Source: Gammaproteobacteria bacterium (GTDB taxonomy: Bacteria; Pseudomonadota; Gammaproteobacteria; UBA6429; Thiohalophilaceae). Taken from it: 32,906 nt of DNA. Where the stretch lies: positions 1 through 32,906 of the forward strand of contig JAUWUS010000018.1 of assembly GCA_030617815.1 (NCBI GenBank), given 5' to 3'. A program made the position numbers and the translations under genes. Every line of letters starts with the position of its first letter. Within the stretch, counting starts at the first letter, position 1. Positions 1 through 32,906 of this stretch are shown one piece after another. Under the pieces are notes generated by a model. That model had not been told where the DNA came from and made no database searches. It worked only from the letters and a program-made list of their open reading frames with translations.

Positions 1-655
1 CAAATAAACGTGGGCTAAATTGATCTTCATTTTTTAATAAACCACGCCAATGTCCAGGTCTGACTTTGCAGTGCAGGCGAGCAACGGGTTTAATCCGGTG
101 TTGAAAATCAGTTGTTTTACTATTTTTAAGCTGAGACCAGCGTGATGTTTGTCCGTTAAAAATATCTTTTGCTTGTTTGCTTGAAAGGTTCGTTAAAGGG
201 TTATCGGGGTGAACGATAAGCGCGATGGGCGAAATGCCGAGAGAATGAAATTCAAGTCCGGGTAAACGATCGGATTTTCCGGGAGGGCAGCAGTAAGCAC
301 CTACATCGACTGATTTTTTTCTTAAGCGTCCAGCAGTAATTCCACATGTGCCGGGTTTGATGACAATCTTGAGTTTGTTCTTTTTTGCGTATTCATTAAT
401 CAGGTCTTTGAAAAGAGGATAACTTTGCTGGCCAAGCGCCACAACTAAATCTGCATCTAAGTGCGTATCATCATGGGTAACCGCTTTTTTTATCCATTGT
501 TTTGAGACTTCGCTCAAGACAGTTGGGTCGCTAAATGTAGGGGCGCCTGAATGTTGGTGAATATGTTCTGCCCATACAGTATTTGTGCCGGTAAATAGGC
601 ATAAAACTAAAATTTTAAACATTTTTGCAGAAAATGCAGAGTGAGCTAACTTCAT
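1..655 (-). CDS. PstS-like periplasmic substrate-binding protein (partial)
   Basis: Translating the minus strand from the ATG at 653-655 gives 218 residues without a stop, running off the left window edge, so the C-terminus is missing. The N-terminus has a hydrophobic segment (about residues 12-24) ending TNTVWA-EH, which fits a signal peptide. The sequence around SKQAKDIFNGQTSRWSQL is typical of phosphate-type (PstS/PBP-like) binding domains, where an IFxGxxxxW motif follows the ligand-binding strand. An unusual number of cysteines follows the signal (TCG, YCCPPG, LHC). The ligand cannot be read from sequence; phosphate is only the family default. No pst transporter genes are adjacent, so it may be an orphan sensor or binding protein. 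Fold confidence is good, substrate confidence low. Confidence 0.75.
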   Translation of the reverse strand, partial: MKLAHSAFSAKMFKILVLCLFTGTNTVWAEHIHQHSGAPTFSDPTVLSEVSKQWIKKAVTHDDTHLDADLVVALGQQSYPLFKDLINEYAKKNKLKIVIKPGTCGITAGRLRKKSVDVGAYCCPPGKSDRLPGLEFHSLGISPIALIVHPDNPLTNLSSKQAKDIFNGQTSRWSQLKNSKTTDFQHRIKPVARLHCKVRPGHWRGLLKNEDQFSPRLF

Positions 656-715
656 AGAATAAACCCCAACTTTTAAATGACAAAAAACCGCTTTGTGCCG
701 AAAATACTTAAGCTT

Positions 716-744
716 CTTAAAATGTTACTTATGTGCATTTTAAG
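716..744. promoter_or_regulatory. Inverted repeat upstream of the PstS-like gene
   Basis: CTTAAAATG at 716-724 is perfectly complementary to CATTTTAAG at 736-744, with an 11-base spacer. AGCTTC (711-716) and GAAGCT (752-757) extend the dyad outward. It lies about 60 bases upstream of the minus-strand PstS-like start and far from the end of the M48-like gene. No T-tract follows in either direction, so an operator or leader structure is more likely than a terminator. Confidence 0.4.
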
Positions 745-929
745 GGGGTGTGAAGCTAACTGATTGATTATTATTGTTATTTTATTTATCAGTATCATTG
801 TACTTAACGGAAAAACAACGCTGTAATGTTCGATTATAATAGAGCAAATTTAGTGTTAAATCATTATTTATAGGATAAGTGGGCGATAAATGCCAGACAA
901 ACGGTAGGGATTTTGGGGGAGGGGTTTTA

Positions 930-2087
930 TCATTTCCCTTTGGTTTTTGTTAACCAGCGTTTATCAAACAATGGAATGATTTTTTCTAAAGCACTGCCTA
1001 AATAATCTTCTGCAGCCGTTGTACTTAAGCGCTTAGGCGGTAGTGGATTGGCATGTCCCAGATGGTTAAGCCGCTTTGTTAATGAGGGCATCGGGGCAGG
1101 ATTATTTACTTCAACACGTAATGAAGCTTGAATGGTTTCAGAAATTTCATCATCGGTAATGCCTGCTTTCACAACTTTAGTCATTTGTGAAAAAGGCATA
1201 AATTCAGGTGTTTTTGAACGTTTGGCCATGTGATAAATTTTGGGCCAGAATTTGTTTTTTAGGAATTGTCTTACCACGTCTTCATAAACCAAACATTCCA
1301 CCATGTCGCGATCATTAATTAAATCCATGCCATAACTGTCGGCTTCAAGTTCTTCTTCTTGTAGCAGAGGCATTAACAGGGTTTGATAAAAAGGGGTATA
1401 AACCTGAAAGAAATAACCGAGTGCTTTAGTGAAGCCATTTTTTGAATGTTTACAACTAACATTAAATTGAGCCCAGATATCACTTAAAAAATAAAGTCGT
1501 GTTGTGACAGGTGTGTGTTGGGTTGAGAGCTGCCCAATTCGGCGAGCTAATAAAGCACGAAAATACAGTGGCGACATTGTGAGTAAAACGGGTAAACCAA
1601 TAATCAGTGTCTGCGTATTGAGAAAAGGCATTTGTGAACGTGGTGTTTTGAGAACGCAGATTTCGTATTTATCACGTAAGATAATGCGATCAATTTTTGG
1701 CTGGTTGAATTCAGCTTGTAATTCTTCGATAAGTTTTAATAAATGAGGAAACTTTTCTTTAGTAATTTCCAGCCCGGTAGGTAACGAAAATTTTAGTTTG
1801 TATATAGCCCAGCTAAAACCTCCTGCAAGTATAATTAAAAAGAACAAAATAATAGCATCAATCCAGCCTTGCAAGTCTGTTGCAGTTGCAGCGGCATCAT
1901 AGAGAGCAGAGGGTAGCGTTAAAAGCAGGTAAGGGAACATCAATAGAAATAAAACACCTATTGAGGCTGCTAATACGCTTAAGCTAAAACTTAAACGTGG
2001 AAATTTTTCTTTTAGCTTAAATATTAAATTGGATTGTAACGGGTTAAGCCCTTTTTTTATAAAAGGTAAAAAACGATTTAATTCCAT
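930..2087 (-). CDS. Membrane M48-like protein with degenerate zinc site
   Basis: 385 residues. Two hydrophobic hairpins lie near the N-terminus (about residues 33-58 and 76-95), followed by a soluble region resembling M48 (HtpX/Ste24) peptidases. In active members the segment after 'LSxxxxRALLA' is HExGHL. Here it reads ALLARRIGQLSTQH, so both zinc histidines and the catalytic glutamate are replaced (R, R, Q). The downstream motif carrying the third ligand, EEELEADSYGMDL, is preserved. This suggests a pseudoprotease that keeps the fold and membrane topology but lacks activity. It has its own long upstream region shared divergently with the cold-shock gene. The partner or substrate is unknown. 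The family call rests on motif context, and the loss of activity is inferred from the residues. Confidence 0.7.
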   Translation of the reverse strand: MELNRFLPFIKKGLNPLQSNLIFKLKEKFPRLSFSLSVLAASIGVLFLLMFPYLLLTLPSALYDAAATATDLQGWIDAIILFFLIILAGGFSWAIYKLKFSLPTGLEITKEKFPHLLKLIEELQAEFNQPKIDRIILRDKYEICVLKTPRSQMPFLNTQTLIIGLPVLLTMSPLYFRALLARRIGQLSTQHTPVTTRLYFLSDIWAQFNVSCKHSKNGFTKALGYFFQVYTPFYQTLLMPLLQEEELEADSYGMDLINDRDMVECLVYEDVVRQFLKNKFWPKIYHMAKRSKTPEFMPFSQMTKVVKAGITDDEISETIQASLRVEVNNPAPMPSLTKRLNHLGHANPLPPKRLSTTAAEDYLGSALEKIIPLFDKRWLTKTKGK

Positions 2088-2240
2088 GTTGTTATCACTT
2101 TAACGACTGTATAAATTATGAATATAATCCTAGTTGAATATAGTTAGATAATACAGGGTACAGAGCACATTTCAGTGGATGAGAGTAAAAACGCGCTTAC
2201 CTATATAAGATAATTATAAAATGGTTATGTTTGAGGGGAC

Positions 2241-2409
2241 TATAATTTGCTTTAAAAAGTAGTATTTTGGGATGTTATCAGGTTAAACTTAACACGTTAT
2301 ATTGCATATTCTTAAGTTATTTCAGTAGTCCATTTTCGGTTATCTTCTGTAATTTACTAATGAAAGATTGCAATTAAATCTTTTAACAAAAAATATAAAG
2401 GTAATTTAC
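2241..2409 (+). promoter_or_regulatory. Candidate promoter -10 and ~157-nt leader of the cold-shock gene
   Basis: A perfect TATAAT lies at 2241-2246, with no strong -35 visible. Initiation about seven bases downstream would give a leader of roughly 155-160 nt before the ATG at 2410. Long leaders of this size are known for cspA-type mRNAs, where they control cold-induced stability and translation. The whole gap 2088-2409 (322 bases) has no other gene; its left part must also carry the promoter of the divergent M48-like gene. AAAGG at 2396-2400 is the ribosome-binding site. Confidence 0.45.
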
Positions 2410-2613
2410 ATGGCAACTGGTACTGTAAAGTGGTTCAACGATTCTAAAGGTTTTGGTTTTATTTCGCCTGAAGATGGTAGCGCAGATGTATTCGTACATT
2501 TTTCGGCTGTTCAGGGTGACGGCTTTCGTTCTTTAGCGGAAGGTCAAGCTGTAAGCTATGAAGTAGAAGACGGTCCTAAAGGTCCACAAGCAACACAAGT
2601 AAATCCTCAATAA
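2410..2613 (+). CDS. CspA-family cold-shock protein
   Basis: 67 residues starting [10 protein letters not shown], the canonical size and N-terminus of CspA-type single cold-shock domains that bind single-stranded RNA and DNA in the cytoplasm. RNP1 (KGFGFI, residues 13-18) and RNP2 (VFVHF, 27-31) are intact, as are the aromatic W8 and F9. An in-frame extension upstream exists, but the ATG at 2410 has AAAGG at 2396-2400 and gives the family's exact N-terminus. It is monocistronic: a long leader precedes it and a strong terminator follows. Which paralogue (A, C, E or similar) it is cannot be told. Confidence 0.95.
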
Positions 2614-2638
2614 GTAAGGCTTTAAAGTCTTGTTTATA

Positions 2639-2670
2639 ACAAACCCCGCATTAAGCGGGGTTTGTTTTTT
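2639..2670 (+). terminator. Rho-independent terminator of the cold-shock gene
   Basis: An 11-bp perfect stem (2639-2649 with 2655-2665, core AAACCCCGC/GCGGGGTTT), an ATTAA loop and a trailing T-run to 2670. Confidence 0.92.
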
Positions 2671-2753
2671 AAGCCCTTTTAATTTTTTTATCCATTGATT
2701 CTAATCTTTAGAGTTTATTGCTATTGTTTATTTAACGTAACAATAATGGATTT

Positions 2754-3386
2754 ATGGTGGAAAACAATAATAAGCCCGTTCTCTGGTATTTTGCTGATCC
2801 GATGTGCTCATGGTGCTGGGGGTTTTCGCCGATTATTTCCAGAATCAAGAAGAATTACGCCGATCGCATAAAAATTGCCCTGGTTATGGGAGGGTTGCAG
2901 GTCAGTGAGGCAAATATTTTATCGGATTCATCCCGAGAAGAAGTTTTACATCATTGGCACCAGGTTAAAAAACAAACGGGTCAGGAATTTTCCTTTGATA
3001 ATGTTATGCCGGCGGGCTTTATTTATAATACCGAACCCGCATGTCGAGCGGTTATCACCGCAGGTATGATTGATGCGACAAAAAACTTTGAATACTTTAC
3101 CGCTATTCAGGCGGCTTTTTACACAAAAAATCAGGATGTGACTCAGTTCGATTGTTTGCAACAAATAGCGGTCGATTGTGGTATTGAGGCAAAGGAATTT
3201 AACCTGCGATTTAATTCTGAAGAATTGCTGGATAATACGCGAAAGCATTTTCAACATGCTCGAAATGCGGGTGTGACTGGCTTCCCGACGTTAATATTGA
3301 TTCACGACAGTCAGCTCCATGTTTTAACGCGGGGTTATCAGGATTATGAAAGTATTGCTGCTGTTTTGGATCAGTTTCTGGCTTAG
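2754..3386 (+). CDS. DsbA-family (FrnE/HCCA-isomerase-like) thioredoxin-fold protein
   Basis: 210 residues with no signal peptide, so probably cytoplasmic. The N-terminal strand WYFADPMCSWCWGFSP carries a CxxC-type motif C18-S-W-C21, typical of the DsbA_oxidoreductase branch that includes FrnE and 2-hydroxychromene-2-carboxylate isomerase-like proteins. The cis-proline loop is TGFPTL (P178). The helical insertion between the two thioredoxin halves is about 100 residues, as expected. It probably performs thiol-disulfide exchange; the partner is unknown. It lies between the cold-shock terminator and adk without clear operon linkage. The Shine-Dalgarno sequence before 2754 is weak. Confidence 0.85.
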   Translation: MVENNNKPVLWYFADPMCSWCWGFSPIISRIKKNYADRIKIALVMGGLQVSEANILSDSSREEVLHHWHQVKKQTGQEFSFDNVMPAGFIYNTEPACRAVITAGMIDATKNFEYFTAIQAAFYTKNQDVTQFDCLQQIAVDCGIEAKEFNLRFNSEELLDNTRKHFQHARNAGVTGFPTLILIHDSQLHVLTRGYQDYESIAAVLDQFLA

Positions 3387-3532
3387 TCGACCTCTATACA
3401 ACACATATTAAGGTTTTCTTGGCAGCCCTCAAGCTAATCTATTGTTTATTGGTGCACAAAAATGGCAAAATGCGGCTCTATTTTGTATGGCTAATTTGAA
3501 GCCGCTAAACCAATTCAATCAAGGGGATATCA

Positions 3533-4174
3533 ATGAAACTCATTCTTTTAGGCGCACCGGGCGCAGGCAAAGGTACTGTTGCGAAATTACTGACCAAAAT
3601 GGATGGCTCGGTACAAATTTCAACGGGTGATATTTTACGTGCAGCAGTTGCAGCCGGCACAGAACTTGGTAAACAGGCTCAGGCAGCAATGAAAGCGGGT
3701 GACCTGGTATCTGATGATTTAATCATGGGCATCATGGGTGAACGTTTGAAAGAAGATGATTGTAAAGCAGGTTACTTATTAGATGGTTTCCCTCGCACGA
3801 TTCCTCAAGCTGAAGCATTAAAAGTATTGTTAGCTGATATGGGTGAAAAGTTGGACATGGTTGTTGATATCCAGGTTGCTAAAGAAGTTATTTTAGATCG
3901 CTTAACAACTCGTCGTACTTGTGAAGGTTGTGGTGAAATTTATAATGTTAAATCAAACCCACCAAAAGAAGAAGGCAAGTGTGATAAATGTGGTGGTGCT
4001 GTTACACAACGTGAAGATGAAACTGAAGAAGCGATCAGTAATCGTTTAGATGTTTATAATGAAATGACTGCGCCATTAGCAGGCTTCTACGAAAAAGAAG
4101 GTAGCCTGATAAGTATTGATGCAACTTCAAGTGATGCTGTTATTGATGCGATTAAAGCAAAGCTTGCTTCATAA
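3533..4174 (+). CDS. adk: Adenylate kinase
   Basis: 213 residues. Catalyses ATP + AMP = 2 ADP in the cytoplasm. P-loop GAPGAGKGT at 7-15; AMP-binding TGDILR at 31-36; DGFPRT at 84-89. The LID (about 124-160) carries four cysteines C130, C133, C150 and C153 (CEGC...CDKC), which would bind structural zinc. Enterobacterial Adk replaces these with a hydrogen-bond network, so this is the zinc-type LID. The ribosome-binding site AAGGGGAT precedes the ATG, and a strong terminator follows, so it is likely a single-gene unit. Confidence 0.97.
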   Translation: MKLILLGAPGAGKGTVAKLLTKMDGSVQISTGDILRAAVAAGTELGKQAQAAMKAGDLVSDDLIMGIMGERLKEDDCKAGYLLDGFPRTIPQAEALKVLLADMGEKLDMVVDIQVAKEVILDRLTTRRTCEGCGEIYNVKSNPPKEEGKCDKCGGAVTQREDETEEAISNRLDVYNEMTAPLAGFYEKEGSLISIDATSSDAVIDAIKAKLAS

Positions 4175-4200
4175 CTTAGCTCGAAACTCGAGTTAAATTA

Positions 4201-4233
4201 AAAGGGAAACTGGTAAGACGGTTTCCCTTTTTT
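4201..4233 (+). terminator. Rho-independent terminator of adk
   Basis: A 10-bp perfect stem AAAGGGAAAC (4201-4210) / GTTTCCCTTT (4221-4230), 10-base loop, and T-run to 4233. Confidence 0.92.
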
Positions 4234-4251
4234 AATGCTATATTTTTATTT

Positions 4252-4387
4252 ACTACTGTCTCGTTAATATAGTTACCATGAAATTCAGAACGTCATACCC
4301 GCGTAGGCGGGTATCCAGTAAGTTATTGATCGGTATACTACTTAGATTCCCGCCTGCGCGGAAATGACGAGTTAACGGGACAGCAGT
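4252..4387. mobile_element. MITE-like element with a REP-type core
   Basis: Outer 16-bp terminal inverted repeats: 4252-4267 (ACTACTGTCTCGTTAA) and 4372-4387 (its complement, 2 mismatches). Inside lie two REP-like arms in opposite orientation, 4291-4316 (CGTCATACCCGCGTAGGCGG...) and 4346-4369 (ending GGAAATGACG). Each arm holds its own CCCGC-N4-GCGGG hairpin. There is no coding capacity. The core recurs at 18158-18233 without the outer repeats. This is consistent with a small non-autonomous element lying between adk and the hydrolase gene. Confidence 0.75.
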
Positions 4388-4437
4388 GATTTTTATTAAT
4401 ATTGTTTATCAACTAATTCAGATGAGCAGACGATTAA

Positions 4438-5058
4438 ATGAAAAATAAAGAAGCCGTTATTCTTATTCATGGTCTTTGGATGAAGGGGCCGGAGTTATTC
4501 TATATACGGTATAAGTTATGGCGTCAGGGGTACAAAGTTTATCAGTTCCATTACTCCAGTTTATTTAAAACAGTGGAAGAAAATGCGACTAAGTTATATC
4601 AATTTGTTTCTACAATTGATGAATCAGTTATTCATTTTGTTGCACATAGTTTGGGTGGCATTGTTGTTAGTCATTTATTCCAACACTATGAAATAAAACA
4701 AACAGGCAAAGTTGTTATGATTGCTACACCGCTTAATGGTAGTGCTGTCGCAGCTTATTTAAGTCAAAAAAAATACCTGAAATATATATTAGGCAAATCC
4801 ATTATTAAAGGGTTGTTGGGTGATGCTCCAAACTGGAGTTATAAAAGAGAAATTTGCGTAGTTGCCGGCATTAAAGGTATTGGCATAGGTTATCTCTTAG
4901 CTAACAGTGCATTGCAGGTGCCAAATGATGGCACGGTGAACCTGCATGAAACACAGTTAGAAAGAGCTAATGAGAGTCATGAGGTACCGCGTAGTCATTT
5001 TTTACTTTTAGTTTCAAACGAAGTGGTTAAAATAATCGTTAAGTTTCTAGGTAAATAA
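4438..5058 (+). CDS. Small lipase-like alpha/beta hydrolase
   Basis: 206 residues, no signal peptide. The strand ILIHGLWMKG (8-17) provides the oxyanion HG motif; AHSLGG has the nucleophile S71 in a GxSxG-like elbow (AxSxG); D164 in VPNDGTVNL and H187 in RSHFLL complete a plausible triad. Spacing fits the PGAP1/lipase-like cytoplasmic hydrolases. The substrate is unknown and an esterase on an acyl chain is only the default expectation. It is convergent with the GlcG-like gene, whose end is five bases away. Confidence 0.8.
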   Translation: MKNKEAVILIHGLWMKGPELFYIRYKLWRQGYKVYQFHYSSLFKTVEENATKLYQFVSTIDESVIHFVAHSLGGIVVSHLFQHYEIKQTGKVVMIATPLNGSAVAAYLSQKKYLKYILGKSIIKGLLGDAPNWSYKREICVVAGIKGIGIGYLLANSALQVPNDGTVNLHETQLERANESHEVPRSHFLLLVSNEVVKIIVKFLGK

Positions 5059-5063
5059 TAAAC

Positions 5064-5561
5064 CTATTCCATTTCCAAATCTTCACTGACAGCAGCTAAA
5101 CCTGCTTTTGCACATTTCTCATCCGTTTTTCCTGAAGGTGCACCACTTACGCCAATCCCGCCCAGAATTGAACCACCGATGTTAATAGGAATACCACCAG
5201 CGCTAATAATCAAACCATCAAGTTTTGCAACCTGGAATGGTTTGGTAAAACGGTCTTCCATTGTCGATAAGGCCGCATTAAAAGCCATTGCCGTATGTGC
5301 TTTTTGTTTACTGATTTCCAAAGTAATATCCATTGCCAACACATCACGTAGCATTACCTGGGCATGGCCACTACGATCAACAACCGTTACCGCAATCTGT
5401 ACACCTTCTTTTCGACATTGAGTGATCGCAGCTTGGGCTATGCGTAATGCCGTTTCCAGTTTCATACGTTTAATTGAAATAGTGAGTGGTTCTTCTGCCT
5501 GAACACTATTGGATAATAGGAATATCAAAGGAATTAGACTTAATAGTTTAATATATTTCAT
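5064..5561 (-). CDS. Secreted GlcG/HbpS-family protein
   Basis: 165 residues with a clear signal peptide (hydrophobic residues 5-18, cleavage probably after VQA22). The mature part matches the GlcG/HbpS fold: VAVTVVDRSGH-like strand (here IAVTVVDRSGHAQVMLRD), the helix ISKQKAHTAMAF, and the conserved GGIPI...GSILGGIGVSGAPSG loop. Members bind haem or small ligands or act as accessory proteins; function here is unknown. GGAG in good position precedes the ATG. It follows the 5599-6153 gene by 37 bases on the same strand, so co-transcription is likely. Confidence 0.85.
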   Translation of the reverse strand: MKYIKLLSLIPLIFLLSNSVQAEEPLTISIKRMKLETALRIAQAAITQCRKEGVQIAVTVVDRSGHAQVMLRDVLAMDITLEISKQKAHTAMAFNAALSTMEDRFTKPFQVAKLDGLIISAGGIPINIGGSILGGIGVSGAPSGKTDEKCAKAGLAAVSEDLEME

Positions 5562-5598
5562 TTCGCGCTCCGAATATTTAGTTTATAAACAAATACAT

Positions 5599-6153
5599 TT
5601 AATGGCTGCTAAGCTTACCAAGTTCATCCAACAACTGCATAATAAGTTGTTTACCATTTTCTGTCATTTTTTTCGTTAAAACATCTGCATCGCGTTCGCC
5701 ATCAATCAGTCGTTTCATAATGCCACCTAATTGACGCATATCTCCCTGGGTATTGGTCATTTGATCTGCCATTAATGATGCAGCTTGTAATGCTGCTGCA
5801 TCGCCGCGACAAGCCGCATTAATCATGCTGGCAAGTCCTGGAGCAGCCATGGTGGGATCAGCTTGTTGCTGCACTTCGGGTAAACTTGCCGGGTTTTGCA
5901 GCCCAAGCAAAATACTTTTGACTATCACTTTATCTTCATCATCTAAATTGTTAAGTAAATCTTCGCCACGTTGACCCACAACAATTTTATTAATGGCGGT
6001 AACCAGTTCGTGCCAGTTCTGTTGCGTTGCCATGTCTAACATGGGCTTGAGTTGTTGCCTGGCGGTATCATTCTGACAGGCGTGTACAACCTGATGAATA
6101 AGGATAGCGTGAGACTGGCGGATTTGTTCTTCTTGCGAAGGAATGTCGGTCAT
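5599..6153 (-). CDS. Helical protein of unknown function
   Basis: 184 residues from the ATG at 6151-6153, chosen because GAGAG lies just upstream; an in-frame extension to 6222 would run into the terminator stem and has no ribosome-binding site. The protein is predicted soluble and mostly helical (MTDIPSQEEQ...KLSSH), with no signal or membrane segment and no recognised motif. It lies between a TusE-like gene upstream, separated by a terminator, and the GlcG-like gene downstream. I do not recognise the family. Confidence 0.7.
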   Translation of the reverse strand: MTDIPSQEEQIRQSHAILIHQVVHACQNDTARQQLKPMLDMATQQNWHELVTAINKIVVGQRGEDLLNNLDDEDKVIVKSILLGLQNPASLPEVQQQADPTMAAPGLASMINAACRGDAAALQAASLMADQMTNTQGDMRQLGGIMKRLIDGERDADVLTKKMTENGKQLIMQLLDELGKLSSH

Positions 6154-6222
6154 AATAACTCTCTCGTGAGATTTTGAACCTTGAGTATAAAAAAAATATC
6201 GACTAAAGAAAATATCAGGCAT

Positions 6223-6253
6223 AAAAAAAGGAACGCATTTGCGTTCCTTTTTT
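6223..6253 (-). terminator. Terminator after the TusE-like gene (bidirectional form)
   Basis: GGAACGC (6230-6236) pairs with GCGTTCC (6241-6247). The stem is flanked by A-runs on the left and T-runs on the right, so either strand yields a stem followed by T. It lies 30 bases after the TusE-like stop on the minus strand. Confidence 0.9.
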
Positions 6254-6282
6254 GAATATTACTGGTTTATGCAGACTTATGC

Positions 6283-6618
6283 TTAGCTACAGCCTTTAGG
6301 GCGAGGTAAACCGGCAACTTTGTTTGCGCATTTAATCAAACCTGTTGGGAATAAAGAATAAATGTATTTTTGACTTGAATGATCTTTGTCATATTTTTTT
6401 TGCATCATTTTAGAGAACTTACGAGGTTCACAAACGGTGCCATTATCAACAAAATATTCACGTGCAAGATTGATGATATTCCAATGCTCTTCACTAAGAT
6501 CACCAATATTTTCAGTGACAGCGATTTGCTTAGCCAGCTCTTCACTCCAGTCATCCAGGTTTAATAACCAGCCTGCTTCTGATAGTTCAATTGTTTTACC
6601 GTCTACTACTGCTTCCAT
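6283..6618 (-). CDS. tusE: TusE/DsrC-family sulfur-relay protein
   Basis: 111 residues from MEAVVDGKTIEL (AAGG upstream; the longer in-frame start lacks support). The family signature is clear: DGKxIELxExGWLLNLDDWSEELA, LSEEHWNII and a C-terminal arm ending AGLPRPKGCS with the conserved penultimate cysteine C110 (CysA), which carries persulfide. The length from the tryptophan to the end equals E. coli TusE, without the insertion of dissimilatory DsrC. The position of DsrC's second cysteine (11 residues before CysA) is N99, but C97 sits two residues earlier. It may act in tRNA 2-thiouridine relay or as a DsrC-like regulator. No tusBCD or dsr genes are nearby. Confidence 0.88.
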   Translation of the reverse strand: MEAVVDGKTIELSEAGWLLNLDDWSEELAKQIAVTENIGDLSEEHWNIINLAREYFVDNGTVCEPRKFSKMMQKKYDKDHSSQKYIYSLFPTGLIKCANKVAGLPRPKGCS

Positions 6619-6933
6619 TGTTTGTACCTTAAAAATTAGAATATGTGTGTAAAGTTGACTAATTTTATCAGGAATTATCATTAAAAACCATATCAGAATG
6701 CGCTTATTTGCACCTTAGCTTCTATCCCTCATTGGAAAGTACCACTTGCTTACATTTAATAAAACTATATAAAGAAAAATGTAAGTAAAAATGATTCTTA
6801 CATTGATTTTTGAATAAGTATCATATAAAAATCAAAGAGTTATGTGGTTTTAGTCGCATTTTGTTTACAAAGATTGTTTTATTGTATACAATTGTATTCA
6901 GTTAACGGCATTTGTATGTATCAGGGTAATACC
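6619..6933. promoter_or_regulatory. Divergent promoter region, TusE-like / PspA operon
   Basis: 315 bases without a gene. It carries three copies of CTTACATT: 6749-6756 (+), 6778-6785 (minus orientation) and 6797-6804 (+). The last two form an inverted repeat with an 11-base spacer. Nearer the operon start lies the perfect 12-bp palindrome ATTGTATACAAT (6881-6892), followed by a further ATTGTAT at 6891-6897. TATACA inside the palindrome could be a -10 with TTGTTT (6861-6866) 18 bases upstream as a -35, so binding there would block transcription. No GG-N10-GC sigma-54 element was found. Confidence 0.5.
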
Positions 6934-7521
6934 ATGACAACACAGTCACGCAATACGAGCGATTTAAAAGATCGAAATAAATCAGCGTCAGAAAGCACTG
7001 ACGCGATAAAAAGAAGCCTGCGAGGTGGTACAAAGACGGTATCTTTGAGTACTCGCATTTCACAGGAAGATGCTGAATTTTTATCGGGTATAACTATTCA
7101 GGGGGCGAATACACCAAGTGAAAAACTTCGCGTTATTATTGCGGAAACACGTAAGCGTCATGATGGTATGCAAGACTATCGTAACAGTTTGATGATGTAT
7201 CAAGATTTATTAAACCGCGTTGTTAGCGTAACGAGAGAACTTGAATTAGAGCATCAGATTCATTCTGAATTGCTGTCTCGCTTAACAGAGTGGTTGCCGG
7301 ACATGATGGCATTTTTAACGGCGACAGGAGCAGAGTTACAACAAACAGGAAGTGTGGAAAATTTAAAATATCTGGAAGAAGGAATTACTGATCGAAGTTT
7401 TCGCTTAATTCAGTCTGTGTTGCAAATGGCTATTACCGATACATGCCCGTGTTACCAAACGGATGCTGTATCAAAACGTATGGCGGGAGTAATAAATTTA
7501 GTGAACGTGATTCAGAAGTAA
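6934..7521 (+). CDS. Putative ribbon-helix-helix protein, first gene of PspA operon
   Basis: 195 residues from the ATG at 6934 (AGGGT upstream); a longer in-frame start at 6844 would overlap the promoter palindrome. After a polar N-terminus, residues 33-80 read TKTVSLSTRIS followed by two helices separated by GANTPSEK. This beta-strand/helix/helix order is that of ribbon-helix-helix DNA-binding domains. The rest (about 85-195) is helical with no known motif. It ends 31 bases before the PspA start. If RHH is right, it is a natural candidate to bind the repeated motifs in its own promoter. The family is not recognised with certainty. Confidence 0.6.
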   Translation: MTTQSRNTSDLKDRNKSASESTDAIKRSLRGGTKTVSLSTRISQEDAEFLSGITIQGANTPSEKLRVIIAETRKRHDGMQDYRNSLMMYQDLLNRVVSVTRELELEHQIHSELLSRLTEWLPDMMAFLTATGAELQQTGSVENLKYLEEGITDRSFRLIQSVLQMAITDTCPCYQTDAVSKRMAGVINLVNVIQK

Positions 7522-7552
7522 TTGAAAAGAATTTTATTAAAGGAGTAGAAAA

Positions 7553-8242
7553 ATGAAAGAGACATTATCAGGACGTGTTGGTCGTTTAATCAGTGGTAGC
7601 TTTAATGCCCTAGTTGATGCCGTTGAAAATGCAGCACCAGAGATTGTCATGGAAGAAGCTATTCGTGAGATTGATGGAGTGATTGACGAAGTTCGCACTG
7701 AGTTAGGACGTGTTGTGGCAAATAAACATATGTCGAATACACGTTTAATGGAAGAAAATAATAAGTATGAAGAGTTGTCTGAAAATATTGAATTGGCAAT
7801 TAAAAAAGATCGTGATGATTTAGCTGAAGCAGCTGTTTCCAAACAATTGGATATTGAAGTTCAAATTCCAATTTTGGAAAATAATATTTCAGAGTGTAGT
7901 GTTAAAGAAAAAGAACTCGAAAGTTATATACTTGCCTTGCAAGCTAAAAAACGCGAAATGAAAGGTGAGTTAGATCTCTATCGCGAATCAACTAAAGAAG
8001 CCGCAGCCGTTAGTGGTAATGGGCCAGTGACAAGTGCAAGTACAAAAGAAAGTGTAAATGCAAAAATTGAGAAAGCGGAGTCTGCTTTTGATCGCGTGCT
8101 TGAAAAAGCAACAGGTCTGGCTTCTGTGCAACGCAGCACAGATGCAAAAACAGCCGCACAAGTTGCTGAACTACAAGAGATGGCGCATAAGAACCGTGTA
8201 AATGAGCGTCTGCAAAGTATTAAAAGCAAAATGAAAGGATAA
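7553..8242 (+). CDS. pspA: PspA/IM30-family membrane-stress protein
   Basis: 229 residues, almost entirely long coiled-coil helices. It opens with an amphipathic stretch (MKETLSGRVGRLISGSFNAL) and the PspA-type segment APEIVMEEAIREIDGVIDEVR. Members are ESCRT-III-like proteins that coat and repair the cytoplasmic membrane. The sequence resembles the YjfJ branch rather than classical sigma-54-dependent PspA, and no pspF, pspB or pspC is present. GGAG precedes the ATG; five bases separate its stop from yqiJ, whose ribosome-binding site (AAAGGA) lies inside its last codons. Family confidence is high; the precise paralogue is uncertain. Confidence 0.9.
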   Translation: MKETLSGRVGRLISGSFNALVDAVENAAPEIVMEEAIREIDGVIDEVRTELGRVVANKHMSNTRLMEENNKYEELSENIELAIKKDRDDLAEAAVSKQLDIEVQIPILENNISECSVKEKELESYILALQAKKREMKGELDLYRESTKEAAAVSGNGPVTSASTKESVNAKIEKAESAFDRVLEKATGLASVQRSTDAKTAAQVAELQEMAHKNRVNERLQSIKSKMKG

Positions 8243-8247
8243 GCACA

Positions 8248-8919
8248 ATGCTTGAGTTTATATCAGCTCCTCAAAATTTGGCATTTAGTGTTGCACTAGT
8301 GTTGATGATGGGTATTGCTCTTTTAGAAGGCATAACCGCTATATTTGGTTTTGCTCTTTCTGGAGTGCTGGACTCACTTTTGCCTGATTTTGAGTTTGAC
8401 ATGGAATTGGATGTTGAAGCGCATTCTCCTCATGCTCTTTCACGACTTTTAGCTTGGCTACGTTTTGGTAAGGTACCAGTACTTATATTGTTAGTCATTT
8501 TTTTAACTGGGTTTGGGCTGATTGGATTAGGTATTCAGTCGTTCACACAAAATACAATGGGATTTCTCTGGCCTGGTTATATTGCTAGCATTCCCGCTGT
8601 TTTTTTAACGTTACCGATCGTGCGCGTATTAGGCGGAGCAATAGGTTTTATTATGCCTAAGGACGAGACGGAAGCTGTATCGCAGGATAGTTTTATTGGT
8701 CGTATCGCTAATATTACATTAGGAACTGCAAAAGTAGGTAGCCCTGCAGAAGCAAAATTAAAAGATCAATATGGCACGGCACATTACATTATGGTTGAAC
8801 CGGATAATGCTAATGATGAGTTCGACAAGACTACCCCCGTCTTGGTTATAAAAAAAGCAGGTCACGTTTTTAAAGTGATCAAAAATGAAAACCAAAATCT
8901 TGTTGATTCGAAAGAATAA
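8248..8919 (+). CDS. yqiJ: YqiJ-like inner-membrane NfeD/OB-fold protein
   Basis: 223 residues with three or four membrane segments (about 12-40, 73-98 and 107-130), then a cytosolic beta-rich OB-fold-like domain (about 145-212: IGRIANITLGTAKVGSPAEAKL...HYIMVEPD). This is the YqiJ arrangement, a relative of NfeD proteins that partner flotillins. It is immediately followed by its expected partner yqiK, and its start overlaps the region of PspA's stop, so translation is probably coupled. Role: anchoring or organising flotillin assemblies in the inner membrane, by family knowledge. Confidence 0.9.
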   Translation: MLEFISAPQNLAFSVALVLMMGIALLEGITAIFGFALSGVLDSLLPDFEFDMELDVEAHSPHALSRLLAWLRFGKVPVLILLVIFLTGFGLIGLGIQSFTQNTMGFLWPGYIASIPAVFLTLPIVRVLGGAIGFIMPKDETEAVSQDSFIGRIANITLGTAKVGSPAEAKLKDQYGTAHYIMVEPDNANDEFDKTTPVLVIKKAGHVFKVIKNENQNLVDSKE

Positions 8920-8948
8920 AGGACAACAAATTTACTAGGAGTAGCGAG

Positions 8949-10697
8949 ATGTATTATATAGATATAACAAACATTTTAACCATATCAGGAATAATTCTAG
9001 TTGCCATATTGGTCATTGGGATGATCTTTGCGCGTCTTTATCAACGTGCTTCAAAAGAAGTATCTTTTGTTCGAACAGGTTTTGGAGGGCAAAAAGTTAT
9101 TATGAATGGCGGCGCTTTAGTCTTTCCCGTGTTACATGAAATTATTCCTGTCAATATGAATACCTTGCGTCTTGAAGTGCGCCGTGCAAACGAGCAGGCA
9201 CTTATCACACGTGATCGTATGCGTGTAGACGTTATCGCTGAATTTTATGTTCGCGTCAAACCAGAGGCAGATTCGATTGCTTTTGCTGCACAAACACTTG
9301 GTTTGAAAACAATGAATCCAACCGAACTCAAACAATTGGTTGAAGGTAAGTTTGTTGATTCATTACGTGCTGTTGCAGCAGAAATGGCAATGACCGAACT
9401 GCATGAAAAGCGTGTTGATTTTGTACAAAAAGTACAACAGGTTGTATCTGAAGATTTATTGAAAAATGGTCTTGAACTTGAAACTGTTTCTTTAACAGGA
9501 TTAGATCAAACGAGTAAAGAGTTTTTCAATCCAGATAATGCATTTGATGCCGAGGGTTTAACTTTATTAACTAAAGAAATTGAACTCCGTCGTAAAATTC
9601 GTAACGATATAGAACAAGAAACCAATGTTGAGATTGCAAATAAAGATCTGGAAGCTCAAAGACAAAAACTTGAAATTCAACGTGAAGATGAATATGCACG
9701 TTTAGCACAAGAACGTGAAGTTGAAGTTCGCCGAGCTTCTCAAGCTGCGGAAATTGCAAGAGAACGTGCAGAAAAAAATAGAGAAGCTCAAGAAGCAGAG
9801 ATTGCAGCGAAAAAAGATGTTGATATGGCGCAAATTTTAGCGGAACGTGAAATTGAATCAGAGCGTATTGAAAAGGAACGTTTAATTAGAGAAAAAGATA
9901 TTCAACGTGAGAAGGCCATTGAAACAGCGGATATTGATCGTGGCAAAGCGATTGAAATTGCAGATCAAGATAAGTCCATTGCCGTTGCTGAAAAATCTAA
10001 AGAGAAATCTCATGCTCAAGCTGAAGCTGATGCTGCGAGACAAATAGCAGTGAAGGAGTCAGAACAAGTACAAACAGTAAAAGAAACAGCAATTGCAGAA
10101 CGTGAAAAGGATATCGAACTTGTTAAAGCGCGTGAAGAAGCTGAAAAACAAGCCATCTCGATTACTGTTGCTGCGGAAGCAGAAAAAATGGCGGCAGAAG
10201 ATCAAGCTGAAGCGGTCACTATTCTTGCTAATGCAGAATCAGATAAACAACGTATTGAAGCTCAAGGTGATGCTGAAGCAACTAAGCTACGAGCCGAAGC
10301 TGATGAAAAACGTTTCGCTGTTGAAGCAGAAGGTAAACGTGCGATTAACGAGGCTCGAAACATTCTTAATAATGAACAGATCGATTTAGAAGTTCGTGTG
10401 AAATTATTGAATGAATTAGCGAATATTGTTAGTGAAAGCGTTAAACCAATGGAACAGATTGATGATATTAAAATCATTCAAATTGAAGGTTTAAATGGTG
10501 CTGTTGCCGGAGCTGCTGGAGATGGTGGTAGTTCAAATGGTAATGGCAACCTTGCAGATCAGGTTGTTAATAGTGCCTTGCGATATAGAGGACAAGCACC
10601 ATTAATAGATAGTTTACTTAAAGAGGTTGGTTTAGATGCGGGTGATATCAATGGTTTAACTAAACCGTTTACCCCATCAGAAAATCCAAAGAGTTAA
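8949..10697 (+). CDS. yqiK: YqiK-type flotillin (Band 7/SPFH)
   Basis: 582 residues. One N-terminal membrane segment (about 10-29) is followed by an SPFH/Band 7 domain (about 35-210: SFVRTGFGGQKVIMNGGALVFPVLHE...). Next comes a long Glu/Ala/Arg/Lys-rich coiled coil (about 215-480) and a glycine/serine linker before a short conserved C-terminal helix (ADQVVNSALRYRGQAPLIDSLLKE). Flotillins oligomerise into membrane scaffolds. AGGAG precedes the ATG 29 bases after yqiJ. A strong terminator follows, closing the main transcript. Confidence 0.95.
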   Translation: MYYIDITNILTISGIILVAILVIGMIFARLYQRASKEVSFVRTGFGGQKVIMNGGALVFPVLHEIIPVNMNTLRLEVRRANEQALITRDRMRVDVIAEFYVRVKPEADSIAFAAQTLGLKTMNPTELKQLVEGKFVDSLRAVAAEMAMTELHEKRVDFVQKVQQVVSEDLLKNGLELETVSLTGLDQTSKEFFNPDNAFDAEGLTLLTKEIELRRKIRNDIEQETNVEIANKDLEAQRQKLEIQREDEYARLAQEREVEVRRASQAAEIARERAEKNREAQEAEIAAKKDVDMAQILAEREIESERIEKERLIREKDIQREKAIETADIDRGKAIEIADQDKSIAVAEKSKEKSHAQAEADAARQIAVKESEQVQTVKETAIAEREKDIELVKAREEAEKQAISITVAAEAEKMAAEDQAEAVTILANAESDKQRIEAQGDAEATKLRAEADEKRFAVEAEGKRAINEARNILNNEQIDLEVRVKLLNELANIVSESVKPMEQIDDIKIIQIEGLNGAVAGAAGDGGSSNGNGNLADQVVNSALRYRGQAPLIDSLLKEVGLDAGDINGLTKPFTPSENPKS

Positions 10698-10711
10698 GCT
10701 TCATTTAAGTT

Positions 10712-10741
10712 AGAGTCCTATCTTTGATAGGACTCTTTTCT
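10712..10741 (+). terminator. Rho-independent terminator after yqiK
   Basis: An 11-bp perfect stem AGAGTCCTATC (10712-10722) / GATAGGACTCT (10726-10736), TTT loop, and T-rich tail. Confidence 0.92.
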
Positions 10742-10757
10742 TTTTATAGGTTGTGTT

Positions 10758-11312
10758 ATGTCAATGAACTGTCCAAGCTGTAAACAAGGAAAGCTAAAAC
10801 CTTCCTTTATTGATGATTTATTCCGCTGCAATACTTGTAACAACTGTGGAGGAAATTGGTTTTATCTTACTGATTACTTACATTGGTTAGGTAAAGGAAA
10901 ATCAGTGCTGATTTCTGAAACTTCATTCGAGAGGGATGACCACGATACAAAAAATGCAATGTTATGTCCGATAACTGGGCAAATCATGTTGAAATACCGA
11001 ATATCAAATAAGTCGACGCATCGTTTAGATCTAAGTCCTTCGTTATCTGCTATATGGCTAGATAAAGGTGAGTGGGAGTTAATTAAAGAAGAAGGGCTGT
11101 CACGTCAACTCAATCAGATCTTTACGGAACCATGGCAAAGAAATGTTAAATCTGATCAAGCAAAGGAAACCTTGGAAGCAATGTATCTAGAAGAATTTGG
11201 TGAGTCTGATTACACTAAATTGAAAGAGATACGAATTTGGCTTGAAAATAATGATAAAAAGCAAGCTATGATGGCATATTTACTTTCTGACAATCCTTAC
11301 ACTACTCAGTAA
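10758..11312 (+). CDS. TFIIB-type zinc-ribbon protein
   Basis: 184 residues. The N-terminus CPSC...CNTCNNCGGNW (C5, C8, C24, C27, C30) is a zf-TFIIB-type ribbon. A second degenerate copy follows (about 75-110: MLCPITGQIMLKYRI...SAIWLDKGEWELIK), where the typical IWLDxGEWELL ending is kept but most cysteines are lost. The C-terminal part is helical. It starts just after the yqiK terminator, so read-through or a weak promoter must serve it. Proteins of this type often accompany PspA/flotillin clusters. Function unknown; a zinc-dependent chaperone or adaptor role is inference. Confidence 0.8.
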   Translation: MSMNCPSCKQGKLKPSFIDDLFRCNTCNNCGGNWFYLTDYLHWLGKGKSVLISETSFERDDHDTKNAMLCPITGQIMLKYRISNKSTHRLDLSPSLSAIWLDKGEWELIKEEGLSRQLNQIFTEPWQRNVKSDQAKETLEAMYLEEFGESDYTKLKEIRIWLENNDKKQAMMAYLLSDNPYTTQ

Positions 11313-11632
11313 TAAAGATATAGTTTATGTTTGGTTATCTTTAAATAACTTAACTCAATTAATGCTTCCACTTTCTTCTTTAGCTCACTTTATGGTTCCA
11401 TGTTTATAAATTGCTTTTGCAATATTTGGCTGATTGGTGATGTATTAGGCTATTAATTGTTCAGTTTATGCTTCCAATCTCTTTCCCCATATCGGTAAAG
11501 TCACATTATAAAGTAGTATTTGACATAAGCAGGCTCTAATTTTCTATTATTAGTGCAAATTGTGTCCTAACCCTGATTTTCGATAAGCTTTATGACTTAG
11601 TGCATGAACTTGATGAAATTAACCCTTAACGT
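11313..11632. other. Gene-free interval, possibly decayed sequence
   Basis: 320 AT-rich bases between convergent genes. No ORF with a ribosome-binding site, no clear terminator stem and no convincing repeat. TATGGTTCC (11391-11399) and TATGCTTCC (11467-11475) are weakly similar words. It may be remnants of a lost gene; nothing firmer can be said. Confidence 0.3.
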
Positions 11633-12178
11633 TTACCAGAAACGTGGCCGTCCAGTATCAACATGAATGAAATTGGATTTTGGATAATAACCTACCCCAC
11701 CTGCACGCATGTTCAGGGCAGCCTGACGCAAATGTTTAAGTTCAACTCCCGGTAGACGAATATCGATTGCCTTACCCCGCATATGCAGGCTACGTTTAGC
11801 AACACCCTTACTGCCACTTCGTAATTTGGCATTACTTTTCGGTGAACGATAACCTGATATCACCTGGAAGGTTCCGGGTTTCTCTACTTGTTGCTGTAAG
11901 GTATAGAGTAAATCATAAAGATTACGATCCATTGGCATCACTTCTTTACTACGATGATCGCGTAATACGTGATCAATTGCGGCAATTTCATCAGCAATAT
12001 AATTACCATCCGCCCAATAGGTTGCCGATAATTTTTCACCTGTATGAATATTCTGAAAACGTAAAATCCGCTCCCCTTCTTTCGGTTCGAGCAGGATCGT
12101 ACGTGCAAAAGCCGCTGGTGCCATCGTCATTATGGCACTACCTGTTGCTAATTTTAAAAAGTCACGTCGTGTAGTCAT
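11633..12178 (-). CDS. mepK: MepK-like (DUF882/YcbK) Tat-exported murein endopeptidase
   Basis: 181 residues from the ATG at 12176-12178, preferred over an upstream GTG because GGTGGAG sits at the right distance. It has a twin-arginine signal (TTRRDFLKLATGSAIM). The catalytic domain shows the M15-like zinc motifs: SGYRSPKSN, SLHMRGKAIDI (H and D ligands) and FIHVDTGRPRFW (third ligand). MepK-type enzymes cleave mDAP-mDAP 3-3 crosslinks, the bonds made by L,D-transpeptidases. The LdtD-like gene lies directly upstream on the same strand (126-base gap), the same pairing as ycbB-ycbK in E. coli. High confidence in family. Confidence 0.92.
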   Translation of the reverse strand: MTTRRDFLKLATGSAIMTMAPAAFARTILLEPKEGERILRFQNIHTGEKLSATYWADGNYIADEIAAIDHVLRDHRSKEVMPMDRNLYDLLYTLQQQVEKPGTFQVISGYRSPKSNAKLRSGSKGVAKRSLHMRGKAIDIRLPGVELKHLRQAALNMRAGGVGYYPKSNFIHVDTGRPRFW

Positions 12179-12304
12179 ACTCTCCACCTAAGTAAAAGTT
12201 TCAACCAATTCTGAACAGTTATTCCCCTATTAATAGGAGCATATTGAACAATTTCAACCCTATATATTCTAAGTATAGGACAGTATTAATTAATTTCCGT
12301 TCAA

Positions 12305-13903
12305 TTAATTACACTCTGCCCCTTTTGGGTCGCGGTTATAAATATCAGGTCGAAAATGCACTCCCATGTTTTCTTCCACCCAGCTCGTCATATATACCAG
12401 GTAGATGGGTATTGTTTCAGGTATGGGGAGCTTCAAATATTCATCTGACTTAATAGCCGCCCGGATTTTCTCTTCTGTCCAGTCATTTTCCTCACCTAAT
12501 AAATAGCTTGCTAGTTGAATGGGCCTCTTCACACGGATACAACCTGAGCTTAAAGCGCGACTATTCTGGTTAAACAGTCGCTTACTCGGGGTGTCATGAA
12601 GCGCAACAGAATAAACGTTACTAAACAAGAACTTAATACGTCCCAGTGAGTTTTTAGGCCCTGGGTCCTGCCGTAGAATATATGGAAAGTGGCCCTTTTT
12701 GACCTTTGACCAGTCAATCCTGGTCGAATCGAGTTCTTTACCGTTACTAAATACACGGATTTTCTTTGACTCGAAAAACGTCGGATCACGCTGTTGTCGG
12801 GGAAGCATATCCTCAAAAATTATTGTCGGTGGTAATGTCCAGTATGGATTAATCACAATAGTATGTAATTTACTACTGATTACAGGGCTGGGTCTCTCAG
12901 GAGTACCTGTGATGATACCCATGGCAAGTTGAACGTCTCCATTCTCAACAACACTGAGATTAAAACCCGCCGTGTTCACCATGATATAGCGCTGACCAAG
13001 TCGCTTTGGTAACCAGCGCCAGCGTTCCATGTTGAACTGGATTTGTTTAATGCGCTTATTAACGGCTACATTCATTGCCGCACGGGTATCGGGGCCAACA
13101 ATGCCATCCATTTTAAGGCCGTGGCGAACCTGGAAACGCTCAACGGCAAACTTAACGGTATTATCAAAAAAGTGCACATTTTTTAATGGACCTAGTTCAA
13201 GATCACCCTCTGCCATCAATCGCTGGCGCAAGAGCGCAACCTGCTTATGCCAACCACCAGGTTTTAAAAATGGTCCGGAAGGAATTATCGGCCATCCTCC
13301 TTTTTGCACTATTTTTCGGTAGGTTTTTAATGCCGCCCGTAAACGCAGGTAGCCTGGATGTTTAGGAATAAAATCATGCAGGGCTGCCTGAAAACTATTC
13401 ACGCTAAGTAAGTGCCGTAGTTCGGCAACCGGATCGACTATGGGTGGTTCAATATCCCAATGAAAATCATTTTCCTGATATTGTCCTGCACGTAAATGCA
13501 CGCTATAGCGAAAAAAAGCATCCGATAATAACAATTCCAATCGAGCTAATAACGTGGGTGATCGTTCATTCCAGAGTGATAAAATTAAATCAGGATGGTA
13601 AGCCTTAACGACTAACCCATCCTGATCAGCTATTTGTAGTACTTGCCTGAGAACTTCTGCTCTTGGCAAGGGACCATTGAGATCAACCCAACCTGGATTA
13701 AATTCACGTGGTTTATAAAACTCAAGCAAGTATTGTTTATCCAGCTCAGATTTAAATTTTTTACTTACCGGCACGGTTAACAGCGCACGCATTTCATTGC
13801 TAATACTCTGCAGGGCAGGAGCTATTTCTGTTGCATACAGTGCAGGTGGCGATAGAGCGGTGATAAGTAAGCTCATTGCAATGAAAAAAGTTCTTAACAA
13901 CAT
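12305..13903 (-). CDS. ldtD: LdtD-like L,D-transpeptidase (YcbB family)
   Basis: 532 residues. Signal peptide about 1-24. Peptidoglycan-binding domain at about 215-282 (ERFQVRHGLKMDGIVGPDTRAAMN), then a YkuD catalytic domain (about 303-470) with VALHDTPSKRLF (H436) and RALSSGCIRV (nucleophile C455). The capping subdomain inserted before H436 (about 365-410) is typical of YcbB. It forms 3-3 crosslinks in periplasmic peptidoglycan. With the adjacent MepK-like gene it makes a make-and-break pair for the same bond. Start at 13903; the ribosome-binding site is weak. Confidence 0.94.
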   Translation of the reverse strand: MLLRTFFIAMSLLITALSPPALYATEIAPALQSISNEMRALLTVPVSKKFKSELDKQYLLEFYKPREFNPGWVDLNGPLPRAEVLRQVLQIADQDGLVVKAYHPDLILSLWNERSPTLLARLELLLSDAFFRYSVHLRAGQYQENDFHWDIEPPIVDPVAELRHLLSVNSFQAALHDFIPKHPGYLRLRAALKTYRKIVQKGGWPIIPSGPFLKPGGWHKQVALLRQRLMAEGDLELGPLKNVHFFDNTVKFAVERFQVRHGLKMDGIVGPDTRAAMNVAVNKRIKQIQFNMERWRWLPKRLGQRYIMVNTAGFNLSVVENGDVQLAMGIITGTPERPSPVISSKLHTIVINPYWTLPPTIIFEDMLPRQQRDPTFFESKKIRVFSNGKELDSTRIDWSKVKKGHFPYILRQDPGPKNSLGRIKFLFSNVYSVALHDTPSKRLFNQNSRALSSGCIRVKRPIQLASYLLGEENDWTEEKIRAAIKSDEYLKLPIPETIPIYLVYMTSWVEENMGVHFRPDIYNRDPKGAECN

Positions 13904-14047
13904 ACAGTTAATGCTCGCGGTACCATATCAATTTCCATATGGTTAAAGTTATATTATGAATCAGTATTTTTACGCTACTACTTAAGTTTTGATATTAAAG
14001 TGTAAAATTGAAATAATAGATTTGTATAATAATTATGGTAGCAAAAT

Positions 14048-14788
14048 ATGGCCATCTTATGGCAAAAAACAATAAAAAATACTCATTATGAAATACGCAC
14101 TGCTGGTCAGACGTTGCGCTTATATACCGATGGCGTTTTTCATAGCCAGTTTAATTCTGCTCATGCAGTAACCGGTGGTGTTTGGGATGTTTTGATGTTG
14201 CCTGCTTTGTTTTACCCTGAAAATACGCTGCAACGTGTATTAGTGTTAGGTGTTGGGGGTGGTGCGGTCATTCATTTATTGCAACGTTATATTAAACCGG
14301 CTGAAATAATCGGGGTTGAGTTAAACCCCGTGCATATTATGCTGGCAAAACGTTATTTTGGAATAACAAAAAAACTCGCCAAGTTGGTGCAGGCAGATGC
14401 AGTAAAGTGGCTGGATAATTATTCAGGTCCTCCTTTTGATATGATAATTGATGATTTATTTGGCGAGCAGGACGGTGAGCCACTTCGTGCGGTTAAAGCA
14501 AATAAACTCTGGCTTGAAAAACTGAATACTCATTTAAGTCCGGAAGGTATTTTGGTGATGAATTTTATTAGTCGTAATGATTTAAAAAATTGCGCGGCGA
14601 TATCATATAAAAAAATATCAGCTTTATTTGTTTCATCATTTCAATTCACCTTAACGCATTATGATAATGCTGTTGGTGCATTTTTAAAAAAACAGGCAAC
14701 TAGTCAAATATTACGGCAGCATATTAATGCAATCGATGAACTTAAAAAAAGCAAAAAACTTGATTTTCATGTTCGTAAATTAAAATAA
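14048..14788 (+). CDS. Spermidine-synthase-fold SAM-binding protein
   Basis: 246 residues. The Rossmann glycine loop VLVLGVGGGAV (64-74), the acidic end of strand 2 (IIGVELNPVH, about 87-97) and a DDLFGEQDGEP segment after strand 4 are those of the spermidine synthase/methyltransferase superfamily. It lacks the N-terminal membrane part of the 31306 gene and much of the canonical SpeE N-terminal beta-domain. No speD is seen. It may be a methyltransferase or a degenerate aminopropyltransferase. It diverges from ldtD and is followed by the 24-codon ORF and an oxygenase gene, probably in one operon. Confidence 0.75.
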   Translation: MAILWQKTIKNTHYEIRTAGQTLRLYTDGVFHSQFNSAHAVTGGVWDVLMLPALFYPENTLQRVLVLGVGGGAVIHLLQRYIKPAEIIGVELNPVHIMLAKRYFGITKKLAKLVQADAVKWLDNYSGPPFDMIIDDLFGEQDGEPLRAVKANKLWLEKLNTHLSPEGILVMNFISRNDLKNCAAISYKKISALFVSSFQFTLTHYDNAVGAFLKKQATSQILRQHINAIDELKKSKKLDFHVRKLK

Positions 14789-14803
14789 AATAAGGAAAAA
14801 AAT

Positions 14804-14878
14804 ATGCGCTATCGAGATACAGGTGATTATCAAAAATTGAGTATATTTATTGATGATATCAGGTTATTTTTAACATGA
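14804..14878 (+). CDS. 24-codon ORF coupled to the oxygenase gene
   Basis: ATG at 14804 with AAGGA at 14792-14796 in good spacing, then 24 codons (MRYRDTGDY...DIRLFLT) ending in a TGA at 14876-14878 that overlaps the oxygenase start as ATGA. The downstream gene has no good ribosome-binding site of its own. This looks like a translational-coupling leader peptide, or the stub of a once longer upstream gene. Confidence 0.5.
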   Translation: MRYRDTGDYQKLSIFIDDIRLFLT

Positions 14879-15378
14879 ATCTATATACACGTGTTTTTAG
14901 CCAGCCTTGTTTTGATATTAATAAAAAGGTGTTGCAGAAATTTGAATTATTATCAGATGATGATTTTAAAGAGAAAACGCATTTATTTAATGGCCGTTAT
15001 GAGAATCTCTATCTTGAAAAAAATAAAATAGCTGAACTGGATATAATTATTAATACTGCATTGGAAAATGCTGCGAATATATTAAACGTAAAGAAAGAAA
15101 AACTTGTTTTTGGTTTTTGGTTAAATGCGATGGCGGCGGGTGACATAACAACAGCGCATACACATGATGATGACGATGAGGTTTTATCCTGTGTTTATTA
15201 TATTAAAGTGCCTGATAATTCAGGAGATTTAATTATTACTGATAATAATAAACAAACGATCATTAAAGCAGAAGAAGGGATATTTGTTTTTTTCTCCCCG
15301 AATACCTTGCATGAAGTTTCGAGAAATGAGAGTAAGCAGTCGCGTTTATCAATTGCCTTTAATTTTGGCTTAATATGA
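14875..15378 (+). CDS. 2OG-Fe(II) oxygenase-like protein
   Basis: 167 residues. The double-stranded beta-helix of 2-oxoglutarate/iron oxygenases is visible. H97-x-D99 in AHTHDDDDEVLSCVYYIKVP gives two iron ligands, H146 in NTLHEVSRN the third, and R157 in SRLSIAFNF binds 2-oxoglutarate. The pattern matches the putative 2OG-Fe(II) oxygenase group near TIGR02466. Substrate unknown; a peptide or small-molecule hydroxylation is possible. Its start overlaps the stop of the 24-codon ORF, so translation depends on upstream ribosomes. It sits in one operon with the SAM-binding protein. Confidence 0.78.
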   Translation: MNLYTRVFSQPCFDINKKVLQKFELLSDDDFKEKTHLFNGRYENLYLEKNKIAELDIIINTALENAANILNVKKEKLVFGFWLNAMAAGDITTAHTHDDDDEVLSCVYYIKVPDNSGDLIITDNNKQTIIKAEEGIFVFFSPNTLHEVSRNESKQSRLSIAFNFGLI

Positions 15379-15424
15379 ACATGTGGTTAAAAACAGGCAA
15401 AATAATAATTAAATATAATATTTT

Positions 15425-15925
15425 TCAGTCTGTATTATAATAAACATTACTAATGTAATAATTTTCTATGCCATTCGGCGTTTTAACTTTTACTTCATCT
15501 TCGATATGTTTTTTCAGCAGGGCTTTTGCTACCGGAGAATCCATGCTAATCCAGCCTTTTTTAGCATCAAATTCATCGGGACCAACAATTCGATAGGTTT
15601 TTTCCTCTCCTTGATCGTTTTCAAGCGTAACCCATGCGGCAAAAAATACTTGTTGCGGGTTGCTGGGAGGATGATCAACTATTTTTAAATCGGGCAACCG
15701 TTTTTGCAGGTATCGAATGCGATAATCTATTTCACGCAATTCTTTTTTCCGATAAATATATTCAGCATTTTCTGAGCGGTCGCCTTCCGCTGCCGCTGCG
15801 GCGAGTATTTTTACAACAATTGCACGCCGTTTCCAGATAGCTTTAAGTTCTGCATCCAGTTTGGCATAACCTTCAGCGGTAATATACGGTGAGGATTTTG
15901 GTTGAGGTGGTCTATAACGTCCCAT
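15425..15925 (-). CDS. greB: Transcription elongation factor GreB
   Basis: 166 residues from MGRYRPPQ. The GreA/GreB coiled coil carries the conserved tip (AEGDRSENAEYIYRKKELREID), whose acidic residues reach the RNA polymerase active site to promote cleavage of backtracked RNA. A C-terminal FKBP-like domain follows (YRIVGPDEFDAKKGWISMDSPVAKALL). The RPPxPxxSPYIT N-terminus and the basic patch favour GreB over GreA. It begins 10 bases after the lipoprotein stop, with no clear ribosome-binding site, so coupling to the upstream gene is likely. Confidence 0.93.
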   Translation of the reverse strand: MGRYRPPQPKSSPYITAEGYAKLDAELKAIWKRRAIVVKILAAAAAEGDRSENAEYIYRKKELREIDYRIRYLQKRLPDLKIVDHPPSNPQQVFFAAWVTLENDQGEEKTYRIVGPDEFDAKKGWISMDSPVAKALLKKHIEDEVKVKTPNGIENYYISNVYYNTD

Positions 15926-15935
15926 ATAAAATATT

Positions 15936-16151
15936 TTAATTATTTTCGTCAATATTTTGTTGCATTTGATCCATGCTTTGTTGCATTTTTTCAGACATTT
16001 CTTTTGCTGACTTTAATGTGTCAGTTTGCTGTTTCCAAACATGGTCACCTTTGTTTTTATTCGTTTGGTCTTTATTGTCATCTGAACAGGCGGCCATTAA
16101 TAAAGACATACTTGATAAAAGAACAAGCATTAATATTTTGGTTTTCTTCAT
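15936..16151 (-). CDS. Small lipoprotein upstream of greB
   Basis: 71 residues from MKKTKILMLVLLSSMS; GGAG precedes this ATG, while the longer in-frame start lacks one. The lipobox LMAAC is followed by SDDNKD (Asp at +3, so inner-membrane retention is possible by the +2/+3 rule). The rest is a charged helix rich in Gln, Met and Lys (KMQQSMDQMQQN). No homologue recognised. Co-oriented with greB, 10 bases apart. Confidence 0.75.
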   Translation of the reverse strand: MKKTKILMLVLLSSMSLLMAACSDDNKDQTNKNKGDHVWKQQTDTLKSAKEMSEKMQQSMDQMQQNIDENN

Positions 16152-16279
16152 AACAGGCTCCGTAGCAGTAAAATTCAGGTGGTAACGATATCGCATAACC
16201 GCATAAAAATGAAAGATTTTATTACTCTAAATATAGTAGACTAGTGATCCTTTAAATTCGCGGTAAAACCTCTCATTAT

Positions 16280-18148
16280 ATGGCTTTAATTAAATTAGAA
16301 TCTGCCTGTTTGGCATACGGGCACGTCCCCCTGTTAGATAAAGTTGACTTGCAAATTGATGCGGGTGAACGAGTCTGCCTGGTGGGGCGAAACGGCGCTG
16401 GTAAATCGACATTAATGCGTGTCATGGAAGGTGTAGCTGAATTAGACGAGGGCGGCCTGTGGAAAAAGCCGGATTTACGTATTGCCTGCCTTTCTCAGGA
16501 GGTTCCACAACTTGATGATTTAAGTGTTTATGATGTGGTTGCCGGTGGTCTGGATCGTATGGGTAAAGTGATAGCTGATTACCACCATGTGTTGCATGAA
16601 ATGGAAACCGATTTTTCGGATGCGATAAATAAAAAATTAGCCCGTTTACAGGATGATATTGATGCCAATGATGGCTGGAATCTTGAACAACGTATAACCA
16701 CGGTAATAACAAAACTTGAATTACCAGAAGATGCTTTGATGGGTGAGCTATCAGGGGGCTATAAACGCCGAGTTATGCTGGCGCGTGCTTTGGTGCTTGA
16801 GCCCGAACTTATTTTGCTTGATGAACCGACTAATCATCTTGATGTTGAAGCTATTCAATGGATGGAAGAATTTCTTTTAGGTTTTAATGGTGCGGTATTA
16901 TTTATTACCCATGATCGAACTTTCTTACGTCACTTAGCCACTCGAATTGTTGAACTTGATCGCGGTAAAATCACTTCATGGCCAGGTAATTACGATACCT
17001 ACATAAAGAATAAAGAAGAGCGTGCAATTATCGAAGAACAACAAAATGCTCTGTTCGATAAAAAACTGGCACAGGAAGAAGTCTGGATCAGACAAGGCAT
17101 TAAAGCACGGCGTACCCGCAACGAAGGTCGTGTTCGTGCTTTGGAACAATTGCGACGAGAACGTTCAGAGCGTCTTAATAAAGTCGGTAATGTCAATTTA
17201 CAGGTTGAGAGTGGAGAATCATCTGGCAAGGTTGTTATTGAAGCCGAAGGTATATCAAAATCCTTTGCGGGCAAAACCATTATTAAACCGTTAACAACAA
17301 AAATTATGCGCGGTGATCGTATTGGTATTTTAGGCCCCAATGGTGTGGGTAAAAGTACTTTATTAAAAATGCTGTTAGGTGAGTTAGAGCCGGATACAGG
17401 AACCGTTCATTTAGGCACTAAATTAACAGTGGCTTATTTTGATCAGCAGCGCGCAGTGTTAGATCCCGAAAAAACGGTGGCGGACAACCTGAACTTTGGT
17501 AGTGACACCATTACCATTAATGGTCGATCACGCCATGTCATGAGTTACTTGCAGGATTTTCTTTTTCCACCAGAACGTGTGCGTTCGCCGGTGAAATCTT
17601 TATCCGGTGGCGAACGTAATCGTTTATTACTTGCGCGTTTATTTATTCAACCGGCTAATTTACTGGTTTTGGATGAACCGACCAATGATTTGGATGTTGA
17701 GACATTAGAATTACTCGAAGAGTTATTATGTAATTACGATGGCACCTTAATTCTGGTAAGCCATGATCGTACTTTTCTCGATAATGTTGTCACCAGCACA
17801 CTTGCGTTTGAAGGTGATGGTGTTGTTAATGAATATGTCGGTGGTTACGAAGACTGGTTAAGACAGTCAAGAAAGCAAACAACGAAAGCAGAAGTTAAAA
17901 AAACAACAAAAGTAAAAAAAGAAAAGTCTAAAATTAAACTTAGTTATAAAGATCAGTTTGAACTTGATACTTTGCCGCAAAAGATAGAAGCTTTAGAAAC
18001 AGAACAAGAACAAATTCAAAAACAAATCGCAGAAGCAGACTTTTATCAACAAGATAAAAAAGACGTTGATAAAGTGTTAATGCGTTTAAGCGAAATAGAA
18101 AAAGAACTTGAAACGGCTTATCAGCGCTGGGAAGAATTAAGTGAATAA
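16280..18148 (+). CDS. uup: ABC-F ATPase Uup
   Basis: 622 residues, two ABC cassettes without membrane segments. First: GRNGAGKST, LSGGYKRR, LILLDEPTNHLD. Second: GPNGVGKST, LSGGERNR, LLVLDEPTNDLD. A linker rich in arginine (about 270-305: RRTRNEGRVRALEQLRRER) joins them. The C-terminal coiled coil (about 555-622: QFELDTLPQKIEALETEQEQ) is diagnostic for Uup. ABC-F proteins act on ribosomes; Uup also affects transposon excision and replication intermediates. The Shine-Dalgarno is poor. Monocistronic, followed by a REP-like repeat. Confidence 0.96.
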   Translation: MALIKLESACLAYGHVPLLDKVDLQIDAGERVCLVGRNGAGKSTLMRVMEGVAELDEGGLWKKPDLRIACLSQEVPQLDDLSVYDVVAGGLDRMGKVIADYHHVLHEMETDFSDAINKKLARLQDDIDANDGWNLEQRITTVITKLELPEDALMGELSGGYKRRVMLARALVLEPELILLDEPTNHLDVEAIQWMEEFLLGFNGAVLFITHDRTFLRHLATRIVELDRGKITSWPGNYDTYIKNKEERAIIEEQQNALFDKKLAQEEVWIRQGIKARRTRNEGRVRALEQLRRERSERLNKVGNVNLQVESGESSGKVVIEAEGISKSFAGKTIIKPLTTKIMRGDRIGILGPNGVGKSTLLKMLLGELEPDTGTVHLGTKLTVAYFDQQRAVLDPEKTVADNLNFGSDTITINGRSRHVMSYLQDFLFPPERVRSPVKSLSGGERNRLLLARLFIQPANLLVLDEPTNDLDVETLELLEELLCNYDGTLILVSHDRTFLDNVVTSTLAFEGDGVVNEYVGGYEDWLRQSRKQTTKAEVKKTTKVKKEKSKIKLSYKDQFELDTLPQKIEALETEQEQIQKQIAEADFYQQDKKDVDKVLMRLSEIEKELETAYQRWEELSE

Positions 18149-18157
18149 AACACAGTT

Positions 18158-18233
18158 CGTCATACCCGCGCAGGCGGGTATCCATTTAGTTTATACATTG
18201 TATTTCTGGATTCCCACCTACGCGGGAATGACA
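18158..18233. repeat. REP-like inverted repeat, second copy
   Basis: Left arm CGTCATACCCGCGCAGGCGG... at 18158-18183 and right arm GGATTCCC...GGGAATGACA ending at 18233, each with an internal GC-rich hairpin. It matches the core of the element at 4252-4387 but lacks its outer terminal repeats. It starts 9 bases after the uup stop and could also stabilise or terminate that mRNA. Confidence 0.8.
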
Positions 18234-18365
18234 GTATGATTTTATCTTCCTCTGTGAACCCCTGTGCCCTCTCGGCAACTGCTCCTGCGTTGCCCTACCT
18301 CCTGCGTCCATGCAGTCGTGTGGTTCATTTTTTATTTTTACTATTATGAAGAAGTACCTATTTCT

Positions 18366-20675
18366 ATGAATATAGAACAAAATATCGCCAATGAACTTGG
18401 CGTAAAACTTTCACAAGTTGAAGCGACTATTACTCTGTTAGATGAAGGCTCAACCGTTCCTTTTATCTCTCGTTACCGCAAAGAAGTCACAGGCGGGTTA
18501 GATGATACCCAGCTTCGAACTTTGGAAGAGCGTTTAACGTATTTACGTGAGTTGGAAGAGCGACGTGCAACCGTTTTAAAAACAATCTCTGAGCAAGGCA
18601 AGTTAACCGATGATTTAAAAAAATCCATTATGGCGGCCGATACTAAAACCCGTCTTGAAGATTTGTATGCACCTTATAAACCGAAGCGTCGAACCAAAGC
18701 ACAAATTGCACGCGAAGCCGGTATCGAACCTTTACTGGATAATATTCTTGAAGATTTTTCTCTTGCACCTAAAGAAGAAGCAAAAAATTATATCAATGCC
18801 GAAGCTGGATTTGCTGATAGCGAAGCCGTGTTAGATGGCGCACGACAAATTTTAATGGAACGTGCTGCTGAAGCTGCAGATCTAGTTGGTGAATTACGTG
18901 ACACCTGTTGGAATAAAGGTGAACTAACGGCAACTGTTATTGCAGGTCAGGAAAACAAGGGTGCAAAATTTAAAGACTACTTCGAATTTTCAGAAGCAAT
19001 AAATAAAATCCCGTCTCATCGTGCACTTGCTTTATTCCGTGCCCGTAATGAAGGTATTTTGCGGGTTAAATTACATGTACCCAGCCAAGATGATATTGAG
19101 TCACCTTTAGATATGGGCTTGTGTGACAGTATTGTCGCCTCACATTTTGGCTTTGCTCAAAAGCAACGCGCGGCGGATAACTGGTTGTTGGAAGGTGCGC
19201 GTTGGGCATGGCGTGTGAAAATTTCTATGCAACTTGAAACGGAGCTTAACTTACGCCTGCGTGAATCAGCAGAAGATGAAGCGATTCGCGTCTTTGGTGA
19301 AAACATGCGTGACTTATTACTGGCTGCACCTGCCGGTGCGCGTACAACCCTGGGTTTAGATCCCGGATTACGAACCGGTGTGAAAGTTGTTGTAGTGAAT
19401 GATACGGGTAAATTAGTTGATCAGGCAGTTATCTATCCGCACGCACCAAAAAACAAATGGGATGAGTCTATTGCCGTGCTTGCTGCCTTAGCGAAAAAGC
19501 ACAGTGTTGAGTTAGTAGCAATTGGTAATGGTACTGCCTCACGTGAAACCGATAAACTCACCAATGAGTTAATGAAAAAACACCCTGAGCTGCACTTAAC
19601 CAGTTTAGTGGTGAGTGAAGCGGGCGCTTCGGTTTATTCTGCTTCGGAATTAGCGGCAAAAGAATTTCCTGATTTAGATGTGACCTTTCGAGGATCAGTT
19701 TCTATCGCACGTCGATTGCAAGATCCTTTAGCCGAGTTAGTGAAGATTGATCCAAAAGCGATTGGTGTCGGTCAGTATCAACATGATGTGAATCAACAGC
19801 GTTTAGCGAAAAAACTTGAAGCCGTCGTAGAAGATTGCGTAAACGCAGTTGGTGTTAATGTAAATATGGCATCAGCACCGTTATTAAAACAAGTGGCGGG
19901 ATTAAGCGAGAGTATGGCGGAGAATATTGTTTCATATCGCGAGCAAAATGGTGCCTTTAAAAATCGTCAGGAAATATTAAACGTTTCCCGACTCGGGCCA
20001 AAAGTATTTGAACAGGCGGCGGGATTCTTAAAAATATCGGGTGGCGATAACCCGCTTGATGCCTCATCTGTGCATCCCGAAGCATATCCGGTAGTAAAAA
20101 ATATATTAGAAAAAAACAACTGCGAAATAAATAAAGTGATCGGTGATCGTTCATTCCTATCATCACTTGCAGCGAATGATTACACCATGGAAGGCTTTGG
20201 TGAGCCGACCGTGCGCGACATTATTAAAGAACTGGAAAAACCCGGACGTGATCCCCGACCAGAATTTAAAACCGCAAACTTTAAAGAAGGGATTGAAAAA
20301 GTCAGCGACTTAAAAGAAGGGATGATTCTTGAAGGCGTGATAACAAACGTAACAAACTTTGGTGCCTTTGTAGATATCGGTGTGCATCAAGATGGATTAG
20401 TCCATATCTCTGTTATTGCGGATAAATTTGTAAAAGATCCGCATGAAGTGGTTAAAACCGGTGAAGTCGTTAAAGTCAAAGTAATGGACATAGATGTTAA
20501 ACGTAACCGCATTGCATTATCCATGCGCTTGACCGATGAGGTTGAAAGGAAGCAATCAAAGTCGAAACCAGCAGAAGCCTCACGAAAGACACAACAACGT
20601 CAACAAAACAAACAAAAGAATACTGCTCCTGCGAGTGGAAGCATGGCACAAGCTTTCGCAAACCTGAAAAAATAA
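18366..20675 (+). CDS. tex: Tex-family RNA-binding transcription accessory protein
   Basis: 769 residues from MNIEQNIANELGVKLSQVEAT, matching the usual Tex length and N-terminus; an in-frame extension to 18264 reads through a GC-rich repeat-like tract and is rejected. Domains: helical Tex N-terminus (ISRYRKEVTGGLDDTQLR), a YqgF/RNase H-like domain (TTLGLDPGLRTGVKVVVV, about 365), helix-hairpin-helix motifs (about 500-590: VNMASAPLLKQVAGL), and an S1 domain (about 655-725: GMILEGVITNVTNFGAFVDIG). The tail is Gln/Lys-rich. It binds nucleic acid in transcription. The last conserved gene before the accessory island. Confidence 0.96.
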   Translation: MNIEQNIANELGVKLSQVEATITLLDEGSTVPFISRYRKEVTGGLDDTQLRTLEERLTYLRELEERRATVLKTISEQGKLTDDLKKSIMAADTKTRLEDLYAPYKPKRRTKAQIAREAGIEPLLDNILEDFSLAPKEEAKNYINAEAGFADSEAVLDGARQILMERAAEAADLVGELRDTCWNKGELTATVIAGQENKGAKFKDYFEFSEAINKIPSHRALALFRARNEGILRVKLHVPSQDDIESPLDMGLCDSIVASHFGFAQKQRAADNWLLEGARWAWRVKISMQLETELNLRLRESAEDEAIRVFGENMRDLLLAAPAGARTTLGLDPGLRTGVKVVVVNDTGKLVDQAVIYPHAPKNKWDESIAVLAALAKKHSVELVAIGNGTASRETDKLTNELMKKHPELHLTSLVVSEAGASVYSASELAAKEFPDLDVTFRGSVSIARRLQDPLAELVKIDPKAIGVGQYQHDVNQQRLAKKLEAVVEDCVNAVGVNVNMASAPLLKQVAGLSESMAENIVSYREQNGAFKNRQEILNVSRLGPKVFEQAAGFLKISGGDNPLDASSVHPEAYPVVKNILEKNNCEINKVIGDRSFLSSLAANDYTMEGFGEPTVRDIIKELEKPGRDPRPEFKTANFKEGIEKVSDLKEGMILEGVITNVTNFGAFVDIGVHQDGLVHISVIADKFVKDPHEVVKTGEVVKVKVMDIDVKRNRIALSMRLTDEVERKQSKSKPAEASRKTQQRQQNKQKNTAPASGSMAQAFANLKK

Positions 20676-20708
20676 ATCATTCTTCTCTCCCTCTCCTATA
20701 TTAAGATT

Positions 20709-20729
20709 CCCCCTCCTTTTGGGAGGGGG
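20709..20729. repeat. GC-rich hairpin after tex
   Basis: CCCCCTCC (20709-20716) pairs with GGAGGGGG (20722-20729) around TTTTG, followed by the related purine tract CTAGGGGGAGGG. There is no T-run, so it is not a classical terminator, though it may end or protect the tex mRNA. Confidence 0.5.
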
Positions 20730-20912
20730 CTAGGGGGAGGGAATAACTCCGGTACGCTCTTAGCCGGAATCAAGCCTTGTCCTCATTGGTTTATTTGCTA
20801 TAGTTAATCAATAAATTATAAGAATAATGAGTTGAAATACTCAAAGCACTGACCGTCCTCCCCCCCCCAACGGCGTGAAACAACATAAATAACAGCGACT
20901 TTCATTTAAGTT

Positions 20913-20955
20913 GGTTACGTAAACCCGGTTATGTTAATTTGGGGTTTAAATAACC
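20913..20955. repeat. Left end inverted repeat, att-like
   Basis: 20914-20949 matches the reverse complement of 25901-25936 at about 30 of 36 positions; the first 25 bases differ at only two. It contains GTTACGT and GTTATGT as 7-base direct repeats spaced by 7. Locally, GGTTACGTAAACCC (20913-20926) and GGGTTTAAATAACC (20942-20955) also form a 14-bp hairpin with two mismatches. Confidence 0.65.
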
Positions 20956-21159
20956 AGAGTACATAACACACTCTTTTAAATGTGATAGGTGCTGGTTTAC
21001 CTTGATTTTTTTAATTCATTACATGGTGAATTTCTTGTTTACTGATAAATTAAATTACGCTTAGAATTGTAAGAGGTTAGCGAAATAATTTTCATGCTTA
21101 AATGTTGAATAAGAATTACATTTTTTAACACTCAATTGTTATTTATTTATGGAGAATAT

Positions 21160-21420
21160 ATGTCATCAGATGATAAAAAATTAAAACAGGCATTCGATAA
21201 TTCAAAATATACTTGGCGTACAGTACGAGGGATTTCAAAAGAAACTGGATTAAATAGAGAATCGATAACTGGATATATATATGCTCACGGAGATGACCTT
21301 GTTAAATCTTCTTCTCGAAATAAAAGAGGAGAGCTGCTTTTTTCCTCAAGAAAAAAATACAGGGAAAAAAGCGGTGTACTTAAAAGAATATCATCAGCAA
21401 TGAAGAATCGTGGAGGCTAA
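21160..21420 (+). CDS. Small winged-helix-like DNA-binding protein
   Basis: 86 residues from MSSDDKKLKQ (GGAG at 21151-21154; the in-frame start at 21136 is rejected). Residues about 15-70 (WRTVRGISKETGLNRESITGYIYAHGDD then a basic turn and LLFSSRKKYREKSG) have the helix-turn-helix plus beta-wing pattern of winged-helix domains. From memory, similar WRTxxGIxKETGL domains occur in bacterial conflict-system proteins; that link is unverified. The C-terminal end is basic. Its stop is one base before the next start, and its last codons carry that gene's GGAGG, so the two are translationally linked. Confidence 0.65.
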   Translation: MSSDDKKLKQAFDNSKYTWRTVRGISKETGLNRESITGYIYAHGDDLVKSSSRNKRGELLFSSRKKYREKSGVLKRISSAMKNRGG

Positions 21421-21421
21421 T

Positions 21422-21745
21422 ATGACAGAGTTTCTATTAGGTTTAAATCAGGCTGTCTGGTTCGCTGTATTTGGAGCTTTTGCAATTAAGCTTTTGGAAT
21501 TATCTGAGCTCCATAAAATCCCTAAAATTGAAAGGCCTGATTTAAAAGATTGGCTTTACTGGGTACCTTTTATGATTTTACCAATATTGGGCGGTGGATT
21601 AGCTCATATGTATATATCTTCAAATACAATTTTAAATCCAATAATAGCTGTAAATGTTGGTGTATCAGCACCGTTAATTCTTCGGGCAATGGCTCAAGCC
21701 AATCCACTTGAAAGTACTATAGTCAATACACCTGATGATGCATAA
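21422..21745 (+). CDS. Short membrane protein
   Basis: 107 residues from the ATG at 21422 (GGAGG at 21411-21415). Three hydrophobic segments (about 8-26, 47-65 and 74-92) surround a polar stretch HKIPKIERPDLKDWLYW. The pattern LGGGLAHMYI...NPIIAVNVGVSAPLILRAMA is striking and probably conserved, but I do not recognise a named family. It follows the winged-helix gene directly and probably forms a membrane partner for the island's larger protein. Function unknown. Confidence 0.7.
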   Translation: MTEFLLGLNQAVWFAVFGAFAIKLLELSELHKIPKIERPDLKDWLYWVPFMILPILGGGLAHMYISSNTILNPIIAVNVGVSAPLILRAMAQANPLESTIVNTPDDA

Positions 21746-21866
21746 CCGATTATTTTACTATGAGGTCTTAGGTCTTCTGGAAAAAACATGAAAAAAAACT
21801 GGATGAACATAGAGAAGCTAAAATTATATATGAAGGAACCTGTTCCTCAATGTCTTTATATATTCA

Positions 21867-22100
21867 TTGATAGACTTAGTTTTTGCTGCTGCGTTTTCAG
21901 CTCTCTTAGCAGGAATCTTCTATTTTCTAACACTCTCCCAGAGCAGCTTGATACCGTTTACGCCCGGTGACACTTTGACCGCAGCAAAGATTCTATTTTT
22001 TATTTATTTCCTTGTCATAACATACACTTCAGCTAATCATTTTATTAGATTCAAAAGATCCCTTACTGCTATTGATAGCAATAACTATGAGGAAGAATGA
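21867..22100 (+). CDS. Small two-TM protein with uncertain start, possibly frameshifted
   Basis: From a TTG at 21867 the reading frame gives 77 residues with two membrane helices (about 4-22 and 38-58) and an acidic tail. Its TGA overlaps the next ATG as ATGA, which supports translation. However, no ribosome-binding site precedes the TTG. The open frame reaches back only to a stop at 21831. Just upstream, another frame (21772-21870) encodes a charged helix (KKHEKKLDEHREAKIIYE) that would naturally continue into this protein after a -1 shift near 21861-21868. Either a non-ATG start or a frameshift is involved. Confidence 0.5.
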   Translation: MIDLVFAAAFSALLAGIFYFLTLSQSSLIPFTPGDTLTAAKILFFIYFLVITYTSANHFIRFKRSLTAIDSNNYEEE

Positions 22101-24688
22101 TTATGTTCGATAACATCAAACTAGCCATGGAAAGAGAGGCTGTCAGAGATTCAAAACATGTAATCAACAACTTAAAAATAAGCAATTACCAAACAATAGC
22201 GCACCACCTTTCCTCACTAATAACATCATTTATAGCATTCTTGCTAACCCTATATGCCGTCGTTTCCTATAGACAATCTCAAGGAAACTTTCCAACTATT
22301 ACATTAGTCACTTTATTTCTTGCTTTTGTTTTAATTTTTCTACATGAGAATAAGAAAAGGACCCCCGAGTATATAAACAAGTTCTTATCAATATTTATGA
22401 GGATAAGATTTATCTGGTTAAAACACTGGCATGCCGACTATCTCGCAAAATATTATTGGATTAGCTTAGGAGCATTAACCTTTGTCCTAACCTTTTTACT
22501 GGCTGCACATTCTCTAGGTGCTGAGGGATGGGTAGATAAGTTGGTTATGCAAGATGAAAGTTACTCATCCTCCATAAACATGCTGATTACTTTAGCCTCG
22601 GGTCTTTTGGCCACTCAGATTGCACTTTTCAGCTTTATGATGCAACAAGTACTTGGGAAATATTCTGGGGTTGTAGCACAAACAGTGGTTAGTCATAAGG
22701 CTATTAAAGTGCTAATAGTATACCCACTGCTAGGTTTATTAATTCCGTATTCATTAAGTTATTACGGCTGCCCAATTTCCATTAAAGACTATATTTTTCC
22801 AATCACAGGAGGGTTACTTTTATTTGGCTTGTTTATTTCAGTCATGCTAGCAAAAACTGGTCTTAGGGAAAGTCTTGCAATTAGATATGTTGGCATAGCT
22901 GACGCAATGCGAATCAAGAAGGCTATGCCACCCCCAATTGATAACAAATCAATTTCTTCACGCTACCTCTGGCTACCATTAAATTATCTTGGACTAGATT
23001 TCAGAGATCGAGATAGATACCAGATCATGAGTGCCCCTAAGACTGGATCAAACATCGCTACAGAATCTCTAGGCGCACTACTAGGCGTAGCAAACAAAGC
23101 CATAATAGAGGGGCAACATGATGTTTTTGTAGCCAGTCTATCTTCCATCGAACGGATTATGGAAGGCTATGCGGAATGCCGCAGTCTATATTTTGGACAT
23201 GAAGATCATGTTTTTACATATCTAAATTATCAATTTGCTGCACTAATCGAATCAGCTTCCAAAGCACCAAACCAGTACCTTATTTCAAATCTAACTGAAC
23301 ATATTGGACGTATATCCAAACTCACTTATTGCATTGGAAATTATCCTAAAAGTGAGGAATTCTCTACCCCATTGATAACTCATTCTAATAATTTTTCCAC
23401 CTCGCTATGGATGGGACTACTTTTTCAGAGCTTTGAAAACACCCATGAATTAACAAGAAGCACTGCTGCGCATGAGTCGATAATACAAATGACAGAGCTT
23501 GCTATCATATCTATTGATCATAGTGACTCTGATGCAATTACTCTATCCTATCTAGAAACAATTAAAAAAGTCTATGCGCTTTGCCTGCCAAAATTGGCAG
23601 ACGCATACCATGAAGACCTAGCTGGGATGTGCTTTATAAAGCTAATAAGAACCCTCATATACATATCACAGAATCGCAGCAGACTAACTGGAACACATCA
23701 AGATCCATTTGAGGAAACACTAAAATTGCTATCTCAAATGACGATGTTGTATTTGGCTATATCTCCTTCACCTTCAATGAATCTCAACGACCCAATTAAC
23801 GCTTTTTTGACTAAAACAGAAGAAGAAAAATACTGTATTCAGGAAGTTTTCTTTGTCACTTTATTCAGAGAGATAAAGAACAGAAGGGACTATGCAACCG
23901 CAATATCAGATTCAAAAGAATTGATAGAAACAAATACCAAACTTGGAAAGACTGCTATATCAAAAGAAGTATATTTATCAGGCTATTATTTAGCCGCATT
24001 ATTTGAAATGGCCTATATGATACTGCGAGGTCTACCTGCCCATTTCATGGAATATGACGCTATTGAAAACGAGGAAATGGCTGCATTTCGCCAGCTCAAC
24101 GAGCAAGAAGACAGTCAACGTGATTTAACAATCCTTGTTTTTGAAAATCTGAGAGAAATATATGTGGAATTCTATAAATCATCAAGTGTCATGAGTGACT
24201 GGCAGCAATCGGTATTTTCAATACTTGGAGTTGCCATTATTCGCTACTCGAACACTAAAGATAATTATTTAAAGGAGCAGATAGAGGATACCGGTTGGTT
24301 GCTATATGCATTAGTAGCTGCTGATTATTACGAGATGAAAAGACCTCATTATGATAGCAAGAAGTATTTACAACTATTAGGAGCATGGCTAGACCATTTT
24401 AAAATCTGTAGTGAACTCAGCCAAGAAATATGTGAATTAATTGCTAAAACATACAGACCAAGGGGAATGTATGGTGGAAGCTCTGGCGGAAATTATGGCC
24501 ACTATAACTATCCTACTATTAGTCATGGAGATTTTTACCTATATCCTCTTAGAAATATTCGACACCACAAAATTATGCCTAAAAACAAAATGGAAGAGTT
24601 TTTAAGCTGGGAAAAACGTTTAATGCAAAGAGACTCCCTACTAAAATTCTACCAGCGCATCATGTGTAAAGTGAAAGTGAAATCATGA
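22097..24688 (+). CDS. Large six-TM membrane protein of unknown function
   Basis: 863 residues (or 861 from the second ATG at 22103; GAGGAAGA at 22088-22095 suits the second better). Six hydrophobic segments: about 40-58, 65-82, 119-138, 161-183, 203-222 and 233-252. A ~600-residue cytosolic, all-helical C-terminal half without recognised motifs follows, ending in a Gly/Tyr-rich patch (GGSSGGNYGHYNY). Arginine is often AGA/AGG and ATA/CTA codons are common, unlike the CGT-rich housekeeping genes nearby, pointing to transfer. It overlaps the preceding small gene. No enzymatic motif is seen; it may be a membrane effector or sensor of the island. Not recognised. Confidence 0.75.
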   Translation: MIMFDNIKLAMEREAVRDSKHVINNLKISNYQTIAHHLSSLITSFIAFLLTLYAVVSYRQSQGNFPTITLVTLFLAFVLIFLHENKKRTPEYINKFLSIFMRIRFIWLKHWHADYLAKYYWISLGALTFVLTFLLAAHSLGAEGWVDKLVMQDESYSSSINMLITLASGLLATQIALFSFMMQQVLGKYSGVVAQTVVSHKAIKVLIVYPLLGLLIPYSLSYYGCPISIKDYIFPITGGLLLFGLFISVMLAKTGLRESLAIRYVGIADAMRIKKAMPPPIDNKSISSRYLWLPLNYLGLDFRDRDRYQIMSAPKTGSNIATESLGALLGVANKAIIEGQHDVFVASLSSIERIMEGYAECRSLYFGHEDHVFTYLNYQFAALIESASKAPNQYLISNLTEHIGRISKLTYCIGNYPKSEEFSTPLITHSNNFSTSLWMGLLFQSFENTHELTRSTAAHESIIQMTELAIISIDHSDSDAITLSYLETIKKVYALCLPKLADAYHEDLAGMCFIKLIRTLIYISQNRSRLTGTHQDPFEETLKLLSQMTMLYLAISPSPSMNLNDPINAFLTKTEEEKYCIQEVFFVTLFREIKNRRDYATAISDSKELIETNTKLGKTAISKEVYLSGYYLAALFEMAYMILRGLPAHFMEYDAIENEEMAAFRQLNEQEDSQRDLTILVFENLREIYVEFYKSSSVMSDWQQSVFSILGVAIIRYSNTKDNYLKEQIEDTGWLLYALVAADYYEMKRPHYDSKKYLQLLGAWLDHFKICSELSQEICELIAKTYRPRGMYGGSSGGNYGHYNYPTISHGDFYLYPLRNIRHHKIMPKNKMEEFLSWEKRLMQRDSLLKFYQRIMCKVKVKS

Positions 24689-24712
24689 GAATAAGGGGGG
24701 ATTTATTATATG

Positions 24713-24726
24713 GAGCGAATTCGCTC
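24713..24726. repeat. 14-bp perfect palindrome
   Basis: GAGCGAATTCGCTC, 25 bases after the large gene's stop, followed by TGAGCTCA at 24733-24740. It lies between convergent genes. There is no T-run; role unknown. Confidence 0.5.
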
Positions 24727-24766
24727 ACCTAATGAGCTCAAACTTAAACAACTACTTAGCAAGATC

Positions 24767-24853
24767 ATTTAACAAGACCAGGAAATTGGATGCCGTAACT
24801 ACAGCTCGCTTCGCTCTCGTCAGCCATGGCGGTAATTTATGGCGGCGTTAAAA
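24767..24853. other. attC-like imperfect hairpin
   Basis: Outer boxes ATTTAAC (24767-24773) and GTTAAAA (24847-24853) pair except at the outermost base. After 4-base spacers, CCAGGAAATT (24778-24787) pairs with AATTTATGG (24834-24842), leaving one extrahelical base. The order and bulge resemble integron attC sites (RYYYAAC...GTTRRRY), although the last base of GTTAAAA breaks the consensus. The central 46 bases are a loop rich in CTCGCTTCGCTCTCG. Confidence 0.35.
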
Positions 24854-24946
24854 ATGTAGTAGTTAAACGGTAGCTTTAGGATAGAAGCTGCCTTCCTGTG
24901 ATAGTTCAGCTTGATGTATAAGTTTTCATGATATCTATTTGCCGCT

Positions 24947-25858
24947 CTATTTTATCCGTATATATGATTGTGCTGTTTCAGGATCACGATGCCCACTGTA
25001 TTGCATCGTCTCATAAATCGTTTTACCGCTATTAACCGATTCAGTAATGAATCCTGCACGTAGCGAGTGAGCTCCATAAAGCGTTTCATCTAAGCCAATT
25101 AACTTAATTCGTTTCTTCACGATTTTATAAATACTCGTTCCTGTAATAGAAGGGTAGAGTGTTAAGTCGGCTTTAATCCCTCTAAAGATATTTCCTTCAC
25201 GTATTCCACTTTTAAGTAACCATTGTTTTAAAGCTAACGCCGAATCATCTGAAATGCTAACACTAAACCCCACGGCTCCTTGGTCCGTCTTGCTCTTAGC
25301 TAATGTTATAATGTAACCGTCTTTTTTTTTGGTGATGTCATTCATTTTAAGATTTGCAATTTCACTTCTACGTCTCCCTCCTGAACAAAATGCTACAAGC
25401 AATAATGCTCTGTCACGTACACCGATAAGCGTGTTATCACAGGTCAATAACATCTTATCGAGAATGTCGCGAGTAATGGCCGCTACCTGTCGAGGACGTT
25501 CAATACGCGCACTCTTAGCTCGTTTTAAAAGTAACTTCACCTGGTCATTGGTAGTAGGGGAGGCGAACCCCGCTTCTTTATGTCCGACGCTGACACTTGC
25601 TAAGTAACGTCTGAGTGTACTTACCTTTAATCGTCGTGGACTGTCTTCACTCAAGTGATATAAACAAAACTGTATCACCACATCAGGTGTTACAGGATAA
25701 CTTTGTTTTAAGGAAAGATGTTCTGATAGCCAAGCGAAGAAGTACTTGATATCTCTATCGTATGCTCGCCTTGAACTTGGAGCGCAGCCAGCTTCAATCC
25801 ATTTATCAAAGTCCGCCTGCCAGTCGGGGAGGGTGTTGGTTGTGTTGTTAGTTTTCAT
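24947..25858 (-). CDS. Tyrosine recombinase/integrase
   Basis: 303 residues. The N-terminal SAM-like core-binding domain (about 12-115) is followed by a catalytic domain with R163 (GGRRRSEIANL), a beta-hairpin lysine (AKSKTDQ), H264-x-x-R267 (HSLRAGF), H290 (SGH) and nucleophile Y299 nine residues later. All key residues are present, so it should be active. It lacks the extra insertion of integron IntI between the hairpin and HxxR. A copy of the island's inverted repeat lies 43-78 bases upstream of its start, and a CGAATAGATTCG dyad (25860-25871) abuts the ATG in place of a ribosome-binding site. Probably an island integrase or an invertase. Confidence 0.92.
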   Translation of the reverse strand: MKTNNTTNTLPDWQADFDKWIEAGCAPSSRRAYDRDIKYFFAWLSEHLSLKQSYPVTPDVVIQFCLYHLSEDSPRRLKVSTLRRYLASVSVGHKEAGFASPTTNDQVKLLLKRAKSARIERPRQVAAITRDILDKMLLTCDNTLIGVRDRALLLVAFCSGGRRRSEIANLKMNDITKKKDGYIITLAKSKTDQGAVGFSVSISDDSALALKQWLLKSGIREGNIFRGIKADLTLYPSITGTSIYKIVKKRIKLIGLDETLYGAHSLRAGFITESVNSGKTIYETMQYSGHRDPETAQSYIRIK

Positions 25859-25900
25859 ACGAATAGATTCGCATGAGAGATTTAATCTACAACGGGATTC

Positions 25901-25936
25901 TTAAACAGGATATTAACGTAACGGGGTTTACGTAAC
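25901..25936. repeat. Right end inverted repeat, att-like
   Basis: Read on the minus strand it begins GTTACGTAAACCCCGTTACG, with GTTACGT repeated directly after a 7-base spacer. It matches 20914-20949 in opposite orientation at about 30 of 36 positions. It lies 43 bases upstream of the recombinase gene. Confidence 0.65.
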
Positions 25937-26239
25937 TAATACCTCATCTTTTTTAGAATATTGTATAATCTAAGATACTGATTTAACTTGAAATTTTATT
26001 TGTAACGGCGATATATTGGGGTTAAAGTGAGACTTAATGTTTATGGTACGCATACAACTCATTTGTGTAATACATAATACGATAATAATAATATTGAAAT
26101 GACTATGTGTGGTCAAAATATGATCATATACAGATATAATAACAGGGAAGAAATAATAATAATAAAGGTGTTTATCATAGCCAGCTCAAGATAAAAATAC
26201 TGCTATTTTTTCAGTTTAATCCCCATTGCCATTTGTGTT

Positions 26240-26258
26240 TGATATCTTGCTAATATCA
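26240..26258. promoter_or_regulatory. Candidate operator dyad before the TelA operon
   Basis: TGATAT (26240-26245) and ATATCA (26253-26258) are inverted around seven bases, about 80 bases upstream of the first operon ATG. Position fits a regulator site; identity unknown. Confidence 0.35.
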
Positions 26259-26337
26259 TCGCAATTACATACAAGACCAAATTAAATGATTGAGAGTAAT
26301 AAACTCATTAAAATAATTTACAGGAAATATATAAAGT

Positions 26338-26934
26338 ATGAATAATAATGAAACAAAGATGCCCGCATATATTATTGGCATAATTACTGCGGTTATTGCC
26401 ATTATCGTTACATGGATCTTAATCCCCGCATTTGGTCCTATTGTAGGTATACTCATTGGCTTGATTGTCGCCAGTGTTGTGTACATGGTACTAAATTATT
26501 TCAATCAAACAGAAGAACCTTCTGAAATAATAGCGGAACCCGCAAGTCCATCGGATACCGGTATTGAATCATTGCTTAATATAAACATCGCATTGCGCAA
26601 AGAAATCATCCCAGAAGAAATTCGTACCCTGTATGAGTCGATTATTGATCAGTTAATAGATGTACTACCAAAAGTGAACAGTGAAGTTTCAGGTGGTGAA
26701 TTGGCGTGGGTGATTAATCGTATGGCAACTGAGTACCTTCCGGAAAAATCTATAAGGCCATATCTTTCGATGGATGATGCTCAACGTCATGCTGAAGATA
26801 CCATTACTTCAGTAAAAGAAAGTATTGCTGGAATGCAATCAGAGCTATCCGAAGTACAAGACATACTTTCATCGCATAAAACGGATGAATTTAATAACAA
26901 AGCTAAATTCTTAAAAACCAGATTTAAAATGTAA
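26338..26934 (+). CDS. Two-TM helical protein preceding TelA (XpaC-like?)
   Basis: 198 residues. Two adjacent membrane segments (about 9-30 and 33-53) are followed by a linker rich in Pro/Glu and a helical cytosolic domain (about 78-198) with the motif ATEYLPEKSIRPYLSM and a coiled coil at the end (SVKESIAGMQSELSEVQDILSS). AGGA at 26322-26325 is rather far from the ATG. In Firmicutes, telA-like genes are often preceded by xpaC, a membrane-plus-helical protein of similar layout; the resemblance here is positional and architectural and not proven. The TelA gene follows 12 bases later. Confidence 0.6.
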   Translation: MNNNETKMPAYIIGIITAVIAIIVTWILIPAFGPIVGILIGLIVASVVYMVLNYFNQTEEPSEIIAEPASPSDTGIESLLNINIALRKEIIPEEIRTLYESIIDQLIDVLPKVNSEVSGGELAWVINRMATEYLPEKSIRPYLSMDDAQRHAEDTITSVKESIAGMQSELSEVQDILSSHKTDEFNNKAKFLKTRFKM

Positions 26935-26946
26935 TTGGGAGTCGAC

Positions 26947-28086
26947 ATGAGTGATACTAAAAAAGCCCCTAAATGGGCAAAAGATATAGATATTTCATCA
27001 ATGAAAGATAAGTCGTTGTCATTGATTGCGAACGTTAAAGAAAAAGCCGGCCCAGCATTAATGCGTACAATTGATGGTATCGGTGAGGGGTCACAAAAAA
27101 GCATGAGGTCAGCTAATGATCTTATGTCGAAAAGTGTTGATTCCTTATTAAAAGGTCTGGATGGTAAATCACCAACAGGTGAAAAGTTACTTGAGTTACG
27201 TACTGCAATGGATGATCTTAATCCTCATTCACTGAGTAACGCTTGGTACTTTAACTGGATGCCGAAAGGACTTAAACGTAAAGCGGTATCGCGTTTTATT
27301 CATAAATATCAACCGATGCAAAATCATGTGACTCAAATTCTTGATGGATTACGTGCCGGTAAAGATGATTTACTCGAAACCAGTATTGACCTTGAACACC
27401 AGTACGATGAAATCATGGGCGCGCAAAAACAGGTCCAATCTGATATCTATGTCGGAGAACATTTCATAACAGAAGTTGAAAAACTTGAATCTGAAGTCGA
27501 CGCAACAGATACCCAGGAGGTAACAAAACTGGCTTCAGTAAAAAATAAAGCCGCTCGACGTATTCGTGATCTTCGCACGATGGAGCAAGCGGCCGTTCAG
27601 TTCTTTATTAGTATTGATCAAACCGTCCAGACCAACGAATTATTAAGTGAGCAGATTGATAGCGCACTTACTGTTGGCCCGATGGTTATGACCAATGCTT
27701 TACGTATTCAAGCGGCACTTGCTAAACAAGATACGGTTAAAAATGCGGTACAAAGTTTCCAAGATGGCTTGGGCGATATGATGGCGCAAAATGCCACTGC
27801 CGTGAACAAAGCCGCGCAAGAAGTTGGAGACATGTATAACAACCCAGTCATTGCTCTTGAAAAAATGGAAGAAGGCTTTGATCAGTTAATGCAAGCGGTA
27901 CAAACAGCTAATGAAACAATGGCTAATAGTACATTAAAAGCACGTGAAGCAAGTGCGCGTTTAGCCGATATGACTGCAGAATTATCTCCGGTAGCTGAAG
28001 GTTTACATGATGCAAGAACTAGTAATAAAGATAACGATGATGTCATTGAAGGTGAAGTCGTTAATGTAGAGGAAGATAGCAAATGA
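26947..28086 (+). CDS. telA: TelA-family toxic-anion-resistance protein
   Basis: 379 residues from the ATG at 26947 (GGGAG upstream). The TelA signature is clear in the middle: LNPHSLSNAWYFNWMPKG, then a long helical part with EVTKLASVKNKAARRIRDL and the conserved FISIDQTVQTNELLSEQI...VMTNALRIQAALAKQ. No membrane segment; predicted to be cytosolic and coiled. TelA proteins are linked to tellurite and envelope stress, but the biochemical role is unclear. Its stop overlaps the next start as ATGA. Confidence 0.93.
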   Translation: MSDTKKAPKWAKDIDISSMKDKSLSLIANVKEKAGPALMRTIDGIGEGSQKSMRSANDLMSKSVDSLLKGLDGKSPTGEKLLELRTAMDDLNPHSLSNAWYFNWMPKGLKRKAVSRFIHKYQPMQNHVTQILDGLRAGKDDLLETSIDLEHQYDEIMGAQKQVQSDIYVGEHFITEVEKLESEVDATDTQEVTKLASVKNKAARRIRDLRTMEQAAVQFFISIDQTVQTNELLSEQIDSALTVGPMVMTNALRIQAALAKQDTVKNAVQSFQDGLGDMMAQNATAVNKAAQEVGDMYNNPVIALEKMEEGFDQLMQAVQTANETMANSTLKAREASARLADMTAELSPVAEGLHDARTSNKDNDDVIEGEVVNVEEDSK

Positions 28087-28715
28087 TGAATGTGCAAGAA
28101 AGGCTGACAGCCATTCGCGGCTTAAATCCTGCACCTGTTGCTGAGAGAAAATCATTCGATATACGAAACCTTAAAAAAGGCGGTTATGTCGATTGGGATG
28201 ATCAAACATGGCTCGTTCAAAATGTTTACCTTTATCTTGATGTGAAGTGGAAAGACTTCTCAAAACGTAAGAAGGATTACTGGGTAACGGAACTTGAACT
28301 GTATTCATTGAATACCGGTAAGGTGTGCTTTGTGGAATGGGAATATGACGATGAACTTGAAGTCAGTCAAACCGATTCAATCGTGCAATTACGTGATATT
28401 CAATATGACGGTCGATCCATTAAACACCGAGATCTAGAAGAAATTGCCGAAGAAGAAGAAGGTGAAGTGATTGTTGATGGTACGACATACTTCTATGTTG
28501 AAGATGATACCTGGGCGGGACTTTTCATGAAAGCAGGCGGTTCTAAAGAAGGGACTCCGATGCGTGCATATGAATTTGCCTCACCAAAAGATACATATCT
28601 CACCATTGAAACATGGCATGAAGATGATGATGACAGACCTGAACGAGAAGCGTTTGTAAGTCATGAAATTAAAGGTAATCTATTTGAAGTACTGCAAACC
28701 TCTGCAGTGAAATAA
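28083..28715 (+). CDS. DUF4178 protein
   Basis: 210 residues, very acidic, no signal or membrane segment. Two beta-rich repeats resembling DUF4178 are seen (KGGYVDWDDQTWLVQNVYLYLD and GEVIVDGTTYFYVEDDTWAGLF), each with 'I/V-G/D-x-T-Y/W-x-V'-type strands. DUF4178 proteins occur with PspA, DUF350 and aminopropyltransferase genes. ATG overlaps the TelA stop (two consecutive ATGs at 28083 and 28086). Role unknown; probably a cytosolic adaptor of the membrane complex. Confidence 0.8.
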   Translation: MMNVQERLTAIRGLNPAPVAERKSFDIRNLKKGGYVDWDDQTWLVQNVYLYLDVKWKDFSKRKKDYWVTELELYSLNTGKVCFVEWEYDDELEVSQTDSIVQLRDIQYDGRSIKHRDLEEIAEEEEGEVIVDGTTYFYVEDDTWAGLFMKAGGSKEGTPMRAYEFASPKDTYLTIETWHEDDDDRPEREAFVSHEIKGNLFEVLQTSAVK

Positions 28716-28747
28716 ATCTTCAACATGAAACCATTACGGAGGAAATT

Positions 28748-30406
28748 TTGAAATATAATAATAATCGTTTCATCGGTTTCTTCTTTATTGTTTTTTTAAC
28801 TGCGTTTCTTAGCGGTTGTAGTGGTCTTCCCGATAACCTGATGCATGAATTTAAACTCATGCCTAAACGATTAACGGATAATGAAGCCCTAATAAAAACA
28901 CAAAAAGAAGCTTTTGATAATCTCCCAAGTCATTCTGAATGGAAATTTTTCAGCCCTTACTTAGAATCCGAAGAATGGCTCGATAAATTTAACGTCGCTA
29001 AAGATGAACTCAGTAAAGCAAAAAAACTTTATGACACTCAAATTGAGCCCATGGCAGACAGAAATAAGCCAGAAGAAACCCAAGCTTTTACCAAGCTCAT
29101 TGAACAATTCAATAAGCATATGTATGCCTCAAGTGGGGCAGCATATTATGCTGAGAAACGTATCGATTTTTTAGTCACCACCCGTAATACGGCAGATGAG
29201 AAGTACGAAAAGGCGAGTCGGCAATACGGAAATAACTTATCTATTCAACGCCTATTCACATCCAAGGCGAATGCAGCAGCGAAAAAATATCCGAATAAAA
29301 AAGACGATTTAACAAAGCGTGTATCGGGGCTTGATTCATTAGTAAAAGAAAATAGTGATTCTTATATAACGCTTAAAACGGAATATCATAAAAATACGTC
29401 TACCAATTATGCTCGCTTTGGTGATGCTGCTGTCGCATTAAACAAAACAACACATAAAGTTGGTAAATATGAAGATGAACACAGTGGGAAAGTGGATGAA
29501 CTTTATCGCAGTTACGTCAAGGTGCTCGCGGATCAACGTGTTGACTATTACGTTGTGATTGGGCGTGCAACATGGTGTGAAGGCGAATTCTGTGGTTCAG
29601 GTAATGAATCACGTTTTCCTGCAGTAAAAGTTGACGCTAAAATCTTTGAATACTTTGATACGTTAACGCTTAGTTCGATTGCTAAATACCGTCAGTCATG
29701 GGGTGGAAGTGATCAATTTACGTTGAAAATTCCACAAGACAAATGGAACGCGTTAAGACTCAATTATAAAAGTGGAAAATCTAGCGGCCATGATTATGGT
29801 GAGTATTGGGTTGACAGCACGTATACCAAAACTTACCACAAATATATTGAAATCGTGAATGACAAAATGACCGAGAAAGATTGGCAGCCTGTTAGTGATG
29901 ATTATTTTTGGAAAAGCTATGAAAATTTAGGAATGGCAATTGTTACAAAACCCTATGGGAATTATGAAGAAGATAGTCTAAGAGATGCGCAACCTGTCGG
30001 CATGGCCACCATGGCAAAACCGGTTATACGTAATGGCGTTGCAACTGGAGCTAATCAATACGGTGAATGGCGACATTCAAACGGTAATTCATTCTGGCAC
30101 TACTACGGTATGTACCGACTCTTTGGTGGTCTCGTGGGTCCTCGTCGGTATTCTTATAATGATTGGAATAGTTACTCTGGCCGTAAAAGAGGATATGCCT
30201 ATTATGGCCGTAACGATCAATACGGCACCTATGGTAGCAGCACCTATTCAAGTACCCGTTATCGTAACAGCAGCTTTGCCACTCGAAATCCGGGTGAAGT
30301 CCGAAGCGCAACTAGCGGAAAATCACGATCATCACGTTCAAACCCCTCTGTTCGAGGCGCAGGATCTTCATCAAGAAATCGTGGCCCTTCAGGTGGTGGT
30401 AAGTAA
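28748..30406 (+). CDS. Lipoprotein with Gly/Ser/Arg-rich tail, TTG start
   Basis: 552 residues from a TTG at 28748 with a strong GGAGGA at 28738-28743; there is no alternative ATG nearby. Signal peptide with lipobox LSGC (C24), followed by SG. The middle (about 60-240) is helical and Lys/Glu-rich; about 250-420 contains a beta-rich domain (DQRVDYYVVIGRATWCEGEFCGSG). The last 100 residues are low-complexity Tyr, Gly, Ser and Arg. Acylated at C24, so it would be anchored on the inner or outer membrane facing the periplasm. Similar low-complexity-tailed lipoproteins accompany DUF350 genes. Function unknown. Confidence 0.8.
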   Translation: MKYNNNRFIGFFFIVFLTAFLSGCSGLPDNLMHEFKLMPKRLTDNEALIKTQKEAFDNLPSHSEWKFFSPYLESEEWLDKFNVAKDELSKAKKLYDTQIEPMADRNKPEETQAFTKLIEQFNKHMYASSGAAYYAEKRIDFLVTTRNTADEKYEKASRQYGNNLSIQRLFTSKANAAAKKYPNKKDDLTKRVSGLDSLVKENSDSYITLKTEYHKNTSTNYARFGDAAVALNKTTHKVGKYEDEHSGKVDELYRSYVKVLADQRVDYYVVIGRATWCEGEFCGSGNESRFPAVKVDAKIFEYFDTLTLSSIAKYRQSWGGSDQFTLKIPQDKWNALRLNYKSGKSSGHDYGEYWVDSTYTKTYHKYIEIVNDKMTEKDWQPVSDDYFWKSYENLGMAIVTKPYGNYEEDSLRDAQPVGMATMAKPVIRNGVATGANQYGEWRHSNGNSFWHYYGMYRLFGGLVGPRRYSYNDWNSYSGRKRGYAYYGRNDQYGTYGSSTYSSTRYRNSSFATRNPGEVRSATSGKSRSSRSNPSVRGAGSSSRNRGPSGGGK

Positions 30407-30433
30407 CAGAATAATAATCAAGGATAAAATATT

Positions 30434-31285
30434 ATGAATATTGAACAATATATGTATTACCTCCTATATGCCTTAGTCTATCTCGTGCTCGCGACGGCTA
30501 TGAAGTACATTTTAAACATCCGTTCATCTCAACATTATGATGCAGATGATGTGATTGCTGACGGGAACATAGCAGTAGGTCTTCGTCGCTCGGGTGCACA
30601 ACTCGGTTTAGCGATTGCCATGTTAGGCGTGATGTCTGGTGCAAATAATCCTGACCTCATGAAAGATATGATCGACACCTTTACCTATGGTCTGGTCGCT
30701 ATTGGTTTTATGGTAACATCACTATTCTTCACAGATAAAGCGCTCTTGCCTAAAGTGAATAACACCGAAGAACTTAAACGCGGTAACGTTGCGATTGGGA
30801 TGGTTGAGTTCGGCACGTTAGTAATGACGGGTATTCTAGCTTACGCCAGTATCAAAGGTGATGACGGAGGTATTCTTTCATCGGTTGTCTATTTTGTTGC
30901 AGGCCAGGTCACGATGGTTGTCTTAGTACTTTTTTATGAAAAAGTACTTGCGCGAAAAATTAATCCTGTTGCATGTGTGCTTGAAGGAAATCTTTCTGCA
31001 GGTGTGTACTTATCAGGCAAGATCATTGCTTACGGTCTAATCCTTCAAAGTGCAATCGTGGGTAACAACAATGCATCTGTTACATCCGATGCCGTGATTG
31101 AATATATAGTAGCCGCATTTGCAGGTATGATCTTACTTTATATCTTTGAAATCTTAATTGATTTGTTGATTATTACTTCAACAAAGGTCAGTGATATTAT
31201 TATTAAAGATCAACTTGTCGCAGCCATGCAACTTTCAATTACTAAAATTGGGATGGCATTACTTTTAGGTGTTGCAATCTTATAA
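30434..31285 (+). CDS. Tandem DUF350 membrane protein
   Basis: 283 residues, about eight membrane helices. Four internal repeats share the pattern 'GN-x-A-x-G': GNIAVGLRRSG (44), GNVAIGMVEFG (117), GNLSAGVYLSG (185) and the degenerate DQLVAAMQLSI (259), spaced 68-74 residues. This equals two DUF350 units fused; E. coli YjfL, by comparison, has one unit of about 130 residues. AAGGA precedes the ATG. Likely an inner-membrane component of the stress complex; mechanism unknown. Confidence 0.9.
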   Translation: MNIEQYMYYLLYALVYLVLATAMKYILNIRSSQHYDADDVIADGNIAVGLRRSGAQLGLAIAMLGVMSGANNPDLMKDMIDTFTYGLVAIGFMVTSLFFTDKALLPKVNNTEELKRGNVAIGMVEFGTLVMTGILAYASIKGDDGGILSSVVYFVAGQVTMVVLVLFYEKVLARKINPVACVLEGNLSAGVYLSGKIIAYGLILQSAIVGNNNASVTSDAVIEYIVAAFAGMILLYIFEILIDLLIITSTKVSDIIIKDQLVAAMQLSITKIGMALLLGVAIL

Positions 31286-31305
31286 TTCTATAAGATTATA
31301 CCAGC

Positions 31306-32906
31306 ATGAAAACTCCAAGACTTCTTCCTGTACTGTTGGCCTTTTGCATGTTCTCAACCGGCGCGAGCGGGTTGGTAAATGAATATGTACTGGCCACAAT
31401 AACAACCTACATCTTAGGTAACTCAATAGAACAATTTTCTATTGTGATTGCCTCAATGATGTTAATGATGGGGATTTCCGGCTTTGTTCAAAGTCGGATG
31501 TCTGATAATAATTTAATCTATAAATTTATCGGTGTTGAAGTTGTGATGGCTGTGCTTGGTGGTTTTGCGCCACTGGCAATATACGGAGCCTTTGCTTATT
31601 TTGAATATAACTTTGCCGTTGTACATTATTTCTTTGTGCTCAGTGTGGGTTTTCTTATTGGTTTTGAAATTCCTATCGTCATGCGAATCATTAACCAACA
31701 GAAAATTAGCTTAAAAACAAATCTCGCCATCGTTTACGCAATGGATTATGTTGGAGCATTTGTCGGTGCGATTATATGGGTAAAAGTACTGCTTAAATTT
31801 TATCCTCTTACGGAAATAAGCTTTATTGTGGCTGGGTTCAATTTTGCTATTGCACTCATTACTGTCACATACTTTATTTTTACGGGCATTATTAAACATC
31901 GTGTATATACTGCAATTATTATGCTAATGACGGTTGCGGTATTACTCACCGGCTATCTCAATAACCGCGATATCAGCGATCTTTTTGAGCAACATTTTTA
32001 TGATGATCCAATAATTCACAAAACTACCACTAAGTATCAACACATCGTATTAACCCAAAATAAACAACTAGGGGATATCCGTCTTTACATTAATGGTAAT
32101 ACGCAGTTTTCATCTCTTGATGAGAAACGCTATCACGATTTATTAGTGCATCCTGTTATGTCAATAGCTTACATGCCAGAGCATGCCTTAATACTGGGAG
32201 GTGGAGATGGTCTGGCGTTACGTGAACTGCTTAAGTACAAAAATCTTAAATCCATCACTCTCGTGGATCTTGATCCCGATATGATTAAACTGGCATCTGA
32301 AAACCCTCATTTAAGAAAGCTCAATAAAGATGCGTTTCAAGATGCACGATTACATGTTCGCCCACCAGGTAATGTAAATTCCGTTAACGTAAAAGGGGTA
32401 TATTTAGAATCCGAAGATTCGTTAACAAAAAAAATGCAATCTGAATGGGTTGCGACGGTTGATGTGTACAGTATCGATGCCGATCAATTTATTCGCACTA
32501 AAAACGATCAACGTTGGGATGTCGTAATTATAGATTTCCCCGATCCTTCATCCGTTGAGTTAAGTAAACTCTACAGTAAACAATTTTACCGTAAATTACG
32601 CAGCCATTTATCCAGTAATGCCTTTGTCTCAATTCAATCAACATCTCCGTATCACTCAAAAGAATCCTTTTTGGCAATTGGTAATACATTAAAGTCAGCA
32701 GGATTTAATATTTTACCTTATCGTCAAAATATCCCTTCTTTTGGTGATTGGGGGTTTCATCTTGCATGGACGTCGGGTATCAGTGAAAAGGCCATTAAGA
32801 ATAATCTTAAAACCGTCGAAGAGTTTACCGTCAACACAGACTATGTCACACCTGAATTAATGCTGGCTTCATTTGCTTTTGGCAAAGGTGAACTGACCTC
32901 TAAAAC
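31306..32906 (+). CDS. Membrane-fused aminopropyltransferase (SpeE-like), partial
   Basis: 533 codons from ATG 31306 run to the window end without a stop, so the C-terminus is missing. About seven membrane segments (residues 5-215) precede a spermidine-synthase domain: KYQHIVLTQ, LYINGNTQFSSLDEKRYHD, ILGGGDGLALRELLKY, TLVDLDPDM and the catalytic-loop region IIDFPDPSSVELSKLYSKQFYR, and GDWGFHLAW. An insertion of roughly 30 residues lies between DARLHV and YSIDADQF. This is the arrangement of DUF350-linked aminopropyltransferases. No speD is nearby, so the aminopropyl donor source and acceptor are unknown. Starts 20 bases after the DUF350 stop; ribosome-binding site weak. Confidence 0.88.
   Translation, partial: MKTPRLLPVLLAFCMFSTGASGLVNEYVLATITTYILGNSIEQFSIVIASMMLMMGISGFVQSRMSDNNLIYKFIGVEVVMAVLGGFAPLAIYGAFAYFEYNFAVVHYFFVLSVGFLIGFEIPIVMRIINQQKISLKTNLAIVYAMDYVGAFVGAIIWVKVLLKFYPLTEISFIVAGFNFAIALITVTYFIFTGIIKHRVYTAIIMLMTVAVLLTGYLNNRDISDLFEQHFYDDPIIHKTTTKYQHIVLTQNKQLGDIRLYINGNTQFSSLDEKRYHDLLVHPVMSIAYMPEHALILGGGDGLALRELLKYKNLKSITLVDLDPDMIKLASENPHLRKLNKDAFQDARLHVRPPGNVNSVNVKGVYLESEDSLTKKMQSEWVATVDVYSIDADQFIRTKNDQRWDVVIIDFPDPSSVELSKLYSKQFYRKLRSHLSSNAFVSIQSTSPYHSKESFLAIGNTLKSAGFNILPYRQNIPSFGDWGFHLAWTSGISEKAIKNNLKTVEEFTVNTDYVTPELMLASFAFGKGELTSK

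What the first reader, a model, noticed from the sequence alone, without database searches (positions are those of the whole stretch)
26338..32906. Compact TelA-DUF4178-lipoprotein-tandem DUF350-aminopropyltransferase operon
Five intact genes and one cut gene are packed with gaps of 33 bases or less and one ATGA overlap, joining a TelA-type protein to DUF350 and a membrane-fused SpeE. It spans cytosol (TelA, DUF4178), inner membrane (DUF350, SpeE fusion) and periplasm (lipoprotein). Related families co-occur in psp/yjf-type envelope-stress clusters, but the TelA-led order with an XpaC-like first gene is unusual in my knowledge. A polyamine acting on membrane or polymer modification is one hypothesis.
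Basis: partly seen in the sequence, partly recalled or inferred. Interest (0 to 1): 0.7.

Follow-up and report, generated by a model that had tools for sequence, protein, structure and literature searches.

The report
TelA-led envelope operon with polyamine enzymes
This is a rare but conserved seven-gene bacterial operon in which a TelA protein pair sits exactly where a known family of cell-envelope stress operons carries the membrane-repair protein PspA, next to two enzymes that make and use an aminopropyl donor; it suggests that the long-puzzling TelA proteins do a PspA-like job at the membrane.

Summary
In detail: six tightly packed same-strand genes (26338-32906), the last cut by the contig end. 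Another contig of the same genome completes it: SpeE runs on across a 9-base overlap and is followed by a class 1b AdoMet decarboxylase (SpeD), so the operon has seven genes. It is not a one-off. I found eight further copies, seven in gammaproteobacterial genomes and one far more diverged (TelA 28% identical) on Alteromonas mediterranea megaplasmid pAMCP48-600. The cassette TelAs form one clade (99/95 support) apart from ordinary XpaC-TelA genes. The lipoprotein / 8TM DUF350 / 7TM-SpeE / DUF4178 core is that of an operon Ravi et al. 2024 described with a DUF2170 (CesT/Tir)-PspA pair. Here gene 1-TelA takes that position: the eight copies that show TelA lack PspA/DUF2170, and ten PspA-type copies lack TelA. 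Best reading: a PSP-like envelope system in which a membrane-anchored TelA scaffold replaces PspA and works with a dedicated aminopropyl-transfer branch. That gene 1 is XpaC-like is not demonstrated. Acceptor, complex and stress role are inferred. New variant of a known kind.

The parts
26338..26934 (+). gene 1: membrane-anchored helical protein (198 aa, two N-terminal TM helices here, one in L116/L117; conserved motif INRMATEYLPxKSIxPYL)
   Evidence: No Pfam family; homologues immediately upstream of TelA in 7 loci; topology
26947..28086 (+). TelA (PF05816), cassette-specific clade
   Evidence: 137 bits, cut-off 30; tree 99/95
28083..28715 (+). DUF4178 protein, predicted cytosolic
   Evidence: 39 bits, cut-off 25
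28748..30406 (+). large lipoprotein (lipobox LSGC at residues 21-24); helical N-terminal part; C-terminal domain shared with PspA-type cassette lipoproteins
30434..31285 (+). tandem DUF350 (8 TM) inner membrane protein
   Evidence: 133.6 bits, two stretches; 8 hydrophobic segments
31306..32906 (+). 7TM-SpeE aminopropyltransferase, cut by the contig end; the last ~24 codons and then SpeD lie on contig G000:C106 (SpeD at about 65851-66324, minus strand)
   Evidence: NF002956 561 bits, cut-off 472; contig join; motifs

Best explanation
The operon is a PSP-like envelope maintenance system in which the usual DUF2170 (CesT/Tir)-PspA pair has been displaced by a gene 1-TelA pair. SpeD decarboxylates SAM in the cytosol, and the 7TM-SpeE uses that aminopropyl donor at the membrane on an envelope-related acceptor (a polyamine destined for the envelope, or a lipid or lipoprotein amine). 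Gene 1 anchors TelA at the inner leaflet, where TelA does what PspA does in the sister operons: it coats or senses stressed membrane and organises the DUF350/SpeE complex; the lipoprotein links this to the periplasm or outer membrane. SHOWN: gene content, its conservation in nine loci, replacement at the same position, intact catalytic motifs, a separate housekeeping SpeD-SpeE pair in some carriers. INFERRED: complex formation, acceptor, stress role, TelA as scaffold.
For: Same gene set in nine loci spanning 28-95% TelA identity, incl. a plasmid copy with SpeE-SpeD moved to the front. Parallel order: L041 SpeD-SpeE-DUF2170-PspA-DUF4178like-RHH-channel-Lipo-DUF350 against L117 SpeE-SpeD-gene1-TelA-DUF4178-Lipo-DUF350; the pairs exclude each other in 8 TelA-type and 10 PspA-type copies. 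Shared lipoprotein C-terminal domain, HHalign 99.1%. SpeD keeps Ser/His(+5)/Cys(+20) and SpeE keeps GGGDG, YH and D-x-P-D-P. G402 and G403 carry an additional SpeD-SpeE pair elsewhere. TelA is envelope-stress linked elsewhere: CesSR regulon and growth defect of the xpaC-telA deletion in Lactococcus (PMC3139573); Listeria telA mutant more nisin-sensitive (cited in PMC12791056). Ravi et al. propose the same link of PspA and aminopropylation.
Against: No sequence relation between TelA and PspA; a shared position does not prove a shared role. The PspA-type DUF4178-like protein is only weakly DUF4178. G000, G404, G406 and G407 show no strong housekeeping SpeE, so in them the cassette pair might simply make spermidine. 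No experimental data for any cassette gene; MAG contigs may be incomplete.
Confidence: 0.5

Rival explanations
1. Plain polyamine biosynthesis: SpeD-SpeE make spermidine or a longer polyamine for the cell or its surface, DUF350 and the lipoprotein help move it, and TelA/gene 1 only regulate or stabilise.
For: Motifs fit aminopropyl transfer to amines; every carrier has an ornithine/arginine-decarboxylase family gene; four carriers show no strong housekeeping SpeE. P. aeruginosa SpeD2-SpeE2 (PA4773-4774) make surface-linked polyamines (PMC11107197 and its references).
Against: Other carriers have a complete separate SpeD-SpeE pair; membrane fusion and constant companions TelA, DUF350 and lipoprotein are not needed for bulk spermidine.
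Confidence: 0.27
2. Outward-facing modifier: the SpeE domain lies in the periplasm and aminopropylates exported proteins or lipids; DUF350 or the 7TM domain passes decarboxylated SAM across the membrane.
For: Positive-inside charge pattern in four diverse SpeEs gives seven helices with N-in, C-out; a fungal 7TM spermidine-synthase-like enzyme resides in the ER and modifies secreted proteins (PMC10349129).
Against: Prediction is a simple hydropathy/charge count; an even helix number would reverse it; no carrier for decarboxylated SAM is known.
Confidence: 0.13
3. A metal-oxyanion (tellurite) resistance or phage-defence island acquired horizontally.
For: TelA family name; a tyrosine integrase directly upstream (24947-25858); patchy distribution and a plasmid copy.
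Against: No defence family beyond a weak fold-level SpeE-mad2 match, no phage homologue, and no integrase noted beside the other copies in the ORFs read.
Confidence: 0.05

Closest known systems
DUF2170 (CesT/Tir)-PspA operon with 7TM-spermidine synthase, 8TM DUF350, lipoprotein and DUF4178 (Ravi et al. 2024, second group, PMC11237479)
   Same: 7TM-SpeE, 8TM DUF350, lipoprotein C-terminal domain, DUF4178 position, often SpeD
   Different: Gene 1-TelA instead of DUF2170-PspA; no RHH regulator; larger lipoprotein (about 550 against about 320 aa); K+ channel only in the G417 copy
XpaC-TelA stress pair (B. subtilis yaaN-xpaC, Lactococcus llmg_1115-1116, common in Gammaproteobacteria before an SPFH-like gene)
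   Same: TelA preceded by a membrane-anchored helical protein
   Different: Cassette TelA is a separate clade; gene 1 is 170-200 aa and not demonstrably XpaC; different downstream genes
E. coli yjfIJKLMC
   Same: DUF350, a lipoprotein, a spermidine-linked enzyme beside a PspA relative
   Different: Here TelA instead of PspA, SpeE/SpeD instead of the ATP-grasp peptide-spermidine ligase, 8TM instead of 4TM DUF350
Fungal NHMT (7TM + spermidine-synthase-like methyltransferase, PMC10349129)
   Same: 7TM domain fused to a spermidine-synthase-fold domain of about 558 aa in all
   Different: Ile in the GxG(D/E)G motif and uses SAM; here the acid is kept and SpeD is co-encoded; relation of the 7TM domains not tested

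Membership tests
Ravi group 2 PspA/SpeE operon | DUF2170 (CesT/Tir)-PspA dyad in the operon | tested here: not met
   No PspA or DUF2170 HMM hit inside any TelA-type copy; the window's PspA is a separate locus at 7553
Ravi group 2 PspA/SpeE operon | 7TM domain fused to spermidine synthase | tested here: met
Ravi group 2 PspA/SpeE operon | 8TM (tandem) DUF350 | tested here: met
Ravi group 2 PspA/SpeE operon | its lipoprotein | tested here: met
   C-terminal domain shared, HHalign 99.1%, P 2e-18; the N-terminal part differs
Ravi group 2 PspA/SpeE operon | DUF4178 protein | tested here: met
   window protein 39 bits over cut-off; direct profile match to the PspA-type proteins not significant
TelA (PF05816) | score above curated cut-off over most of the model | tested here: met
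   137.3 bits against 30, model 14-326 of 332
XpaC-TelA pair | upstream partner is XpaC (PF10112) | tested here: inconclusive
   No Pfam hit; HHalign 60%, unrelated controls under 1%
Class 1b AdoMet decarboxylase (SpeD) | pyruvoyl Ser, His at +5, Cys at +20 (class 1b spacing from own knowledge) | tested here: met
   all 7 cassette SpeDs; PF02675 118 bits for L081
Polyamine aminopropyltransferase | GxG(D/E)G and D-x-x-D-P motifs | tested here: met
   8 cassette SpeEs aligned
Polyamine aminopropyltransferase | transfers aminopropyl to a polyamine | not testable with these tools
   needs an enzyme assay
yjf operon (E. coli type) | ATP-grasp peptide-spermidine ligase and DUF2491 | tested here: not met
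   No such gene in the complete copies as read; DUF4178 protein has no profile match to YjfK

The most novel reading that the evidence does not exclude
TelA is a functional stand-in for PspA, a membrane-binding scaffold of the inner leaflet with no detectable sequence relation to PspA, and this cassette shows it by natural swap: gene 1-TelA replaces DUF2170-PspA in an otherwise conserved membrane aminopropylation machine.
Probability: 0.4. Interest if true: 0.78.

Novelty: new variant of a known kind. Interest (0 to 1): 0.57.

Why it matters
TelA has been tied to tellurite, nisin and envelope stress for decades without a mechanism. A conserved operon in which it takes PspA's place gives a concrete, testable hypothesis for what TelA does, and a defined set of partners (gene 1, DUF4178, DUF350, SpeE, SpeD, lipoprotein) to test it with. 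It also adds a recurrent case of a SpeD-SpeE pair tied to the envelope rather than to bulk spermidine.

Tried and rejected
Fold comparison: the TelA model (4 sequences, pLDDT 49) was too poor to use; the lipoprotein model (good only for its helical N-terminal part) had no PDB match better than E=0.1. XpaC membership of gene 1: inconclusive. TelA-PspA, gene 1-DUF2170 and lipoprotein-YgiB/YjfM homology: no signal. Solved relatives of TelA or of the lipoprotein: none. Defence system: only a weak fold-level hit. Phage copies: none. Hunts in 369 class and 398 phylum genomes found no further copy; relatives of G404 gave three. Promoter and terminator scans were at background. Literature: no paper in the held library was found that joins TelA with DUF350 or SpeE; the AdoMet decarboxylase linkage paper cited by Ravi et al. 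(Li et al. 2019) is not held, so it may mention this arrangement.

Full report
WHAT IS THERE. Six same-strand ORFs from 26338 to the window end are packed with gaps of 12, -4, 32, 27 and 20 bases. Families: TelA (PF05816, 137 bits), DUF4178 (39 bits), tandem DUF350 (134 bits) and a SpeE over the NCBIfam cut-off (561 against 472); gene 1 and the lipoprotein have no Pfam family. TelA more likely starts at the ATG at 26947 (preceded by GGGAG) than at the TTG at 26935. The window is the whole contig C68. A search of the own genome with the SpeD found beside a relative's cassette hit the end of contig C106. Its reverse complement overlaps the window end by 9 bases, continues SpeE with the same residues as L081 (TNCVNTVMFPCLLTNYTNYGWQVD, stop), then encodes a 44-codon ORF and SpeD. 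The operon is therefore gene1-telA-DUF4178-lipoprotein-DUF350-speE-speD. A 9-base overlap alone is weak evidence for the join; the in-frame completion of SpeE and the matching gene order in L081 carry it.

CONSERVATION. A scan of the species-genome collection with the DUF350 protein gave four relatives at 95, 87, 65 and 63% identity; all carry the cassette as far as their contigs reach (L082 starts inside DUF4178 and L084 inside TelA). Three more came from relatives of G404. A ninth, much more diverged copy (TelA 28% identical) is on Alteromonas mediterranea plasmid pAMCP48-600, in the order SpeE-SpeD-gene1-TelA-DUF4178-lipoprotein-DUF350. HMM scans confirm the content: SpeD lies next to SpeE in seven (the window by contig join), is not seen in L084, and in G417 a K+ channel follows SpeE instead. 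TelA is the most conserved part among the close copies: 77% to L083 against 41% for gene 1 and 48% for the lipoprotein. dN/dS for window-L081 is 0.05 for TelA, 0.05 DUF350, 0.06 SpeE, 0.09 DUF4178, 0.18 lipoprotein and 0.21 gene 1. A tree of eight cassette TelAs and 34 ordinary gammaproteobacterial TelAs puts the cassette ones on one side of a branch with 99/95 support; the Alteromonas branch is very long, so its place is less sure than that figure suggests.

RARITY. Of 58 relatives four, the window's genome included, have any match to the DUF350 protein, and the other three are only 25-34% identical. Among 369 class genomes 38, the window's included, have a TelA match; the ordinary ones mostly follow a gene of about 280 aa (XpaC by Pfam in the one tested, L059), and no other lies in the cassette. 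398 phylum genomes gave no further cassette TelA (next best 95 bits against 715). The full-length lipoprotein was found in no other class genome. The arrangement is rare and patchy.

WHAT IT IS RELATED TO. Ravi et al. 2024 (PMC11237479) describe an operon with a CesT/Tir-PspA dyad, spermidine synthase fused to 7TM, 8TM DUF350, a lipoprotein and DUF4178; TelA does not occur in their main text. I found ten such PspA-type copies (L041, L043, L086, L089-L092, L094-L096). They share with the window the DUF350 protein, in eight of ten the SpeE, and the C-terminal domain of the lipoprotein (HHalign 99.1%, P=2e-18). Their third protein matches DUF4178 only weakly, and the direct profile comparison is not significant. 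L041 (SpeD-SpeE-DUF2170-PspA-DUF4178like-RHH-channel-Lipo-DUF350) and L117 (SpeE-SpeD-gene1-TelA-DUF4178-Lipo-DUF350) show that gene 1-TelA stands where DUF2170-PspA stands. The two pairs exclude each other inside the cassette in the 8 TelA-type copies that show TelA and the 10 PspA-type copies. TelA and PspA are not detectably related, so this looks like displacement by an unrelated protein, not divergence.

MECHANISM. Shown: SpeD keeps Ser/His/Cys at the class 1b spacing and SpeE keeps GGGDG, YH and D-x-P-D-P, so a branch using decarboxylated SAM is likely intact. G402 and G403 have a second SpeD-SpeE pair elsewhere, so there the cassette pair is an extra, dedicated one; G000, G404, G406 and G407 show no strong housekeeping SpeE, which leaves room for ordinary polyamine synthesis. 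All eight genomes tested have an ornithine/arginine-decarboxylase family gene. Predicted topology (simple hydropathy and charge count): gene 1 is anchored with its helical domain inside; SpeE has seven helices with positive loops at even positions, which would put its catalytic domain outside. That is a testable oddity; a fungal 7TM spermidine-synthase-like enzyme that modifies secreted proteins in the ER is a working parallel (PMC10349129), but it lacks the acidic motif residue kept here. Inferred: gene 1 tethers TelA at the inner leaflet; TelA plays PspA's role; DUF350/SpeE carry out aminopropyl transfer on an envelope-related acceptor; the lipoprotein reports on it or receives it. Independent support for TelA as an envelope-stress factor: xpaC-telA is in the CesSR regulon of Lactococcus and its deletion partly impairs growth under membrane-protein load (PMC3139573); a Listeria telA mutant is more nisin-sensitive (cited in PMC12791056).

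VERDICT. A real, conserved, rare variant of a known class of envelope operon. The surprising part is the PspA-to-TelA swap, which makes TelA's function testable. Function and acceptor remain unproven, and the first gene's XpaC kinship is undecided.

Noticed in passing
window 6844-11312 (+): A separate PspA (7553-8242), YqiJ (8248-8919), flotillin/SPFH (8949-10697) cluster with a preceding unassigned ORF (6844-7521) lies about 15 kb upstream: the other PspA-operon type described by Ravi et al., so the same genome keeps PspA outside the cassette.
   Followed up: partly
window 24947-25858 (-): A tyrosine recombinase (Phage_integrase, 49 bits) sits directly upstream of the cassette; L081 has a different left flank (an inositol-monophosphatase-like gene) but the same large downstream membrane protein.
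   Followed up: partly
window 32898-32906 and G000:C106 end (L102): Contigs C68 and C106 share a 9-base end overlap and join inside speE; a 44-codon ORF lies between speE and speD there, but not in L081 or L083.
   Followed up: partly
window 22097-24688 (+): An 863-aa multi-pass membrane protein with no Pfam family.
   Followed up: no
window 14048-14788 (+): A soluble spermidine-synthase-fold / methyltransferase-like protein without TM domain (28 bits to PF01564).
   Followed up: no
L088 (G278) 3045-9005: A cassette with SpeD-lipoprotein-DUF350-SpeE-DUF4178-K+ channel and neither PspA nor TelA.
   Followed up: no
L085, L087 (G228, G092): K+ channel-lipoprotein-DUF350 without SpeE, SpeD, PspA or TelA hits, followed by an unidentified protein of about 480 aa.
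   Followed up: no
L116 (G417) 4313-12006: TelA-type copy in which a K+ channel (Ion_trans_2 + TrkA_N) follows SpeE instead of SpeD, and the lipoprotein has lost its lipobox cysteine and looks like a signal-anchored protein.
   Followed up: partly
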